Of a stretch of DNA of 64,000 nt, positions 1 through 64,000 are shown one piece after another. Source of the DNA: Pseudomonas fluorescens. Lineage in GTDB: Bacteria > Pseudomonadota > Gammaproteobacteria > Pseudomonadales > Pseudomonadaceae. The translations under genes and the position numbers were made by a program. The stretch lies in NCBI RefSeq assembly GCF_902497895.1, contig NZ_CABVHQ010000009.1:62001-126000 (forward strand). The letters are read 5' to 3'. Position 1 is the stretch's first letter; each line of letters starts with the position of its first letter. The notes under the pieces were generated by a model. It saw only the letters and a list, made by a program, of their open reading frames with translations. It had not been told where the DNA came from and did no database searches.

Positions 1-414
1 TTCGAACGCCGGTGCCGGGCTGCTTTCAGGCACCTTCAAATGAAAACAATAGCGGTCGTCATGCAGGTTTAACTCCAGCTCCAGCGCGTCGCTGACCATC
101 TGGTGATAACGCACGATCCGCTCAAAGACTTCGCGCAAGCTACCGCTGGCCACTAGTGCATATCCCAGCGCGTGAAAGCTGGTCGGGCTGACGAAGCGCG
201 AGACCCGCAAGCCGATCGCCGGGTCGCCGCTGGCCTTGACCGCCACTTCCCACAGACGCGTGGTGGCGGACAGTGGATAACGGGCGTTCGGGTCGTCCAT
301 CAGTTGCGGGTCAAGCCCGGCTTCGCGGCACAGTGCATCGCTATCGAGGCCAAGAGCCTCGAGTTGTTTGCGCAGAGCGCGGGTCCAGCTGGCGAGAGAG
401 GTAGGTTCAATCAT
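1..414 (-). CDS. AraC-family transcriptional regulator, N-terminal part (truncated by window edge)
   Basis: The 138 codons present start at an ATG (412-414) and read MIEPTSLASWTRALRKQL onward. They contain the pattern of the arabinose-binding-like N-terminal domain of the OruR/ArgR-type AraC regulators: REAGLD, then a stretch around RYPLSATTRLWEVAVKASGD and IGLRVSRFVSPTSFHALGYA. The C-terminal AraC helix-turn-helix pair should lie to the left of the window and is not visible. Family members are one-component cytoplasmic activators, but the effector cannot be read from the sequence. The gene runs away from the sulfur genes to its right, so co-regulation with them is not implied. Confidence 0.8.
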   Translation of the reverse strand, partial: MIEPTSLASWTRALRKQLEALGLDSDALCREAGLDPQLMDDPNARYPLSATTRLWEVAVKASGDPAIGLRVSRFVSPTSFHALGYALVASGSLREVFERIVRYHQMVSDALELELNLHDDRYCFHLKVPESSPAPAFE

Positions 415-818
415 GATGATTGGCGCGTCCGGTCAACAGGTTGGCGTTCACGGCTAGCACTCTGCTCGATGACGCAGGGCAAGTGCGAACATCAATAACC
501 AGAGGATGGAATCATGCGGGGTACTTCTGCAAGTCCCAAGCGCCCGAATGCACAACGATCGGCGCATATTCGCCAAGTGGCGCTGGCCCGGGGCGTCGAG
601 TTGCGCAACCGTTTTCCGATTCTCAACCAGTGACGGCTGAAATGATTTCGGCGGGCAAACCGGTTTGCCCACGAATGCGATATTCAGGTTTTTTTATTTC
701 TGGGGCGCCAACCTCTATATTCTTTAAAGGAATTAATAAATATCTTCTTATTCCTTAACGAATATAACTCTGGTCCCTATACTCGATCCCGAACAGACAA
801 GCAGCCGGAGGGCTCCCC
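415..818. promoter_or_regulatory. divergent intergenic region with AT-rich promoter zone
   Basis: No convincing gene lies in these 404 bases. The right part (about 690-785) is sharply AT-rich and contains TTATTCC at 748-754 and several TTAA/AATA blocks, resembling the zones upstream of the other sulfur-scavenging operons in this window. It probably carries the promoter of the hydrolase gene at 819. CysB control is an inference. Confidence 0.4.
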
Positions 819-1400
819 ATGCGCAACGAATCAATTCGCTACCTGATCGTGCCGGGCTGGCAAGGATCGCCAGAAGATCATTGGCAAAGCCATTGGCAGA
901 ACAGTTTGCCAAACAGCGCGCGCGTGGAGCAGGCCGACTGGTTGGCGCCGCGTCGCGAGGATTGGGTCGCGGCGTTGGCGCAGGCGATCGCGGCTGATAG
1001 CACACCGGTGATCCTGATTGCCCACAGCCTGGGTTGCATCACCGTTGCGCATTGGGCAGCACAGGCACCCTTCAGCTTTTTGCGTCAGGTCCGCGGCGCC
1101 CTGCTGGTTGCTCCCGCGGATGTCGAACGCCCTGCCTGCGCGCCGGCCTTGCGCAACTTCGCGCCGATCCCGACGCACCTGTTGCCGTTCCCCAGCCAGG
1201 TCGTCAGCTCGGACAATGACAGTGCGGTCAGCGCCGCTCGTGCCCTTGAGCTGGCCCGCAACTGGGGCGCCGAAGCCGGGATTCTGACCGGTGCCGGACA
1301 CATCAATGTGAAGTCCGGGCACCAACGCTGGGAGCAGGGCTTCGCTTATCTTTACCGTCTGCAAAATCGCATGGAGCAGCATTCCCTGCGCCGCGCCTGA
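819..1400 (+). CDS. RBBP9/YdeN-family alpha/beta hydrolase
   Basis: This 193-residue protein begins after a good ribosome site (GGAGGGCTCCCC-ATG). The N-terminus has the family signature VPGWQGSPEDHWQSHW, the nucleophile elbow is AHSLGC with Ser70, an acidic residue lies in SSDND, and the catalytic His is in GAGHINVKSG near residue 165. The length fits the small RBBP9-like serine hydrolases, which have no lid domain and poorly known substrates. It sits 56 bases upstream of the SfnR-like gene in the same direction, so the two probably share a transcript. The AT-rich leader suggests sulfur-limitation control, which would make it an accessory hydrolase of sulfur scavenging; that role is inferred. 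Confidence 0.85.
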   Translation: MRNESIRYLIVPGWQGSPEDHWQSHWQNSLPNSARVEQADWLAPRREDWVAALAQAIAADSTPVILIAHSLGCITVAHWAAQAPFSFLRQVRGALLVAPADVERPACAPALRNFAPIPTHLLPFPSQVVSSDNDSAVSAARALELARNWGAEAGILTGAGHINVKSGHQRWEQGFAYLYRLQNRMEQHSLRRA

Positions 1401-1456
1401 GTCTTTTATTTTTTTAACGCCTCCCGTCTGCCGGCGGATTTGGGCGGGAGTCTGTC

Positions 1457-2389
1457 ATGAGTCTGCATGAAACCTTCGGTCAGCCACTGCTGACCTTTCC
1501 CGACGCGGAAAAAAGCCCGCTGAGCATTCGCGCCAAGGCGCTGGTATTCGTCGATCCCCGTTCACGACAACTGCGTCACGAGCTCGAACAGCTGGCACCA
1601 CGCTCGATTTGCGTGCTGATCCGCGGTGAAACCGGGAGCGGCAAAGAACTGCTGGCGCGGCACATCCACCGTGGCAGCGACCGTGGTGGTTTGTTCGTTT
1701 CGGTCAACTGTGGAGCGATCAGTCCGACCTACGCCGATGCCGAGTTGTTCGGCTATGCCGCCGGCAGTCACAGCGGCTCGGCCAGCAGCCGCGCGGGTTG
1801 GTTCGGTTCAGCCAACGGTGGCACCTTATACCTGGACGAAATCGGTGACTTGCCGCTGCCGATCCAGGTCAAGTTGCTTGCGGCACTGGAGAACCACGAA
1901 GTCACCCGTGTCGGTGCTCAGCAGCCAAGCCCGGTGGACGTGCGGCTTGTTGCGGCGACCAGCATCGACCTGGCGCAAGCGGTGGCTGCCGGGAAATTTC
2001 ATGAGCGGCTTTATCACTACTTGAGCGAAGGTCAGCTGGAACTGCCGGCATTGCGCGAACGGGTCGGCGATATCCTTTCACTGGCCGAGTATTTCCTCGG
2101 CATCTACAGCCAGCGTCTGGACTTGCCGGTGCCCTTGATCAGCGAAGCGGCGCAGCAACTTCTGGAACATCACAGCTGGCCGGGCAATACCCGTGAGCTG
2201 GAGAACGTCATTCACTTTGCGTTGCTGGTGAGTACTGGCGACGAGATTCTGCCGGAGCATTTGAATCTGCCTGAAGTGCCTACCTCGCTGGCGGCGATCG
2301 AGCGGCAACTGAAGCACATCCTCACCAAAGGCACTACCAGCGAGCAAGCAGCTCTGAAACAACTCTTCAAAGACGCCGCGCTTTTGTAG
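1457..2389 (+). CDS. SfnR-like sigma-54 activator homologue with degenerate GAFTGA motif
   Basis: This 310-residue protein is mostly an AAA+ sigma-54-interaction domain. Walker A GETGSGKE is at 57-64, Walker B GGTLYLDEIGD at 121-131, and HSWPGNTRELENVIH is the sensor II region. It most resembles SfnR, the activator of dimethyl sulfone/sulfonate genes in pseudomonads. The loop that contacts sigma-54, normally GAFTGA, reads GSHSGS (103-108), and the usual FREDLYYRL arginine-finger segment reads FHERLYHYL. No Fis-type helix-turn-helix is obvious at the C-terminus. ATP binding may persist, but canonical activation of sigma-54 polymerase looks doubtful; it could modulate a paralogue. The stop codon lies inside a REP repeat. 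Confidence 0.8.
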   Translation: MSLHETFGQPLLTFPDAEKSPLSIRAKALVFVDPRSRQLRHELEQLAPRSICVLIRGETGSGKELLARHIHRGSDRGGLFVSVNCGAISPTYADAELFGYAAGSHSGSASSRAGWFGSANGGTLYLDEIGDLPLPIQVKLLAALENHEVTRVGAQQPSPVDVRLVAATSIDLAQAVAAGKFHERLYHYLSEGQLELPALRERVGDILSLAEYFLGIYSQRLDLPVPLISEAAQQLLEHHSWPGNTRELENVIHFALLVSTGDEILPEHLNLPEVPTSLAAIERQLKHILTKGTTSEQAALKQLFKDAALL

Positions 2390-2482
2390 GAGCTGGCGCA
2401 GCCTGCGATCTTTTGATCTTGGCGAATGCTCAAGCCACCGAAGATCAAAATCAAAAGATTGCAGGCTGCGCCAGCTCCTACA
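2385..2482. repeat. REP pair, 'gtaggagctgc...' family (variant)
   Basis: Two facing copies of a REP unit (GTAGGAGCTGGCGCAGCCTGC and its reverse complement) are separated by about 40 bases that themselves contain a smaller inverted repeat (GATCTT/AAGATC). The first copy supplies the TAG stop codon of the SfnR-like gene. Such pairs (BIMEs) often act as 3' stabilisers or terminators. Confidence 0.9.
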
Positions 2483-2499
2483 CTGACCGCGGAGCTGTA

Positions 2500-2650
2500 T
2501 GAGCAAAATGGAATATGAAAGTGAATAAAAGATATTGTTAGGGAATAAAAAATCCCGGTATTGTCCGCACCACGCCAGCGACAGCACTCCACTGGCACCT
2601 CACTTGAAGCCGTCGTCGATGACGACTGTGATTTTCGATAAGGACACTGC
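2500..2650 (+). promoter_or_regulatory. AT-rich leader of the MetQ-like gene
   Basis: The zone at 2508-2555 is AT-rich and contains GGAATAT and GGAATAA (2542-2548), the same motif class seen before the other sulfur-scavenging operons. A clear ribosome site (AAGGACACTGC-ATG) ends the leader. No exact -35/-10 pair is claimed. Confidence 0.35.
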
Positions 2651-3433
2651 ATGAAAAAGGTTCTGTTGTTCACCGCACTGGCGGCTGCCCTGGCCGCAGG
2701 CATCGCCCAGGCTGGCGAGAAACTGGTGGTTGCCGCAACGCCGGTGCCCCACGCCGAAATTCTGGAACTGATCAAGCCGACCCTCGCCAAAGAAGGCGTG
2801 GATCTGGAAATCAAGGTCTTCACTGATTATGTACAACCGAACGTACAGGTCGATCAGAAGCGTCTGGATGCCAACTACTTCCAGACCCTGCCGTACCTGC
2901 AAAGCTTCAACGAAGGCAAAGGCACTAACCTGGTGACCGTGATCGGCGTTCACGTCGAACCTTTCGGTGGCTACTCGAAGAAAGTCAAATCCCTGGCCGA
3001 GCTCAAAGACGGCGCGACCATCGCTATCCCGAACGAAGGCAGCAACAGCGGCCGTGCGTTGATCCTGCTGCAGAAGGCCGGCCTGATCGAATTGAAAGAC
3101 CCGAAAAACGCCCTGGCGACCCCGAAAGACATCGCCAAGAACCCGCATAACTTCAAGTTCAAAGAACTTGAATCGGCCCTGCTGCCGCGGGTTCTGGACC
3201 AGGTCGACCTGGACATGATCAACACCAACTACGCGCTGGAAGCCGGCCTGAACCCGGCCAAGGACGCGCTGATCATCGAAGGTGCCGATTCGCCGTACGT
3301 GAACTTCCTGGTGGCCCGTCCAGATAACAAGGACAGCGTCGCCATCCAGAAACTCGCCAAGGCACTGACCAGCCCGGAAGTGAAAGCATTCATCGCGAAA
3401 AAATACAGTGGCGCAGTACTGCCGGCGTTCTGA
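2651..3433 (+). CDS. metQ: MetQ/NlpA-family methionine-type substrate-binding protein (stand-alone)
   Basis: This is a 260-residue periplasmic binding protein of the NlpA/MetQ family. The signal peptide ends AGIAQA|GEK, followed by the family segments VAATPVPHAEILE, LDANYFQTLPYL, IPNEGSNSGRALILLQKAGL and INTNYALEAGL. Family members bind methionine or related sulfur compounds and deliver them to a MetNI transporter. No lipobox cysteine is present although most MetQ proteins are lipoproteins; the protein has no Cys and only two Met. No permease or ATPase gene adjoins it, so it may feed the MetNI encoded at 12.5-14.3 kb. A hairpin terminator follows at once. Substrate (D- or L-Met, or an organosulfur compound) is unresolved. 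Confidence 0.85.
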   Translation: MKKVLLFTALAAALAAGIAQAGEKLVVAATPVPHAEILELIKPTLAKEGVDLEIKVFTDYVQPNVQVDQKRLDANYFQTLPYLQSFNEGKGTNLVTVIGVHVEPFGGYSKKVKSLAELKDGATIAIPNEGSNSGRALILLQKAGLIELKDPKNALATPKDIAKNPHNFKFKELESALLPRVLDQVDLDMINTNYALEAGLNPAKDALIIEGADSPYVNFLVARPDNKDSVAIQKLAKALTSPEVKAFIAKKYSGAVLPAF

Positions 3434-3464
3434 TTCAGCACGCTGTAAAACCCTTTCAAGGTTT

Positions 3465-3499
3465 CAACGTCGACGGCTGGTAAAGCGTCGGCGTTTTTT
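3465..3499 (+). terminator. rho-independent terminator of the MetQ-like gene
   Basis: The stem AACGTCGACG pairs with CGTCGGCGTT (one G-U) and is followed by a run of T, 32 bases after the stop codon. Confidence 0.75.
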
Positions 3500-3541
3500 A
3501 TTGGGTTGGGGATCGATCAAGCAAGGCGCCGGACACACACC

Positions 3542-3590
3542 TGTGGCGAGGGAGCAAGCTCGCGCTGGGTCGCGGAGCGGCCCTGAAACC
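3542..3590. repeat. single REP half of the 'tgtggcgagg' family and degenerate remains
   Basis: TGTGGCGAGGGAGCAAGCTCGCGCTGGGTCGCGG-like sequence resembles one arm of the family seen complete at 6126, 15128 and 41187, but no facing arm is found. Confidence 0.5.
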
Positions 3591-3662
3591 TGAAGACACG
3601 TTTTGTCTGAATGAACGTGTTTCATCGTTCAGGACTTGGTGTAACGCCGTGATCAAGCGCTT

Positions 3663-3682
3663 ACCTAGCAGTTCTGCTAGGT
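3663..3682. repeat. perfect 8-bp inverted repeat upstream of the RHS gene
   Basis: ACCTAGCA-GTTC-TGCTAGGT forms a perfect hairpin with a 4-base loop, 53 bases before the RHS start. There is no T tract, so it is not a typical terminator; it could be an operator or a processing signal. Confidence 0.5.
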
Positions 3683-3735
3683 AGTCGACGGGCTGATATC
3701 CATGCAATCTAAACCTTCTTCACGAAGGTCAGGCC

Positions 3736-4860
3736 ATGGCAGCACCGGAAACGCTTTTGTGCCGCTACGTTTACGATGCATTGGATCGGCTGACCGGACT
3801 TGTGCCCTCAGAGCAAGAACAGGTGCAGCGGTTTTATAACATTGAGCACCTGGTCACAGAGCTTCAGGGGCAGACGTCGCGGACTGTGTTCCAACAAGGC
3901 ACTCAATTGCTCGCGCTACAGCAGCGAGAAGGTGATGAGCTCAACAGCCAGTTGCTGGCCACCGATCAGCAACGCTCGGTATTGCATGCCATCGACGGGA
4001 CTCCGCGTCCGCAAAAAACCTATACGCCCTACGGTCATCGACGAGCTGAAAGCGGCCTGAGCAGCCTCCTTGGTTTCAACGGCGAGCGCCCGGACCCGGT
4101 GACCGGACACTATCTACTGGGCAATGGACATCGGGCGTTCAATCCGGTGTTGATGCGCTTCAACAGCCCGGACAGATTGAGCCCGTTTGGTCGGGGTGGA
4201 TTGAATCCGTATGCGTATTGTTTGGGGGACCCGGTGAATTTCAGCGACCCGACAGGGCGAGAAGCCTGGCAACCCTGGATGTTCGTTGGCTTGAGTCTCC
4301 TGGGTTTCATCTCCGGAGGAGTTGGACTTCTCTCTGCTGGGGTTGCAGGCGCAGGCTTGAAAACTACCAGTGTTTTTGCATCTGCAGCGGCTTCGAAAAA
4401 GGCTGTGTATTCCGGGGCAGTGAGTGCCGCTCTGGGCTTTGGCGGTGCCGGGGTAGGGGTGACGAGATCCATCATGAACGCCACAGATCCGGGTAATTCA
4501 GCTCAGGATCCTCTGCTCATTACAATGGCCGCGCTGAGCGTGTTGTCCTTAGTAGCCGCAGGCGTTTCGGCAGGCTATAGCTTTCGCGCGCATAGGTTAA
4601 ACAAGGCAGGAGCGAAAGGCTCTGATTCTTCGAAAAGCATCTCACCCCCTCGATCTTCTGTTTCGAGCAACAACATTTCAGGGCGCTCACAGACCCCTTT
4701 TGAGCCCTCGGCTCGTCCCCCGACGCCGGGCATCGATTTGGATGCATATGACTGGATGAGTCCAGAAATTAAAGCGGCTCTAAACAACTTTGGCGGAGGA
4801 TCACAGTCTCCCCGGAACTCTACACCTCGTAACTCCATTACAGAGATTCGCAGAACATGA
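3736..4860 (+). CDS. short orphan RHS repeat-associated core protein with variable hydrophobic C-terminus
   Basis: This 374-residue protein starts directly in the last YD/RHS repeats (CRYVYDALDRLTGL). It carries the core signature LLGFNGERPDPVTGHYLLGN and ends the conserved part at NPYAYCLGDPVNFSDPTG near residue 170. Beyond that lies a variable tail of about 200 residues with three glycine/alanine-rich hydrophobic stretches (about 177-210, 225-245 and 258-282) and a Ser/Pro-rich end. Full RHS toxins exceed 1000 residues; this is the short free-standing type common in Pseudomonas, not an obvious fragment of a local full-length gene. No VgrG, PAAR or recognisable immunity gene adjoins it. The tail could be a membrane-active effector, but that is inference. 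Confidence 0.8.
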   Translation: MAAPETLLCRYVYDALDRLTGLVPSEQEQVQRFYNIEHLVTELQGQTSRTVFQQGTQLLALQQREGDELNSQLLATDQQRSVLHAIDGTPRPQKTYTPYGHRRAESGLSSLLGFNGERPDPVTGHYLLGNGHRAFNPVLMRFNSPDRLSPFGRGGLNPYAYCLGDPVNFSDPTGREAWQPWMFVGLSLLGFISGGVGLLSAGVAGAGLKTTSVFASAAASKKAVYSGAVSAALGFGGAGVGVTRSIMNATDPGNSAQDPLLITMAALSVLSLVAAGVSAGYSFRAHRLNKAGAKGSDSSKSISPPRSSVSSNNISGRSQTPFEPSARPPTPGIDLDAYDWMSPEIKAALNNFGGGSQSPRNSTPRNSITEIRRT

Positions 4861-4894
4861 CGCAGGAGAACCATCAGCCAGGGGAGCCTGTCGC

Positions 4895-6055
4895 TCAATC
4901 CGGCCAATTCCACGCCGGTTCATCCAGCATCCCTTGTCCAACGATCTCGGTCTGACCGAAATTTTTCTCCAGCACAATGGAATTGCACCCCGAGTCTTGC
5001 TGCAGCGCCGCAATCAAGCGGCTGGCGTGGGACACCACCCACACCTGGCAGTTTTCCGAGGCGCGGATGATCAGCCGCGCCAACGCCGGCAACAGGTCTG
5101 GGTGCAGGCTGGTTTCCGGCTCGTTGAGCACCATCAACGTCGGTGGACGTGGGGTCAGCAGCGCGGCGACCAGCAGCAGATAACGCAGCGTGCCATCCGA
5201 CAGCTCCGCGGCAGACAGCGGGCGCAACAAGCCTTCCTGATAAAACTCGATTGCGAAGCGCCCACCTTGCAGCGGCGCGATATTCAGCGTCGCGCCGGGG
5301 AAGGCGTCGCTGATGGCGGTCTGTAACGCCTCTGGGTCGCCGATTTCACGGATGGTTTGCAACGCAGCGGCGAGATCGCGGCCGTCGTGGTGCAACACCG
5401 GGGTGCGGGTGCCCAGTTGTGGTTGGCGCGCGGGGGCCTCGGCATCGCTGCGAAAATGGTCATAAAAACGCCAGCCACGAATGGTCTCGCGCAGCAGTAA
5501 CACCTCTGGTGAGGAGCGCAGGCTGCCGACCTGATCGAACAGGCTGTCGAAGGTCGGGGTGTGTTGTGCGAGTACATCCCAACTGCGGTCTTCGCGGGCG
5601 CGGATCATCGGGCCGGCGCGATCGACCAGCAGGCTGGCGGGACGATAAATCGGTCCAGCCCAAATACATTCGCGTTTGATTTCCGGGTCCAGGGAAAAGT
5701 ACGAAAGGCTGGATTCTGGCAAGCCCAGTGAGATCGCGTAGCTGAAATCTTCACCGGCAAACCCCAGGCGCAAGCGCTTGGGAGACTGGCGCACTGAGGC
5801 TTGGACCGCCACTTCTGCGTTGCGCATGCGTCGCGAAAGGATCTCGGGTCCGGCCCAAAAGGTTGAATCCAGCCCACCCTCACGGGCCAGCCCATTGATT
5901 ACGCCGCCCTGGGCTGTCTCCGCCAACAGGCGCAGGGCGCGATACAAGTTGGACTTGCCGCTGCCGTTGGGGCCGGTAATCACGTTCAATCGATCGAGGG
6001 GGATCACCAGTTTGTTGATCGAGCGGTAATTGGCCACCGCGAGGGTTTTGAGCAT
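4895..6055 (-). CDS. AAA-family (RecF/OLD-like) ATPase
   Basis: This 386-residue protein opens with the SMC/RecF-type N-terminus (MLKTLAVANYRSINKLVIPL). Walker A is GPNGSGKS at 28-35, and the Walker B region near the C-terminus reads LMVLNEPETSLHPDLL, followed by a WVVSHASRLIAAL H-loop-like segment. The Walker B aspartate is Asn (LNEPE), a variant I also recall in related AAA_21 proteins. There is no TOPRIM nuclease domain and no long coiled coil. The gene stands alone, converging on the RHS gene with a 34-base gap. Function is unknown; DNA-repair or phage-defence-like roles are possible for the wider family but nothing here proves one. Confidence 0.75.
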   Translation of the reverse strand: MLKTLAVANYRSINKLVIPLDRLNVITGPNGSGKSNLYRALRLLAETAQGGVINGLAREGGLDSTFWAGPEILSRRMRNAEVAVQASVRQSPKRLRLGFAGEDFSYAISLGLPESSLSYFSLDPEIKRECIWAGPIYRPASLLVDRAGPMIRAREDRSWDVLAQHTPTFDSLFDQVGSLRSSPEVLLLRETIRGWRFYDHFRSDAEAPARQPQLGTRTPVLHHDGRDLAAALQTIREIGDPEALQTAISDAFPGATLNIAPLQGGRFAIEFYQEGLLRPLSAAELSDGTLRYLLLVAALLTPRPPTLMVLNEPETSLHPDLLPALARLIIRASENCQVWVVSHASRLIAALQQDSGCNSIVLEKNFGQTEIVGQGMLDEPAWNWPD

Positions 6056-6125
6056 GAGGAAGTTCCTGCTGCGTGGTTCGGCAGTTTGCCTGATTATCTA
6101 TTGGTAGGGGATGACAGCGATCCAA

Positions 6126-6256
6126 TGTGGCGAGGGGGCTTGCCCCCGCTCGGCCGCGAAGCGGTCGTAGAACATCCAACCGTGTTTTTTCAGACAGAAC
6201 ACCGAGTGCAAATTGCGACCGCTTCGCGCTCGAGCGCGAGCTGCTCCCTCGCCACG
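6126..6256. repeat. REP pair, 'tgtggcgagggggcttgcccccg' family
   Basis: TGTGGCGAGGGGGCTTGCCC at the left faces GAGCTGCTCCCTCGCCAC at the right, with inner arms around GCGAAGCGGTCG and CGACCGCTTCGC. It fills most of the 295-base gap between the AAA ATPase gene and triA. Confidence 0.85.
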
Positions 6257-6349
6257 GAGTCTCCGCACATCGTATGCTGAGCCGCAACCCTGTTCTAAGC
6301 TCACAATCGTATCGTCACGTGTCCGCCCGTATCACGCAAAGGAGTCTGC

Positions 6350-7456
6350 ATGGCTGGTCCCGGAATGAAATGGGTCGTAGGCCTGAGCCTATTGGCCCTG
6401 TTGACTGCATGTGACGACAAACAGCCCGTAGAGCGCCAGCGCCCGCGGGTGTTTGTGCAGGAGGTGCGGCCAGCTGACTTCGCCGCGACGGTAACGCTCA
6501 CCGGTGATGTTCAGGCGCGGGTCCAGACTGAATTGTCGTTTCGGGTCGGCGGCAAGATCATCCAGCGCATGGTCGATGTGGGTGACAGGGTTTCGGCCAG
6601 GCAGGTGCTGGCCAGACTCGATCCCCAGGATCTGCAGACCAATGTCGATTCAGCCCAGGCGCAGGTGGTTGCCGAGCAGGCGCGGGTCAAACAGACCGCC
6701 TCGGCCTTTGTCCGCCAACAGAAGCTATTGCCCAAGGGCTACACCAGCCAGAGCGAATACGATGCCGCCCAGGCCGCGTTGCGCAGCAGTCAGAGCGCCC
6801 TGGCCGCCGCCCAGGCGCAATTGGCCAACGCCCGCGAGCAACTCAGTTACACCGCCCTGCTCGCCGATGCGCCGGGAGTGATCACCGCACGCCAGGCCGA
6901 AGTCGGCCAGGTGATGCAAGCCACTGTGCCGGTCTTCAGCCTGGCCCGGGAGGGTGAGCGCGACGCGGTATTCAACGTCTACGAGTCGCTGCTGGTCGAG
7001 CCGCCGACGGATAAAACCGTGGTGGTCAGCCTGCTCGACAATCCGCAGATCAAGACCACCGGCACCGTCCGCGAAATCACTCCGGCGGTCTCCGCGCAAA
7101 CCGGCACGGTGCAGGTCAAGGTGACCTTGAGCGAACTGCCAGCGGGCATGGAACTGGGCTCGGTGGTCAGTGCCACGGCCAAGGTGCCGGGCAAATCCGC
7201 CGTTGAATTGCCGTGGTCCGCCTTGACCAAGAACCTCAGCGACCCGGCCGTGTGGCTGGTGGACGGCGAAGACAAGGCGCAGTTGCATACGGTCAAGGTT
7301 GCCCGTTACCTGACCGGCAAGGTGATCATCAGCGAGGGCCTGAACGGAGGCGAAAAAGTCGTTACGGCCGGCGGGCAACTGTTGCACCCTGGGATGTTGG
7401 TGGAGATCGCCGCGCAATCTGCGCAGAGCCCCACTCAGCCAGGAGCCCGGCCATGA
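6350..7456 (+). CDS. triA: RND efflux periplasmic adaptor (membrane-fusion) lipoprotein, TriA-like
   Basis: This 368-residue adaptor has a lipoprotein signal (LALLTAC with C21 as lipid site). The HlyD/AcrA architecture follows: barrel-sandwich half near LSFRVGGKIIQRMVDVGDRV, a helical hairpin rich in QAQVVAEQARVK and AQAALRSSQSALAAAQAQ, then beta-barrel and membrane-proximal domains. It starts after AAAGGAGTCTGC-ATG. It overlaps the second adaptor gene by four bases (ATGA). Two consecutive adaptors followed by one pump is the hallmark of TriABC of P. aeruginosa, a triclosan and solvent efflux system using OpmH; OpmH is not encoded here. MKWVVG six codons inside is an alternative start. Confidence 0.85.
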   Translation: MAGPGMKWVVGLSLLALLTACDDKQPVERQRPRVFVQEVRPADFAATVTLTGDVQARVQTELSFRVGGKIIQRMVDVGDRVSARQVLARLDPQDLQTNVDSAQAQVVAEQARVKQTASAFVRQQKLLPKGYTSQSEYDAAQAALRSSQSALAAAQAQLANAREQLSYTALLADAPGVITARQAEVGQVMQATVPVFSLAREGERDAVFNVYESLLVEPPTDKTVVVSLLDNPQIKTTGTVREITPAVSAQTGTVQVKVTLSELPAGMELGSVVSATAKVPGKSAVELPWSALTKNLSDPAVWLVDGEDKAQLHTVKVARYLTGKVIISEGLNGGEKVVTAGGQLLHPGMLVEIAAQSAQSPTQPGARP

Positions 7457-8523
7457 AGCGCTGGCTCGCATTACTGTCGGCCGGTGTGCTGCTTGCCGCC
7501 TGCTCAAAAAAAGAGCCACCGCCGGAGCCGGTACGTCCGGTGCTGTCCATTGAGGTCCAGGCCGAATCGGAAGAAAACCTTGGGCGTTTCGCCGGGAGCA
7601 TTCAGGCGCGGTATGAAAGCAATCTCGGCTTTCGAGTGTCGGGACGGATCGCCAGCCGCAATGCCGATGTCGGCAGCGAAGTTGAGAAGGGCGCCTTGCT
7701 CGCGACCCTCGACCCGACCGATCAGCAGAACCAGCTGCGTGCCCGACAAGGTGACCTGGCGCGGGTCGAGGCGCAATGGATCAACGCCCAGGCCAACGCC
7801 CGGCGTCAGCAGGAACTGTTCGACCGCGGGGTCGGTGCCCAGGCGCAACTGGACATTGCCCAGACTGACCTGAAAACCACCAGCGCCTCACTGGAGCAAG
7901 CCAAGGCCGCGGTCAACCAGGCCCGCGATCAGCTCAACTACAGCGAACTGCGCACCGATCACGCGGCCATCGTCACTGCCTGGAATGCTGAAGCCGGGCA
8001 GGTGGTCAGCGCCGGCCAGCAAGTGGTGACCCTGGCGCGGCCGGACATCAAGGAAGCGGTGATCGATTTGCCTGCGGGCCTGGTTGACCGGCTGCCCGCC
8101 GACGTGGTGTTCACAGTGGCCGCACAGCTCGACCCGAGCATCAACACCACCGCGATCGTGCGCGAGATCGAACCCCAGGCGCAGAGCGCGACCCGCACTC
8201 GGCGTGCGCGCCTGACGCTGGCCGAGACGCCTGGCGGATTTCGCCTGGGCACCGCCATCGGCGTGACCCTCAGCTCGGCCATCGAACCGCGAATCGAACT
8301 GCCGCTCAGTGCCGTACAGGAAGTCGACGGCAAGAACCGGATATGGGTCATCGATACCCAGACGCAGACTGTGTCACCCCGTGATGTGACCTTTATAAGC
8401 CGCAATGGCAACACGGTGCTCCTGGCCTCCGGGGTCAAGGTCGGTGAGCGGGTGGTCAGCGCCGGTGTGAACAGCCTCAAGCCGGGGCAGAAAGTCAAAG
8501 TCGACGAGGTAAGCCCGCGATGA
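7453..8523 (+). CDS. triB: second RND periplasmic adaptor lipoprotein, TriB-like
   Basis: This 356-residue adaptor begins at the ATG overlapping the triA stop (ATGA). Its lipoprotein signal is MKRWLALLSAGVLLAAC, with Cys17 as lipid site. Typical adaptor segments follow: YESNLGFRVSGRIASRNADV, a helical hairpin around ARQGDLARVEAQWINAQANA, and ELRTDHAAIVTAWNAEAGQV for the second barrel-sandwich half. A longer in-frame reading begins inside triA but lacks the signal peptide and is rejected. In TriABC both adaptors are required, presumably forming a mixed hexamer around the pump. Translational coupling with triA and triC suggests a fixed stoichiometry. Confidence 0.85.
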   Translation: MKRWLALLSAGVLLAACSKKEPPPEPVRPVLSIEVQAESEENLGRFAGSIQARYESNLGFRVSGRIASRNADVGSEVEKGALLATLDPTDQQNQLRARQGDLARVEAQWINAQANARRQQELFDRGVGAQAQLDIAQTDLKTTSASLEQAKAAVNQARDQLNYSELRTDHAAIVTAWNAEAGQVVSAGQQVVTLARPDIKEAVIDLPAGLVDRLPADVVFTVAAQLDPSINTTAIVREIEPQAQSATRTRRARLTLAETPGGFRLGTAIGVTLSSAIEPRIELPLSAVQEVDGKNRIWVIDTQTQTVSPRDVTFISRNGNTVLLASGVKVGERVVSAGVNSLKPGQKVKVDEVSPR

Positions 8524-11500
8524 AAGGGAGTTTCAACTTATCCGAATGGGCCATCAAGCATCAGTCCTTTGTCTGGTACCTGATGTTCGTCGCGTTGCTG
8601 ATGGGGGTGTTCTCGTACCTGAACCTGGGCCGTGAAGAGGACCCCTCGTTCACCATCAAAACCATGGTAATCCAGTCCCGCTGGCCCGGCGCGACCCAGG
8701 AGGAAACCCTCAAGCAGGTCACCGACCGCATCGAGAAAAAACTCGAAGAGCTTGATTCCCTCGACTACGTGAAGAGCTACACCCGACCCGGCGAGTCGAC
8801 CGTGTTCGTGTACCTGCGCGACACCACCAGTGCCAAGGACATTCCCGAGATCTGGTACCAGGTGCGCAAGAAGATCGATGATATCCGTGGCACCTTCCCG
8901 CCAGGGTTGCAGGGCCCGGCCTTCAACGACGAGTTCGGCGATGTCTACGGCTCGGTGTATGCCTTCACCGCCGATGGGCTGACGATGCGCCAATTGCGCG
9001 ACTACGTCGAACAGGTGCGCGCCGAGATCCACGAAGTGCCGAACCTGGGCAAAGTCGAAATGATCGGCGAGCAGGACGAAGTGCTCTACCTGAACTTCTC
9101 CACCCGCAAACTCGCAGCGCTGGGCATCGATCAAGGTCAGGTGGTGCAAAGCCTGCAATCGCAAAATGCGGTGACCCCGGCCGGGGTGATCGAGGCGGGG
9201 CCCGAACGCATCTCGGTGCGCACTTCGGGGCAATTCGCCTCGGAGAAAGACCTGGCCAACGTCAATCTGCGGCTCAATGACCGCTTCTATCGCCTCGCGG
9301 ACGTCGCCGAAATCAGCCGAGGTTATGTCGATCCGGCAACGCCAATGTTCCGTTTCAATGGTCAGCCGGCCATCGGCCTGGCGATCGCCATGAAAAAGGG
9401 CGGGAACATTCAGGACTTCGGCAGCGCCCTGCATAAACGTATGCAAGACCTCACCGCCGATTTGCCGGTGGGTATCGGCGTGCACAAGGTTTCCGATCAG
9501 GCCGAGGTGGTGGAAGTGGCGGTGGGGGGGTTTACCCGTGCGCTGTTCGAGGCGGTGGTGATCGTTCTGATCGTCAGCTTCGTCAGCCTTGGTGTGCGCG
9601 CCGGGCTGGTGGTGGCCTGCTCGATTCCGCTGGTGCTGGCGATGGTTTTCGTTTTCATGGAATACAGCGGCATCACCATGCAGCGGATTTCCCTCGGTGC
9701 GTTGATCATTGCTCTTGGCTTGCTGGTGGATGACGCGATGATCACCGTCGAAATGATGGTGACTCGCCTGGAAAAGGGCGAGACCAAGGAACAGGCAGCA
9801 ACCTTCGCCTACACCTCGACCGCGTTCCCGATGCTCACCGGCACCCTGGTGACTGTGGCCGGTTTCGTGCCCATCGGTTTGAACGCCAGCTCCGCCGGTG
9901 AATACACCTTCACCCTGTTCGCGGTCATCGCCGTGGCGATGCTGGTGTCGTGGATCGTTGCGGTGCTGTTCGCCCCGGTGATCGGCGTGCACATCCTCAG
10001 CACCAACGTGAAGCCCCATTCGGCGGAACCGGGACGCATCGGTCGCGCTTTCAACGGCGGGCTGCTGTGGAGCCTGCGCAATCGCTGGTGGGCAATCGGC
10101 ATCACCGTGCTGCTGTTCGTGCTGGCGGTGTTTTCCATGGGTTTTGTGCAGAACCAGTTCTTCCCATCCTCGGACCGCCCGGAAATTCTGGTCGACCTGA
10201 ACCTGCCGCAAAATGCCTCGATCAACGAAACCCGGCTGGCAGTCGACCGCCTCGAAGCGACGCTCAAGGACGATCCGGACATCCTGCGTTGGAGTACTTA
10301 TATCGGTGAAGGCGCGATTCGTTTTTACCTGCCCCTCGACCAGCAATTGCAGAACCCTTACTACGCGCAACTGGTGATCGTCAGCAAGGGCCTGGAAGAG
10401 CGCACGGCGCTGATGCAACGCTTGGACAAACGCCTGCGCGAAGATTTCGTCGGCGTCGGCAGTTTTGTCCAGGCGCTGGAAATGGGCCCGCCAGTGGGGC
10501 GGCCGATCCAGTATCGGATCAGTGGCAAGGACATCGATCAGGTGCGCAAACATGCCATCGATCTGGCGACCATGCTCGACAACAACTCGCACATCGGCGA
10601 GATGATTTACGACTGGAACGAACCGGGTAAAGTGCTGCGCATCGACATCGCCCAGGACAAGGCGCGGCAATTGGGATTGTCCTCGGAAGATGTGGCAAAC
10701 CTGATGAACAGCATTGTCAGCGGCGTGTCTGTGACCCAGGTGCATGACGATATCTACCTGATCAAGGTGGTCGGTCGCGCCGAAGACGCCGAACGTGGCT
10801 CGCCGGAAACCCTGCAGAACCTGCAGATCCTCACCCCGGGCGGTACCTCGATTCCGCTGCTGGCGTTTGCCAGCGTGCGTTATGAACTTGAACAACCCCT
10901 GGTCTGGCGCCGCGACCGCAAACCGACCATCACCATCAAGGCCGCGGTGCGCGACGAGATCCAGCCAACCGATCTGGTCAAACAGTTGAAGCCCGATATC
11001 GACAAGTTCGCCGCCGCTCTACCTGTCGGTTATTCGGTCGAGACCGGTGGCACGGTAGAGGAAAGCAGCAAGGCCCAGGGGCCGATCGCCAAAGTCGTAC
11101 CGCTGATGCTGTTCCTGATGGCGACCTTCCTGATGATCCAGTTGCACAGTGTGCAGAAGCTGTTCCTGGTGGCCAGCGTCGCGCCGCTGGGGCTGATCGG
11201 CGTGGTCCTGGCGCTGATCCCCACAGGCACGCCCATGGGCTTTGTGGCGATCCTCGGGATCCTCGCGCTGATCGGTATCATCATCCGCAACTCGGTGATC
11301 CTGGTGACCCAGATCGAGGAGTATGAGCGCGACGGCTTCGCGCCATGGGACGCCGTGGTACAAGCCACCGAGCACCGCCGTCGACCGATCCTGCTCACCG
11401 CCGCCGCCGCGAGCCTGGGCATGATCCCCATTGCTCGCGAAGTGTTCTGGGGGCCGATGGCCTACGCAATGATCGGCGGGATCATCATTGCCACGTTGCT

Positions 11501-11573
11501 GACGCTGTTGTTCCTGCCGGCGCTGTATGTGGCCTGGTACAAAATTCGCGAGCCGAAGAAAGAAGCACAGTAG
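8520..11573 (+). CDS. triC: RND-family efflux pump inner-membrane protein, TriC-like
   Basis: At 1017 residues this is a full-length RND transporter. The first membrane helix follows the N-terminus (FVWYLMFVALLMGVFSYL), then a large periplasmic porter domain. The TM4 proton-relay motif LGLLVDDAMITVEMM has the paired Asp, a second periplasmic domain follows, and the last helices lie around LMLFLMATFLMIQLHS, ILALIGIIIRNSVILVTQIE and MIGGIIIATLLTLLFLPALY. The FPSSDRPEILVDLNLP segment and overall form match the TriC branch, not AcrB/MexB. It overlaps triB by ATGA. Probable substrates are hydrophobic biocides such as triclosan, by homology only. A REP pair sits 15 bases after the stop. Confidence 0.88.
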   Translation: MKGSFNLSEWAIKHQSFVWYLMFVALLMGVFSYLNLGREEDPSFTIKTMVIQSRWPGATQEETLKQVTDRIEKKLEELDSLDYVKSYTRPGESTVFVYLRDTTSAKDIPEIWYQVRKKIDDIRGTFPPGLQGPAFNDEFGDVYGSVYAFTADGLTMRQLRDYVEQVRAEIHEVPNLGKVEMIGEQDEVLYLNFSTRKLAALGIDQGQVVQSLQSQNAVTPAGVIEAGPERISVRTSGQFASEKDLANVNLRLNDRFYRLADVAEISRGYVDPATPMFRFNGQPAIGLAIAMKKGGNIQDFGSALHKRMQDLTADLPVGIGVHKVSDQAEVVEVAVGGFTRALFEAVVIVLIVSFVSLGVRAGLVVACSIPLVLAMVFVFMEYSGITMQRISLGALIIALGLLVDDAMITVEMMVTRLEKGETKEQAATFAYTSTAFPMLTGTLVTVAGFVPIGLNASSAGEYTFTLFAVIAVAMLVSWIVAVLFAPVIGVHILSTNVKPHSAEPGRIGRAFNGGLLWSLRNRWWAIGITVLLFVLAVFSMGFVQNQFFPSSDRPEILVDLNLPQNASINETRLAVDRLEATLKDDPDILRWSTYIGEGAIRFYLPLDQQLQNPYYAQLVIVSKGLEERTALMQRLDKRLREDFVGVGSFVQALEMGPPVGRPIQYRISGKDIDQVRKHAIDLATMLDNNSHIGEMIYDWNEPGKVLRIDIAQDKARQLGLSSEDVANLMNSIVSGVSVTQVHDDIYLIKVVGRAEDAERGSPETLQNLQILTPGGTSIPLLAFASVRYELEQPLVWRRDRKPTITIKAAVRDEIQPTDLVKQLKPDIDKFAAALPVGYSVETGGTVEESSKAQGPIAKVVPLMLFLMATFLMIQLHSVQKLFLVASVAPLGLIGVVLALIPTGTPMGFVAILGILALIGIIIRNSVILVTQIEEYERDGFAPWDAVVQATEHRRRPILLTAAAASLGMIPIAREVFWGPMAYAMIGGIIIATLLTLLFLPALYVAWYKIREPKKEAQ

Positions 11574-11588
11574 CGAGCGCTTCGCGCT

Positions 11589-11664
11589 CATCGCGAGCAG
11601 GCTCGCTCCCACAAGATTATTCGTCGTTAACAGATCCAATGTGGGAGCGAGCTTGCTCGCGATG
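11589..11664. repeat. REP pair, 'gggagcgagcttgctcgcgatg' family
   Basis: CATCGCGAGCAGGCTCGCTC faces GAGCGAGCTTGCTCGCGATG across about 30 bases. It lies between the convergent triC and methyltransferase genes and probably serves as the shared 3' structure. Confidence 0.9.
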
Positions 11665-11677
11665 GCGCCCGAACTGT

Positions 11678-12307
11678 CTACACCGGCTTGCGCCAGACAC
11701 TCGCCAGCCAGGGTTGCTGCTCGCGCGGCAGCCCGGCCGGCCGATAGTAGTGTTCAAGCTCGACAAACCCGGCCTCGGTCAACATCCTGCGCCACGATGT
11801 CAGGTCGTGATACGCACCATAACGCGGGCCATTCCAGCCTTCCTGGTTCTCGCCACGGGGGTTGGAGCTGAACAACACCCCGCCGGATTTCAACGTGGCG
11901 TGCAGTTGCCGCAAAACCCGAGGCAACTCCTGCCCTGGAACATGAAACAGCACTGCGTTGGCGAAAATCCCGTCGAAGTGCTCGGCAGGCAGATCGAGTT
12001 TGAGAAAGTCTTGCTGCCAGACCTCGCAGCCACTGTCTTCCCGAGCCATTTGCGCAAGACGTTCCGAGCCGTCGAGGCCCACCGCGATATGGCCCATGCG
12101 CGTGAAGGTTTGCAGATCGCGCCCCGGGCCGCAGCCGAAGTCGAGAATTGTAAACGGCGCCTGGCCTTGAATATGCCGCAGCAACGCGTCGATGTTCTGA
12201 CTGACGTCGTGATCGCGAGTGCCTTCACGAAAGCTCTCGGCCACCTGGTTGTAATGGCCGAGGGTGGTGGAGGTGATCTGTTCGAGGTCGGTCGGGGCGA
12301 GTTTCAT
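11678..12307 (-). CDS. class I SAM-dependent methyltransferase
   Basis: This 209-residue Rossmann methyltransferase has motif I ILDFGCGPGRDLQTF (about 54-68) and an acidic motif II residue in VGLDGSERLAQMA. Motif post-I is DFLKLDLPAEHFDGIFANAV, and motif IV is followed by LHATLKSGGVLFSSNPRGEN. The size and layout fit the Methyltransf_11/25 group, which acts on small molecules or tRNA; the substrate is not apparent. It stands alone, convergent with triC and separated from metI by a REP pair, so no operon context helps. The C-terminus (LASVWRKPV) is typical of proteobacterial relatives. Confidence 0.85.
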   Translation of the reverse strand: MKLAPTDLEQITSTTLGHYNQVAESFREGTRDHDVSQNIDALLRHIQGQAPFTILDFGCGPGRDLQTFTRMGHIAVGLDGSERLAQMAREDSGCEVWQQDFLKLDLPAEHFDGIFANAVLFHVPGQELPRVLRQLHATLKSGGVLFSSNPRGENQEGWNGPRYGAYHDLTSWRRMLTEAGFVELEHYYRPAGLPREQQPWLASVWRKPV

Positions 12308-12382
12308 GATGAGCTGCGCAGGCGAGGGGTGATGGGACGACTATACCCCAAGCTCATATACCTCGAAAAAGCGCCGAGCCTT

Positions 12383-12487
12383 AAAAGATCGCAGCCTGCG
12401 GCAGCTCCTACGCCGACCGAGTACACCCGCGATATCGCTGGCGTACGCAAATCTCTTTGTAGGAGCTGCCGCAGGCTGCGATCTTTT
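12383..12487. repeat. REP pair, 'gtaggagctgccgcaggctgcgatc' family
   Basis: AAAAGATCGCAGCCTGCGGC faces its reverse complement across about 45 bases, just after the metI stop codon. It probably protects or ends the metQNI transcript. Confidence 0.92.
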
Positions 12488-12506
12488 GATCTTTGCGGCA
12501 GTCGAC

Positions 12507-13151
12507 TCAGCGCTTATTCAACCCCCGCGCCAACCGATCCCCTCCCAACTGAATCAGCGCCACCAGAATCACCAACAGCACGATCACCGTGAGCATGATC
12601 TGGCTATCGAACCGTTGATACCCATAGCGGTACGCGATGTCACCCAGACCGCCTGCACCAATCGCACCGGCCATGGCCGAGGAGTTGATCATGGTCACCA
12701 GGGTAATGGTGAAACCGCCGACGATCCCCGGCAACGCTTCCGGCAACAGCACATGCCAGACGATATGCCAGCGCCGGCAACCCATGGCCTGGGCGGCTTC
12801 GATCAGGCCGTGGTCGACCTCCCGCAGGCTGACTTCAGCAATGCGCGCAAAGAACGGTGTGGCGGCGATGGTCAGCGGGACCACGGCCGCCCACACACCA
12901 TAGGTAGTGCCGACGATCAGCCGGGTGAAGGGAATCAGCGCAACCATCAGAATCAGAAACGGGATCGAGCGGAACAGATTGACGAAAGCCCCCAACGCCC
13001 GGTTCAGCGCCGGTGCTTCATAGATCCCGCCCTTGGAGCTGGTGACCAGAATCACTGCCAGTGGAATACCCGCCAATAGCGCGATCAGCGATGACACTCC
13101 GACCATCAGGAAGGTGTCGATGACACCTTGAAGTAAACGATCAAACCACAT
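12507..13151 (-). CDS. metI: methionine ABC transporter permease MetI
   Basis: This 214-residue membrane permease starts at [20 protein letters not shown]. The upstream in-frame extension encodes a non-hydrophobic sequence inside metN and is rejected. Five or so membrane segments are visible, and the EAA loop ([20 protein letters not shown]) that docks to the ATPase lies around 120-140. The start overlaps the metN end by 11 bases, showing translational coupling. MetI dimerises and pairs with MetN to import methionine or related compounds. It is the last gene of the SfnB-DszA-MetQNI operon, which suggests that the imported substrate feeds the two-component oxygenases encoded upstream. Confidence 0.92.
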
Positions 13152-14268
13152 AGCCCAGCACCTCCGCTTGTTGTGCCCATTGTCTGGCGCGCTGGCGTAA
13201 TTCTTCAGCGCCATGAGACGACCCCGTCACCGCCAGCAGCAGCTGTCCCAATGCGTGTCCCTGAATCCGTTCGACTCCGCCCTGCAACAAGCGCACGCGG
13301 CCACCAAGGGCGCTGAACAGTGCGGCCAGGTCCGGTTCATCGGCAGCGCTGCCGGTGAATCGCAGGCGCAGTACCACGGCGGTCTGCGCCGACTGCGGTT
13401 GCGCTTGCAAGCGGCTTTGCAGCTCATCCGGCAAACCGTGTTGCAACGGTGCGAGCAAGGTTTTGCTGACCTCGTGCTGCGGGTTGCCAAAGACTTCCCA
13501 GACCGGCCCTTGTTCCACGATGCGCCCGTGTTCGAGCACGACCACCCGATCACAGATATCGCGGATCACCGCCATCTCATGGGTGATCAAAATGATGGTC
13601 AGGCCGAGCCGCTGGTTGATCTCGCGCAGCAGGCCGAGGATCGACTGGGTGGTCTCCGGGTCGAGTGCCGAGGTGGCTTCGTCGCAGAGCAGAATCGCCG
13701 GGTCATGGACCAGTGCCCGGGCGATCCCGACACGCTGTTTTTGCCCGCCGGAAAGCTGCGCCGGATAGGCCTTGTGTTTGTCTTGCAGACCCACCAGCTC
13801 CAGCAGTTCGCGAACTTTTTTCTCGCGTTGTTCCCTGGCCACCCCGGCGACCTTGAGCGGTAACTCGACGTTCTGCCAGACGGTCTTGGCCGACATCAGA
13901 TTGAAGTGCTGGAAAATCATGCCGATGCGTCGGCGCAGCGCCACCAGCCGGTCCTCATCGAACTCACCGATGTCCACATGATCGATCAGCACCCGGCCAG
14001 TGCTGGGTTGCTCCGAACGGTTGATGGTGCGGATCAGCGACGACTTGCCAGCGCCGCTGCGGCCGATAATGCCAAACACTTCGCCGCGCTGAATCGCCAG
14101 GTCGATACCGTGCAAGGCATTGACCGGACCTTGCTGGCCGTCATACGTCTTGCCCAGGCCGATAAAGCGCACGTGGGCGCGGTTCAGTTCGGGATGCAAC
14201 TCGGTCTGTTCGGCGTTCTGCGCTGGCGGGTGGTCCAGCCTGCGTTGGTGGGCGGTCGCTGCACTCAT
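13141..14268 (-). CDS. metN: methionine ABC transporter ATP-binding protein MetN
   Basis: The 375-residue ATPase has a roughly 30-residue leader before the nucleotide-binding domain. Walker A is GRSGAGKS, the Q-loop lies in [10 protein letters not shown], the signature is [10 protein letters not shown], Walker B is [12 protein letters not shown], and the H-loop is ILITHEM. After residue 270 comes the C-terminal NIL/ACT-like domain ([20 protein letters not shown]) that lets internal methionine shut the transporter (trans-inhibition in MetN of E. coli). The start is two bases after the metQ stop. Presence of the NIL domain implies feedback by a sulfur compound. Confidence 0.93.
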
Positions 14269-14270
14269 GC

Positions 14271-15080
14271 TTAACCTTCCCAGCCGGCTTGGTAGAGCTT
14301 GCCGTGCGCTTTATCCAGTGCTGCGCGTACCACCGGCGAGTGCTGGTAGATATCGACGAATTTGATCAGCCGTGGATCGGTTTTGCTCTTGGGCTGGATC
14401 ACGAACTGGATCACGTATTCCTTGTGATCGAGGCCGTCGAACAGTAAGGCAGACTCGGCATCGAAGGTTTTCGCCAGACGGATATACGCCGGGTAGCCCT
14501 GTACCAGATCGGCGTCATCGTAGGCGCGCACTAGCTGCACGGCCTCGACCTGGAGGATTTTCAGTTGCTTCGGGTTGGCGATGATGTCGTCTTCGGTGGC
14601 CTTGTAGCCCACCCCCGGTTTAAGGGTGATCAGCCCGGACTTGGCCAGTAGTTGCAAGCCGCGCCCGCTGTTGATCGGGTCGTTGGCGATGGCCACGCTG
14701 GCGCCTTGGGGCAGTTCGTCGAAGCTTTTGTATTTCTTCGAATAGAGCCCGACGTTGTTGATAATCCCGGGTGCGAATGGCACCAGATCAAACCCGCCGG
14801 CAGCCTTGGCGTTTTCCAGGAACGGGATGTGCTGGAAGTAGTTCACGTCGATATCGCCCGAGGCCAGGCTGACGTTGGGTGCGATCCAGTCGCTGAACTC
14901 CACCAGGTCGACCTTCAGGCCTTGCTTGCCGGCCTCGATGACAGCTGCTTCCAGGGGAATGGCGAAGGCGGCGGTGGTGCCGATTTTCAGTGGGGTGTCA
15001 GCGGCGTGAGCGACGGCGCTTAACAGTCCGAGAGCAAGGGCCAGTGCTTTGACTGGTTGGGTGAAGAGGCTTTTGGTCAT
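14271..15080 (-). CDS. metQ: MetQ/NlpA-family substrate-binding protein of the MetQNI operon
   Basis: The start chosen is the ATG giving [18 protein letters not shown], a classic signal peptide cleaved after AVAHA; the longer reading adds 35 residues without a signal. The 269-residue protein has the family segments [52 protein letters not shown] and [11 protein letters not shown]. There is no lipobox cysteine, no Cys at all, and the only Met is the initiator. It binds the substrate for MetNI. It differs strongly from the stand-alone MetQ at 2651, so the two probably bind different compounds. Confidence 0.92.
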
Positions 15081-15127
15081 GATGGGTTTCCAGTCAGTAG
15101 TAAGTTTTTGAATTCGTGGCGCTCTAA

Positions 15128-15260
15128 TGTGGCGAGGGGGCTTGCCCCCGCTCGGCTGCGCAGCAGTCGCAAAACCTGCTGGCAAGTTTTAACTGACACA
15201 CCTCATGGGATGGTTTTGGGGCCGCTTCGCGACCCAACGGGGGCAAGCCCCCTCGCCACA
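15128..15260. repeat. REP pair, 'tgtggcgagggggcttgcccccg' family, inside an operon
   Basis: TGTGGCGAGGGGGCTTGCCC faces GGCAAGCCCCCTCGCCACA across about 90 bases. It lies between the DszA-like gene and metQ, so it may cause partial termination or separate mRNA stabilities within the operon. Confidence 0.88.
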
Positions 15261-15264
15261 GGGG

Positions 15265-16632
15265 TCAATGTCGGTAGCTGGCGCCGGTGTGTTGCTGGGG
15301 CAAATGCGCCTCTGCGTGAAACAGCTTTTCTCGCAGGCTTCCGCTGTCATACGCGGTCTTGTACGACCCTCTGCGTTGCAACTCGGGGATCACCAGGTCG
15401 ATGAAGTCGACATAGCTTTGCGGGGTGACGATGCGGGTCAGGTTGAAGCCGTCCAGGCCGGTTTTGGCGATCCAGGATTCGAGCTCGTCGGCGACCTGAT
15501 CAGGTGAGCCGACCAGGGTGATGTAGCGTCCGCCCAAGGCGTGTTGTTCAAGCAATTGGCGCCGGGTCCAGTCGTTGTTTTGCAGGATTTTGGTGGCGGA
15601 CTGGATGGCGTTGCTTTTCACGTGCTGGATCGGCTCGTCGAGTTCGTACTCGGAAAAATCGATACCGGTGGACGCCGAGAAATGCGCGACCCCGGCTTCG
15701 GCGCTGGCGTAGCTCAGGTACTCGGCATGCTTGGCCCAGGCCAGCGCCTCGGTGGCGCCGACGATCACGTTCAAGCCCATGAACACCTTGATGTCCTCTG
15801 GGTTGCGTCCGGCCTCGACAGCGCTGGCGCGGACTTTGTCTACCTGCACCTTGGTCGCCGCTTTGTTCTGCCCGCTGATGAACACGCACTCGGCATGCCG
15901 CCCGGCGAACTGCAAGCCGCGATCCGAACTGCCGGCCTGGAACAGCACCGGCGTGCGCTGAGGGGACGGCTCGCAAAGGTGATAGCCCTCGACCTGGTAA
16001 AACTCGCCGTGGTGCTGAACCTTGTGGACCTTGTCCGGCTGCGCGTAGATCCGCTGCTGCGGGTCATTGAGTACCGCGTCGTTTTCCCAGCTGCCTTCCC
16101 AGAGTTTGTAGAGCACCTCCAGGTATTCATCGGCCTGGTCATAACGCCGGTCATGTTCAACCTGTTCAATCAGACCCATGGCCTTGGCGGCACTGTCGAG
16201 GTAACCGGTGACAATGTTCCAGCCCACCCGACCGCGGCTCAGGTGATCGAGGGTCGACATGCGACGGGCGAACAGATACGGCGGTTCATAGGTCAGGTTG
16301 GCGGTCAGGCCGAAGCCAAGGTTTTTCGTCACCGCAGCCATGGCCGAGACCAGCAGCAACGGGTCGTTGACCGGCAACTGGATCGACTCCTTGAGCGGTA
16401 CGTCCACCGAATGTTGGTAGACGTCGTAGACGCCGACGATATCTGCAATGAACAAGCCGTCGAACAGCCCGCGCTCCAGCAGTTGTGCCAGTTCGGTCCA
16501 GTATTCAATTGTCTTGTATTGAGTCGAGTTGTCCCGCGGGTGAGTCCACAGGCCATGGTTGATGTGCCCGATGCAGTTCATGTTGAACGCATTGAGCAGG
16601 ATTTTTTTTCTCTTTGTTAAAGGCGAGGACAT
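15265..16632 (-). CDS. FMNH2-dependent LLM-class monooxygenase (DszA/NtaA/SnaA-like)
   Basis: This 455-residue bacterial luciferase-like enzyme has the NtaA/SnaA/DszA pattern. It opens LLNAFNMNCIGHINHGLW, continues with GLFDGLFIADIVGVYDVYQ and EPYLFARR-type segments, the GRVGWNIVTGYLD motif and SPQRTPVLFQAGSSDRG. These enzymes use reduced FMN and oxygen to cleave C-S or C-N bonds, for example opening the sulfone ring in DszA. A flavin reductase is not encoded nearby. The ATG shares one base with the stop of the upstream SfnB-like gene (TGATG). With the SfnB-like genes it probably forms a DszC-then-DszA type desulfurisation route; the true substrate is unknown. Confidence 0.85.
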   Translation of the reverse strand: MSSPLTKRKKILLNAFNMNCIGHINHGLWTHPRDNSTQYKTIEYWTELAQLLERGLFDGLFIADIVGVYDVYQHSVDVPLKESIQLPVNDPLLLVSAMAAVTKNLGFGLTANLTYEPPYLFARRMSTLDHLSRGRVGWNIVTGYLDSAAKAMGLIEQVEHDRRYDQADEYLEVLYKLWEGSWENDAVLNDPQQRIYAQPDKVHKVQHHGEFYQVEGYHLCEPSPQRTPVLFQAGSSDRGLQFAGRHAECVFISGQNKAATKVQVDKVRASAVEAGRNPEDIKVFMGLNVIVGATEALAWAKHAEYLSYASAEAGVAHFSASTGIDFSEYELDEPIQHVKSNAIQSATKILQNNDWTRRQLLEQHALGGRYITLVGSPDQVADELESWIAKTGLDGFNLTRIVTPQSYVDFIDLVIPELQRRGSYKTAYDSGSLREKLFHAEAHLPQQHTGASYRH

Positions 16633-17825
16633 CAGATAGTCCCCCGCAACGGCGGATTTTCATCATTGAGGTAGTAGTTACCGACCGCGTGGTACTTCCA
16701 GCGCACCGGGTCGTGCAGGGTGTGCACCCGGGCGTTGCGCCAGTGACGGTCCAGACCGTGTTCGGCCAGGGTGGCCTGGCTGCCGGCCAGTTCGAACAGA
16801 GTGCTGCCGGCCGCCAGGGAAATTTCGGTGCTGATGGCACGGGCTTCGGCGACCGCAATAGACGCTGCGGCGACGGTCTCGGCGTTCGTTTCAGCTTGAG
16901 CCTGGTCGAGGAATTCACCGGCGCGTTCCAGCAGTGCCTCGGCGGCGTGCAGACGAATGCTCAAGTGGCCGAAGCTCTTGATCGTCAGCGGATCTTCAGT
17001 GGCTTTGTCATTGCCGGAATCAATCCATGGTCGGGTCTTGGTCCGGACAAAATGCAGCGCGTCTTCATACGCGGCGCGGGCAATCCCGGTATCGATGGCC
17101 GCGTGGAGTATCTGCGCCAGCGGGCCGACCGGGGTCGGGCGTTCGAAGGCGCTTTGAAACGGGATCACATCCTCGGCCGCTACATAAACGTTGTCGAACA
17201 CCACCGAACCGCTACCGGTGGTGCGCTGGCCGAAGCCGCTCCAGTCGTCGATCACCGTCAGACCCTTACTGTCGCGCGGTACAAAGGCCAGTTGCTGCAC
17301 GCCATTTTCATCCACCACGGAGGTCGGAATGCGGTGTGCGTAAATCGCCCCGGTGGAATAGAACTTACGGCCGTTGATGCGAAAACCCCCGCCGTCGCGG
17401 TTCAGGCTGGTGACGCGGTCGTGGGCGGTTTTGGTGCCAAATTCTGCAAGCGCATTACCGAAACGCTGGCCGGCCAATACCTCGGCATAGAGGCGTTTTT
17501 GCTGCTCCAGACTGCCGTTTACCCGCAGCACTTCCAAGGCATAAAAGTGGTTCTGCGGGATCTGCCCCAGGGACGAGTCGGCTTGGGCGATCAAGGCAAT
17601 GACCTTGGCCAGGGTGACATGGGAAACGCCAGCACCACCGAAGGCCTTGGGCACGCTGATGCCCCACAGCCCGGAGCGCGAAAACACTTCCAGCTCCGCG
17701 TGTGGCAGGCGACGCTCGCGATCACGCAAGGCGCTGTCGCGTTTGAAATCTTCGGCCAGGTCACTGGCGACGATCAGGGCTTGTTCGTCGCTGGTTATGA
17801 CCGCGACGTGTTGAGAAAGAGTCAT
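16632..17825 (-). CDS. SfnB-family (DszC-like) flavin oxidoreductase, copy 1
   Basis: This 397-residue protein has an acyl-CoA dehydrogenase fold: N-terminal helices with VPKAFGGAGVSHVTLAKVIA, the central beta domain with FRINGRKFYSTGAIYAHRI and VIDDWSGFGQRTTGSGSV, then a helical C-domain ending in HWRNARVHTLHDPVRWKYHA. This is the DszC/SfnB group, FMNH2-dependent monooxygenases for sulfur acquisition. The start at MTLSQHV follows GGAGAATCAC; an upstream ATG in frame has no ribosome site. It contains no Cys and no Met beyond the initiator, which fits expression under sulfur starvation. It is clearly paralogous to the next upstream gene. Confidence 0.87.
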   Translation of the reverse strand: MTLSQHVAVITSDEQALIVASDLAEDFKRDSALRDRERRLPHAELEVFSRSGLWGISVPKAFGGAGVSHVTLAKVIALIAQADSSLGQIPQNHFYALEVLRVNGSLEQQKRLYAEVLAGQRFGNALAEFGTKTAHDRVTSLNRDGGGFRINGRKFYSTGAIYAHRIPTSVVDENGVQQLAFVPRDSKGLTVIDDWSGFGQRTTGSGSVVFDNVYVAAEDVIPFQSAFERPTPVGPLAQILHAAIDTGIARAAYEDALHFVRTKTRPWIDSGNDKATEDPLTIKSFGHLSIRLHAAEALLERAGEFLDQAQAETNAETVAAASIAVAEARAISTEISLAAGSTLFELAGSQATLAEHGLDRHWRNARVHTLHDPVRWKYHAVGNYYLNDENPPLRGTI

Positions 17826-17862
17826 GTGATTCTCCAGAGATCTGGTCAAAGTGTTCTGGTCG

Positions 17863-19104
17863 TCAGATCCAGGAATGCCGGGCGGGCAAGGTGCCGTTCA
17901 GGTGATAGGTGCCCACGGCGTGATATTTCCAGCGCACCGGGTCGTGAAGGGTGTGGACGCGCGCGTTGCGCCAGTGGCGGTCGAGATTGAATTCGGCGAG
18001 GGTTGCGCGGCTGCCGGCCAGTTCGAACAGCTTCTCGCTGGCCAGCAACGAGATCTCGGTGGTCAGTACTTTGGCTTCGGCCACGGCGATCGAGGCGCGG
18101 GCCGCGGATTCGGCAGTCACAGGCGCAGCGCTGACCTGATCGAGCACTTTTGCGGCCTTGCGCAACAGGGCTTCGGCGGCATGCAGTTCTATTTTCAGCT
18201 TGCCGATGTCGGCGATCACATAGAGGTCATCGCTGGCTCGTTCGACATTGGCGTCGATCCACGGCCGCGAACGTTCGCGGACAAAGCGGATGCTGTCGTC
18301 GATCGCAGCACGGGCGATACCGAGGTCAATGGCGGCCTGAATCAATTGCGACACGGCGCCCTGAGTATTCGGAACTTCGCTCAATCGCCAGTTATCCACC
18401 ACCAGCTCGGCTTCGACCGGTACGTTGTTGAGCAACACGGTGCCGCTGGCGGTGGTCCGTTGGCCAAAGCCTGACCAGTCATCGACGATGCGCAGGCCGG
18501 CTGTGCCACGGCGGACGAACGCCATGACTGGCTTGCCTTCGTCGTTCAGGGCCTTGACGGTAATCCAGTGAGCGAACAAGGCGCCGGTGGAGTAAAACTT
18601 CTGGCCGTTGATAACGAAGCTGTCACCTTTGGCGGTGATCCGGGCTTTGAGCTCAAGGGTGTTTTTGCTGTCGCGCTCAGGTCCCGCATTACCGATCCGC
18701 CAGCCTTCGAGCACACTTTGGAACAGCTGCTTTTTTTGCCGTTCGGTGGCGCTGTGCAACAGCACATTGAGAATGCCGAACTGGTTTTGCGGGATCTGCC
18801 CCAGCGCCGGGTCAGCCGCGGAAATAATCGCGAATACTTCGGCCAGGGTGACGAAGGAGACCTGCGGACCGCCGAATTCACGGGGGATGGAAATACTGCC
18901 CAGGCCGCTGCGGGTGAACTGCTCTATTTCCGACCACGGCAACTTGCGCTGCCGGTCACGCCGGGATGCTTGCAAACGGGCGATGTCAGCGAGTTCATGG
19001 GCGGCTTTGAGGGCTTGCGCGTCATTGCGCAGGACCCGTGCGGGCAGCAATAGCGGGGCGATGTCCAGATCACTCTGGACAGATGCATCTGCCAGATTGG
19101 ACAT
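17863..19104 (-). CDS. SfnB-family (DszC-like) flavin oxidoreductase, copy 2
   Basis: This 413-residue paralogue of the gene downstream shares the same order of motifs: IPREFGGPQVSFVTLAEVFA, FVINGQKFYSTGALFAHWI, IVDDWSGFGQRTTASGTV and HWRNARVHTLHDPVRWKYHA. The ATG at 19104 is preceded by AAGGAG with eight bases of spacing; a GTG three codons earlier overlaps that site. It has no Cys and two Met. It is the first gene of the operon SfnB-SfnB-DszA-MetQNI. Two similar but diverged flavoenzymes may act on different sulfones or sulfoxides or form a heteromer; neither is proven. Confidence 0.87.
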   Translation of the reverse strand: MSNLADASVQSDLDIAPLLLPARVLRNDAQALKAAHELADIARLQASRRDRQRKLPWSEIEQFTRSGLGSISIPREFGGPQVSFVTLAEVFAIISAADPALGQIPQNQFGILNVLLHSATERQKKQLFQSVLEGWRIGNAGPERDSKNTLELKARITAKGDSFVINGQKFYSTGALFAHWITVKALNDEGKPVMAFVRRGTAGLRIVDDWSGFGQRTTASGTVLLNNVPVEAELVVDNWRLSEVPNTQGAVSQLIQAAIDLGIARAAIDDSIRFVRERSRPWIDANVERASDDLYVIADIGKLKIELHAAEALLRKAAKVLDQVSAAPVTAESAARASIAVAEAKVLTTEISLLASEKLFELAGSRATLAEFNLDRHWRNARVHTLHDPVRWKYHAVGTYHLNGTLPARHSWI

Positions 19105-19367
19105 CAGTGCCACTCCTTGGCTGCACGCAATGCCCTGGCGATCTGCACTTGGGTGATTGTGTTCCGGACCATACCTACCTCACATCTTATGGAAGTGCCG
19201 CGAAAGCCGCGGCGAAATCAAAACCAAGAATGTCCGGTGGTCCGGTATATATACCTTAATCGCGCATAAAAAATTAATAAACTAACTTTTGGGAATATGC
19301 ATAGAAGGTCTGTGGTCAGGATCCCCGCTCCGGAAATTTCAAGCCCGAAGCGGCGGGGAGGGAGGAC
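19105..19367 (-). promoter_or_regulatory. AT-rich promoter region of the SfnB-DszA-MetQNI operon
   Basis: The 263-base gap between the SfnB-like gene and the end of the Ig-like gene has an AT-rich core (about 19245-19300) with TATATATA, repeated TTAATT blocks and GGAATAT at 19292-19298. This resembles the leaders of the other sulfur genes. A GC-rich hairpin-like sequence (GCCGCGAAAGCCGCGGC) lies at 19197-19213. CysB binding is an inference. Confidence 0.4.
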
Positions 19368-20132
19368 TCAGTGGCGCCGGGTTTCGGCCGCTCGAAGCAC
19401 CGTTCTCAGCGGTATTTTGCTGTAAGGGTTGGCCGCTCCGATCTTTAGCTTGCGGGCTGGCGCCCAGCGCGAGTTGTTGCCGACGCGATCGAGAATGCAG
19501 TAGGTGATTTCCAGTTGGTTGTCTTCCCCTGCCTCCAGAATCACGGTCGGTGGTACCCAGACGTTGATCGGCTTGCCAACCTCATCGGCTTTGACTTTGG
19601 GCAAGTCCATGCGCACATCGCCCCAGCGCAAGGTGATTTCATCCTCGGCAGCCATGTTCAAGTAAGGTTCTATGGTCAGCGGTACGCCGCGCTTGATCTG
19701 GTTGGGATTGACCCCCTGGCGGCGGATCGTCTCGGGGATACCCATAGGTTCAAGGCCCTGGTTTTCGTCACCGCAGAGTTCCGACGGTTGCCCGCCCGGG
19801 CAGTCGAGCTTGACCTGGACCCGTCTTGCGCTCGATAGCGCGGGACCCTGTCCAACTTGCATGACCCGATAGTGGATTCGCGAAGTGCCATTCTGAATAA
19901 AACTCTCCGGCACCCGCAGGCTGACCGGCTTTGCGATGTCGGCGGCCTTGAGTGACCGGGACGCCACATAGCAGCCGTCCCAGAACAATTCGATGAGGTC
20001 ACCTTCGTCCATGGCGGCATAGGGCGGTATCTCGATCAGCAGATGAGCGGCAGCTATGACACCTATGCCCTGCATAGAGTTATGTGCCAGAGACGGAGCG
20101 CCAAGTTCCGGTTTTGCTGAGGTACGTGTCAT
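19368..20132 (-). CDS. uncharacterised protein of two tandem Ig-like modules
   Basis: This 254-residue protein starts at MTRTSAKPELGAPSL after a strong AAGGAG site. Two homologous modules can be aligned by eye. The first runs from IEIPPYAAMDEGDLIELFWDG through KAADIAKPVSLRVPESFI to YRVMQVGQGP. The second runs from IEPYLNMAAEDEITLRWGD through KADEVGKPINVWVPPTVI to YCILDRVGNN. The alternating hydrophobic pattern suggests beta-sandwich (Ig-like) folds of about 95 residues. I recall similar modules in longer Pseudomonas proteins of unknown function. There is no signal peptide or membrane segment. It has its own transcription unit and no evident link to sulfur metabolism. Confidence 0.7.
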   Translation of the reverse strand: MTRTSAKPELGAPSLAHNSMQGIGVIAAAHLLIEIPPYAAMDEGDLIELFWDGCYVASRSLKAADIAKPVSLRVPESFIQNGTSRIHYRVMQVGQGPALSSARRVQVKLDCPGGQPSELCGDENQGLEPMGIPETIRRQGVNPNQIKRGVPLTIEPYLNMAAEDEITLRWGDVRMDLPKVKADEVGKPINVWVPPTVILEAGEDNQLEITYCILDRVGNNSRWAPARKLKIGAANPYSKIPLRTVLRAAETRRH

Positions 20133-20749
20133 GTCGTTCTCCTTGATAGCGTGCAGCGAAATCCGTTTCGGGCAAGCACACAACGCAAGTGCCTAGCCTT
20201 CACCTATATAGCGCCACGCAAGTTACAAAGTGATAAGTCTATGAGCTGAAAAATTCAGAGCATGTCATGGAGTCTGATATTTATTGTTTAGATAAGTTGG
20301 GTGCGGAGTTCATGTCAAGCCATTCTATGGGTAAACTTATTGATAGGTCTCTAATCAGAAAAAGCCTACATGGGATTGGCATTTTAGTGTGCGCGTCATA
20401 TGACTTTTACCCAGAGGTTGTTGCGCCGAATAGCCGCATTGCTAGCCGATAGACTCAGGCAGCCATAGTCATGATTATTCTCGGTTCTTCAAAAAAATGT
20501 GTTGCCGGAGGTATGTGTGGACGTCGCATACAATTAATAATCCCACGGCCGAACGGCTGATAGTGTGGGGCGGGAGGCATTACGGATTGATGAAGGCGGG
20601 ATGTGACAGGTCTTTATACAACGACTATTAGTTGTTCAGGTTGAAAAAAGTATTCGTCAGAAAATGTAATGAATATTTTGGAGCTTAATCATGCAAGTGC
20701 GATTTGGCAGGGCTCGCTCCATCCTTGGGCGAGTTAATCGGGGTAATAT
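20133..20749. other. 617-base gene-poor, AT-richer gap
   Basis: This holds the leader of the Ig-like gene (right of 20132) and the region downstream of tcyN. A short reading frame at 20267-20452 has no ribosome site or recognisable product. No terminator, RNA gene or repeat was recognised. Its lower G+C than the surroundings may reflect decayed foreign DNA. Confidence 0.5.
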
Positions 20750-21502
20750 TTAAGTGCCAGGATTAAGAAACTTGCTGAGGAACTGTCGAGTACGCTCTTC
20801 TTTCGGGTTGGCAAACAATGCCTTGGCTTCTCCCTGTTCGACGATGACTCCCTTGTCGAAAAACACCACCCGATTGGCCACGTCCCGGGCGAAGCCCATT
20901 TCATGGGTGACAATCACCATGGTGCGTTTCTCTTCGGCCAGGCTGCGAATGGTCGCCAGTACTTCGCCAACCAATTCCGGGTCCAGGGCTGAGGTGGGTT
21001 CATCGAACAGGATCACTTCCGGCTCCATCGCCAGCGCCCGGGCAATCGCTACACGCTGTTGCTGCCCACCGGAAAGCCTGCGTGGATAAGCGTCCTCCTT
21101 GCCCGCCAGGCCAACCTTGGCCATCAGCGCCCGGCCCAGGGCCACCGCCTTGTCCTTTGGCATCTTCTTGACTACCAACGGGCCTTCGATCACGTTTTCC
21201 AGCGCCGTGCGATGGGGGAACAGGTTGAAGCTCTGGAATACGAAACCAACGTGCTGGCGCAACCGACGCACCAGCCCTTGTTGCTGGTTCAACGGTCGGC
21301 TGCCATCGATCTCGATATCGCCGACCTTGATTCGGCCACTGGTGGGTTCTTCGAGGAAATTCAGGCAGCGCAGGAAGGTCGTTTTGCCCGAGCCGCTAGG
21401 CCCGATGATCGCCACTACCTCGCCTTCCTTCACTTGCAGATCGATGCCGTTGAGCACCACTTGACCCTTGAACTGCTTTGTCAGTTTTTCCACGACAATC
21501 AT
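20750..21502 (-). CDS. tcyN: L-cystine ABC transporter ATP-binding protein TcyN (YecC)
   Basis: This 250-residue ATPase of the polar amino acid uptake family has Walker A GPSGSGKT (about 33-40), the Q-loop [17 protein letters not shown], the signature [10 protein letters not shown], Walker [13 protein letters not shown] and the H-loop [14 protein letters not shown]. It is the last gene of a three-gene operon and starts four bases after the permease stop. Together with the permease and binding protein next to D-cysteine desulfhydrase it matches the TcyJ-TcyL-TcyN/FliY-YecSC cystine importer. The cystine assignment comes from synteny and family likeness. Confidence 0.88.
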
Positions 21503-21506
21503 TGGG

Positions 21507-22172
21507 TCAAAACTCCTGGTCGTGCCGATTGACCCGTGCTTCCAGCTGGTTTTGCAGGTGCGAAAGCACCGTTGCCAGAACCCAGTAGATCAGCGCGGCG
21601 GCAAGATACATGGTGAAAATTTCGAAGGTGCGAGCGGTAATCAGCTGCGCCTGACGGAACAGTTCCGGCACCTGAATGGTGGCGGCCAGCGCCGTGTCCT
21701 TGACCAGCGAAATGAAGCTATTGCCCAGCGGTGGCAGTGCCGTGCGCATCGCTTGCGGCAGGATGGCCCGACGCAGGGTCTGCGCACGGGTCATGCCGAT
21801 ACTGGCGGCAGCTTCCCACTGGCCGCGTTCGATTGAGCTGATCGCGGCACGGAGAATTTCGCAGGCATAGGCGGCCATGTTCAGCGAGAAGCCGATCAAC
21901 GCCGCCGGCAGCGGATCCAGTTCGATACCTAATTGCGGCAAGCCGTAATAGATCACGAACAACTGCACCAGCAACGGCGTGCCGCGAAAGAACGACACGT
22001 AGACGCGGGCAATCCAGCTCACCAGCTTGAAGCGCGAAAGGCGCATCAGCGCCAGACCGAAGCCCATCACCAGGCCGAAGAACATCCCGCCCAGGCTCAA
22101 AATGACCGTGTAGTACGCGCCCTTCAGCAGGAAGGGCGCGGAATCCAGCGCGAGTTGGAAAGCTTGTTCCAT
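21507..22172 (-). CDS. tcyL: L-cystine ABC transporter permease TcyL (YecS)
   Basis: This 221-residue HisMQ-family permease has N-terminal membrane segments ([20 protein letters not shown]), the family stretch [20 protein letters not shown], and the EAA loop [20 protein letters not shown] followed by [20 protein letters not shown]. The ATG shares one base with the stop of the binding-protein gene (TAATG), so the two are translationally coupled. It sits in the inner membrane as a probable homodimer with two TcyN subunits. Confidence 0.9.
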
Positions 22173-22966
22173 TATTTAGTGACGTCAGCGTTGAAGTATT
22201 TCTGCGAGATCTTGGCCAGGGTGCCGTCGGCGCGCAATTTGTCGATGGCTTTGTTCACCGCGGCCAGCAGTTCAGGTTCGCCTTTGCGCAGGGCAACACC
22301 GGCTTCCTGACGGGAGAACGGTTCGCCGGCAACGGCGGTGTCCTTGGCTTTGGAGGTCAGTTCGAGAGCGGCCAGACGGTCCACCAGGATGGCATCGATA
22401 CGGCCTACGCGCAGGTCCTGATACTTGGTCGGATCATCGTCATAGGTCTTGATGATAGCTTTCGGTTGGTTGTCCTTGAGCCACTGCTCATAGTTGGTGC
22501 CCAGGCCCACACCGACTTTTTTGCCGGCCAGATCGGCGGCGGTCTTGATAGTGCCTTCGTTCTTTTTCAGGGTCAGCGCCTGAATCCCGGAGATGGTGTA
22601 GGGCTCGGAGAAGTCGTACTTCTTTTTGCGCTCTTCGGAGATGGTCACCTGATTGATCACCGCGTCCAGACGCTTGGATTCCAGGGCCGCGAGGATACCG
22701 TCCCATTTGGTCGGCTGCAGTTTGACTTTCACGCCCAGCTCTTTGGCCAGGGCTTCGGAGAACTCTACTTCGAAGCCGGCCAGTTTGCCGTCGGCATCGA
22801 CGAAACTGAACGGTGGATAGGTGCCTTCCAGACCGACGTTGATCACGCCGGCGTCCTTGATTTTTTTCAGTTGCTCACCGGCAACCGCTTGCCCCAGCAG
22901 ACCGGCACCGAGTGCCAGACCCAGCGAGCCGATAAGCAGATTTCGACGTAGTGCGGAAAAATTCAT
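22172..22966 (-). CDS. tcyJ: L-cystine-binding periplasmic protein TcyJ (FliY)
   Basis: This 264-residue type II periplasmic binding protein has a signal peptide (LIGSLGLALGAGLLGQAVAG) followed by INVGLEGTYPPFSFVDADGK, the classic start of the FliY group, and AVINQVTISEERKKKYDFSE plus LRVGRIDAILVDRLAAL later. Apart from the initiator Met it contains no Met or Cys, consistent with synthesis under sulfur limitation. First gene of the tcyJLN operon; an AT-rich leader precedes it. It should bind L-cystine and hand it to TcyL/TcyN. Confidence 0.9.
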   Translation of the reverse strand: MNFSALRRNLLIGSLGLALGAGLLGQAVAGEQLKKIKDAGVINVGLEGTYPPFSFVDADGKLAGFEVEFSEALAKELGVKVKLQPTKWDGILAALESKRLDAVINQVTISEERKKKYDFSEPYTISGIQALTLKKNEGTIKTAADLAGKKVGVGLGTNYEQWLKDNQPKAIIKTYDDDPTKYQDLRVGRIDAILVDRLAALELTSKAKDTAVAGEPFSRQEAGVALRKGEPELLAAVNKAIDKLRADGTLAKISQKYFNADVTK

Positions 22967-23175
22967 GAAAAGCCCCTATGTTTTCTTATGAAAATGCATT
23001 TGGAAAAGAAGGCGAATCTCTGGATCTGGACGACTGCAACATCCTGCCTTAAAGCAGCCTATGCGTCTCGCGGCATATTCGCCTGTGGCGCGACTATATG
23101 ACGATGCTTTTAGATTGGAAAATACTATAAAAATACATTCTTATTCATTTATGGAATAAAATTTTATCGTATTCG
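22967..23175 (-). promoter_or_regulatory. AT-rich promoter region of tcyJLN
   Basis: The stretch 23105-23172 is very AT-rich and contains TTATTC (23141) and GGAATAA (23153-23159), facing each other. The same elements occur before the other sulfur operons, suggesting a common regulator, plausibly CysB. Confidence 0.4.
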
Positions 23176-23257
23176 AAAAGATCGCAGCCTGCGGCAGCTC
23201 CTACAAAGGCAGGTTGATCACCGATCCCGTAGGAGCTGCCGCAGGCTGCGATCTTTT
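23176..23257. repeat. REP pair, 'gtaggagctgccgcaggctgcgatc' family
   Basis: Two near-perfect facing arms (AAAAGATCGCAGCCTGCGGC and reverse complement) are separated by about 25 bases. They lie directly after the dcyD stop codon and upstream of the tcyJ promoter. Confidence 0.92.
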
Positions 23258-23261
23258 GCGT

Positions 23262-24254
23262 TTAAAACACCCCCGCATACGCAAACAACGCCGGCGCCCC
23301 GCCGGTGTGCAGGAAGATGATCGGACCGTCATCAAAACGATTGCGGCCAATGCCATCGAGCAAACCGGCCATGGCCTTGCCGGTGTACACCGGGTCCAGC
23401 AGCAAGCCTTCGTGACTGGCCACCAGCTTGATCGCCGCCAGGGTTCCGGCATTCGGCTCGCCATAGCGCGGGGCGAAATATTCGTCCCACAGCTCAACCT
23501 TGAAACTCGCCGGCACGCTCATGCCGAGCAGTTCGGCGGTTTGCTCGGCCAGACCCTGGACCTTCGGCCGCTGGGCTTCATCAGTGCGCGAAACCGTGAC
23601 ACCCACCACCGGCAGATCCGGCAGCACTTCGCTCAGCGCCAGAGCCAGACCGCTATGGGTCCCGGCACTGCCGGAGGCCAGCACCACGGCGGCGAACTTC
23701 AGTCCACTGTCCTCGATCTGCGCGGCCAGTTCCAGACCGGCGCGGACATAACCCAAGGCACCTAAAGCGTTGGAGCCGCCAATCGGCACCAGATAGGGTT
23801 TCTTGCCGCTGGACCGCAGGCGTTCGGCGAGGGCGTGCAGCTGGTCGTCGGCATTGTCCAGGTTGTCCACCAACTCGACCTTGGCGTCGAACAGATCCAG
23901 GAGCAGGCGGTTGCCGTTGGCCAGGTAGTTGCTGTCGTGGGTGCCAATGGGATTTTCCAGCAGTGCGACACAACCCAGCCCGAGCTTGGCGGCCAATGCC
24001 GCGGTCTGGCGCACATGGTTGGACTGAATGGCACCTGCGGTGACCAAGGTATCGGCACCGGCGGCCAGCGCATCGGCCGCCAGGTATTCGAGTTTGCGCA
24101 GCTTGTTGCCGCCCAGTGCCAGCGGCGTGGTGTCATCGCGTTTGACGTAAACATCGCGGCCGAGCCAGGTCGACAGGCGCTCGAGTTTTTCCAGCGCGGT
24201 GGCGTTGCCGAGGAGTTCCAGACGATTGAAGCGAGCAAGCTGTTGTTTAATCAT
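23262..24254 (-). CDS. dcyD: D-cysteine desulfhydrase
   Basis: This 330-residue PLP enzyme of the ACC deaminase/DcyD family starts at [18 protein letters not shown] much longer in-frame reading passes through the divergent promoter and is rejected. The PLP lysine is in [14 protein letters not shown] (Lys51); [18 protein letters not shown] and the phosphate-binding [15 protein letters not shown] are clear. It converts D-cysteine to pyruvate, sulfide and ammonia, so with the cystine importer it can use D-cystine or detoxify D-cysteine. The ACC deaminases share the fold, but the tcy neighbourhood supports D-cysteine. It is transcribed away from epsC across a 192-base shared promoter region. Confidence 0.88.
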
Positions 24255-24446
24255 GGGTCCGCACTGGTTGTAGGAGGTGTCTGGACTATAGGCAGGCCTT
24301 TTTACTGGAGCAACCGTCAATCGCTTATATCCAAACGTGCTTATGGCTGCACAATTCGTTCTTAATTCAGGGTCGAGCGCGTACCGTAAAGTGGATGCCG
24401 TTTCCGCAGCCAGACAGTCCGGCCGCATGAATGAGGAGTCTTTACC

Positions 24447-25373
24447 ATGAGCGAGCCTTCCAGCCATTGGCAGTTGCAGACCATAGTCAGCCAACTGCGC
24501 GATGCCCGAGACCAGTGGCGTACTCAGAACGGCCGCATCAGCGGCGAGCAGGGCGGGCGCGAATTGCCATCGCGAGCGGCCATGGCCGAGATACTCGAAG
24601 CGCTGTGCGGCGCACTGTTCCCGATGCGCCTCGGCCCGGTGGACCTGCGTGAGGAGAGTGAAGACTTCTATGTCGGCCATACCCTGGATGTGGCGCTCAA
24701 TGCCTTGCTGGCCCAGGCACGCCTTGAACTGCGTTATGTGGCTCGGCAAAGCGCCCGGATCGATAACGAAGTCGAAGCCAAAGCCATTCAATTGATCCAG
24801 GATTTCGCCCTGGCCTTGCCGGGCCTGCGCAGCCTGCTCGATACTGACGTGCTGGCGGCCTTCCACGGTGATCCGGCGGCGCGCAGCGTGGATGAAGTGC
24901 TGTTGTGCTACCCGGGGATTCTCGCGGTGATCCACCATCGCCTGGCGCATCACCTGTACCGCGCCGGCTTGCCGCTGCTGGCGCGGATCAGTTCGGAGAT
25001 TGCCCACTCGGCAACCGGCATCGATATCCACCCCGGCGCGCAGATCGGCGCCAGCTTCTTTATCGATCACGGCACGGGTGTGGTGATTGGCGAGACGGCG
25101 ATCATCGGTGAACGGGTGCGCATCTATCAGGCTGTGACCCTCGGTGCAAAACGTTTCCCCGCGGACGAGGATGGCCAGTTGCAAAAAGGCCATCCACGTC
25201 ACCCGATTGTCGAAGACGACGTGGTGATCTATGCCGGCGCGACCATTCTCGGGCGGATCACCATCGGCAAGGGCTCGACCATCGGCGGCAACGTCTGGTT
25301 GACCCGCAGCGTGCCGGCTGGCTGCAACCTGACCCAGGCCAATCTGCAGCATGATGACGGGACGCAGAAGTAG
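24447..25373 (+). CDS. epsC: serine O-acetyltransferase, EpsC type
   Basis: This 308-residue enzyme has a helical N-terminal half and a left-handed beta-helix C-terminal half of hexapeptide repeats. Visible elements include [51 protein letters not shown] and [19 protein letters not shown]. It acetylates L-serine with acetyl-CoA to O-acetylserine, the acceptor of sulfide in cysteine synthesis and the precursor of the CysB inducer. The longer N-terminus distinguishes EpsC from CysE. Next to dcyD and the cystine importer it would let sulfide released by DcyD be fixed again. A REP pair follows the stop. Confidence 0.88.
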
Positions 25374-25384
25374 CGACGCGCCCT

Positions 25385-25494
25385 TGTAGGAGCGAGCTTG
25401 CTCGCGATGGTCGCCAACGATAACGCGGGGCGCCTGAATCGCCGCGGCGCTCTCTGGATCATCGCGAGCAAGCTCGCTCCTACAGTTGGATCTC
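25385..25494. repeat. REP pair, 'gtaggagcgagcttgctcgcgatg' family
   Basis: TGTAGGAGCGAGCTTGCTCG faces CGAGCAAGCTCGCTCCTACA across about 55 bases, starting 12 bases after epsC. Confidence 0.92.
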
Positions 25495-25580
25495 CATTGA
25501 TTGCAAGATTTGCATTAGTAAGCCCCCCTCACCACAAGGTACCGCCTGGCCTTGGGATTAGTCCTGAAACACCTATTCAT

Positions 25581-25610
25581 GTTTAACTTGAACGCTCGTT
25601 CAAGTTAAAC
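25581..25610. promoter_or_regulatory. 30-bp perfect palindrome, likely TetR-type (BetI-like) operator
   Basis: The arms GTTTAACTTGAACG and CGTTCAAGTTAAAC are perfect reverse complements around a CT centre. The TGAACG/CGTTCA core is of the kind bound by BetI and other TetR repressors. It lies 92 bases upstream of the choline-transporter start. No T run follows, so an operator is more likely than a terminator. Confidence 0.7.
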
Positions 25611-25701
25611 CGGTGGTTCGCTGCCCGCTCACAACAGGAGGCTTACCTTTGCTGAGTCCGTTTTATCCGGCCACATCCCCCACCCTCGAGGTGCATCTTT
25701 C

Positions 25702-27696
25702 ATGAGTGCACCGTCCACCCCTCCAAGCGGTCAGATCCGCATGAACCCGCCAGTGTTCTACTTCGCGGCGAGTTTCATTCTGTTGTTCGGCCTGGTGGTG
25801 ATCGCCGTGCCGGAACAGGCTGGCGCCTGGTTGCTGGCCGCGCAAAACTGGGCGGCCAATACGGTCGGCTGGTACTACATGTTGGCGATGACCCTGTATC
25901 TGGTCTTCGTGGTGGTCACCGCCTTGTCCGGCTACGGCAAGATCAAGCTCGGTGCCGACCACGACGAACCCGAATTCAGTTACCTGTCCTGGGCCGGCAT
26001 GCTGTTCGCCGCCGGGATCAGTATCACGCTGTTTTTCTTCTGTGTTTCCGAACCGCTGACCCACATGCTGCAGCCGCCTCAAGGCGAAGCCGGCACTGCC
26101 GACGCCGCGCGCCAGGCTATGCAGATTCTGTTTCTGCACTGGGGGCTGCACGGCTGGGGTGTGTTCGCTTTCGTCGGCATGGCGCTGGCCTACTTTGCCT
26201 ATCGGCATAACCTGCCGCTGGCCTTGCGCTCGGCCCTGTACCCGCTGATTGGCAAACGTATCAACGGCCCGATCGGCTACGCGGTGGATGGCTTCGGCAT
26301 CATCGCCACGGTGTTTGGGCTGGGCGCGGACATGGGCTTTGGTGTGTTGCACCTCAACTCCGGGCTCGACTTCCTGTTCGGCATCGCTCACACCCAGTGG
26401 ATTCAGGTCGGCCTGATCACCCTGATGATGGGCGCGGCGATCATCGTTGCGGTGTCCGGGGTCGATAAAGGTGTGCGGGTGATGTCCGACATCAACATGC
26501 TGCTGGCCTGCGCGCTGCTGCTGTTCGTGTTGTTCGCCGGGCCTACCCAGCACCTGCTCAACACCCTGATCCAGAACATCGGCGATTACCTCGGCGCCTT
26601 GCCGATGAAGAGTTTCGACCTCTACGCCTACGACAAACCCAGCGACTGGCTGGGCGGCTGGACGGTGTTCTATTGGGCCTGGTGGATTGCCTGGTCGCCG
26701 TTCGTGGGGTTGTTCATTGCACGGATTTCCCGTGGCCGGACCATCCGTGAATTCGTCTTTGGCGTGCTGCTGATTCCCCTGGGTTTCACCCTGGCCTGGA
26801 TGTCGATCTTCGGCAATAGCGCCATCGATCAGGTGCTCAACCACGGCATGAGCGCGATGGGTATGTCGGCCCTCGAAAACCCGTCGATGACCCTGTACCT
26901 GTTGCTGGAAACCTACCCTTGGGGCAAGACCGTGATCGCGGTCACGGTGTTTATCAGCTTCGTGTTCTTCGTCACCTCGGCAGATTCCGGCACTGTGGTG
27001 CTCTCGACGCTTTCGGCTCGGGGCGGCAACCCCGACGAAGACGGACCGAAATGGCTGCGGGTGTTCTGGGGCGCGATGACTGCGTTGATCACCAGTGCCT
27101 TGTTGTTCGCCGGCAGTATCGACTCGCTGAAATCAGCGGTGGTGCTCACTTCGCTGCCGTTTTCGTTGATTTTGCTGCTGATGATGTGGGGGCTGCACAA
27201 GGCGTTCTACCTCGAGTCGCAGAGGCAGATCGCGCAACTGCACTCGCTGGCACCGGTGTCCGGATCGCGACGCGGCGGTTGGCGTCAGCGCCTGAGCCAG
27301 GCCGTGCATTTCCCGTCACGGGATGAGGTGTACCGCTTCCTCGATTCCACGGTGCGTCCGGCCATCGAAGAAGTAACGGCGGTGTTCGTCGAAAAAGGCC
27401 TCAATGTGGTCGCCCAACCGGACCCGGCCAACGACAGCGTCAGCCTGGAAATCGGGCATGGCGAGCAGCACCCGTTTATCTATCAGGTGCAGATGCGCGG
27501 CTACTTTACACCGTCTTTCGCCCGTGGCGGGATGGGCTCCAAAGAGCTCAACAACCGTCGCTACTACCGGGCTGAAGTGCATTTGAGCGAAGGCAGTCAG
27601 GACTACGATCTGGTGGGCTACACCAAGGAGCAAATCATCAACGACATCCTTGACCAGTACGAACGGCACCTGCAGTTCCTGCATTTGGTGCGTTGA
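25702..27696 (+). CDS. betT: BCCT-family choline/betaine transporter BetT
   Basis: This 664-residue transporter has about 12 membrane helices. The BCCT hallmarks are PEFSYLSWAGMLFAAGISI, HWGLHGWGVFAFVGMALAYF, the conserved tryptophan helix WTVFYWAWWIAWSPFVGLFI and FFVTSADSGTVVLSTLS. After helix 12 (about residue 500) comes a long cytoplasmic tail of about 160 residues that ends in LDQYERHLQFLHLVR, characteristic of BetT-type choline transporters in which the tail senses osmolarity. It imports choline with protons (or sodium) for glycine-betaine synthesis. The palindrome upstream suggests BetI-type repression relieved by choline. No betI, betA or betB gene is in the window. Confidence 0.88.
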   Translation: MSAPSTPPSGQIRMNPPVFYFAASFILLFGLVVIAVPEQAGAWLLAAQNWAANTVGWYYMLAMTLYLVFVVVTALSGYGKIKLGADHDEPEFSYLSWAGMLFAAGISITLFFFCVSEPLTHMLQPPQGEAGTADAARQAMQILFLHWGLHGWGVFAFVGMALAYFAYRHNLPLALRSALYPLIGKRINGPIGYAVDGFGIIATVFGLGADMGFGVLHLNSGLDFLFGIAHTQWIQVGLITLMMGAAIIVAVSGVDKGVRVMSDINMLLACALLLFVLFAGPTQHLLNTLIQNIGDYLGALPMKSFDLYAYDKPSDWLGGWTVFYWAWWIAWSPFVGLFIARISRGRTIREFVFGVLLIPLGFTLAWMSIFGNSAIDQVLNHGMSAMGMSALENPSMTLYLLLETYPWGKTVIAVTVFISFVFFVTSADSGTVVLSTLSARGGNPDEDGPKWLRVFWGAMTALITSALLFAGSIDSLKSAVVLTSLPFSLILLLMMWGLHKAFYLESQRQIAQLHSLAPVSGSRRGGWRQRLSQAVHFPSRDEVYRFLDSTVRPAIEEVTAVFVEKGLNVVAQPDPANDSVSLEIGHGEQHPFIYQVQMRGYFTPSFARGGMGSKELNNRRYYRAEVHLSEGSQDYDLVGYTKEQIINDILDQYERHLQFLHLVR

Positions 27697-27714
27697 TCAA
27701 GGGCCAGTGGCCGC

Positions 27715-27972
27715 TCAGGCTTTGTTCAACGCCATGAACAGCACCAGAGCGGCCACCGGTACGCTGAACACCACACTACCGACCATCAGTTCAGAGACCA
27801 GCGATTGCCCTGCGGTGACCATGCCCACGGCGCCGTTGATCGCCGTCAGTGCCAGCCACAGGACGATGAAACTGTAGGTAACTGTCTGCTGGCTGAAACC
27901 GAGTTTCTGCCCGATCAACAGCATCAGCGCCAGAAGGACCAGGCCGAAGGTGATGATGATGGTGGTGTGCAT
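27715..27972 (-). CDS. small hydrophobic membrane protein, uncharacterised
   Basis: This 85-residue protein starts at MHTTIIITFGLVLLALMLL after a very strong AAAGGAGGACCCCCAC-ATG site. Three predicted membrane segments are visible: 4-21, about 33-52 and 61-81. Short relatives of this type are known in Pseudomonas without assigned function. It converges with betT with an 18-base gap. Nothing in the sequence defines a role. Confidence 0.7.
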   Translation of the reverse strand: MHTTIIITFGLVLLALMLLIGQKLGFSQQTVTYSFIVLWLALTAINGAVGMVTAGQSLVSELMVGSVVFSVPVAALVLFMALNKA

Positions 27973-28006
27973 GTGGGGGTCCTCCTTTAAGCGAAAGCTG
28001 GGCCCT

Positions 28007-28106
28007 TGTAGGAGCGAGCTTGCTCGCGATGGACTCAAGGGCGGCGCGCTTATTCAGAAAACACGCGTTATTGTTAACGTCCATCGCGAGCAAGCTCGCT
28101 CCCACA
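28007..28106. repeat. REP pair, 'gtaggagcgagcttgctcgcgatg' family
   Basis: TGTAGGAGCGAGCTTGCTCG faces CGAGCAAGCTCGCTCCCACA. It lies between the small membrane-protein gene and the SDR remnant. Confidence 0.92.
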
Positions 28107-28155
28107 CTTCCAACACTCCGTCATAACGAGCATAGGCGTTGAGAACCTTGACGAC

Positions 28156-28275
28156 TCAAACCAGCCCGCCGTTGGCTCGCAGGATTTGCCCGTTGACCCA
28201 GTTGGCAGCCGGGCTGACGAGGAAGGAGATGACCTTGGCGATGTCTTCCGGCTGACCGAGGCGTTCCAGTGGCGG
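28156..28275 (-). pseudogene. 3' remnant of a short-chain dehydrogenase (SDR) gene
   Basis: Read on the minus strand, about 40 codons ending in TGA encode PLERLGQPEDIAKVISFLVS and then PAANWVNGQILRANGGLV. This is the unmistakable C-terminus of a classical SDR oxidoreductase. Similarity stops abruptly at about 28275; upstream sequence encodes no Rossmann fold and instead leads into hicA. It is a decayed or replaced gene end, probably left when the hicAB cassette or neighbouring DNA entered. Confidence 0.8.
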
Positions 28276-28390
28276 TAAAACAAAGGCAGGATTTGTAGAC
28301 TAATATTTAACCGAGTGTGTATGGTGTGTATTGAGCTTGCCCTTTGCTGTGTACAGTGCGCCACAGAGGCTGTCGAAAAGGGCGAGGGTG

Positions 28391-28574
28391 ATGCGAAGTC
28401 GGGAAATGATCAAAGCGATCGAGGAGGACGGGTGGTATCTGGTGGCGGTGAAAGGCAGCCATTCACCAATACAAACATCCGAGCAAGCCGGGTAGGGTCA
28501 CCATCAAGCACCCAGACTCCGATCTTCCGAAAGGTACGATCAACAGCATACTGAAACAGGCCGGACTGAAATGA
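28391..28574 (+). pseudogene. hicA: hicA mRNA-interferase toxin gene with single-base frameshift
   Basis: From the ATG at 28391 the frame reads MRSREMIKAIEEDGWYLVAV and KGSH, then is lost. Removing one T at 28462/28463 restores HQYKHPSKPGRVTIKHPDSD and LPKGTINSILKQAGLK followed by TGA at 28572, giving the normal 60-residue HicA. The active-site His lies in KGSH, just before the break, and the dsRNA-binding-like fold is cut in half. The reading that follows the shift stops soon at a TAG. Either the toxin is inactivated while hicB survives, or this is a sequencing error. Confidence 0.85.
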
Positions 28575-28666
28575 GGCCGGTAAGCAGCTACGAGAACCCT
28601 TATAGGGTCGTAGTGGAAAGAGACCGGTCTCCAACGAAACCGGATTTAGAGGAAGGGTCCACCAAC

Positions 28667-29068
28667 ATGAAATTCCCAGTCGTTCTGCACAAGGATGCCG
28701 ACTCAGACTATGGAGTGATTGTCCCTGATGTGCCCGGTTGCTTCTCCGCAGGTAGCACTGTGTCGCAAGCATTCGAAAACGTGAAAGAAGCATTGTCCTT
28801 GCATTACGAAGGACTGGTCGCCGATGGCGATCCACTTCCACAAGTGCACGAGATAGATGATCACCTTGATAATCCCGACTATGCCGGCGGTGTATGGGGT
28901 GTGGTCGAGTTTGACGTGACGCCTTACTTCGGGAAATCGGTACGCTTCAACGCCACGCTTCCTGAGCAGTTACTCGAGCGTATCGATCAAACCGTAAAAC
29001 GGGATCGTCGTTACAGCTCACGGTCCGGATTTCTGGCTGCGGCGGCATTGCGAGAATTGTCGGCGTGA
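28667..29068 (+). CDS. hicB: HicB antitoxin
   Basis: This 133-residue protein starts at MKFPVVLHKDADSDYGVIVP after GAGGAAGGGTCC; the in-frame upstream extension overlaps hicA and is rejected. The N-terminal partially degraded RNase-H-like HicB domain contains DVPGCFSAGSTVSQAFENVK. A ribbon-helix-helix DNA-binding tail is suggested by VRFNATLPEQLLERIDQTVK and SGFLAAAALRELS. HicB neutralises HicA and represses the operon. Here the partner toxin is frameshifted, so HicB may now only act as a repressor or protect against related HicA toxins. It lies 92 bases after hicA. Confidence 0.9.
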   Translation: MKFPVVLHKDADSDYGVIVPDVPGCFSAGSTVSQAFENVKEALSLHYEGLVADGDPLPQVHEIDDHLDNPDYAGGVWGVVEFDVTPYFGKSVRFNATLPEQLLERIDQTVKRDRRYSSRSGFLAAAALRELSA

Positions 29069-29074
29069 AGCAGG

Positions 29075-29110
29075 TGATCGTTCCCTCGCGCATATGTGGG
29101 GGAACGATCA
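29075..29110 (+). terminator. hairpin downstream of hicB
   Basis: TGATCGTTCCC and GGGGAACGATCA form a strong stem with a loop of about 13 bases just after the hicB stop. There is no T tract, so it may be a weak or rho-aided end, or an mRNA-stabilising hairpin. Confidence 0.5.
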
Positions 29111-29219
29111 TGGGTTAGCGGTGCCGTATCGAATACGATGACAAGACTTTGCCCGCGATAAGGTCGCAACGACCTTCAGAGTTTCAGAGACACCGCAGAC
29201 TCCAACCAGAGAGGATTCG

Positions 29220-30257
29220 ATGACTTATATTGCTGCCGAAAACCGCTACGACTCCATTCCCTACCGCCGCGTCGGACGCAGCGGTCTGGTGCTGCCGGCA
29301 CTGTCCCTGGGCCTGTGGCACAACTTCGGCGACAGCACGCCGATCGATACCCAGCGCTCGTTGCTGCGCACTGCCTTCGACCTGGGCATCAATCACTTCG
29401 ACCTCGCCAACAACTATGGCCCGCCCTACGGCAGCGCCGAGATCAACTTCGGACGATTGCTGCGCGAAGATTTCAAGCACTACCGCGACGAGCTGATCAT
29501 CTCCAGTAAAGCCGGTTGGGACATGTGGCCGGGCCCGTATGGCCAAGGCGGCGGTTCGCGCAAATACGTGCTGGCCAGCCTCGATCAGAGCCTGCAGCGC
29601 ATGGGGCTTGAGTATGTGGATATCTTCTATTCGCACCGCTTCGACCCGGATACCCCGCTGGAAGAAACCGCCAGCGCTCTGGCCACTGCGGTGCAGCAGG
29701 GCAAGGCGCTGTACATCGGCATCTCGTCTTACTCCGGGGCTAAAACCCGGGAAATCGCGGCCTTGCTCAAGGAGTGGAAAGTGCCGCTGCTGATTCACCA
29801 GCCGGCCTACAACCTGCTCAACCGCTGGGTGGAAAAAGACCTGCTGGAGACCACCGACGAACTCGGTGCCGGGGTGATCGCCTTCACCCCGCTGGCCCAG
29901 GGCTTGCTGACCGATAAATACCTCAACGGCGTGCCCAAGGATGCGCGGGTTAACCGTCCTGGCGGCGGTTCGCTGCAAGTTTCGCACCTGTCGGAAGCGA
30001 ACATCGCCCATGTGCGTGCCCTCAACGAGATCGCCCAGCGCCGCGGCCAAAGCCTCGCGCAACTGGCCCTGGCCTGGACCCTGCGCGATCCGCGGGTGAC
30101 CTCCGCGCTGATCGGGGCCAGCCGTCCAGAGCAGATCATCGAAAACGTCGGGGCGTTGAAGAATTTGAGCTTCAGTGCAGAGGAGCTGGCCGAAATCGAC
30201 CGGTTTGCCCAGGAAGGCGGGATTAATTTGTGGGAGAAGCCTTCGACGGCTGAGTAA
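29220..30257 (+). CDS. mgrA: aldo/keto reductase, YghZ/MgrA (L-glyceraldehyde 3-phosphate reductase) type
   Basis: This 345-residue TIM-barrel reductase has the Kv-beta/YghZ branch pattern: IPYRRVGRSGLVLPALSLGL at the start, catalytic Asp/Tyr in HFDLANNYGPPYGSAE, the Lys in IISSKAGWDMWPGPYG, the His in VDIFYSHRFDPDTPLEE, and the NADPH-binding end ALIGASRPEQIIENVGAL. E. coli YghZ reduces methylglyoxal and L-glyceraldehyde 3-phosphate with NADPH. It is a single-gene unit between hicB and a REP pair, so it may simply have been separated from its original neighbours. Confidence 0.85.
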   Translation: MTYIAAENRYDSIPYRRVGRSGLVLPALSLGLWHNFGDSTPIDTQRSLLRTAFDLGINHFDLANNYGPPYGSAEINFGRLLREDFKHYRDELIISSKAGWDMWPGPYGQGGGSRKYVLASLDQSLQRMGLEYVDIFYSHRFDPDTPLEETASALATAVQQGKALYIGISSYSGAKTREIAALLKEWKVPLLIHQPAYNLLNRWVEKDLLETTDELGAGVIAFTPLAQGLLTDKYLNGVPKDARVNRPGGGSLQVSHLSEANIAHVRALNEIAQRRGQSLAQLALAWTLRDPRVTSALIGASRPEQIIENVGALKNLSFSAEELAEIDRFAQEGGINLWEKPSTAE

Positions 30258-30281
30258 GTTTTTTAATCCAGTGTGCTGCCG

Positions 30282-30382
30282 AAAAGATCGCAGCCTTCGG
30301 CAGCTCCTACGGATTTGCGTACAACCTCGATTCTATGGGGGTACTCCATCCGTGTAGGAGCTGCCGCAGGCTGCGATCTTTT
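30282..30382. repeat. REP pair, 'gtaggagctgccgcaggctgcgatc' family
   Basis: AAAAGATCGCAGCCTTCGGC faces GCCGCAGGCTGCGATCTTTT across about 45 bases, between the convergent mgrA-like and tauD genes. Confidence 0.92.
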
Positions 30383-30386
30383 GATC

Positions 30387-31220
30387 TTAAAATGGCACAT
30401 CCCCCAAGATCGTCGCCCGGTGCATCACGCGCCGTTGCGGGCGGTAATCATCTATCGCGAAATGCTGCGTCACACGATTGTCCCAGAAGGCCACGTCGTG
30501 CTCTTCCCAGCGCCAGCGGATAGTGAATTCCGGGCGGGTGGCGTGTGCGAACAGTAGTTTCAGGATTGTTTCGCTTTCATTTTCAGACAGTTCATTGATG
30601 CGGGTGGTGAAGCCTTCATTGACGAACAGCGACTTGCGTCCGCTAACCGGATGGGTGCGGATCACCGGGTGCGACAGCGGCGGATTCTTCTTGCGCGCCT
30701 CCTCCCAGCGCGCCAGGTCTTCGGCGGTGGTGCCGAAGCGCTCCAGCGGGAAGGACTTGATGAAATCATGGGTCGCCGTCAACCCTTGCAGCAGGCTTTG
30801 CATCGGCGTCGACAGTGCCTCATAAGCCGCGATGCCGCTGGCCCACAAGGTGTCGCCACCAAACGCCGGCAACAGCTTGGCGCTGAGCACCGCGCCCAGG
30901 GCCGGAGTTGGCAGGAAGGTGACGTCGGTATGCCAGACCGCATTATCACGGACGTCGGTCTGCGCCGTGTCGAGGATCAGTACCTCAGGTTGTTCCGGCA
31001 CGTTCGGGTAGATGGGGTGGATGTGCAGGTCACCGAAATTGGCGGCGAACCGCGCCTGTTGCTGTGGGTTCAATGGCTGCTCGCGAAAGAACAGGACTTG
31101 ATACTTGAGCAGCGCCTGCTCGATGGCGTCGCGTTGCTCGACGTTCAGCGGTTGAGTGATGTCGACGCCGCTGATCCGGGCGCCTAGGGCGCAGCTAAGG
31201 GGCGTAATGCTCAGGCTCAT
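30387..31220 (-). CDS. tauD: taurine dioxygenase TauD
   Basis: This 277-residue Fe(II)/2-oxoglutarate dioxygenase starts at [21 protein letters not shown] longer in-frame reading runs through the end of tauC and is rejected. The iron ligands are His97 and Asp99 in WHTDVTF and the His of [20 protein letters not shown] carries the 2-oxoglutarate arginine. The length equals the family norm. It oxidises taurine to sulfite and aminoacetaldehyde in the cytoplasm, releasing sulfur. It is the last gene of tauABCD, 47 bases after tauC, and is followed by a REP pair. Confidence 0.93.
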
Positions 31221-31267
31221 GATCGCTCTCGAATTCGGCGCCGAAGTGCCGGCGTAGTCAGTTCTGT

Positions 31268-32110
31268 TCAATGCGCCTGGCCATGCCACGGCACCAGCTT
31301 GCGTTGCAGGGCTCGCAGGCCCATTTCCATGGTGAAGGCGATAAGCGCGATCACCAGAATCCCCAGTACCACCACATCGGTGACCAGAAATTGCGCGGCC
31401 GACTGGACCATAAAGCCCAGGCCGCTGGTGGCGGCGATCAATTCGGCGGCGACCAGGGTCGACCAGCCGACACCCAGGCCAATGCGCACGCCGGTGAGAA
31501 TGTCCGGCAGGGCGCTGGGCAGGATCACATGGCGAATCAACTGGGCCCGCGTCGCGCCCAAGGATTGCGCGGCCCGGAGTTTGGTCGGGTCGACGGTGCG
31601 CACGCCGGTGGCGGTGGCGATGGCAATCGGGGCAAAGATTGCCAGGTAAATCAGCAGGACTTTGGACAACTCGCCAATCCCGCACCAGATGACGATCAAC
31701 GGCAGATAGGCCAGCGGTGGAATAGGGCGGTAGAACTCGATCAGCGGATCGAGAATGCCGCGGGCGATGCGGTTGTGGCCGATGGCAATCCCCACCGGGA
31801 TGGCGCTCAGCACGGCGAAGCCCAGCGCCAGGCCAATACGACTGAGGCTGGCGCCAAGGTGCTGCCATAACGTCGAATCCATATAGCCACTGGTCGCCAG
31901 CAACCAGCCTTTTTGCAGGACTGCCGAGGGCGGTGGCAGAAACAGCGGTTCAATTAACCCACTGGCAGTCACGGCCCACCAGATGGCGAGCAGCGCGATC
32001 AAGGTCAGTACGCTGATCCAGCGGGTACTCAGGCTGCGACGAGCAGCAATCACAGTCGACGAGCTGGCGCTGGTTTTTGTGGCCGTGGCCGGTAATCCGT
32101 AGCTGCTCAT
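31268..32110 (-). CDS. tauC: taurine ABC transporter permease TauC
   Basis: This 280-residue permease has an N-terminal membrane helix ([20 protein letters not shown]) and several more, with the coupling loop [20 protein letters not shown] followed by [20 protein letters not shown]. That sequence is diagnostic for the nitrate/sulfonate/taurine permease family. It overlaps tauB by four bases (ATGA). It forms the inner-membrane channel for taurine with TauB. Confidence 0.93.
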
Positions 32111-32901
32111 GCGCGCCCCTGCTGCTGGACGGCGCTGCGTTGGGAGAATACGCGAGCGAGCACGTGTTCGCGGGTTTCGATAAAACGCGGGTCGGACTTG
32201 ATCGTCCGGGCCGACTCACCGGCGGCATAGCGCTGGCCGAAGTCCAGGCTCAGACGCTCGACGATTTGCCCGGGATTGGGCGCCAGCAAAATCAGTTCGG
32301 TGGCGAGGAACACCGCTTCTTCAATGTCGTGGGTAATCAGGAACACCGGTTTGGCGGTGCGCTTCCAGACTTGTAGCAACAGTTCCTGCATCTGCTCGCG
32401 GGTGAAGGCGTCAAGGGCGCCAAAGGGTTCGTCCATCAGCAGCACGCGCGGGTCAGCGGCAAGGGCGCGGGCCAGGCCGACACGCTGTTTCTGGCCACCG
32501 GACAGCTGCCAGATGCGACGCTGGTCGAAGCCGGTGAGGTCTACCAGGGCGAGCATTTCCCGCGCGCGGACTTCCCGTTGTGACTTGGGGATGCCCGCCA
32601 ACTCCAGGCCGAAGCCGACGTTGGCCAAGACATCCTGCCACGGCAGTAGTGCATCATCTTGAAACACCACGCCGCGCTCGGCGCTCGGACCTTTGACCGG
32701 CATGCCGTCGAGGGTGATGCGCCCGGCGCTGGGTTCGACGAAGCCGGCAATCAGGTTCAACAGCGAGGTCTTGCCACTGCCGGAAGGGCCGAGGGCGACC
32801 AGCAGTTGCCGGGGTCCAAGGCTCAGGGAAATATCTGCCAGCACCGGCTCTGCCGCGCCGGGGTACTGTGCGCTGATGCGCTCCAGTTCTAACAAGGCCA
32901 T
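32107..32901 (-). CDS. tauB: taurine ABC transporter ATP-binding protein TauB
   Basis: This 264-residue ATPase has Walker [12 protein letters not shown] (about 39-49), the Q-loop [20 protein letters not shown], the signature [10 protein letters not shown], Walker [13 protein letters not shown] and the H-loop [13 protein letters not shown]. The sequence matches the SsuB/TauB branch. It lies 16 bases after tauA and overlaps tauC. It powers taurine import under sulfate limitation. Confidence 0.93.
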
Positions 32902-32917
32902 CGCCGTTTACTCCCGA

Positions 32918-33895
32918 TCAGTTGGTAATGAACTTGGCGCTGACGTACGGAGCGTAGTCCGGCAGTACGGCTTCGACCTTGCCTTGTTCCTTGAGGAACG
33001 TGGCGGTGTCGGTGATGGCTTTGGTGGTCGGCGCGCCGAGGGTGATCACCTGGTCAGCCGCCAGCGGGTAGACATTGGCTTGCAGCAGCAATGGAATGTC
33101 GCTGGCTTTGGCGCCGGAGAGTTTTACCAGTTTGTCGACGTTGCCTTTGTCCGCCAGCCAGGCTTGTGGGTCTTTGCGGTAATCAGAGTAGGCATCCAGA
33201 GTGACCTTGGCGAAGGCGGTGACAATTTCCGGGTGCTTCGCGGCGAAGTCTTTGCGCACGATCCAGGCATCGAAGGTCGGTGCGCCGAACCTGGCCAGTT
33301 CGCCCGAGGTGATCAGCACTTTGCCGTTTTCCTTGGCCACGCCCAGCGCCGGGTCCCAGACGTAGGTTGCATCGATGTCGCCGCGTTTCCATGCGGCAAC
33401 GATGGCGGGTGGTGCGAGGTTGAGGATCTGTACTTTCGACGGGTCGATCTTCCAGTGTTTGAGCGCTGCCAGCAGGCTGTAGTGGCCAGTGGAAACGAAG
33501 GGCACGGCGATTTTCTTGCCAATCAGGTCTTGCGGGGTTTTGATCCCGGAACCATCGCGGGCCACCAAGGCTTCGGCGGCGCCGATCTGGGTGGCGATGA
33601 GGAAGGTCTGCACTGGGACTTTGCGGGTAATCGCCGCCGTCAACGGGCTGGAGCCGAGGTAGCCAATCTGCACATCGCCCGAGGCGATTGCGGCAATGAT
33701 GTCGGCACCGTTGTCGAATTTGCGCCAGTCGATGTTGGCCTTGGTGGCTTTTTCGTAAGCGCCGTCGGCCTGGGCGACTTTCGCCGGGTCAACGGTGGTC
33801 TGGTAGGCAACGGTTACGTCAGCCGCCTGGGCCAGGAAGCTCACCGCAGCCAGGGACGCGGCCGCTAGGAGGCGGAGGGGAAAGTACGTTTTCAT
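32918..33895 (-). CDS. tauA: taurine-binding periplasmic protein TauA
   Basis: This 325-residue binding protein has a signal peptide ending SFLAQA|ADV. Family segments follow: VAYQTTVDPAKVAQADGAYE, IGYLGSSPLTAAITRKVPVQ, a QIGAAEALVARDGSGIKTPQ stretch and ATYVWDPALGVAKENGKVLI. It contains no cysteine and no methionine other than the initiator. It captures taurine for TauBC. First gene of tauABCD; an AT-rich leader precedes it. Confidence 0.93.
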   Translation of the reverse strand: MKTYFPLRLLAAASLAAVSFLAQAADVTVAYQTTVDPAKVAQADGAYEKATKANIDWRKFDNGADIIAAIASGDVQIGYLGSSPLTAAITRKVPVQTFLIATQIGAAEALVARDGSGIKTPQDLIGKKIAVPFVSTGHYSLLAALKHWKIDPSKVQILNLAPPAIVAAWKRGDIDATYVWDPALGVAKENGKVLITSGELARFGAPTFDAWIVRKDFAAKHPEIVTAFAKVTLDAYSDYRKDPQAWLADKGNVDKLVKLSGAKASDIPLLLQANVYPLAADQVITLGAPTTKAITDTATFLKEQGKVEAVLPDYAPYVSAKFITN

Positions 33896-34014
33896 TGGGA
33901 AAGCTCCTTGTTCAGGCGGCCGGAGAATCGGCTGACAAGGAGACTAAATGATCTAAGAATTAGAAAATAAATAACTTTTTAGAATTAGCATATGAAGGGA
34001 AAGATCTAAGAATC
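33896..34014 (-). promoter_or_regulatory. AT-rich promoter region of tauABCD
   Basis: The segment 33945-34010 is strongly AT-rich, with a repeated TCTAAGAAT element (33952 and 34005) and AATAAATAA. It resembles the leaders of the other sulfur operons, though without an exact GGAATAA. Control by CysB is inferred from the pathway. Confidence 0.4.
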
Positions 34015-34118
34015 AAAAGATCGCAGCCTTCGGCAGCTCCTACACGGATTGGCGTACATCCATGGATTCCAGGTTGCTAACCGGTCCCCGTAGGAGCTGC
34101 CGCAGGCTGCGATCTTTT
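34015..34118. repeat. REP pair, 'gtaggagctgccgcaggctgcgatc' family
   Basis: AAAAGATCGCAGCCTTCGGC faces GCCGCAGGCTGCGATCTTTT. It is located between the tauA promoter and the gshA stop codon. Confidence 0.92.
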
Positions 34119-34129
34119 ACAGGCGCCGC

Positions 34130-35713
34130 TTAATTACTGATCGCCAGAATACTCGCCTGATAGGCGCCGACAAACACATCGAAATCGCCGACTTCGTTCT
34201 GCTCCAGCTCTGCCTGTTGCGCCAGCGAACTGCGCGCCAGCTCCTCGAAGCGAGTCTGCTCTTCAGCACTCAAGGGTTCGCTGCGAAAGTGCTCGGCATG
34301 GACCTGGCTCTGGCGCAGGGAGAACCGGGTGAAGCTCTCCTTATGCTCATGCATGGCGGCCAGCACCTGCGCGGACGGGGTCAGGGACGGATCCTGGACC
34401 TTCGCCAGTTGCGCATCCAGGGCTTTGCTGTGGGCATCGCCGCCGTGGCTTTGATCGAGCAGCACGGCCAATGGCGCAATCTTCTCCAGCAACTCGCTGG
34501 CCCACTCTTTCAAGTCCACCGGCTGGCCATGGCGCTGCAATTGCAGGCCTGGACGGCGACCTTCCTTGACCACGCTGAGGAAGTTCGAGGTGCAATTGCC
34601 ACATTCTCTGTTGGCGATCAGCGGGCTCTCGTTCAGCGCACAGTACAGCAGGAAGGCGTCGAGGAAACGTGCCTCCTGCAGATCGATGCCCATCGGCAGG
34701 AACGGGTTGATGTCCAGGCAACGCACTTCGACGTACTGAACGCCACGAGCCACCAGCGCCTGGATCGGCCGCTCACCGGTGTAGGTCACGCGTTTCGGAC
34801 GAATGTTGGAGTAGTACTCGTTTTCGATCTGCAGGATGTTGGTATTGAGTTGAATCCACTCACCGTCCTTATGGGTGCCGATCTCGACGTAGGGCGGATA
34901 GGGTGTGGCCACTGCCTTGCGCAGACTGTCGGTGTAGCTGTGCAAATCGTTGTAGCACGGCGTCAGCCCGGCCTGGGCGTCGCTCTGGTAACCCAGGTCG
35001 CTCATGCGCAGGCTGGTGGCGTAAGGCAGGTACAGCGTCTCTGGATCAAGCTGTTCAAGCTGATGGGAGCGGCCATGCAAAAAGCCCGCATCGAGTGTCG
35101 GCGAGGCGCCAAACAGGTACATCAACAGCCAACTGTAGCGGCGGAAGTTACGGATCAGCGCGATATAGGCCGCCGACTGATAGTCGCGGTCGGTACCGAC
35201 AAAGCCTTCGTCCTGCTTGAGCAGCGGCCAGAGTTTCTCTGGCAGGGAGAAGTTGTAGTGAATCCCGGCAATGCATTGCATGGTCTTGCCGTAACGCAGG
35301 GCCAGGCCCTTGCGGTACACGTACTTGAGCTTGCCGATATTGGAGGTGCCGTAATAGGCAATCGGGATATCTTCCTCGGCCGGCAACGGGCACGGCATCG
35401 ATGGACTCCACAGGTATTCGTTGCCGAGCTTGCTGTAGGCAAAACGATGGATCTTGTCGAGGCTGCTCAGCGTGTCTGCCGGATCAGGCAGGGCCGGAGT
35501 GATGAACTCCAGCAGCGACTCGGAATAGTCGGTAGTGATTTGCTCATTGGTCAGTGCAGAGCCTAGTTCTTCAGGGTGCGGAGTCTGCGCCAGACGGCCG
35601 ATATCGTTGACGCGCAGGCATTCGCGCTCGATACCATGCAGGCACTGCTCGAGCAGAGAGAGGTTAGCGCGCTCGCCAAGCAGAGCCAGGCGGCGGTTGA
35701 GAAGTTCGCTCAA
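34130..35713 (-). CDS. gshA: glutamate-cysteine ligase GshA
   Basis: The 527-residue proteobacterial-type enzyme carries [55 protein letters not shown] and [17 protein letters not shown], all conserved GshA segments. The preferred start is TTG at 35713, giving a [18 protein letters not shown]-terminus behind AAGGAATCCAAC; a GTG five codons upstream overlaps that ribosome site. It joins glutamate to cysteine in the first step of glutathione synthesis. It borders the sulfur region, an apt place for the main consumer of cysteine. Confidence 0.93.
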
Positions 35714-35928
35714 GTTGGATTCCTTCACGCGTCAGTCGCCCCAATATGGGGGTGGGCAAGACGGTCTACAAGGGTGAAGTTGAAACTGGCGTTGTCGCCT
35801 GGTTCTCGAGCCGTAAAGACCCACTTTGGAAATACCGGCTTCATCCCTGAATCCGGGGGGCGCGAGACGAAGAAAACTTCGACGCCGCGTTCACTGCGCC
35901 GAAATTAACTCAAATCGAGGGCAGGGAG

Positions 35929-36312
35929 CTATAGGACAGCGAAGGTGCCTTGTGCTTTTGCGACCAGTTTGTCGCCTTGCATGACATCCGCTTCGACCAC
36001 CAGGGTGCGCCGGCCGGGGTGGATGACCCGTGCCGTGCATAACACTTCGCCTTCAGAAACGGCGCGAATGTAGTTGATCTTGCATTCGATGGTCGCGCTC
36101 TGCTGGTCGAAACCATGGGTGCTGGAACAGGCCAGCCCCATGGCGATATCCACCAGGCTGAACAAGGCCCCGCCGTGCAGCTTGCCACCGCGATTGCGCA
36201 ATTGCGGCTCGAGGGCCAGGGCGACTTGCGCCACCCCGACCTCAAGACTGAGCAAACGGCAACCGAGCAGCTGGAAGAACGCGCTTTGGGTCAGCCCGGC
36301 AGGGATTTCCAT
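35929..36312 (-). CDS. PaaI-family hotdog thioesterase
   Basis: This 127-residue hotdog-fold protein has the PaaI motif NRGGKLHGGALFSLVDIAMG with the conserved HGG and catalytic acidic residue. The later strands ATIECKINYIRAVSEGEVLC and VIHPGRRTLVVEADV follow. Family members hydrolyse acyl- or aryl-CoA esters; the substrate here is unknown. Its ATG shares a base with the tex stop codon (TGATG), so the two genes are coupled, a pairing I recall in other pseudomonads next to gshA. Confidence 0.88.
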   Translation of the reverse strand: MEIPAGLTQSAFFQLLGCRLLSLEVGVAQVALALEPQLRNRGGKLHGGALFSLVDIAMGLACSSTHGFDQQSATIECKINYIRAVSEGEVLCTARVIHPGRRTLVVEADVMQGDKLVAKAQGTFAVL

Positions 36313-38636
36313 CAGCGCTTCTTCAACTGCTTGGCGTTGGCGAACAACGAAGCCATGGCGTTGTTGGCCGGAGCCGCCGCCGGGGTTTCCTTGCGCGGGC
36401 CGGTGTTTTGCGACTGGCGTGGCGCCGAGCCAGGGCGCGCGCCACGGGCACCGTCGATTTTCTCGCCCGGGGTGTCGCTCATGCGCATCGACAGGCCGAC
36501 GCGTTTGCGCGGGATGTCGACTTCCATGACCTTGACCTTGACCACATCGCCGGCTTTCACCGCTTCACGCGGATCCTTGATGAATTTCTCCGACAAGGCG
36601 GAAATGTGCACCAGACCGTCCTGATGCACGCCGATATCGATGAAAGCACCGAAGTTGGTCACGTTGGTGACGACACCTTCGAGGATCATTCCCAGTTCCA
36701 GATCCTTGAGGTCCTCGACGCCGTCCTGGAACTCGGCGGTCTTGAACCCTGGACGCGGGTCGCGACCGGGTTTTTCCAGCTCTTGAAGAATGTCGGTCAC
36801 TGTCGGCAAGCCGAAGGTTTCGTCGGTGTACTTCTTCGGATCAAGACGCTTGAGGAAGCTGGCGTCGCCGATCAGCGAGCGGATATCACGGTCGGTTTCG
36901 GCGGCAATGCGCTGGACCAGCGGATAGGCTTCCGGGTGAACCGCGGATGAATCCAGCGGGTTGTCGCCGTTCATGACCCGCAGGAAGCCGGCGGCCTGTT
37001 CGAAGGTTTTTTCGCCCAGACGCGCGACTTTCTTCAACGCGGCGCGGGTCTTGAACGCACCATTTTCGTCACGGTGATTGACGATGTTCTGCGCCAGTGT
37101 CGCGTTGAGCCCGGAAATCCGTGCCAGCAGCGCCACCGAAGCGGTATTCACATCGACGCCGACGGCGTTCACGCAGTCTTCGACCACGGCATCCAGGCCG
37201 CGCGCCAGTTTCAGCTGCGACACGTCGTGCTGGTACTGGCCGACACCGATGGATTTCGGATCGATTTTCACCAGTTCGGCCAGCGGGTCCTGCAGGCGAC
37301 GGGCAATCGACACCGCGCCACGGATCGACACGTCGAGGTCCGGGAATTCCTTGGAAGCCAGTTCCGAAGCCGAGTAAACCGAAGCACCGGCCTCGGAGAC
37401 CATGACTTTGGTCATCTTCATGCCCGGGTATTTCTTGATCAGTTCAGCGGCCAGCTTGTCGGTTTCGCGGCTGGCGGTGCCGTTGCCGATGGCGATCAGG
37501 TCCACCGAGTGCTTGGCGCACAAGGCGGCCAACACGGCGATGGTCTGGTCCCACTGGTTTTTCGGTACGTGCGGGTAAACCGTGGCGTAGTCCAGCAGCT
37601 TGCCGGTGGCATCGACCACCGCGACTTTGCAACCGGTGCGCAGGCCCGGGTCCAGGCCCAGGGTGGCGCGCGGGCCGGCCGGGGCGGCCAGCAGCAAGTC
37701 GTGCAGGTTGTGGGCGAATACGTTGATCGCCTCGGTTTCCGCGCCGTCGCGCAGCTCGCCCAGCAAATCGGTTTCCAGGTGGGTGTAGAGCTTGACCTTC
37801 CAGGTCCAGCGCACCACTTCGCTCAGCCACTTGTCGGCTGGGCGATTCTGGTTTTGCACGCCGAAACGCTCGCCAATCATGATTTCACACGGATGCATGG
37901 CGCCCGGCAGGTCTTCGCCGACTTTCAGCGCGGAGCTGAGAATGCCTTCGTTGCGACCACGGAAAATCGCCAGCGCACGGTGCGACGGCATGCTTTTCAG
38001 TGGTTCGTCGTGTTCGAAATAGTCCCGGAACTTGGCGCCTTCCTCTTCCTTGCCAGCGATCACGCGGGCACTGAGGGTGGCTTCCTGCTTGAGGTAACTG
38101 CGCAGCTTGTCCAGCAGGCTGGCGTCTTCGGCGAAGCGCTCCATGAGGATGTACTTGGCGCCTTCGAGAGCAGCCTTGACATCGGCAACGCCTTTTTCGC
38201 CATCGACGAAACGCGCGGCTTCGGATTCCGGGGTCAGGGTCGGGTCGTTGAACAGTCCGTCGGCCAACTCGCCGAGGCCGGCTTCCAGGGCGATCTGGCC
38301 CTTGGTGCGGCGCTTCTGTTTGTATGGCAGGTACAAATCTTCGAGTCGGGTCTTGGTGTCGGCCAGTTTGATGTCGCGGGCCAATTCCGGGGTCAGCTTG
38401 CCTTGCTCTTCGATGCTGGCGAGGATGCTGATGCGCCGTTCGTCGAGTTCTCGCAGGTAGCGCAGGCGCTCTTCCAGATGGCGCAACTGAATGTCATCGA
38501 GGCTGCCGGTCACTTCTTTCCGGTAGCGGGCGATGAAGGGCACCGTGGAGCCTTCATCCAGTAGAGCGACGGCCGCTTCGACCTGCTGCGGGCGTACACC
38601 GAGTTCCTCGGCGATGCGGCTGTTGATGCTGTCCAT
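36312..38636 (-). CDS. tex: Tex-family RNA-binding transcription accessory protein
   Basis: This 774-residue protein starts at [20 protein letters not shown]; a 44-residue upstream extension lacks Tex homology. Domains in order are an N-terminal helix-turn-helix-like region, a YqgF/RNase-H-like domain around [20 protein letters not shown], helix-hairpin-helix repeats around [20 protein letters not shown], and a C-terminal S1 domain around [21 protein letters not shown] basic Ala-rich tail follows. Tex binds nucleic acids and affects transcription and toxin expression in several bacteria. It is transcribed divergently from ompR. Confidence 0.93.
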
Positions 38637-38997
38637 AAAACCACCTGACAAATTGTGAAAGCAGGCTCGCAGGCGCGGAGTTCGGGCTTGGCGAGTCTGG
38701 TTGAGCGGCCTGGCCGGCGCCGCTGCCTGGATCAAAAGGCATCCTTGTTGACCCGTGAAATCGGACAATTACTGCGTGGCCATGGAAAATAAAGGCTGGC
38801 CCGCCACGGTAACGATCAGACGTTGCCCTGCACAAAAGGCGGCGCATTATAACCAGCGTTCGGTCCTCCGGGGGTAGCATGCCATGTAGGCATAATGGCG
38901 GGTTTGCTGGCAGCCGAGGAAAAATCTGCTAACAATGCACACGGTGCGTATACCGGCAGCTACGCCATAATGCCCGCCGAGATCAAAGGAGCATCCA

Positions 38998-39744
38998 ATG
39001 AGCAGCACTGCACAAACTGCTGAAGGCGAAAAAATTCTTATCGTTGACGACGATCCGGGGCTTAGCAGCCTGCTGGAGCGTTTTTTCATCGGGAAGGGCT
39101 TTCGCGCCCGAGCCGTACCGAACACCGAACAGATGGATCGTCTGCTGGCGCGTGAAGTGTTCAACCTGATCATCCTCGACTATATGCTGCCGCTTCCTGG
39201 AGTAGACGGTCTGGTCGCTCTCAAGCGCTTGCGCGCCGCGGGTAACAAGATCCCAATCATCATGCTGACCGCCAAGGGCGATGAGCAAAGTCGTATCAAC
39301 GGCCTGGAGGCGGAAGCCGACGACTACCTGGCCAAACCATTCAACCCGGATGAACTGGTGGCTCGCGTCAGGTCGGTGCTGCGTCGTCAGAACCCGCCAG
39401 TGCCGGGCGCTCCCGGTAGCGAAGACGAAAGCGTCACCTTCGGCGACTACGAGCTGTCCCTGGCCACCCGCGAACTCAAGCGCGGCGACGAAGTGCACAT
39501 GCTCACCACCGGTGAGTTCGCGGTACTCAAGGCCCTGGTGATGAACGCCCGTCAGCCGCTGACCCGCGACAAGCTGATGAATCTGGCCCGTGGCCGCGAA
39601 TGGGATGCTCTGGAGCGTTCCATCGACGTACAGATCTCCCGTCTGCGTCGGATGATCGAGCCCGATCCGTCCAAGCCACGTTATATTCAGACCGTCTGGG
39701 GCGTGGGTTATGTGTTCGTGCCGGATGGCACCGCGACCAAGTGA
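38998..39744 (+). CDS. ompR: OmpR-type response regulator
   Basis: This 248-residue regulator has a receiver domain (ILIVDDDPGLSSLLERFF, phospho-acceptor Asp61 in LIILDYMLPL, Lys in DDYLAKPFNPDEL) and a C-terminal winged helix (LTTGEFAVLKALVMN, LERSIDVQISRLRRMIE, VWGVGYVFV). It starts ATG after AAAGGAGCATCC. It is followed by an envZ-type kinase gene with a REP pair in between. It probably controls porins or osmotic responses; the exact regulon in Pseudomonas is not deducible from sequence. Confidence 0.93.
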   Translation: MSSTAQTAEGEKILIVDDDPGLSSLLERFFIGKGFRARAVPNTEQMDRLLAREVFNLIILDYMLPLPGVDGLVALKRLRAAGNKIPIIMLTAKGDEQSRINGLEAEADDYLAKPFNPDELVARVRSVLRRQNPPVPGAPGSEDESVTFGDYELSLATRELKRGDEVHMLTTGEFAVLKALVMNARQPLTRDKLMNLARGREWDALERSIDVQISRLRRMIEPDPSKPRYIQTVWGVGYVFVPDGTATK

Positions 39745-39753
39745 TTGGTGATT

Positions 39754-39845
39754 TGTAGGAGCGGGTTTCTCGGTCGGTCTGTAACATGACAACGACTCGG
39801 GCGGCTCGCGATCCGCAATTTCGCGAGCGCCGCTCGCTCCTGCAA
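39754..39845. repeat. REP-type pair between ompR and envZ
   Basis: TGTAGGAGCGGGTTTCTCGG faces GAGCGCCGCTCGCTCCTGCA; inner arms are GGCGGCTCGCG and CGCGAGCGCCG. This is a diverged member of the 'gtaggagcgag' family lying inside an expected operon. Confidence 0.75.
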
Positions 39846-39863
39846 AGTGTGTAGTTGCTGTTT

Positions 39864-41177
39864 ATGAAAACCCCCATGTGGTTCCCCCAAAGTTTCTTCT
39901 CCCGCACCCTCTGGCTGGTGCTGATAGTGGTGCTGTTTTCCAAGGCGCTGACCCTGATTTATCTGTTGATGAACGAAGACGTGCTGGTGGATCGCCAATA
40001 CAGCCACGGTGTCGCGCTGACCTTGCGCTCTTATTGGGCTGCGGACGAAGCGAATCGCGAGAAGATCGCCGAAGCCGCCACGCTGATTCGGGTGGTCGGT
40101 GCCGGTGTGCCGGAAGGTGAGCAGCATTGGCCGTACAGTGAGATCTACCAACGACAGATGCAGGCCGAACTGGGTGCCGACACCGAAGTGCGCTTGCGCA
40201 TGCACGCGCCGCCAGCCCTGTGGGTACGTGCGCCGAGCCTTGGTGATGGCTGGTTGAAAGTGCCATTGTACCCACACCCGCTGCGTGGCCAGAAAATCTG
40301 GAGCGTGCTGGGCTGGTTCCTGGCGATCGGTTTGTTATCCACAGCCTCGGCCTGGATCTTCGTCAGCCAGCTCAATCAACCCCTCAAGCGTCTGGTGTAT
40401 GCCGCCCGCCAATTAGGTCAGGGGCGTAGTGTGCGTCTGCCGATCAGCGACACTCCGAGTGAAATGGCCGAGGTGTATCGCGCCTTCAACCAGATGGCCG
40501 AGGACGTCGAACAGGCCGGGCGTGAGCGCGAGCTGATGCTGGCGGGCGTGTCCCATGACCTGCGCACACCGTTGACCCGCTTGCGGCTGTCCCTGGAGCT
40601 GATGGGCGACCACAGCGACCTCACTGACGCGATGGTGCGCGACATCGAAGACATGGACGCGATTCTCGATCAGTTTTTGGCGTTTATTCGCGATGGTCGC
40701 GACGAGACGGTAGAAGCAGTCGACCTTACTGATCTGGTGCGCGAAGTTGCGGCGCCTTACAACCAGAACGAAGAACGGGTTCGCCTACGGCTGGAACCGA
40801 TCCAGCCGTTCCCGTTGCGCCGGGTTTCGATGAAGCGCCTGTTGAACAATCTGATCGGCAATGCCTTGCATCACGCCGGTAGCGGAGTCGAAGTGGCCGC
40901 CTATGTATCGGGCGACACCAGCGCACCCTATGTGGTGCTGAGCGTGATGGACCGTGGGGCCGGCATTGATCAGTCAGAGCTCGAAGCCATCTTCAACCCC
41001 TTCACCCGCGGCGACCGCGCCCGAGGCGGCAAAGGTACCGGGCTGGGCCTGGCCATCGTCAAGCGGATCGCCTCGATGCACGGCGGCAATGTAGAACTGC
41101 GCAACCGCGCAGGCGGTGGGCTGGAAGCGCGAGTGCGCTTGCCGTTGGGGCTGATGTTGCCGAGGGATGCGGTTTAG
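39864..41177 (+). CDS. envZ: EnvZ-type sensor histidine kinase
   Basis: This 437-residue kinase starts at ATG 39864 (a TTG three codons earlier is also in frame). Two membrane helices flank a periplasmic domain: about 13-33 (LWLVLIVVLFSKALTLIYLL) and about 148-168. HAMP follows, then the H-box ELMLAGVSHDLRTPLTRLRL, N-box LLNNLIGNALHHAG, G1 VMDRGAGIDQ and G2 GGKGTGLGLAIVKRI. It phosphorylates the OmpR-type regulator encoded upstream. A REP pair follows its stop. Confidence 0.92.
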   Translation: MKTPMWFPQSFFSRTLWLVLIVVLFSKALTLIYLLMNEDVLVDRQYSHGVALTLRSYWAADEANREKIAEAATLIRVVGAGVPEGEQHWPYSEIYQRQMQAELGADTEVRLRMHAPPALWVRAPSLGDGWLKVPLYPHPLRGQKIWSVLGWFLAIGLLSTASAWIFVSQLNQPLKRLVYAARQLGQGRSVRLPISDTPSEMAEVYRAFNQMAEDVEQAGRERELMLAGVSHDLRTPLTRLRLSLELMGDHSDLTDAMVRDIEDMDAILDQFLAFIRDGRDETVEAVDLTDLVREVAAPYNQNEERVRLRLEPIQPFPLRRVSMKRLLNNLIGNALHHAGSGVEVAAYVSGDTSAPYVVLSVMDRGAGIDQSELEAIFNPFTRGDRARGGKGTGLGLAIVKRIASMHGGNVELRNRAGGGLEARVRLPLGLMLPRDAV

Positions 41178-41186
41178 CAGGTCCCC

Positions 41187-41319
41187 TGTGGCGAGGGGGC
41201 TTGCCCCCGCTGGAGCGCGAAGCGGTCCTAAAATCTGCAACCGGGTTTTTTCAGGAGAAACGCAACGGCCGGATTTACGACCGCTGCGCGGCCGATCGGG
41301 GGCAAGCCCCCTCGCCACA
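41187..41319. repeat. REP pair, 'tgtggcgagggggcttgcccccg' family
   Basis: TGTGGCGAGGGGGCTTGCCC faces GGGCAAGCCCCCTCGCCACA across about 90 bases, with inner arms around GAGCGCGAAGCGGTC. It separates the convergent envZ and rimK genes. Confidence 0.92.
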
Positions 41320-41337
41320 ATGGATTCGAGCCCAGCC

Positions 41338-42243
41338 TCAACCCTTCCCCTTGGTCCTTGTCATATTCGGCCCGCTATTTTTCTCCAGATGTTCGATGAT
41401 GATCCCCGCCACATTTTTGCAGGTGGTGGTTTCAATCCCTTCCAGGCCCGGCGAGGAATTGACCTCCATCACCAGCGGCCCGTGGTTGGAGCGCAGGATA
41501 TCCACGCCCGCGACACTCAAACCCATGACCTTGGCCGCGCGCAGGGCGGTCATGCGCTCTTCCGGAGTGATCTTGATCAGGCTGGCGCTGCCACCCCGGT
41601 GCAGGTTGGAGCGGAACTCGCCGGGCTTGGCCTGACGCTTCATCGCCGCGATCACTTTTTCGCCCACCACGAAGCAGCGGATATCCGCACCTCCGGCTTC
41701 CTTGATGTATTCCTGGACCATGATGTTTTGTTTGAGGCCCATGAACGCCTCGATCACCGACTCCGCGGCGGTGGCGGTTTCGCACATCACCACGCCGATG
41801 CCCTGGGTGCCTTCCAGCACTTTGATTACCAGCGGTGCGCCGTTGACCATCGCGATCAGGTCGGGAATATCGTCTGGTGAGTGGGCAAAACCGGTGACCG
41901 GCAAGCCAATCCCACGTCGCGAGAGCAATTGCAGAGAGCGCAGTTTGTCCCGCGAGCGGGCGATGGCCACGGACTCGTTGAGCGGGAACACCCCCATCAT
42001 TTCGAACTGGCGCAATACTGCGCAACCATAAAACGTCACCGAAGCACCGATTCGCGGGATCACCGCATCGAAGCCTTCCAGTGGTTTTCCACGGTAGTGG
42101 ATCTGCGGCTTGTGACTGGCAATGTTCATATAGGCGCGCAGGGTATCGACCACCACCATTTCATGGCCACGCTCGGTGCCGGCCTCGACCAGACGACGAG
42201 TGGAATACAGACGCGGGTTTCGCGACAGCACAGCGATCTTCAT
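41338..42243 (-). CDS. rimK: RimK, ribosomal protein S6 glutamate ligase
   Basis: The 301-residue ATP-grasp ligase has [20 protein letters not shown] at the start, then [20 protein letters not shown], the ATP-grasp core ([40 protein letters not shown]) and [15 protein letters not shown] with metal-binding Glu/Asn. It adds glutamates to the C-terminus of ribosomal protein S6. The start overlaps the rimB stop (ATGA). In P. fluorescens the RimABK system is known to remodel ribosomes and affect colonisation. Confidence 0.94.
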
Positions 42244-42722
42244 GCAACACCTGTGGCAAGGGTAGTGGATGCCGGGAATGCCGGCTTGTCTTGAACGTAT
42301 TTGATTCCCGGATTGACCACCAACTGGCCGTCGATCAGGGCTTTGGAACCGAGTAACAAGCGATAGCGCATGGACTTGCGGCAGGCCAGGGTGAACTCCA
42401 CCCGCCAGACCCGATCGCCCAGCGCCAGGGTGGTGCTGATCACGTAACGTACCTGCGCCTGGCCGTTGGAGCTTTTAATCGTCTTCATCGCCACCAGCGG
42501 CGCTTCGCAGTGCCGATGGCGCAGTTGCACCACGGTGCCCAGGTGCGCGTTGAAGCGCACCCACTTTTCCCCGTCGCGCTCGAACGGCTCGATCTCGGTG
42601 GCATGCAGGCTGGAGGTGCTGGCGCCGGTGTCAATCTTCGCCCGCAGGCCCGCCACTCCCAAATCCGGGAGCGCTATCCACTCGCGCAGACCGACAACGG
42701 TCAAATGGTCAAATGTCTTCAA
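42240..42722 (-). CDS. rimB: RimB, retropepsin-like aspartic protease
   Basis: This 160-residue protein is proposed to start at the TTG giving [20 protein letters not shown]. An in-frame reading extends 25 codons further but would overlap the EAL gene and lacks homology. The active-site motif is [12 protein letters not shown] (Asp31); conserved WVRFNAHL and [11 protein letters not shown] follow. RimB is reported to be the protease partner that acts on modified S6 in the RimABK pathway. It overlaps rimK by four bases. Start uncertain, function well supported by context. Confidence 0.85.
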
Positions 42723-42738
42723 ATGGGTCAGCCAGCGA

Positions 42739-43524
42739 TTAACGTATCCAGGCCTCGGGAGCAACCCGGGCCAACGCTTTGAATGCGGGTTTGGCAAACC
42801 AGTAACCCTGCATCAGAAATATTCCACAGTCGTCCAGAAAGTCCCTTTCACCGGCACTTTCGATGCCTTCGGCAATGACTGTAATGTCCAGTTCCGCACA
42901 CATGGCGACAATCCCCCGCACGATGGCCTGACGGACACGATCACGGTCGACATCGCGGATCAGCGCCATGTCGAGTTTGATCAGGTCCGGTTGGAAATCT
43001 GCGAGTAAATTCAGCCCGGAATAGCCCGAGCCAAAATCATCGATGGCCGTTTTGAAGCCGAATTCGCGGTATTCACGCAGAATATTGGTCAAATGGCGAT
43101 AGTTATCTACGTGCTGGCTTTCCAGGGTCTCGAAAATCAGCTTGTCGAGAGGGAAATCGTGTTTTTTTGCCGCCTCCAGGGTGCTGCGAATGCACAGCTC
43201 GGGGCGATAAACCGCGTTGGGCATGAAGTTGATGGAGAGATGACTCTGCATGCCTAAAGCCGCTGCGCCTTCAATGGCCCGGATACGGCAAAGCTGATCG
43301 AAGCGGTAGCGATTTTCCTCGGTGATCTGATCGAGTACCGACAACGCGCTTTCACCTGCGGTACCCCGGACCAGCGCCTCATGGGCGAAAATGGACTGAT
43401 CGCGCAAATCGACGATTGGCTGGTAAGCAAAGGTGAAGTCGAAACCCAGAGGGTTGTCCTGCAGGCATCCCTGGCAGTGGTCGCTGGGCGAGGTTGAGGT
43501 TAAAGATGTCGGGAAAATGGTCAC
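42739..43524 (-). CDS. rimA: RimA, EAL-domain cyclic-di-GMP phosphodiesterase
   Basis: This 261-residue stand-alone EAL protein probably starts at GTG 43524, seven bases after GGAG. The N-terminus has a CxxC (DHCQGC). Catalytic elements are all present: FAHEALVRG, SINFMPNAVY, IFETLESQHV, AIDDFGSGYSG, DLIKLDMALI, VIAEGIES and MQGYWFAKP. It should hydrolyse cyclic-di-GMP, and in the RimABK system it links that messenger to RimK activity. It sits 16 bases upstream of rimB. Confidence 0.9.
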   Translation of the reverse strand: MTIFPTSLTSTSPSDHCQGCLQDNPLGFDFTFAYQPIVDLRDQSIFAHEALVRGTAGESALSVLDQITEENRYRFDQLCRIRAIEGAAALGMQSHLSINFMPNAVYRPELCIRSTLEAAKKHDFPLDKLIFETLESQHVDNYRHLTNILREYREFGFKTAIDDFGSGYSGLNLLADFQPDLIKLDMALIRDVDRDRVRQAIVRGIVAMCAELDITVIAEGIESAGERDFLDDCGIFLMQGYWFAKPAFKALARVAPEAWIR

Positions 43525-43643
43525 TCGTGAACTCCGCGCCAAGACTACAGGCATAAGCCGGGCATTCTATCCGCCCACATGGATTGATGGGCCCGACAGA
43601 AACAGTAGTACAGTTCCGAGCATCCACCGAACGAGGAAATTCT

Positions 43644-44051
43644 ATGGCACAAAAAACCGAAGATGACGACAAGGTTCGTCTGGATAAGTGGTTGTGGGCT
43701 GCGCGCTTTTATAAAACCCGCGCGCTGGCCAAAGCGGCGATTGAAAGCGGTAAAGTGCATTGCCGGGGCGATCGTTGCAAGCCAGGCAAAGAGCCGAGAA
43801 TCGGCGATGAATTTCAGATCCGCGCCGGTTTCGACGAGCGCACTATAGTGGTCCTGGGGTTGTCGGTGGTGCGCCGTGGCGCGCCGGAAGCTCAGGCCCT
43901 GTACGCCGAAACCGAAGCCAGTATTGCCAAGCGCGAAAACGCTGCGGCAATGCGCAAGGCCGGTTCCCTGGGGGTCAGTACCGACGGTAAGCCGACCAAG
44001 AAACAACGGCGCGATCTATTCAAGTTCCATGGTGGAAATGATGGGGAGTAG
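43644..44051 (+). CDS. hslR: HslR, heat-shock protein 15 (S4 RNA-binding domain)
   Basis: This 135-residue protein starts at MAQKTEDDDK after GAGGAAATTCT; an earlier ATG in frame has no ribosome site. The S4 domain is VRLDKWLWAARFYKTRALAK followed by AAIESGKVHCRGDRCKPGK. The tail is basic (TKKQRRDLFKFHGG). Hsp15 binds stalled 50S subunits carrying nascent tRNA and recycles them after heat shock. It lies upstream of hslO in the same direction. Confidence 0.92.
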   Translation: MAQKTEDDDKVRLDKWLWAARFYKTRALAKAAIESGKVHCRGDRCKPGKEPRIGDEFQIRAGFDERTIVVLGLSVVRRGAPEAQALYAETEASIAKRENAAAMRKAGSLGVSTDGKPTKKQRRDLFKFHGGNDGE

Positions 44052-44234
44052 GGCTGTCCCGCTTGAGGGAGTAAATTACCCAGAGCCAACCCGCCAATAG
44101 CTGCCTGGCTTGGAACAATCCCCGATTGTTCATAAAATGCCTCCCATGGCCGAAAATCACGCACCGATCGGGTGCCAAAATGCTTTCCTGCGCCCCCTGT
44201 AACCCATTAGTCACCACTTCAGATACCCAGACCT

Positions 44235-45137
44235 ATGATCGATCTACCGGATACCGACTACACCCAACGCTTCATCTTCGATGACAGCGACGCCCGTGGC
44301 GAGCTGGTTGCGTTGGAGCGTAGCTATGCCGAAGTCCTCGCCAAGCATCCCTATCCGGAGCCGGTCGCACAACTGCTCGGCGAGCTGATGGCGGCGGCGT
44401 CGCTGCTGGTCGGCACTTTGAAGTTCGATGGCTTGTTGATTCTCCAGGCCCGTTCCGAAGGCCCGGTACCCTTGCTGATGATCGAGTGCTCCAGCGAGCG
44501 CGAAATCCGTGGCCTGGCCCGTTACCACGCCGAACAGATCGCCCCCGATGCGACCCTTGCCGACCTGATGCCGCAGGGTGTACTGGCGCTGACTGTCGAT
44601 CCTACCCACGGCCAGCGTTATCAGGGCATCGTCGACCTCGACGGCACGGATCTGTCGGAATGCTTCACCAACTATTTCGTCATGTCCCAGCAAGTCGGCA
44701 CACGCTTCTGGCTCAACGCCGACGGCCGTCGCGCCCGTGGCCTGCTGCTGCAGCAACTGCCGGCCGATCGCATCAAGGACGACGAAGAACGCGGCGCCAG
44801 CTGGCAGCACATCACCACCCTGGCCAGCACCCTGACCGCCGATGAACTGCTCAGTCTGGACAACGAAACCGTGCTGCACCGTCTATACCATGACGAAGCG
44901 ATACGCTTGTTCGATGTGCAGACATTGCGCTTTCGCTGCAGCTGCTCGCGGGACCGTTCGGGCAATGCGCTGGTCAGTCTGGGTCAGGAAGACGCACAGC
45001 AACTGGTCATCGAAAATGGCGGCAGCGTCGAGATCGATTGCCAGTTCTGCAACCAGCGCTACCTGTTCGATGCCGCCGATATCGCTCAATTGTTTGCTGG
45101 AGCGGGTGTCGACACACCGTCAGATACTCGTCACTAA
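44235..45137 (+). CDS. hslO: HslO, redox-regulated chaperone Hsp33
   Basis: The 300-residue Hsp33 has the N-terminal segment [20 protein letters not shown] and [20 protein letters not shown]. The C-terminal zinc switch has four cysteines: FRCSCSRDR (CxC) and [10 protein letters not shown] (CxxC). Oxidation releases zinc and activates holdase function in the cytoplasm. Length and cysteine spacing are normal. The gap to hslR (183 bases) contains no recognisable gene. Confidence 0.94.
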
Positions 45138-45249
45138 AACGATTCAGCACAGGTAAATCACCTGTTGAACGCCGGAATAACGCCGGTCTGACGGGAGGGC
45201 CCTACTATTTTTGGTCATTTCTGGCATAATCCGGCCCACTTTTTTCGCG

Positions 45250-46861
<1,612 letters not shown>

Positions 46862-46880
46862 GTGTTGGCTTGGAAATCAT

Positions 46881-46907
46881 AAAAACCGCCCTTTGGGCGG
46901 TTTTTTT
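46881..46907 (+). terminator. rho-independent terminator of pckA
   Basis: AAAACCGCCC-TTTG-GGGCGGTTTT-type hairpin followed by seven T. It also works in the opposite direction (A run on the left), so it may serve the ABC ATPase gene as well. Confidence 0.92.
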
Positions 46908-46931
46908 ATGGGTGTTAATCAGTAGGAATTT

Positions 46932-48695
46932 TTAGATTTGGACCGGCTTCCCCATGAACATGGGTTGTTCAAATTCCTCATATGTTGGAAGCCAGTCGAT
47001 GTCGCCATCTCTGCCTTCGTATTTGTACGAGGTCGATGAAAATATTACCTGTCCCCCTTGAGTTTCGACTATTTGTCTCAAGTTTTTTATAAAATTATCG
47101 AATGCGGTCTCAGATATTTCATGTTGTTTTGGTGTGTCGAAAATAAGAAAATTCAATTCTGTTGATTTTTTTTCAAGGACTAGTTCGTAAAGAGCTGCGT
47201 GGTAGGAAAGTACAATTTTCAGGCGCGAAGTTCCATGAAAGCTTTCAAATCGTTCTGTACCAAAATTTAATTTAAATTCGCTATCCAATGTGAAGTTTTT
47301 AGGCACATTTCTAGTTTCAAGGATCTGTAGCCATTTTTGAATTTTTTTGATGAAGTCCATTTTGAATCTTAGTAACTCTGGATCTCCTGCCTCTCTTGAT
47401 CCCCTCAATGCTGATTCATTGAGTATCGCTCGTTCTCGGTCAATTGAGATCTTCAACAGTTCTTCTTCAAGGAGCGAAATCTTTTCAAGCTTTGATTTCT
47501 CTAGTCGTTTATCAACCATTTCAGACGTAACTCTACTTACGGTCTCTACGAATAGCTCAATACTACTATCATCATTTGCTTTTTCTCTATGCGAGGTTAA
47601 ATTGGTCAGCCTTTGGTTGTTCGCTTTTTGCGTTCTTTCCAGTTCGAGAAGTTGTAGTTGTGCTCGTTGTCGCGAGCTCTCAAGGTCTTTAAGCTGATCT
47701 CTGAGGTAGAGTAAGTTTTTTCCGTATGTCTCACTACTAGCTAAAAATAAGCCACAGCCAGGTTGAGCACAAATGTCAGCAAAAGAACTGAAAACTCTTC
47801 GAGCATCTTCGTTCAGACTTAACGTATCAATCTCGGTCTCTATTTTATGTTCGATTTTGGCTAATCCATCTAACCAAGCCTTTGTCTCAGAGTAGTTATT
47901 ATTTGTAGTGGATACTTCTTTGTTGGCTTGTTGTATTAGTATTTCAAGGCTGTTGATTGCATCAGTTTTGTGATGTTTCGAATTTTTTAGGCTTTCCATC
48001 TCCAATGACAGTTGCTCTATTTCCATGCCAAGTTTTTTAATATCATTGTAAGACTTTATTTCGGCGCCCTGAAGGGATGAGATAAATTGCTTTTTTTGAT
48101 GGACTAGCTCATCAAGAACTTTAAGTTTTTGCTGGGCTTCTATTAGTTTCTTTCTTTTGTCATAAGGGTTTATTTCTGGGAACCCCATAAGGGATCTTAT
48201 GATCTCTCCTTGTTGGTTTTGAATGAAATTATTTTTTGTTACGTATGTTGATGTGTAGCCTTTGTCCTGCTCAAGGTAAAAAATCGGCCAGAGGGTAGAT
48301 AAATAAATATGGGTAGGTAAACCGCTTTTTGAAGTAAGTCGAGTTGTTGGAATTCCAGTTTTTTCAAGTAAAAATTGCGAGAATTCCAACTCATCAACGA
48401 AGCTTAAAATTCCGCTGTCTACTTCTACAGTGATATGGAAGTCGCGATCAAGTCGGCGAGTAATGCTTAATTTTTGAGTTAGCTCTAACTTTAGTGTGGC
48501 CGCTGAGCAGTTATTGAGTATGTCATTTCTAAATTCGGCAGGTAGTCCTAGGCAATACATGATTAATAGAACTAGTGGTGTCTTGCCGCTTTCGTTTGGG
48601 CCGTATATCTGAGTGATTCTTTCCCCAAAGTAGAGTTCCTTTGTACCCCAGCCTTGAGAGGATTTTTGGTGAATTTTTAAACTTATTAGCTTCAT
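46932..48695 (-). CDS. Rad50/SMC-like ABC ATPase, predicted ABC-3C system ATPase
   Basis: This 587-residue protein has an N-terminal ATPase half with Walker A GPNESGKT (32-39), a central coiled coil (about 180-300 and 320-430) and a C-terminal half. The latter has a signature-like FHGTSRLKIVLSYHAALYEL (486-504), Walker B LNFLIFDTPKQHE (Asp520) and GGQVIFSSTSY as H-loop equivalent. A CAQPGC pair (Cys309, Cys314) at the coiled-coil turn recalls a zinc hook. The catalytic Glu after Walker B is Thr (DTP). Layout and gene partners match the ATPases of three-component ABC conflict systems. It is AT-rich and overlaps the upstream gene by ATGA. Confidence 0.75.
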   Translation of the reverse strand: MKLISLKIHQKSSQGWGTKELYFGERITQIYGPNESGKTPLVLLIMYCLGLPAEFRNDILNNCSAATLKLELTQKLSITRRLDRDFHITVEVDSGILSFVDELEFSQFLLEKTGIPTTRLTSKSGLPTHIYLSTLWPIFYLEQDKGYTSTYVTKNNFIQNQQGEIIRSLMGFPEINPYDKRKKLIEAQQKLKVLDELVHQKKQFISSLQGAEIKSYNDIKKLGMEIEQLSLEMESLKNSKHHKTDAINSLEILIQQANKEVSTTNNNYSETKAWLDGLAKIEHKIETEIDTLSLNEDARRVFSSFADICAQPGCGLFLASSETYGKNLLYLRDQLKDLESSRQRAQLQLLELERTQKANNQRLTNLTSHREKANDDSSIELFVETVSRVTSEMVDKRLEKSKLEKISLLEEELLKISIDRERAILNESALRGSREAGDPELLRFKMDFIKKIQKWLQILETRNVPKNFTLDSEFKLNFGTERFESFHGTSRLKIVLSYHAALYELVLEKKSTELNFLIFDTPKQHEISETAFDNFIKNLRQIVETQGGQVIFSSTSYKYEGRDGDIDWLPTYEEFEQPMFMGKPVQI

Positions 48696-49180
48696 CGTAC
48701 TGTCGCCTCAATTATATTTTCTTTACAGATGTTTCTATAGCTCCTTTGTATAGCAGCGAGATTGGCACTAAGCTCGCTTTCTTGAGCTAATGCTCGATCT
48801 ATCACTTTTTTCCCTAGCTCCGATGCGATTATTTTTTTACTACTGTCGGTGTAGATTAATTCTTTAATCTCAAGAAAGGTCAGCGCTTTAACGGTTCTGA
48901 TTCTTAGGTTCGCCGACCAACTTATATTTTGCGACGAATGTTTATAGCCTGGTATCGAAAGCTCCAGGCACTGACCAACGAGTGATGTAATTTCTTCAAG
49001 TTTGGGTTTTGATCTGCTCTTGGCTAGCAGTAAAATTGTCATTGCTAACAAAGGAAGGTGGAACAATGCTTCGTTTGATAAGGATTCTTCTGGATTTCTA
49101 GTGACTTTTCTAGAGTTGATTTGTATGTTGTCGTCGATTTTTTCAAATAGCTCTACTATATTCATTTGGAGTTTATCCAT
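48692..49180 (-). CDS. small helical protein, candidate middle component of ABC-3C system
   Basis: Up to 162 residues, mostly helical. The N-terminal half contains ALFHLPLLAMTILLLAKSRS and the second half a probable winged-helix segment (LRIRTVKALTFLEIKELIYT to ASELGKKVIDRAL). No enzymatic motif is seen. Its end overlaps the ATPase start (ATGA). An ATG at 49165 overlaps the upstream nuclease stop as ATGA and may be the true start, shortening the protein by five residues. Position between nuclease and ATPase and its size match the 'middle component' of ABC-3C systems; this is inferred from gene order, as no sequence search was possible. Confidence 0.6.
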   Translation of the reverse strand: MDKLQMNIVELFEKIDDNIQINSRKVTRNPEESLSNEALFHLPLLAMTILLLAKSRSKPKLEEITSLVGQCLELSIPGYKHSSQNISWSANLRIRTVKALTFLEIKELIYTDSSKKIIASELGKKVIDRALAQESELSANLAAIQRSYRNICKENIIEATVR

Positions 49181-50334
49181 ACAAATTCTTTTAATACTGA
49201 ACCGAGTAATAGTTCTTCCGTAAGTCCATCAAGACCACTTATGGTTTCAAGCTCGCACTTAAGCTTCGGGAGCTCTGATTGTAAGCTTTTGAACTTTAAC
49301 TCGTGGCTAATTAGCTTTTCTACTGTTTCTTGTATTTTGGATGTAAATATTGAAAGTGAAAAATCTGGAACTTTGTGACGTCTGACAGAAAACCAGTCGT
49401 CCCAGTTGACTTTTAGTTGAATAAGTTCCGGAATCATGGATTCGGGGAAGCCGGAGTTTCGAAGGAACCGTTGCAGAATTGAAGTGTTTTTTATTGCGCG
49501 TGAGTCGCCGCTGGATTTAAGTATTTCATATCCAGTGGACGAAATACTTAATATATTTAGAAGGTCGTGTAAGGTTATCCCTGCAATCGCATCAAGATCC
49601 GAGGCAGTAATGTCCTTGTGGATTTTATTTCGTGACTTATTTCTAACGAGATCTAGAATGTTTTTTAAGATTTCAACTGACTCTGTATGTTGTAGTTCTA
49701 TCTCGCTATATTCTCGTATTTTCTCTATTGCAATTGGGATGAAATATGTATCTTCGCCTCGTAAATATGGTAGTCCTGTCTCGATCTTTAATTTCTGTAA
49801 TTCTAATAAAATTTGTGCTTCAGTATGAGACGTGAACTCCGTTAATTTTTTTATTTCGGAAATCAAGGTTGTTGTGTGTTTGGACTCTATTCGCTGGTTT
49901 TCTATATCTTCAATGATGGAGTTTGTATCTTCATCGTATTCGACGTTCGTTTGAAGTGATATTTCGATGCAGGAAGATTTAAAGTTTATAATGTGAAGTA
50001 TCATTTTTCCGAAATAACTATCTTCTAAATTATTTGCGCTCCCTTTTTTCTTTCTTTTCAGTAGTCCGAAGACTTCATTCATGGTTAGATTTTTCCGCTG
50101 TGATGCTCTTGTTTTAACTTGAACAAAGCGATAGGTTGTTTTTCCCAAGGAAACATATCGAGCCACATAATCGTCGTGTAAGTCGCAGTATATTTTGTCT
50201 TTTTTTGCGCTTTCTAGTAATGATAAGCTTTCTATACATGCAGCACGAAACTGCGCTTCGTATCTCGCTATCGTATCTCTGCCGACATTTTCACGCGGCG
50301 AAACTTCGTGTATTTCCGTCATTGGAAAGCCCAT
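49162..50334 (-). CDS. DUF4297/Cap4-like nuclease effector, candidate ABC-3C effector
   Basis: This 390-residue protein starts with VSPRENVGRDTIARYEAQFR, then CDLHDDYVARY (Asp54/Asp55) and YRFVQVKTRAS (Gln72-x-Lys74). This spacing is the D...QxK core of PD-(D/E)xK nucleases and resembles the dsDNA nuclease domain of DUF4297/Cap4. The remaining about 280 residues are helical and lack known motifs; they may sense the trigger or bind the partner proteins. First of three tightly overlapping genes. Low G+C and rare codons contrast with the host, so it was probably acquired horizontally. MTEIHE four codons in is an alternative start. Confidence 0.65.
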   Translation of the reverse strand: MGFPMTEIHEVSPRENVGRDTIARYEAQFRAACIESLSLLESAKKDKIYCDLHDDYVARYVSLGKTTYRFVQVKTRASQRKNLTMNEVFGLLKRKKKGSANNLEDSYFGKMILHIINFKSSCIEISLQTNVEYDEDTNSIIEDIENQRIESKHTTTLISEIKKLTEFTSHTEAQILLELQKLKIETGLPYLRGEDTYFIPIAIEKIREYSEIELQHTESVEILKNILDLVRNKSRNKIHKDITASDLDAIAGITLHDLLNILSISSTGYEILKSSGDSRAIKNTSILQRFLRNSGFPESMIPELIQLKVNWDDWFSVRRHKVPDFSLSIFTSKIQETVEKLISHELKFKSLQSELPKLKCELETISGLDGLTEELLLGSVLKEFVWINSK

Positions 50335-50534
50335 GTTGAAATCTGATTTGTGTGGCTAGTAACAAGAAAAATATCGCTAATACGCACTGTATTTAGCATG
50401 ATAGTTAATTTACTAAGTTCAGAGATAACTATATGAGGGTGTACAAGGTTGAGGGTAAAAGTTGAGCTAAATTTAGGTTGATTTTCTTTTGATAGTGCGT
50501 GCTTTGGCTTATTTATTTTTTTAAAAAATTTCAT
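50319..50534 (-). CDS. possible small protein at the head of the ABC-type operon
   Basis: A 71-residue reading frame (MKFFKKINKPKHALSKENQP onward, ending SDIFLVTSHTNQISTWAFQ) overlaps the nuclease start by 16 bases, the same tight spacing as between the other genes of the operon. The ribosome site is weak (GGGGATCACAAC). The product is basic at its N-terminus with a hydrophobic middle and matches no family I know. It could be a real fourth component, a leader peptide or chance. Confidence 0.3.
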   Translation of the reverse strand: MKFFKKINKPKHALSKENQPKFSSTFTLNLVHPHIVISELSKLTIMLNTVRISDIFLVTSHTNQISTWAFQ

Positions 50535-51009
50535 GTTGTGATCCCCATCTCCTTGGTGGCTAGAGACCTGATCCATGCCTAAAACAATACAGTTTCAGAA
50601 TGCCCCTACTCTGCGGAGATTAAACTGAATGGTATTATATTGCCAGCATCTCGCATGCTTGTGGCGTCAGACTTGGTATCGCATGCAGGAATAGCTTCTG
50701 AGGTCGCCTATAACAAACGGAAGGTGGGTTCGGTAAAAATCTTCAACCTGGTAGCGGTCATGAACACCCAGGAGAAAGTAGGACTCGTACAGCTTGGGGG
50801 GGGCAGGAATAACACGAATGATCGCGGAAAACGGCCTCGCCATGAACCTGTTATTCCACATTGGCTCAGCGTGAGCGTGGTCATAACTACCATTATTCCT
50901 GCTGAATTAGAGTTAAACAGCCAGAATAATTGCACTTTATGATGGGCTTGGCGTAGGCGCGGGACGCGTTGGGCTTCGAAACGCATCCGCACCATGTCCC
51001 CCAAGACGC
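50535..51009. other. 475-base gap with mixed composition and a G8 tract
   Basis: The left part is the promoter region of the AT-rich operon. From about 50640 the composition returns toward host-like. Two short overlapping minus-strand frames (around 50667-51004) meet at a run of eight G (50796-50803) and could be the remains of one broken gene, but I recognise no family. No tRNA, integrase or attachment-site repeat was seen. Confidence 0.4.
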
Positions 51010-51363
51010 TTACAGACGTTCCAGCTCCTGAGTCTCCCAGCGCTGCGCCTTGATAGCTCCATATAGCATGCCGATGGTCAGCGGGAGTTTGTCGCCGCGA
51101 CCCTTGGCCCTGCGTTTGAGGAACAGGTCATAGCCTTCGGGCTGGAAGTAGCGATAGGCGTCGTAGTCGATGAAGTCGACGGTGAACTGCTCGGTCAGTG
51201 CTTCCATCAGTTGCTCTGCGTCGGCGCCGTCGCAACCGAGGTCGAAGTTGATCGAGGTTTGCAGGCTGATGGTTTTGCGTTCAGGCAGGCCGAGTTCTTC
51301 GTGCAGTAGCTGCATGAGGAGGCGCATCGCTTGATCGTCGGGGAAGCCGATGGCGAGTTTCAT
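51010..51363 (-). CDS. DUF1493-family protein
   Basis: This 117-residue protein starts at MKLAIGFPDDQAM; a 19-residue upstream extension has no ribosome site. The pattern ISLQTSINFDLGCDGADAEQ, then FIDYDAYRYFQPEG and LPLTIGMLYGAIKAQRWE fits DUF1493, small acidic proteins of enterobacteria and pseudomonads. The INFDLGCDGADAEQLM stretch resembles the fold of acyl-carrier-like proteins, as others in this family, but no carrier role is shown. Upstream is the fic gene in the same direction, 63 bases away. Confidence 0.7.
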   Translation of the reverse strand: MKLAIGFPDDQAMRLLMQLLHEELGLPERKTISLQTSINFDLGCDGADAEQLMEALTEQFTVDFIDYDAYRYFQPEGYDLFLKRRAKGRGDKLPLTIGMLYGAIKAQRWETQELERL

Positions 51364-51426
51364 GGGTAACAGTCCGGTTGGGAATAGCGGGGGCAGGCGG
51401 TGAGTGTAAGGCCAAACCATCAGTAT

Positions 51427-52023
51427 CTAGCGCGGGATTTTTCCGATACAGCGTTTGAAGATGGTCTCCAGCCCCCGGTAGTCGCAGGCTACGGCGTCGA
51501 CGTTGGCGGGAACCCAATCGGCAGTGTCGACCAGCCACCAATCAACGGTAAAACCGGCATTGATGATGATGTGCTCAAACAGTATGCGTTGGGCTCGACC
51601 GTTGCCGTCCCGGAACGGGTGAATAACGTTGAGATCGCCATACGCCTCGGCAACCTTGATCACCAGCTCCGCTTTGGATGCGCCCGCGAACCAGGAGGCC
51701 TTTTCCATGGCGCGAAATATTTTTTCGGCCTCGGGGACGATTCGTTCAGCGGTGCAGAACAGGGTTTCGTCCTTCTGGATATTGATTGTTCTCAGTTCGC
51801 CGGCCCATTCGTAGACGTCCGAAAACAGGGTTTTATGAATGAGCTGCAAGAAACCCAGATCGAAGGGCACGGGGTGTAGACGAAGGGTGCTGGCGGCAAT
51901 TTCGGAGAACTCTCGTTCGGCTTGTTGCAGGAGGGGCTCGTCATGAATATTGAGCAGGTTGCGCAGCACTCCGCTATCCGGATAGCAATAAGGATCCAGG
52001 TTACCCCCATATTGACCGGGCAT
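51427..52023 (-). CDS. fic: Fic-domain AMP-transferase (class I Fic toxin)
   Basis: This 198-residue Fic protein has the complete catalytic motif HPFRDGNGRAQR (135-146) with catalytic His135, and the flap region before it (LRTINIQKDETLFC). The N-terminus YGGNLDPYCYPDSGVLRNLL matches E. coli Fic and VbhT-like class I proteins. Such enzymes AMPylate targets such as DNA gyrase/topoisomerase IV. No inhibitory helix is within the protein; it is supplied by the upstream YhfG-like antitoxin, whose stop overlaps this ATG (TGATG). Confidence 0.92.
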   Translation of the reverse strand: MPGQYGGNLDPYCYPDSGVLRNLLNIHDEPLLQQAEREFSEIAASTLRLHPVPFDLGFLQLIHKTLFSDVYEWAGELRTINIQKDETLFCTAERIVPEAEKIFRAMEKASWFAGASKAELVIKVAEAYGDLNVIHPFRDGNGRAQRILFEHIIINAGFTVDWWLVDTADWVPANVDAVACDYRGLETIFKRCIGKIPR

Positions 52024-52193
52024 CAGCTTGGGCTCTTGAGGTATTTGCGCAGCACCGCTTCCCGGCCGGGGAGCGGTTTATCGGCGTCGGCGCGTGTTGT
52101 GTCAAAGCCTTCCAGGCGCAGGCTCGCCAGGTAGTTTGACCGGCGGACACTTTCGTAATGGTCCTGCTTTTGCTCAAACGTCAGTTCGCGCAT
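52023..52193 (-). CDS. yhfG: YhfG-family antitoxin of the Fic protein (FicA)
   Basis: This 56-residue protein starts at MRELTFEQKQDHYESVRRSN; the longer in-frame reading adds 38 unrelated residues. SNYLASLRLEGFD contains the Fic inhibitory motif (S/T)xxxE(G/N) as SLRLEG, the helix that blocks ATP gamma-phosphate placement in class I Fic proteins. Size and the FEQKQ...R.NY.AS.RLEG pattern match YhfG. A GAGG ribosome site precedes the ATG. It is coupled to fic through TGATG. Confidence 0.87.
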   Translation of the reverse strand: MRELTFEQKQDHYESVRRSNYLASLRLEGFDTTRADADKPLPGREAVLRKYLKSPS

Positions 52194-52376
52194 CACATTG
52201 GCCTCACGCTGCAAGACCCAATTGTAGTTCAAGGGATCGTGGCCGGGCGTTGGCTTTTTGGAGTTCCAGTGTTTCCGGGCTTTTGCGTGAGGGTCAGGGA
52301 AAATCACTGAGTCATAGTTTTTTTCGCAGGCAAGCCAGCTCCCACAAGAGCATGGCGTGCCAGTTAGTGCGGTGTG

Positions 52377-52652
52377 TCAGCTGGGCGCTTTCCAGTTCAG
52401 CATGCGTTGCTGCGCGACTTCGAGAAGGTCGCAGCCGTCCTGTGTCAGCAGGTAGAGGGCTTTGATGTCGGCCTGGTTGAAGCACAGGCAATACAGGGTT
52501 TCGAGCAAGTCGCTGGAGGCACGGATACGTTGGTGGGCGGCGTCGAGGATGGCTTGAGGGCAGGCCTCTGTGTCGATGGCGAGCACGGACGTGTCGGTGA
52601 TGCTGGTTTTCAGGGGGCGGTAGCGTTCTACAAACGGATTCATAGTTTGCAT
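52377..52652 (-). CDS. small uncharacterised acidic protein
   Basis: About 88-91 residues, starting MQTMNPFVERYRPLKTSITD (ATG at 52652 or 52643). The segment PQAILDAAHQRIRASSDLLE followed by LCFNQADIKALYLLTQDGCD is helical and resembles the short DUF3077-like proteins scattered in Pseudomonas genomes; I am not certain of the family. The ribosome site is weak. The structured region upstream may control it. Confidence 0.5.
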   Translation of the reverse strand: MQTMNPFVERYRPLKTSITDTSVLAIDTEACPQAILDAAHQRIRASSDLLETLYCLCFNQADIKALYLLTQDGCDLLEVAQQRMLNWKAPS

Positions 52653-53061
52653 ATTGGTTACTCGGTTTGCTGTTAAGTAACCGCCATCATCGTGACCAAA
52701 CGATGGGTGGCGGACTGTGTGCAGGTTGGTCAACCGGAAACAGCAATCCGGCACGCCCGAAGGCGTCCCACACACAGCCGCCATAGCAATGCGTTGCGAA
52801 GACATAGAAGCTCGCAGAGCAAGTGATGGCACTTATGTGTGCTGTTTTCAGGTGACCAAACCTGTTCGCTGATTTTGCAGCGACGGCGCGAACTATAGGT
52901 GTGTTTCGCGTAGCCGTGCAAGGGTGTTGCGAGGCCTCAATGGGTTGTGGCCAAGCGGCTAAACACTGCGGCAGAAGACTGATCCGAACGTCCTACTCAA
53001 TACTGGCTAAAAGACCTACTTGTTTTTCCGGTTGACAGGTAAACCTACTTCTACTTTACAG
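52653..53061. other. 409-base non-coding region with small hairpins
   Basis: It contains several short hairpins, for example ACGCC-CGAA-GGCGT (about 52753-52766) and CATCGTTTGGTCACGATG (52687-52704, read on one or the other strand). At the right is a possible promoter TTGACA (53032-53037) for the winged-helix operon. ACCTACTT occurs twice (53014 and 53043). No coding sequence is supported. Confidence 0.45.
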
Positions 53062-53087
53062 TGTCCTCAGTCCGCGGACTGTGGACA
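53062..53087. promoter_or_regulatory. 26-bp near-perfect palindrome, probable operator
   Basis: TGTCC-T-CAGTCCGCGGACTG-T-GGACA: the inner 14 bases are a perfect palindrome and the outer five bases also pair, with a single T:T mismatch on each side. It lies between the probable promoter and the start of the winged-helix gene, an ideal place for autorepression. Confidence 0.7.
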
Positions 53088-53104
53088 AACGGGGTAGGGG
53101 CTTT

Positions 53105-53827
53105 ATGAAAGGTCAAGATATTTTGCTTCTTTTCAAGCTCGTCAGCCTGGAGGAGCAGGAGCTGGGGGATGAGAACAAGGAAATCCGGCTCAATGTTACT
53201 CGTCGACTTGATGAGCTGGAGGCTCAAGAGATCAGGGAGGAATCCGGACATTACATGGACATTGAGCGGACGGTGAAAAACGTTGGCGTTCGACTTTCCG
53301 ATGCGCTGGACTGGCAAGGTTGGGACGATGAACCCTATGACGAACCTCCGGTAAATACGGAAAGCTATACCGTTCGTGGGTTGGCCGCTGCCCTTGGGTT
53401 GGGCAAAAGCGAGATATCCAGCTCCCTCAAGCGCTGCCGGGAGGTAGGGCTGGTGATTTCTTACCTGGAAGAGAACCTTCCGCGCGTCAACCGAAGAGGT
53501 TTACTGGATCTGGTAACGCATGGGCTCAAGTATTTCTTTCCCGTCAGGCCGGGCGCCATCGTGAGAGGTATACCGACTGCGTTTGCTGCGCCCATCCTTG
53601 AGGGCAAGCTGATGAGTGCGGGTGAGTTGATCCCCGTCTGGCCCTCGGCGCAGGGGAAGAAGAAAGGCCAGGCGATCACTCCGATTTACAAGACAGTGCC
53701 TCAGGCCGTGAAGGCGGATTATTTGCTGTATCACTACCTGGCGTTAGTTGATGCGGTTCGCATCGGAAGCCCGCGAGAAGCGGAGGTCGCGAACTCAATG
53801 CTAAGAAAATGGATTCTTCATGAGTAA
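53105..53827 (+). CDS. winged-helix regulator of a nucleotidyltransferase operon
   Basis: This 240-residue protein begins at ATG after TAGGGG. A helix-turn-helix/winged helix is visible at about 78-115 (YTVRGLAAALGLGKSEISSS, then LKRCREVGLVISYLE). It is preceded by a charged segment (LNVTRRLDELEAQEIREESG) that interrupts the first helix of the domain. The C-terminal part (HGLKYFFPVRPGAIVRGIPT) recalls AbiEi-like or related antitoxin domains, but I cannot name the family with certainty. It overlaps the nucleotidyltransferase gene by eight bases and probably binds the palindrome just upstream. Confidence 0.6.
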   Translation: MKGQDILLLFKLVSLEEQELGDENKEIRLNVTRRLDELEAQEIREESGHYMDIERTVKNVGVRLSDALDWQGWDDEPYDEPPVNTESYTVRGLAAALGLGKSEISSSLKRCREVGLVISYLEENLPRVNRRGLLDLVTHGLKYFFPVRPGAIVRGIPTAFAAPILEGKLMSAGELIPVWPSAQGKKKGQAITPIYKTVPQAVKADYLLYHYLALVDAVRIGSPREAEVANSMLRKWILHE

Positions 53828-54518
53828 GAAACAGCAAGAGCTGCTGGAGATGCTGGACGTTGTCGCACAGGCTTTGGGTGATGAGCTAAGACAGCAGGTG
53901 GCGTTTGTCGGCGGTTGCACTACGGCATTGTTGGTGACTGACGAAGTCACGCTGGAAGATCTGCGTTTTACCGATGATGTCGATCTGGTTGTTCACCTCA
54001 CGGGTTATGCAGGCTGGCCCAGGTTGATGGAGCAACTTCGTCAGCGCGGCTTCATGGAGAGCCCTCTGGATGAGGTGAACTGCAGGATGCGTCTGGGCGA
54101 GTTGAAAGTGGATTTCATGCCGTCAGATGAATCCATCCTGGGCTATTCCAATATCTGGTTCGATGAAGGTTTTCAGCAGGCGCAGTTGCATACCTTGCCC
54201 AGCGGCCTGGAAATCAGGGTGTTCTCTCCAGCCTGCTTTCTGGCAACAAAATTTGCAGCCTACGCCGGTAGGGGCCAGGGTGATGTGCTCAATAGCAAAG
54301 ACATAGAAGACATCGTCAACCTGGTCGATGGCCGCGAAGAGCTGATTGCCGAAGTCAGTGAAGCTGCAGCGCCCCTGAAACAGTATCTGGTCGAGCACTT
54401 CACGGCTTTACTCCGAAACCGGGATTTCGGTTACGTCCTGCAAAGCGCTACGCGAAACGATGGTGAGCGCGAACAACTCCTTCGTCACCGTTTTGCCAAA
54501 ATGTGTGAAGGAAATTAG
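53820..54518 (+). CDS. AbiEii/MenT-like nucleotidyltransferase
   Basis: This 232-residue protein has the minimal nucleotidyltransferase signature: AFVGGCTTALLVTD (the usual GGS/T as GGCT, 31-34), RFTDDVDLVV (Asp53, Asp55) and a third acidic residue in LKVDFMPSD (Asp98). The later ATKFAAYAGRGQGDVLNSKD and IEDIVNLVDGREE are typical of the AbiEii/AbiGii toxin group, where Lys and Asp residues line the active site. Toxins of this kind add nucleotides to tRNA or other targets. It is coupled to the winged-helix gene upstream and followed, five bases later, by a phosphatase gene. Confidence 0.75.
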   Translation: MSKKQQELLEMLDVVAQALGDELRQQVAFVGGCTTALLVTDEVTLEDLRFTDDVDLVVHLTGYAGWPRLMEQLRQRGFMESPLDEVNCRMRLGELKVDFMPSDESILGYSNIWFDEGFQQAQLHTLPSGLEIRVFSPACFLATKFAAYAGRGQGDVLNSKDIEDIVNLVDGREELIAEVSEAAAPLKQYLVEHFTALLRNRDFGYVLQSATRNDGEREQLLRHRFAKMCEGN

Positions 54519-54522
54519 CCGG

Positions 54523-55194
54523 GTGCCCAGCCATAGACTGATGACCTTTCAAGGAACCCGCACAGCCGATAATCGCGATCATGCGGGCTTCGCCAGCCAG
54601 GGTGACTTCCATTTGTACCTGATTGCCGATGGGAGCAGCACGTCCGCCAAAAGTGGTGAACTGGCTTATGCATTGGTCAGGTACATGGAGACCGGATTCT
54701 CTGAGTTGAACGAGGATCTGCTGAAGGCGGCTGGAGCAGAGGCGATGCTCCTGGAGCTTTTGTCCGGCGCTCGACATGCGCTGGTCAGTCAATACAAGGT
54801 GGCATGTGTCAGCTACTTGATAGTGGTATTGGGCCCCGAGGTCATCACGGTCATCCATGGTGGAGACTGCTGCTTTGGCCGACGCGCGCGTGAGGGGTCT
54901 ATTGAATGGCTGACGGCGCCGCACTGCCAGCCAAACTGGCGCGGTGACCTTGCCCATGAAGTCATTGCTCGTGATGTTGGTCGTCACAGACTGACACGTA
55001 GCTTCAGTGGGCGACGTGAACTGGATCCTTGCATCAGCCGATTTGATCTCCAGCCCGGTTCACGCTGGCTGCTGGCCAGTGACGGATTTTGGGCGGATCT
55101 GCCCACAGACATACAATTGGCCTCTCTGGAAGCGGGGGCGATTGAGGATCCTAGCGGTGACGATGACATCACCTGCATCGAGATCCGGCCTTGA
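54523..55194 (+). CDS. PP2C-type serine/threonine phosphatase
   Basis: About 223 residues from a GTG nine bases after AAGGAA; an ATG six codons on (54541) is the alternative. PP2C metal-site motifs are recognisable: TRTADNRDHAGFA, LYLIADGSST (the DG motif, here without GG), ITVIHGGDCCFGR for the GDS motif, RWLLASDGFWADLP and GDDDITCIEI. It should be a soluble metal-dependent protein phosphatase. In-operon position after a nucleotidyltransferase is unusual and suggests it controls, or is part of, that system. No kinase gene is adjacent. Confidence 0.7.
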   Translation: MPSHRLMTFQGTRTADNRDHAGFASQGDFHLYLIADGSSTSAKSGELAYALVRYMETGFSELNEDLLKAAGAEAMLLELLSGARHALVSQYKVACVSYLIVVLGPEVITVIHGGDCCFGRRAREGSIEWLTAPHCQPNWRGDLAHEVIARDVGRHRLTRSFSGRRELDPCISRFDLQPGSRWLLASDGFWADLPTDIQLASLEAGAIEDPSGDDDITCIEIRP

Positions 55195-55243
55195 TAGGGG
55201 TAATCAATTTTGTGCTCCCACGCTCGCATGGGAACTTGCCTGA

Positions 55244-56311
55244 TTATTCGATCATCGGCTCAGGTGCCAGACGCGAGGCGGCGTCGAGGTCCAGCAAGCC
55301 TCTGCCGTAAGCTTCGCTATTGGCGTAGATGCCGGTGCGGTTGGCGCTGCTGAGCAACAATTCGCGCACTTGCTGCGGGCTGAGTTTCGGGTAGCGGCTT
55401 TGCAGGGCTGCAAGGGCGCCGCTGACCATTGCTGCGGCGGGCGAGGTGCCGGCGGTTTGCACGTAGGTGTCGTCGGTGCCGGTGGTCAGCAGGCCGGCTC
55501 CGCCGTCACCGCCTGGCACGGCGATGCACCAGCGTGCCGCCAGGCCGCAGTAGTTGGACTTGAGGTTGATGGCGCTGCCATCGTTCTTCAGGGCCATGAC
55601 CGCGATCCAGCCCTTTTCCAGTTCGGGCACCAGGGCCGGCAGCCCCGGTTCGGCCAAGGGCTCACGCTTGACTTCATTGCCGGTGGAGAACACGAACACG
55701 GCACCTTGCTCCACCAGTTTCCTGGCCACTTCCAGGGAGTCGCCCATCAACCGTTCATAGATCACGGTTTCATTGGTGTTGGCTTCTATCGGGTTGGCCC
55801 AGGAGTTACTGATGATGCGTGCTCCCTTGTCGAATCCGGCCTGCCAGGACTTGGCGATTTCGCTGTCGAAGTAGAAGGGTTCCTTGTCGTCACCGAACCG
55901 CATGGGGATTAGCTGGGCATTGAAGGCCATGCCGTGCATCCCTTGATCATTCTTGTTCGCGGCGAGGATGCCGGCCATTTGCGTGCCGTGGCCCTTGGGG
56001 TCAATAGTGCCGGGCAGGTTGCGCACAAAATCGTAGCCAGGATCGGCCAGGCGCCCCTGAAACGCTGGCAGGCTGGCATTGAGGCCTGAGTCGATCAGGG
56101 CAACCTTCACGCCTTGGCCGGTGCCGCCGCGCGCGTAAAGTGTCGAGGCCTTGATCACGGCCAATCCTTTTTGCGCCTGGTACTCGGGTGTTTCGAAGGC
56201 TTCTGCGCCTGGCTCTACTGTGGGTTGTACCGGGACGGTCAGGCATCCGGCCAATAACAGTGACAAGGTCAGCAGGCCGGTGCGCGACAATACTGAAAAC
56301 GTAAACTGCAT
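55244..56311 (-). CDS. subtilisin-like (S8) serine protease lipoprotein
   Basis: This 355-residue protein starts at MQFTFSVLSR, seven bases after AAGGA; an earlier ATG in frame sits on that ribosome site. The lipobox LLLAGC gives lipidated Cys23. The catalytic triad is Asp74 (VALIDSG), His108 (PKGHGTQMAG) and Ser in AGTSPAAAMVSG about 290; the oxyanion Asn lies in VFSTGNEV. The protease domain resembles those of autotransporters, but no beta-barrel follows. It is probably attached to the outer or inner membrane; substrate unknown. Confidence 0.85.
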   Translation of the reverse strand: MQFTFSVLSRTGLLTLSLLLAGCLTVPVQPTVEPGAEAFETPEYQAQKGLAVIKASTLYARGGTGQGVKVALIDSGLNASLPAFQGRLADPGYDFVRNLPGTIDPKGHGTQMAGILAANKNDQGMHGMAFNAQLIPMRFGDDKEPFYFDSEIAKSWQAGFDKGARIISNSWANPIEANTNETVIYERLMGDSLEVARKLVEQGAVFVFSTGNEVKREPLAEPGLPALVPELEKGWIAVMALKNDGSAINLKSNYCGLAARWCIAVPGGDGGAGLLTTGTDDTYVQTAGTSPAAAMVSGALAALQSRYPKLSPQQVRELLLSSANRTGIYANSEAYGRGLLDLDAASRLAPEPMIE

Positions 56312-56619
56312 GGTGCGATCCTTCATGTAGGATCCGCGGGCATCAGGCTTCCTGCCGTGAAGAGGGGGCCGCGGACGGTGGTTTCTCTACGGGCGAGGTG
56401 TGTTGACCCGAGATTTTTTCGTCGCCCTGATGGTGTTTGGCCACGCCAGGTGAATCCGGGCATGAGCGATAACCTTATCGGTTGAAGGTGCGGGACCGTG
56501 AGGTAATTAGTTGTGCCGTTTGTATCAACCTGTAGTGTTTTACCCCCGACCTTTTCTCGATCCGCTGAGCTTGTCGCGCTAGGCTTCAGGCATCTCAGCG
56601 GTCAACGGAGTGACAGCTT
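56312..56619. other. 308-base divergent intergenic region
   Basis: This is the shared upstream region of the S8 protease gene (left) and the RecQ-like gene (right). AGTGACAGCTT precedes the recQ-like ATG with only a weak ribosome site. No repeat, hairpin or coding sequence was recognised. Confidence 0.4.
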
Positions 56620-58548
56620 ATGTACAACACCCTTGAACAGGTCTTCGGTTATCCACAGTTCCGGCCCGGCCAGGAGGAGGCGGTCAGTGCGGTGTTGGCC
56701 GGGCGTTCGGCGGCGGCGATTTTTCCTACCGGGTCGGGCAAGTCGTTGTGTTATCAACTGCCGGCCTTGCTGCTGCCGCACCTGACGCTGGTGGTTTCGC
56801 CGTTGCTGGCGTTGATGCAGGATCAATTGGCGTTCCTGGCGCGCCATGGCATTGCGGCGGCAAGTATTGATTCGGTACAGAGCCGGGATGACGCCAACGA
56901 GGTCATGGCCCGGGCCCGCTCCGGTGAGTTGAAGATTTTGATGATTTCCGTGGAGCGCCTGAAGAACGAGCGCTTCCGCAATTTTTTGCAGCAGGTCCCG
57001 ATCTCGCTGCTGGTGGTCGACGAGGCGCACTGTATCTCGGAGTGGGGGCATAACTTCCGTCCGGACTATTTGAAGCTGCCGGACTATCAGCGCCAGTTCA
57101 ACATCCCCCAGGCCCTGTTGCTGACCGCCACCGCCACGCCGAAAGTGATCGCCGACATGCAGGCGAAATTCGCCATTGCCGCGGATGATGTGGTGACCAC
57201 CGGTTTCTACCGGCCCAACCTCAACCTGTTGGTGGAGCCGGTGCGCGGCCAGGACAAGCGTCGGCGTCTGGTCGAGTGGCTGGGCGAGCGCGCCGGGCAG
57301 CCGAGTATTGTCTACGTCACCTTGCAGAAAACCGCCGAGCAGATCGCCCAGCACCTCAGCCAGCATGGCATTGCGGCCGAGGGATATCACGCCGGTCTAC
57401 CCAATGAAAAGCGCGAGGCGATTCAGCGACGGTTCATGGGTGGGCAGTGCAATTGCATCGTCGCCACCATCGCCTTCGGCATGGGGATCGACAAGAGCGA
57501 CATCCGCAACGTGGTGCATTTCGACTTGCCGAAATCCATCGAGAACTACAGCCAGGAAATCGGCCGCGCCGGGCGTGACGGGCAGCCGTCCGATTGCCTG
57601 GTGCTGGCCAACCGCGACAGCCTCAATGTACTGGAGAATTTCGTTTACGGGGATACGCCGGAGCTGAGCGGGATTCGCTGTGTGCTGGACGAACTGCAGG
57701 CGGCCAGCCCCGATGGGCAATGGGAGTTTCTGCTCGGGCCCTTGGCGGATCAGAGCAACATCCGCCAACTGCCGCTCAAGACTTTGCTGGTGCAGCTGGA
57801 GCTGCGCGGCTTGATCGCGCCACGCTATGCCTACTTTGCCGAATACCGCTTCAAGTTTCTGGTCGAGCCAGAGGCCTTGCTGGCACGTTTCGAGGGCGAG
57901 CGGCGGGACTTTGTCTCGGCAATCATCCAGACCTCGAGCCGCGCCCGAACCTGGGCCACGGTCAACTTCGACGCGCTGTATCAACAGCATCAAGCGGAAC
58001 GAAACCGGGTGGTGAAGGCCCTGGATTATTTTCAGGAGAAGAGCTGGGTGGAGCTGGAAAGCAAGCAAATGACCGAGGTCTACAACGTGCTGATGACGGA
58101 TTTCGATGCGCAGCTGCTGAGCGCTGAATTGCATGCTTGTTTCACCCGGCACGAGCGCACCGAAATCACGCGGATTCACGCCATGCTCGATTTGTTCGCC
58201 ACCGAACGTTGCCTCGGTTATCGACTGGCCCGGTATTTCGGCGACGAGAATGCGCCGCAGCAGTGCGGGCATTGTTCGGTGTGCCATGGGCAGATTGCTC
58301 GCCTGCCAGAACCTCCCGTATTGCCCGCGCTTGGGGATAAACACTTCCAGGCACTGTGCGGCGACTTTATCCACAGGCATGAGCAGTACAGCGGCAGCCC
58401 GCCGGGTGCGGAGCGACTGACGCGATTCTTGTGCGGGATCAGCGTGCCACTTTTCACCAAACTCAAGGCCCGAGCGATCCCGGGATTTGCCGCACTGGAT
58501 GATTATCCCTATGCCGAGGTGAGGCAGTGGGCCGAGGAGAACCTTTAG
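56620..58548 (+). CDS. recQ: RecQ-family ATP-dependent DNA helicase, atypical C-terminus
   Basis: This 642-residue helicase has motif 0 FGYPQFRPGQEEAV, motif I FPTGSGKSLCYQLP, motif II VVDEAHCISEWGHNFRPDY, motif III LTATATP, motif V TIAFGMGIDKSDIRNVVH and motif VI QEIGRAGRDGQ. The cysteines of the zinc domain come late (near 553: ERCLGYR, then CGHCSVC), after an extra region of about 180 residues that includes LKTLLVQLELRGLIAPRYAY. No HRDC domain is evident. This differs from E. coli RecQ and represents a second RecQ type. It unwinds DNA 3' to 5' in repair. Confidence 0.88.
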   Translation: MYNTLEQVFGYPQFRPGQEEAVSAVLAGRSAAAIFPTGSGKSLCYQLPALLLPHLTLVVSPLLALMQDQLAFLARHGIAAASIDSVQSRDDANEVMARARSGELKILMISVERLKNERFRNFLQQVPISLLVVDEAHCISEWGHNFRPDYLKLPDYQRQFNIPQALLLTATATPKVIADMQAKFAIAADDVVTTGFYRPNLNLLVEPVRGQDKRRRLVEWLGERAGQPSIVYVTLQKTAEQIAQHLSQHGIAAEGYHAGLPNEKREAIQRRFMGGQCNCIVATIAFGMGIDKSDIRNVVHFDLPKSIENYSQEIGRAGRDGQPSDCLVLANRDSLNVLENFVYGDTPELSGIRCVLDELQAASPDGQWEFLLGPLADQSNIRQLPLKTLLVQLELRGLIAPRYAYFAEYRFKFLVEPEALLARFEGERRDFVSAIIQTSSRARTWATVNFDALYQQHQAERNRVVKALDYFQEKSWVELESKQMTEVYNVLMTDFDAQLLSAELHACFTRHERTEITRIHAMLDLFATERCLGYRLARYFGDENAPQQCGHCSVCHGQIARLPEPPVLPALGDKHFQALCGDFIHRHEQYSGSPPGAERLTRFLCGISVPLFTKLKARAIPGFAALDDYPYAEVRQWAEENL

Positions 58549-58689
58549 GCCAAAGCTTCGCGGACAAGCTGCTTGTTGTGGGAGCGGCGGTGCAGCGATC
58601 CGACTTGCCCGCGAATGACCCCGTGTCGCCCCCGACCGCGGCGATCATAGTAATTACACTGTTTGCCCCATTATCCAAGAGACCACTCA

Positions 58690-59121
58690 ATGACCGACCA
58701 GATGCCACAACGCGCTGATTATCGTCACTTCCAGCCAATCATCACCCGTTGGCACGACAATGATGTCTACGGTCATGTGAATAACGTCACCTACTACAGT
58801 TTTTTCGACACGGCGGTGAATGCCTACCTGATCGAGGAGGGTGGGTTGGATATTCACGACGGAGAAGTGGTGGGTTTTGTAGTGAGTTCAGCGTGCGACT
58901 ACTTTGCCTCGATTGCATTCCCCGAGCGTATCGAGATCGGTTTGCGGGTGGGCAAGTTGGGCAATAGTTCGGTGCAGTACGAGTTGGCGGTGTTCAAGGC
59001 GGGAGAAGAGGACGCCTGCGCGGCGGGGCGGTTCGTGCATGTGTTTGTGGATCGGGCGTCGAATCAGCCGGTGGCGATTCCTGCCGTGTTGCGCGAGGCA
59101 CTGGAGCGATTGGGGGTGTGA
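58690..59121 (+). CDS. 4HBT-family acyl-CoA thioesterase
   Basis: This 143-residue hotdog protein starts at [16 protein letters not shown]; an ATG nine codons earlier is less likely. The YbgC/4-hydroxybenzoyl-CoA thioesterase motif is [20 protein letters not shown] with the catalytic Asp, and [20 protein letters not shown] follows. It hydrolyses an acyl-CoA of unknown type. It is in the same direction as the RecQ-like gene but 141 bases away. Confidence 0.87.
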
Positions 59122-59124
59122 ACA

Positions 59125-59181
59125 AAAAAATCGCAGCCTGTCGGCAGCTCATGCAGGAGCTGCCGCAGGCTGCGATCTTTT
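59125..59181. repeat. REP pair, 'gtaggagctgccgcaggctgcgatc' family, compact form
   Basis: TCGCAGCCTGTCGGCAGCTC and GAGCTGCCGCAGGCTGCGA face each other with only about six bases between them, forming a single long hairpin flanked by A and T runs. It directly follows the thioesterase stop and looks like a usable terminator. Confidence 0.88.
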
Positions 59182-59211
59182 AGAAAGGCCGAGCGCGAAA
59201 CACTTCAAGCC

Positions 59212-59700
59212 TTAACGGTGGCGATTGTGTTTGTGATGCTTGCGATGCCCATAGGCATGACCACGGCCGGGATGGCCGTCACGGTAGTAGCGGCGATCAT
59301 CGCGCCCGCGACTGCTGTGGCGACGATCGTCGTCGTCATCGCTCTTGTTGCCCATGTAGTTACCCAGCGCGCCACCGGCACCGCCACCCGCGGCAGAACC
59401 GATCAGGCTGCCGGTGGTGCCGCCCATGCTGCGGCCGACCACGTTACCGCCGGCTGCGCCCAGCGCACCGCCGATGGCTGCTTCGCCACGGCTACGTTTG
59501 TCGGCACCGACCGCACTACCGCCTGCGCCACCCAGGGCTGCACCGATAGTGGAACCAGTGCTGCCGCCTAACGACTGACCGACCACTGAGCCTAGAACCC
59601 CGCCCAATGCGCCGCCCACACCTGCTTCGGTGGTGCCTCCGGCAGAAGCGATGCCACTGACCAGGCTAAGGGACAACAAGAGAATCGAGGAGAACTTCAT
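59212..59700 (-). CDS. glycine-zipper envelope protein
   Basis: This 162-residue protein has a signal peptide (MKFSSILLLSLSLVSGIASA). Four or more glycine-zipper segments (GGALGGVLGSVVGQSLGG, GAALGGAGGSAVG, GGALGAAGGNVVGRSMGG, GSAAGGGAGGALGNYMG) indicate membrane-inserting or oligomerising helices. The tail is charged and His/Arg-rich (HGHRKHHKHNRHR-like). Such proteins are exported and sit in the envelope; no enzymatic motif. Single gene, AT-rich leader. Confidence 0.75.
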   Translation of the reverse strand: MKFSSILLLSLSLVSGIASAGGTTEAGVGGALGGVLGSVVGQSLGGSTGSTIGAALGGAGGSAVGADKRSRGEAAIGGALGAAGGNVVGRSMGGTTGSLIGSAAGGGAGGALGNYMGNKSDDDDDRRHSSRGRDDRRYYRDGHPGRGHAYGHRKHHKHNRHR

Positions 59701-59856
59701 ACGAAAAACCTCAAGGGGATGACGGCGCGATCCTGAGGCTGAGTGATGGGCGTTACAATCGAAATCCGACGAGTAACACGACTTCAACACATTTCTATAA
59801 GTTACTGTTTTTTAGGCGGAACTTAACTATTTTTTGCCGGTCTTTTGCTACTGGTA

Positions 59857-59891
59857 AAAGGCCGTTTTCATGTGAAAACGGCCTTTTTTGT
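59857..59891 (+). terminator. strong rho-independent terminator without an obvious gene
   Basis: AAAAGGCCGTTTTC-ATGT-GAAAACGGCCTTTTTT is a perfect 10-bp-plus stem with a T run on the plus strand. No plus-strand gene is seen between 59182 and here; the minus-strand oxidoreductase gene ends at 60039, so the weaker reverse orientation could terminate that operon. Confidence 0.85.
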
Positions 59892-59936
59892 GGGCGTTTG
59901 GAAAGTGGGTGATCTGCGGTACGCTAAAAGATCGCA

Positions 59937-60029
59937 GCCTGCGGCAGCTCCTACACGCCGACCGCGTACACCCGTAGAATTTCAGGTGCACACCAGCCCC
60001 GTAGGAGCTGCCGCAGGCTGCGATCTCTT
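59937..60029. repeat. REP pair, 'gtaggagctgccgcaggctgcgatc' family
   Basis: AAAAGATCGCAGCCTGCGGC faces GCCGCAGGCTGCGATCTC across about 40 bases, just after the stop codon of the oxidoreductase gene. Confidence 0.92.
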
Positions 60030-60038
60030 GATCTTGCT

Positions 60039-62387
60039 TTAAGCCGACCTTGCCATGATTAGCCCATTGTCACTCGCCGCTTCCAGGCGGATCGCGACAA
60101 ACTTCGACGTCGGCGTGTGGCTACCATCACCGGTGCTTTCCAGCGGCACCAGCGGGTTCACCTCCGGGTAGTAAGCGGCAGCTTGTCCGGCAGGGATATC
60201 GAAGGCAAGCAAGGTGAAGCCCTTGACCCGCCGTTCGCGGCCATCGTCCCAGATCGATACGATGTCAGCTGTCTGACCCGGTTTGAAGCCCAGGCGGATG
60301 ATGTCGGCTTCGTTGACGAACAGCACGTCACGCTGACCTTTGACGCCGCGATAGCGGTCGTCGAGGCCATAGATGGTGGTGTTGTACTGATCGTGGGAGC
60401 GCATCGACTGCATGATCAGGTCAGGCAGTATGCCAGTGGCGCGGGTGCGCTCATGCACCAGGTCGATCGGCAAAATGTTCGGCCGGAAATTCGCCCGGCC
60501 CGACGCAGTATTCCAGCGCCGTGCGCCAGCGCTGCTGCCCAAGTAGAAACCCCCCGGATTTTCCAGGCGCTGGTTGAAGTCCTTGAAGCCGGGAATGGTG
60601 TCGGCGATCAGCTCGCGAATGCGCCGGTAATCGGCGACGAGCCAGTTCCAGTCCACCGGGTGCGTACCCAATGTGGCAGCAGCGATGCCGGCAATGATCG
60701 ACGGCTCTGAGCGCATGAGTTTGGAGATTGGTCGCAACTGCCCATTGGAGGCGTGGACCATGCTGAAAGAGTCTTCCACGGTGACCGCTTGCGGGCCCTG
60801 CTTCTGCAGGTCGATGTCGGTACGGCCCAGGCATGGCAGGATCAGCGCCTCTTTACCGTGGGCCAGATGGCTGCGGTTGAGCTTGGTGCTGATCTGCACG
60901 GTGAGGTCGCAGTTGCTCAGGGCCTGGAAGGTCCGCGTGCTGTCCGGGGTGGCTTGGGCGAAGTTGCCGCCCAGGCCGATAAAGACTTTCGAGCGCCCGT
61001 CGAGCATCGCATGAATCGCTTCCACCACGTTGTGACCGTTTTCGCGCGGCACTTTGAACTGGAAGCGCCGCTCCAGCGCATCGAGGAAGAATGCCGAAGG
61101 GCGCTCGTTGATGCCCATGGTGCGGTCGCCCTGCACGTTACTGTGGCCACGTACCGGACACAGGCCGGCGCCCGGCCGGCCGACGTTGCCGCGCAGCAGC
61201 ATCAGATTGGCGATTTCCTGAATGGTCTGTACCGAATGGCGATGCTGGGTGATGCCCATTGCCCAGCACATGATCACGCTTTTGCTCTTGGCGTACATGC
61301 GTGCGGCTTGTTCAATATCGGTCAGGGGCAGCCCGGACTGTTCGACGATCTGTTCCCATGGGGTTTTGTCGATGGCGGCCAGGTAATCGAGCACACCACC
61401 GGTGTGTTCATTGAGAAAGTCGTGGTCAAACACCGCCGGTTCATACGCCAGCTGTGCTTCGCGCTCCCATTGCAGCAGGAACTTGGCCATGCCCCGCAGC
61501 AACGCCATATCGCCGCCCAGCGCCGGACGGAAAAAGGCGGTATTGGTCGCACGGTCACCGTTGGTGAGCATCTCGATAGGGTGTTGCGGGTGTTGGAAGC
61601 GTTCCAGCCCGCGCTCTTTGAGCGGATTGACGCAGACCACTTGAGCGCCGCGTTTCACTGCTTCGCGCAGTGGTTCGAGCATCCGCGGGTGGTTGGTGCC
61701 AGGGTTCTGCCCCAAAACAAAAATCGCATCGGCGTGTTCGAAGTCGTCGAAGGTTACTGTGCCTTTGCCTACACCGACGCTTTGCTCCAGGGCCACTCCG
61801 CTGGCTTCGTGGCACATGTTCGAGCAGTCAGGGAAGTTGTTGGTGCCAAACGCGCGCACGAACAGCTGATAAAGGTACGCCGCTTCGTTACTGGCCCGGC
61901 CGGAGGTATAGAACTCGGCCTGATCGGGGCTGTTGAGGTTCTGCAAATGTTTGCCGATCAGTGCGAAAGCTGCTTCCCAGCTGATGGGGGTGTAGCGATC
62001 GGTTTCAGCGTCGTAGCTCATCGGTTCGGTCAGACGACCCTGATACTCGAGCCAGTAATCGCTCTGTTCCAGTAATGAGTTAACGCTGTGTTTGGCGAAG
62101 AAGGCGCCGTCGACCCGGCGCTTGGTAGCTTCCCAGTTGACCGCTTTGGCGCCGTTTTCGCAGAACTTGACCATGCCACTTTCCGGCGAGTCGCCCCAGG
62201 CGCAACCCGGACAGTCAAGGCCGCCGTTCTGGTTGGTCTTGAGCATCATGCGGATGTTTTTCAGTGCGTTGTCGCTGGACAACCAGGCTTGAGCGACGCT
62301 GATCAGTGCGCCCCAACCGCCGGCCGGGCCTTTGTAGGGCTTGTAGCGCGGGGCTGGTTTTTGGACGGCTTGATGATGAGGGCTCAC
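60039..62387 (-). CDS. FdhF/YdeP-family molybdopterin oxidoreductase
   Basis: This 782-residue protein has the YdeP-type N-terminus (YKPYKGPAGGWGALISVAQA) and an iron-sulfur-like motif in GGLDCPGCAWGD with Cys in MVKFCENG. Molybdopterin regions include YTSGRASNEAAYLYQLF, DCSNMCHEASGVALEQSVG and IFVLGQNPGTNHPRM; the dinucleotide-binding C-terminus is near NTASGRANFRPNIL. No Tat signal, so cytoplasmic. YdeP relatives are linked to acid resistance, and the substrate may not be formate. Its start overlaps fdhD by ATGA, consistent with need for the sulfurated cofactor. Confidence 0.88.
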   Translation of the reverse strand: MSPHHQAVQKPAPRYKPYKGPAGGWGALISVAQAWLSSDNALKNIRMMLKTNQNGGLDCPGCAWGDSPESGMVKFCENGAKAVNWEATKRRVDGAFFAKHSVNSLLEQSDYWLEYQGRLTEPMSYDAETDRYTPISWEAAFALIGKHLQNLNSPDQAEFYTSGRASNEAAYLYQLFVRAFGTNNFPDCSNMCHEASGVALEQSVGVGKGTVTFDDFEHADAIFVLGQNPGTNHPRMLEPLREAVKRGAQVVCVNPLKERGLERFQHPQHPIEMLTNGDRATNTAFFRPALGGDMALLRGMAKFLLQWEREAQLAYEPAVFDHDFLNEHTGGVLDYLAAIDKTPWEQIVEQSGLPLTDIEQAARMYAKSKSVIMCWAMGITQHRHSVQTIQEIANLMLLRGNVGRPGAGLCPVRGHSNVQGDRTMGINERPSAFFLDALERRFQFKVPRENGHNVVEAIHAMLDGRSKVFIGLGGNFAQATPDSTRTFQALSNCDLTVQISTKLNRSHLAHGKEALILPCLGRTDIDLQKQGPQAVTVEDSFSMVHASNGQLRPISKLMRSEPSIIAGIAAATLGTHPVDWNWLVADYRRIRELIADTIPGFKDFNQRLENPGGFYLGSSAGARRWNTASGRANFRPNILPIDLVHERTRATGILPDLIMQSMRSHDQYNTTIYGLDDRYRGVKGQRDVLFVNEADIIRLGFKPGQTADIVSIWDDGRERRVKGFTLLAFDIPAGQAAAYYPEVNPLVPLESTGDGSHTPTSKFVAIRLEAASDNGLIMARSA

Positions 62388-63226
62388 GCTTTTGGATTCT
62401 CCATTGCAGGGCTATAGACCCGCGGCGCACTTTTTTGCGGCAGGTGAATGAGATTGAGGTTGTGCCGGCGCGCCCATTGCAGGGCCAGGCCGGTGGGCGA
62501 CGACAGGCTGACTAATGTCTGAATGCCTGCGCGCAAGACTTTCTGGATCAATTCCAGGCTGCAACGGCTGGTGACAATGGCCAGGCCGCCAGCAGTGGGG
62601 ATGTTCTGCCGGATCAGCGCGCCGATCAGTTTGTCGAGGGCGTTGTGCCGACCGATGTCTTCACGACCCAGTAGCAGTTCGCCCTGGTTGTTCATGAACA
62701 CGGCCGCATGCACCGCGCCGCTGTATTGACCCAATGGCTGAAAAGCACTGATGCGCTGACGCAACCCGTCGAGCCACTCCGCTGGCGGCAAGGGCGCGCC
62801 GGGCAATACATTCAGTTCGGGCAATGCCTGCTCGACCGCTTCCACTCCGCAGAGCCCGCAACCACTGGTACCGGCCAGTTGGCGGCGTTGGGCCTTGAGG
62901 TTCCAGAAAGCGCGGCTGGTGATTTGCACTTGCGCATACTGCGCCGAGCCCGAGCCGCTGAGTTTCAGGTCGTAGATTTCCGAAACGTCGCTGATAATCC
63001 CGCTACCGATACTGAAGCCGACAATGAAGTCTTCAAGGTCGCTTGGAGTAACCAGCATCACCGCCTGGCTGATGCCGTTGTAGGCGATCGCCAGCGCGAC
63101 CTCCTCAGCGAGCGCGGTGCTGGCTGATTCAGTGTGTTCCAGGTTGCAGTAGTGATAACTCTGACTGGCGGCGAGCGCGGGAATTTCCAGGGCAGGCGCC
63201 GCGCGACCCTTGCGCTTGGCGTTCAT
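62384..63226 (-). CDS. fdhD: FdhD, sulfur carrier for formate dehydrogenase-type enzymes
   Basis: This 280-residue protein has the functional cysteine loop GTSGCGLCGVEAVEQALPEL and the conserved EVALAIAYNGISQAVMLVTP, LGREDIGRHNALDKLIGALI and TSRCSLELIQKVLRAGIQTL. FdhD passes sulfur from IscS to the bis-MGD cofactor. It is upstream of and coupled to the FdhF/YdeP gene. The first 15-20 residues are weakly conserved so the exact start is moderately sure. Confidence 0.92.
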   Translation of the reverse strand: MNAKRKGRAAPALEIPALAASQSYHYCNLEHTESASTALAEEVALAIAYNGISQAVMLVTPSDLEDFIVGFSIGSGIISDVSEIYDLKLSGSGSAQYAQVQITSRAFWNLKAQRRQLAGTSGCGLCGVEAVEQALPELNVLPGAPLPPAEWLDGLRQRISAFQPLGQYSGAVHAAVFMNNQGELLLGREDIGRHNALDKLIGALIRQNIPTAGGLAIVTSRCSLELIQKVLRAGIQTLVSLSSPTGLALQWARRHNLNLIHLPQKSAPRVYSPAMENPKA

Positions 63227-63320
63227 GAGGCAGTACCGGCGGTGTATGTACCTTTAAGACTAGGCGCGTCAAAGTGTCGCGTCTAATCGCTAGTACTGAT
63301 GTACCGATAGATGCCATCGA

Positions 63321-64000
63321 TCAAGACCCGCTTGGCGATTGCTGATAAATCGCGAAACAGGCTTCAGCCAGCGCCGAACGCGGTGCGCCGCGGCGCATGA
63401 TCAGCCCCAGGCGGGTGAGGGTCTGGGCGTTTTCTATGGGTTGCAGGCGCAGGTCGTCGGTCAAGGCTTCAAGGCCGCCTTCCAACGGCATCACCGCGCA
63501 ACACAGCCCGCCGTGTACCGCCTGTAGCAGCTGATGGACCGCATCGGTCTGCAGCAGCGGTTGCGGATTGAGCCCGCGACTGTGGAAGTTGTGGTCGATG
63601 GACTGGCGAAAGTGCATGCCGCTGGTGAGCATGCCCAGTGGCAATTCGATCAGTGCCTCCCAGCTCAGGGGTTTTTCACCAAAGCTGAAGAAGCGTTGGT
63701 CGTAGAGCAGGCCCATGCGGGTTTCGCTCAGAGCCAGCGAGTCGAAGCGTTCGTTGTCCAGCCGCTCCAGGTACGAAACGCCGAGGTCCAGGCGATTGCT
63801 CGCCAGTTGCTCGAGGATCTGTTCGGAGCTCAGCGCCGACAGTTCGAAGCGCAGGCTCGGGTGTTCCTTGTGCAGGCGCTGCAGCAGCGGTAGCGGGTCG
63901 AAGTTCGACAGTGGCACCACGCCCAGGCGCAGTGTCCCGACCAGGTTGCCGCGACAGGCTGCAGCCTCGGCTTGCAGGCCTGCGTAGGCCGCCAGCACCG
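63321..64000 (-). CDS. LysR-family regulator, C-terminal effector domain (truncated by window edge)
   Basis: The frame is open to the right edge; about 226 residues of the periplasmic-binding-protein-like effector domain are present (LVGTLRLGVVPLSNFDPLPL, EQLASNRLDLGVSYLER, LLQAVHGGLCCAVMPLEGG). The N-terminal winged helix should lie outside the window. It is transcribed in the same direction as fdhD, 95 bases upstream. It could regulate the FdhD/FdhF-like pair, as LysR regulators often do neighbouring genes, but same-strand orientation weakens that. Confidence 0.85.
   Translation of the reverse strand, partial: VLAAYAGLQAEAAACRGNLVGTLRLGVVPLSNFDPLPLLQRLHKEHPSLRFELSALSSEQILEQLASNRLDLGVSYLERLDNERFDSLALSETRMGLLYDQRFFSFGEKPLSWEALIELPLGMLTSGMHFRQSIDHNFHSRGLNPQPLLQTDAVHQLLQAVHGGLCCAVMPLEGGLEALTDDLRLQPIENAQTLTRLGLIMRRGAPRSALAEACFAIYQQSPSGS

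Follow-up and report, generated by a model that had tools for sequence, protein, structure and literature searches.

Relation to described bEBPs

SfnR is the sulfate-starvation σ54 activator of Pseudomonas, and regulators of the TyrR, DhaR, HupR and VpsR type retain a DNA-binding domain. Departures from the full bEBP architecture are already on record in the available text of PMC3162934, which describes both bEBPs with a defective GAFTGA, the L1 motif being lost in TyrR, DhaR, HupR and VpsR, and bEBPs without an HTH; among the latter, FlgR (Helicobacter) and CtcC (Chlamydia) have no DNA-binding domain and are listed among σ54 activators, and FleT of Rhodobacter sphaeroides is a bare AAA+ domain with neither a regulatory nor a DNA-binding domain. 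FleT and FleQ together activate σ54 promoters (PMC9542535, in the part available).

Here we analyzed a protein encoded in a 64,000-nucleotide stretch of Pseudomonas fluorescens DNA (hereafter the window). An initial annotation had called it SfnR-like, which holds as kinship (about 50–57% identity to SfnR-like bEBPs, with which it shares an AAA+ domain without an N-terminal sensor domain) and would be no more than a supposition as to function. Its orthologs form a clade that differs from SfnR in lacking the strict GAFTGA, the RxDxxxR motif, E81/E97 and the C-terminal Fis-type HTH, and in its wider occurrence across the genus (274 versus 206 of 298 genomes). The bare architecture is that of FleT, which works with FleQ on σ54 promoters; in the clade, the σ54 contact and finger residues are gone and there is no linked partner bEBP. 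FlgR and CtcC share the missing DNA-binding domain and are listed as σ54 activators, whereas the clade has lost the contact loop. The TyrR group shares the lost L1 motif together with a retained AAA+ fold (VpsR, 7v2b) and keeps the DNA-binding domain that the clade lacks (no sister-type HTH in 80 orthologs and none found by Pfam in the window protein). The AAA+ protein is very probably a conserved derivative of the bEBP lineage that no longer serves σ54. In the literature searched, which was mostly open-access and excluded the supplementary list of PMC3162934, we found no conserved clade that lacks GAFTGA, the HTH and the trans finger together.

Domain content and predicted structure

The gene and its motifs are as follows (window coordinates).

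1457 to 2389, + strand, bEBP-derived AAA+ protein gene, 310 aa, uninterrupted ORF
1625 to 1645, + strand, Walker A GETGSGK, residues 57–63, Lys invariant in 32/32 clade rows
1763 to 1780, + strand, L1 loop GSHSGS at the GAFTGA position, residues 103–108
1826 to 1840, + strand, Walker B LYLDE, residues 124–128, Asp and Glu invariant in 32/32 rows
1997 to 2023, + strand, arginine-finger segment FHERLYHYL, residues 181–189, with H-R-Y at the PspF R162-D164-R168 positions
2183 to 2200, + strand, sensor II GNTREL, residues 243–248, Arg invariant in 32/32 rows
2267 to 2386, + strand, C-terminal tail under weak constraint and without an HTH, residues 271–310

A Pfam scan of the 310-aa protein returns σ54/AAA+ domains and a lid only, with no HTH domain: PF00158 covers residues 33–194 (180.5 bits against a cut-off of 20.2), weaker AAA models overlap this region, and the AAA+ lid spans residues 200–270. 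Among the 21 strong PF00158 matches of the genome, that of the window protein is the weakest at 182.3 bits, the remaining 20 falling between 205 and 263 bits. A structure predicted from an 83-sequence alignment (pLDDT 89.9, pTM 0.80; an earlier 15-sequence model with L131 as first row was set aside at pLDDT 62.2) finds its closest folds in the bEBP AAA+ domains of NtrC1, FlrC and FleQ (Foldseek, VIA-align), with NtrC1 (1ny5) at Z 30.8 and an rmsd of 1.8 over 252 aligned residues, FlrC and FleQ slightly lower, and VpsR (7v2b) at Z 27.2.

Domain score and bEBP fold thus place the protein in the PF00158 family, and of the features of a functional σ54 bEBP it has Walker A, Walker B and sensor II and lacks GAFTGA and RxDxxxR. 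Because the domain score lies far above the Pfam cut-off, such proteins are likely to be named σ54 regulators by domain, a name that would mislead regulon predictions in hundreds of genomes since the protein fails the motif tests.

The orthologs form a clade of their own

A protein match at E ≤ 1e-70 is found in 277/298 genomes of the genus, and 274/298 carry an ortholog by score (E ≤ 1e-110, plus one split gene) in a scan that scored the best seven candidates per genome; the top SfnR-like match seen was 1.2e-94. The best match is weaker than 1e-100 in four of the 277 (G068, G218, G286 and G096). The first three hold SfnR-like proteins only and no ortholog by score, and the ortholog of G096 is split across two contig ends and is counted among the 274. 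In-match stops occur in some rows of the scan, the stop in L054 falling in the C-terminal tail. Beyond the genus, an order-wide sample gives matches at E ≤ 1e-75 in 12/293 genomes, namely eight of the window genus (its own genome included), three of another genus of the family, and G326, both matches of which retain GAFTGA and an HTH. Named orthologs among the matches listed include those of P. protegens, P. putida, P. viridiflava, P. lini and P. neustonica, among others.

After thinning at 90% identity, 32 orthologs group as a single clade in a quick 59-row tree from which the L1 and finger columns were omitted (SH-aLRT 100). The sister group is a set of SfnR-like proteins, here termed C-type (SH-aLRT 87, from a short tree search without bootstrap), which have GAFSGA or GSFSGA, RxDxxxR and an HTH; the orthologs thus stand as a separate clade and do not fall inside the SfnR clade. 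The initial annotation had called for a homologue alignment to see whether the change defines a conserved clade, and the motif changes do mark one (SH-aLRT 100; 274/298 genomes with an ortholog by score).

Two C-type proteins (L087 and L135, loci L243 and L244), with GAFSGA, FRLDLFYRI and an HTH, adjoin monooxygenase-like genes, and two ORFs in each of these regions match the DmoA-family protein of the window at 23–33% identity. The N-terminal motif PLSIRAKALVF is common to these two proteins and to the ortholog clade. A contig titled Pantoea sp. Cy-639 (L150) has a Pseudomonas-type hydrolase/AAA+/metQ locus and is probably a misnamed record.

The σ54 and trans-acting residues are lost and the cis site is kept

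Motifs were read in 80 ortholog loci, the ortholog class being set by GTLYLDE at Walker B (80/80 orthologs versus 0/36 SfnR-like sisters) so that the traits counted lie outside the defining string. The initial annotation had described intact Walker motifs, a GAFTGA replaced by GSHSGS, an altered arginine-finger segment and no obvious HTH, and each of these readings is borne out. GETGSGK and LYLDE are present, as is GNTREL at sensor II. The strict loop GAF[TS]GA is found in 0/80 orthologs versus 31/36 sisters, and the RxDxxxR finger in 0/80 versus 36/36; in the window protein this motif reads HxRxxxY, and the segment FHERLYHYL replaces the FRxDLxxR(L/I) of the 36 sister bEBPs. An HTH motif is likewise present in 0/80 orthologs versus 36/36 sisters, and tblastn of sister C-termini against ortholog DNA finds no remnant (0 matches at E ≤ 0.01; control, 36/36 sister loci); this HTH test consists of our own motif plus the C-terminal tblastn, since a Pfam scan of two sisters called an HTH in neither. 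Regulators of the TyrR, DhaR or VpsR type bind DNA, and with no HTH in any of the 80 orthologs it is very unlikely that the clade consists of σ54-independent transcription regulators of this type. What speaks for such a role is that a defective GAFTGA is known in these regulators (PMC3162934, in the text available).

The loop varies across the clade, where GSYSGS and not GSHSGS is the commonest form. Three of the 80 orthologs (L037, L056 and L067) satisfy the looser pattern G[AS][FY][TS]GA, which all 36 sisters satisfy; these near-consensus loops count against our main reading, and the three proteins nonetheless lack the finger and the HTH. Together with the Sigma54_activat family domain, they are the evidence that the protein might still be a σ54 activator with an unusual loop. 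We consider this highly improbable, as E81, E97, R162, D164 and R168 are replaced in 32/32 clade rows and the L1 Phe in 31/32.

In PspF numbering, the cis residues K42, E43, D107, E108 and R227 are each retained in 32/32 rows, N64 in 21/32, and the sensor I Thr in 24/32. On the trans side, R162, D164 and R168 are each found in 0/32 rows, with the R168 position always Tyr, and R122 is retained in only 2/32; the E125 position is Glu, as in PspF, in 28/32 rows, where the 22 aligned sisters have Gln. Variants of R162, D164 and R168 in PspF show a drastic loss of ATPase activity, with a Vmax for R162H of 0.08 versus 39.5 min−1 (PMC3419264, in the text available). The coupling residues E81 and E97 are each present in 0/32 rows, the E97 position always being Gly. 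Their switch partner R131 is present in 32/32 rows, and the pre-sensor I loop residues R131, V132 and G133 are kept in 32, 31 and 31 of the 32. According to the available text of PMC2745333, E81/E97–R131 form a highly conserved bEBP switch between the pre-sensor I and L1 loops. This residue pattern suggests a protein with an intact nucleotide pocket in which both the output to σ54 and the donation of trans residues to a neighbouring ATP site would be disabled.

A new Arg occupies the D164 position in 27/32 rows. Together with the intact Walker B and the retained R131-V132-G133, it favors a homomeric AAA+ remodeller that uses this Arg as a shifted finger and acts on a non-σ54 substrate through the altered L1 loop. 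Such a remodeller is unlikely, in that the Arg is absent from five rows, including both basal g3 rows (FLEGLQQYL) and the P. neustonica row (FSAELFEYL), and that L1 varies from one clade member to another, which does not fit a conserved contact with a substrate.

Selection acts on the AAA+ core

Against 11 close orthologs, the core (residues 25–270) has dN/dS values of 0.018–0.028, with a mean of 0.019 over 66 pairs, whereas the tail after residue 270 has a mean of 0.33; all of these values are approximate, since most pairs have a dS close to 1. The protein is just 274 residues long in 12/80 orthologs. The AAA+ core is the working part of the protein, and the C-terminal tail resembles a remnant of the lost HTH arm.

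The loss of several functional motifs and the weakly constrained tail would also be expected of a decaying pseudogene, and the initial annotation had named a change unique to this strain, in a decaying gene, as what would overturn its reading. We give this explanation practically no credence and reject it: orthologs are present in 274/298 genomes of the genus, the core evolves at a dN/dS of about 0.02, and K42, E43, D107, E108 and R227 are invariant in 32/32 rows.

Co-occurrence with SfnR

When the best six candidates per genome are scored, SfnR-type matches at E ≤ 1e-95 are found in 206/298 genomes. On the same basis, SfnR is present in 203/274 ortholog carriers, leaving 71/274 without a match at this threshold, and occurs without the ortholog in only 3/206 genomes (G068, G218 and G286); the 206 SfnR carriers include no genome from the 21 that lack a window-protein match (E ≤ 1e-70). 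In the window genome itself, the scoring of all 35 candidates reveals no SfnR-like paralog at E ≤ 1e-60, and 20 other loci score at least 205 bits to PF00158.

The initial annotation had put forward a role as anti-activator of a true SfnR or as its partner in a heteromer. As an obligate role this is not supported: 71/274 carriers, this genome included, show no SfnR at E ≤ 1e-95, which makes an obligate partnership unlikely in general, and we reject it for the window genome (E ≤ 1e-60) and for those carriers. In a broader version, the protein would join canonical bEBPs as a hetero-oligomer subunit or counter them as an anti-activator, whether these are SfnR-like or not; its cis site would accept a neighbour's finger and, donating no finger and making no σ54 contact, the protein would poison or tune mixed rings. 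Kinship with SfnR-like proteins, an intact cis site with a lost trans side, and a sulfur context that includes the window's SfnB genes all accord with it, and there are precedents in HrpR/HrpS, FleQ/FleT and the VnfA paralogs (PMC9542535, in the part available), FleT lacking both accessory domains (PMC3162934, likewise). We regard this version as possible and rather doubtful, given the carriers and the window genome that lack SfnR at the thresholds above and the replacement of residues that in PspF work across the interface between subunits (R162, D164, R168 and, in most rows, R122).

A serine hydrolase gene accompanies the AAA+ gene

The surroundings of the AAA+ gene comprise the following features.

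736 to 758, + strand, conserved element ATAAATATCTTCTTATTCCTTAA upstream of the hydrolase–AAA+ pair, from recurrence across loci
778 to 783, + strand, σ70-like −10 (TATACT), a hexamer match
819 to 1400, + strand, serine hydrolase PF06821, 193 aa, Pfam 229.6 bits, S70/D132/H161 triad by motif
2385 to 2482, no strand assigned, 37-nt REP-like inverted repeat, 95% complementary, between the AAA+ gene and metQ, from the sequence
2651 to 3433, + strand, MetQ/NlpA-family substrate-binding protein (metQ), PF03180 337.5 bits

The hydrolase gene lies directly upstream of, and co-directional with, the AAA+ gene in 77/80 ortholog loci, with gaps of about 11–193 nt, and its triad is conserved in the aligned loci (S in 76/76, D in 76/77 and H in 77/77). 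The three exceptions belong to the other genus of the family, where metQ and the gene of a Cys/Met PLP enzyme precede the AAA+ gene (the enzyme family tested in one of the three) and the hydrolase lies elsewhere. No hydrolase gene stands beside the 36 sister bEBP genes, a weak control since at least 21 of these loci have <700 nt of upstream sequence; two 16–17 kb regions around C-type sisters also contain none. Genus-wide, the hydrolase is found in 285/298 genomes at E ≤ 1e-55, with 273 genomes carrying hydrolase and AAA+ gene, one the AAA+ gene only (G201, its match beginning at contig base 331), 12 the hydrolase only, and 12 neither. The 12 hydrolase-only genomes have no AAA+ gene in the hydrolase flank examined, and a sulfate-binding-protein gene lies in the flank in 9/12 (L228–L234, L236 and L239). 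Since the hydrolase occurs alone in 12/285 genomes and the two genes are unlinked in the three genomes of the other genus, the pairing may be mere neighbourhood.

On the downstream side, a MetQ/NlpA-family gene is co-directional within the flank in 58/80 loci. The window contig further encodes a sulfate-binding protein, a DmoA-family monooxygenase, two SfnB proteins and a cystine-binding protein besides the MetQ-type protein. We take PP_5165 to PP_5167 of P. putida KT2440 to be metQ, the AAA+ gene and the hydrolase. The adjoining tags PP5168–PP5171 are assigned to sulfate transport in the available text of PMC3829105, and a literature search on the PP_5165–PP_5167 tags gave, among the matches listed, no paper that we recognised as treating the AAA+ gene.

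The promoter region of the pair

TTCTTATTC starts 67–79 nt ahead of the hydrolase start in 73/77 loci; of the remainder, two (L062 and L066) carry close variants of it, one (L160, P. neustonica) has none, and L043 is at a contig end. It is also exact in 6/12 hydrolase-only genomes. A whole-genome search for the element pattern gives two matches (reversed control, one), of which that upstream of the hydrolase is the only mismatch-free match in the genome and the second lies upstream of a cystine transporter. Short TTATTC/GAATAA words are found in 3/10 upstream regions (those of the hydrolase, metQ and cystine genes) and are absent from the other 7/10 tested, that of sbp included. The TTCTTATTC element is probably a sulfur-starvation control site and, in view of the sulfur context of the locus, a candidate CysB site. 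A σ54 promoter upstream of the hydrolase was considered and rejected, with only four scattered weak matches in 77 loci, and none was found upstream of metQ in 58 loci.

Proposed function

Since the parts for σ54 contact, for completing the ATPase ring and for DNA binding are lost and most sampled Pseudomonas nonetheless keep the gene under strong selection, the AAA+ protein probably has a new job. The initial annotation had also proposed a repurposed ATPase; repurposing is upheld by the conserved clade, purifying selection and selective loss of parts, whereas the loss of the trans catalytic residues casts doubt on ATPase activity unless a partner takes part. We propose that a σ54 activator of the SfnR kind would have been duplicated in the Pseudomonas ancestor and then changed function, its product keeping the full cis nucleotide pocket (Walker A, Walker B and sensor II) and losing the σ54 contact loop, the E81/E97 coupling, R162/D164/R168 and in most cases R122, and the DNA-binding HTH. 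Alone, the protein would bind ATP with very slow or no hydrolysis, and would neither activate σ54 promoters nor itself bind DNA; it would act during sulfur limitation as an ATP-dependent protein–protein switch. That it is an ATP-binding protein switch is an evenly balanced proposition. Two features might count against it, namely the Arg that newly occupies the D164 position (27/32 rows), if this serves as a shifted finger, and the retained R131/V132/G133, which a pure switch might not need.

The most likely partner would be the operon-mate serine hydrolase, the alternative being another product of the sulfur locus, either a regulator or a transporter; we put the hydrolase forward only as a tentative candidate. 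It is conceivable, though not what we would expect, that this bEBP-derived ATPase has left transcription altogether and is, across Pseudomonas, an ATP-binding pseudo-activator that gates the hydrolase or another protein of the sulfur locus by energy or sulfur status. If so, it would be, to our knowledge, the first bEBP-lineage protein to act outside RNA polymerase control. The clade amounts to a natural experiment in which the σ54 loop, the E81/E97 coupling and the trans finger are gone and the cis ATP site remains under strong selection, and this natural loss of trans and retention of cis makes the separability of cis and trans roles in AAA+ proteins directly testable. It also points to an unstudied part of Pseudomonas sulfur physiology.

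Additional features of the window

A second sulfur cluster lies at 15265 to 23262 on the − strand and holds the DmoA-family monooxygenase, two SfnB-family oxidoreductases, and cystine-binding protein and transporter genes, with a palindrome-like TTATTCCATAAATGAATAAG about 180–190 nt before the cystine genes. Just downstream of metQ, at 3736 to 4860 on the + strand, is a 374-aa orphan ORF with a low GC3 of 0.57 and no Pfam match, which resembles an RHS core fragment on our reading of its sequence; in L122, from a related genome, three consecutive ORFs at 9803 to 12751 each match part of it. Finally, 4895 to 6055 on the − strand encodes an AAA_21-type ATPase (PF13304, 120.7 bits) that weakly matches MAD3, a defence protein, in NCBIfam (65 bits, the cut-off being 420).
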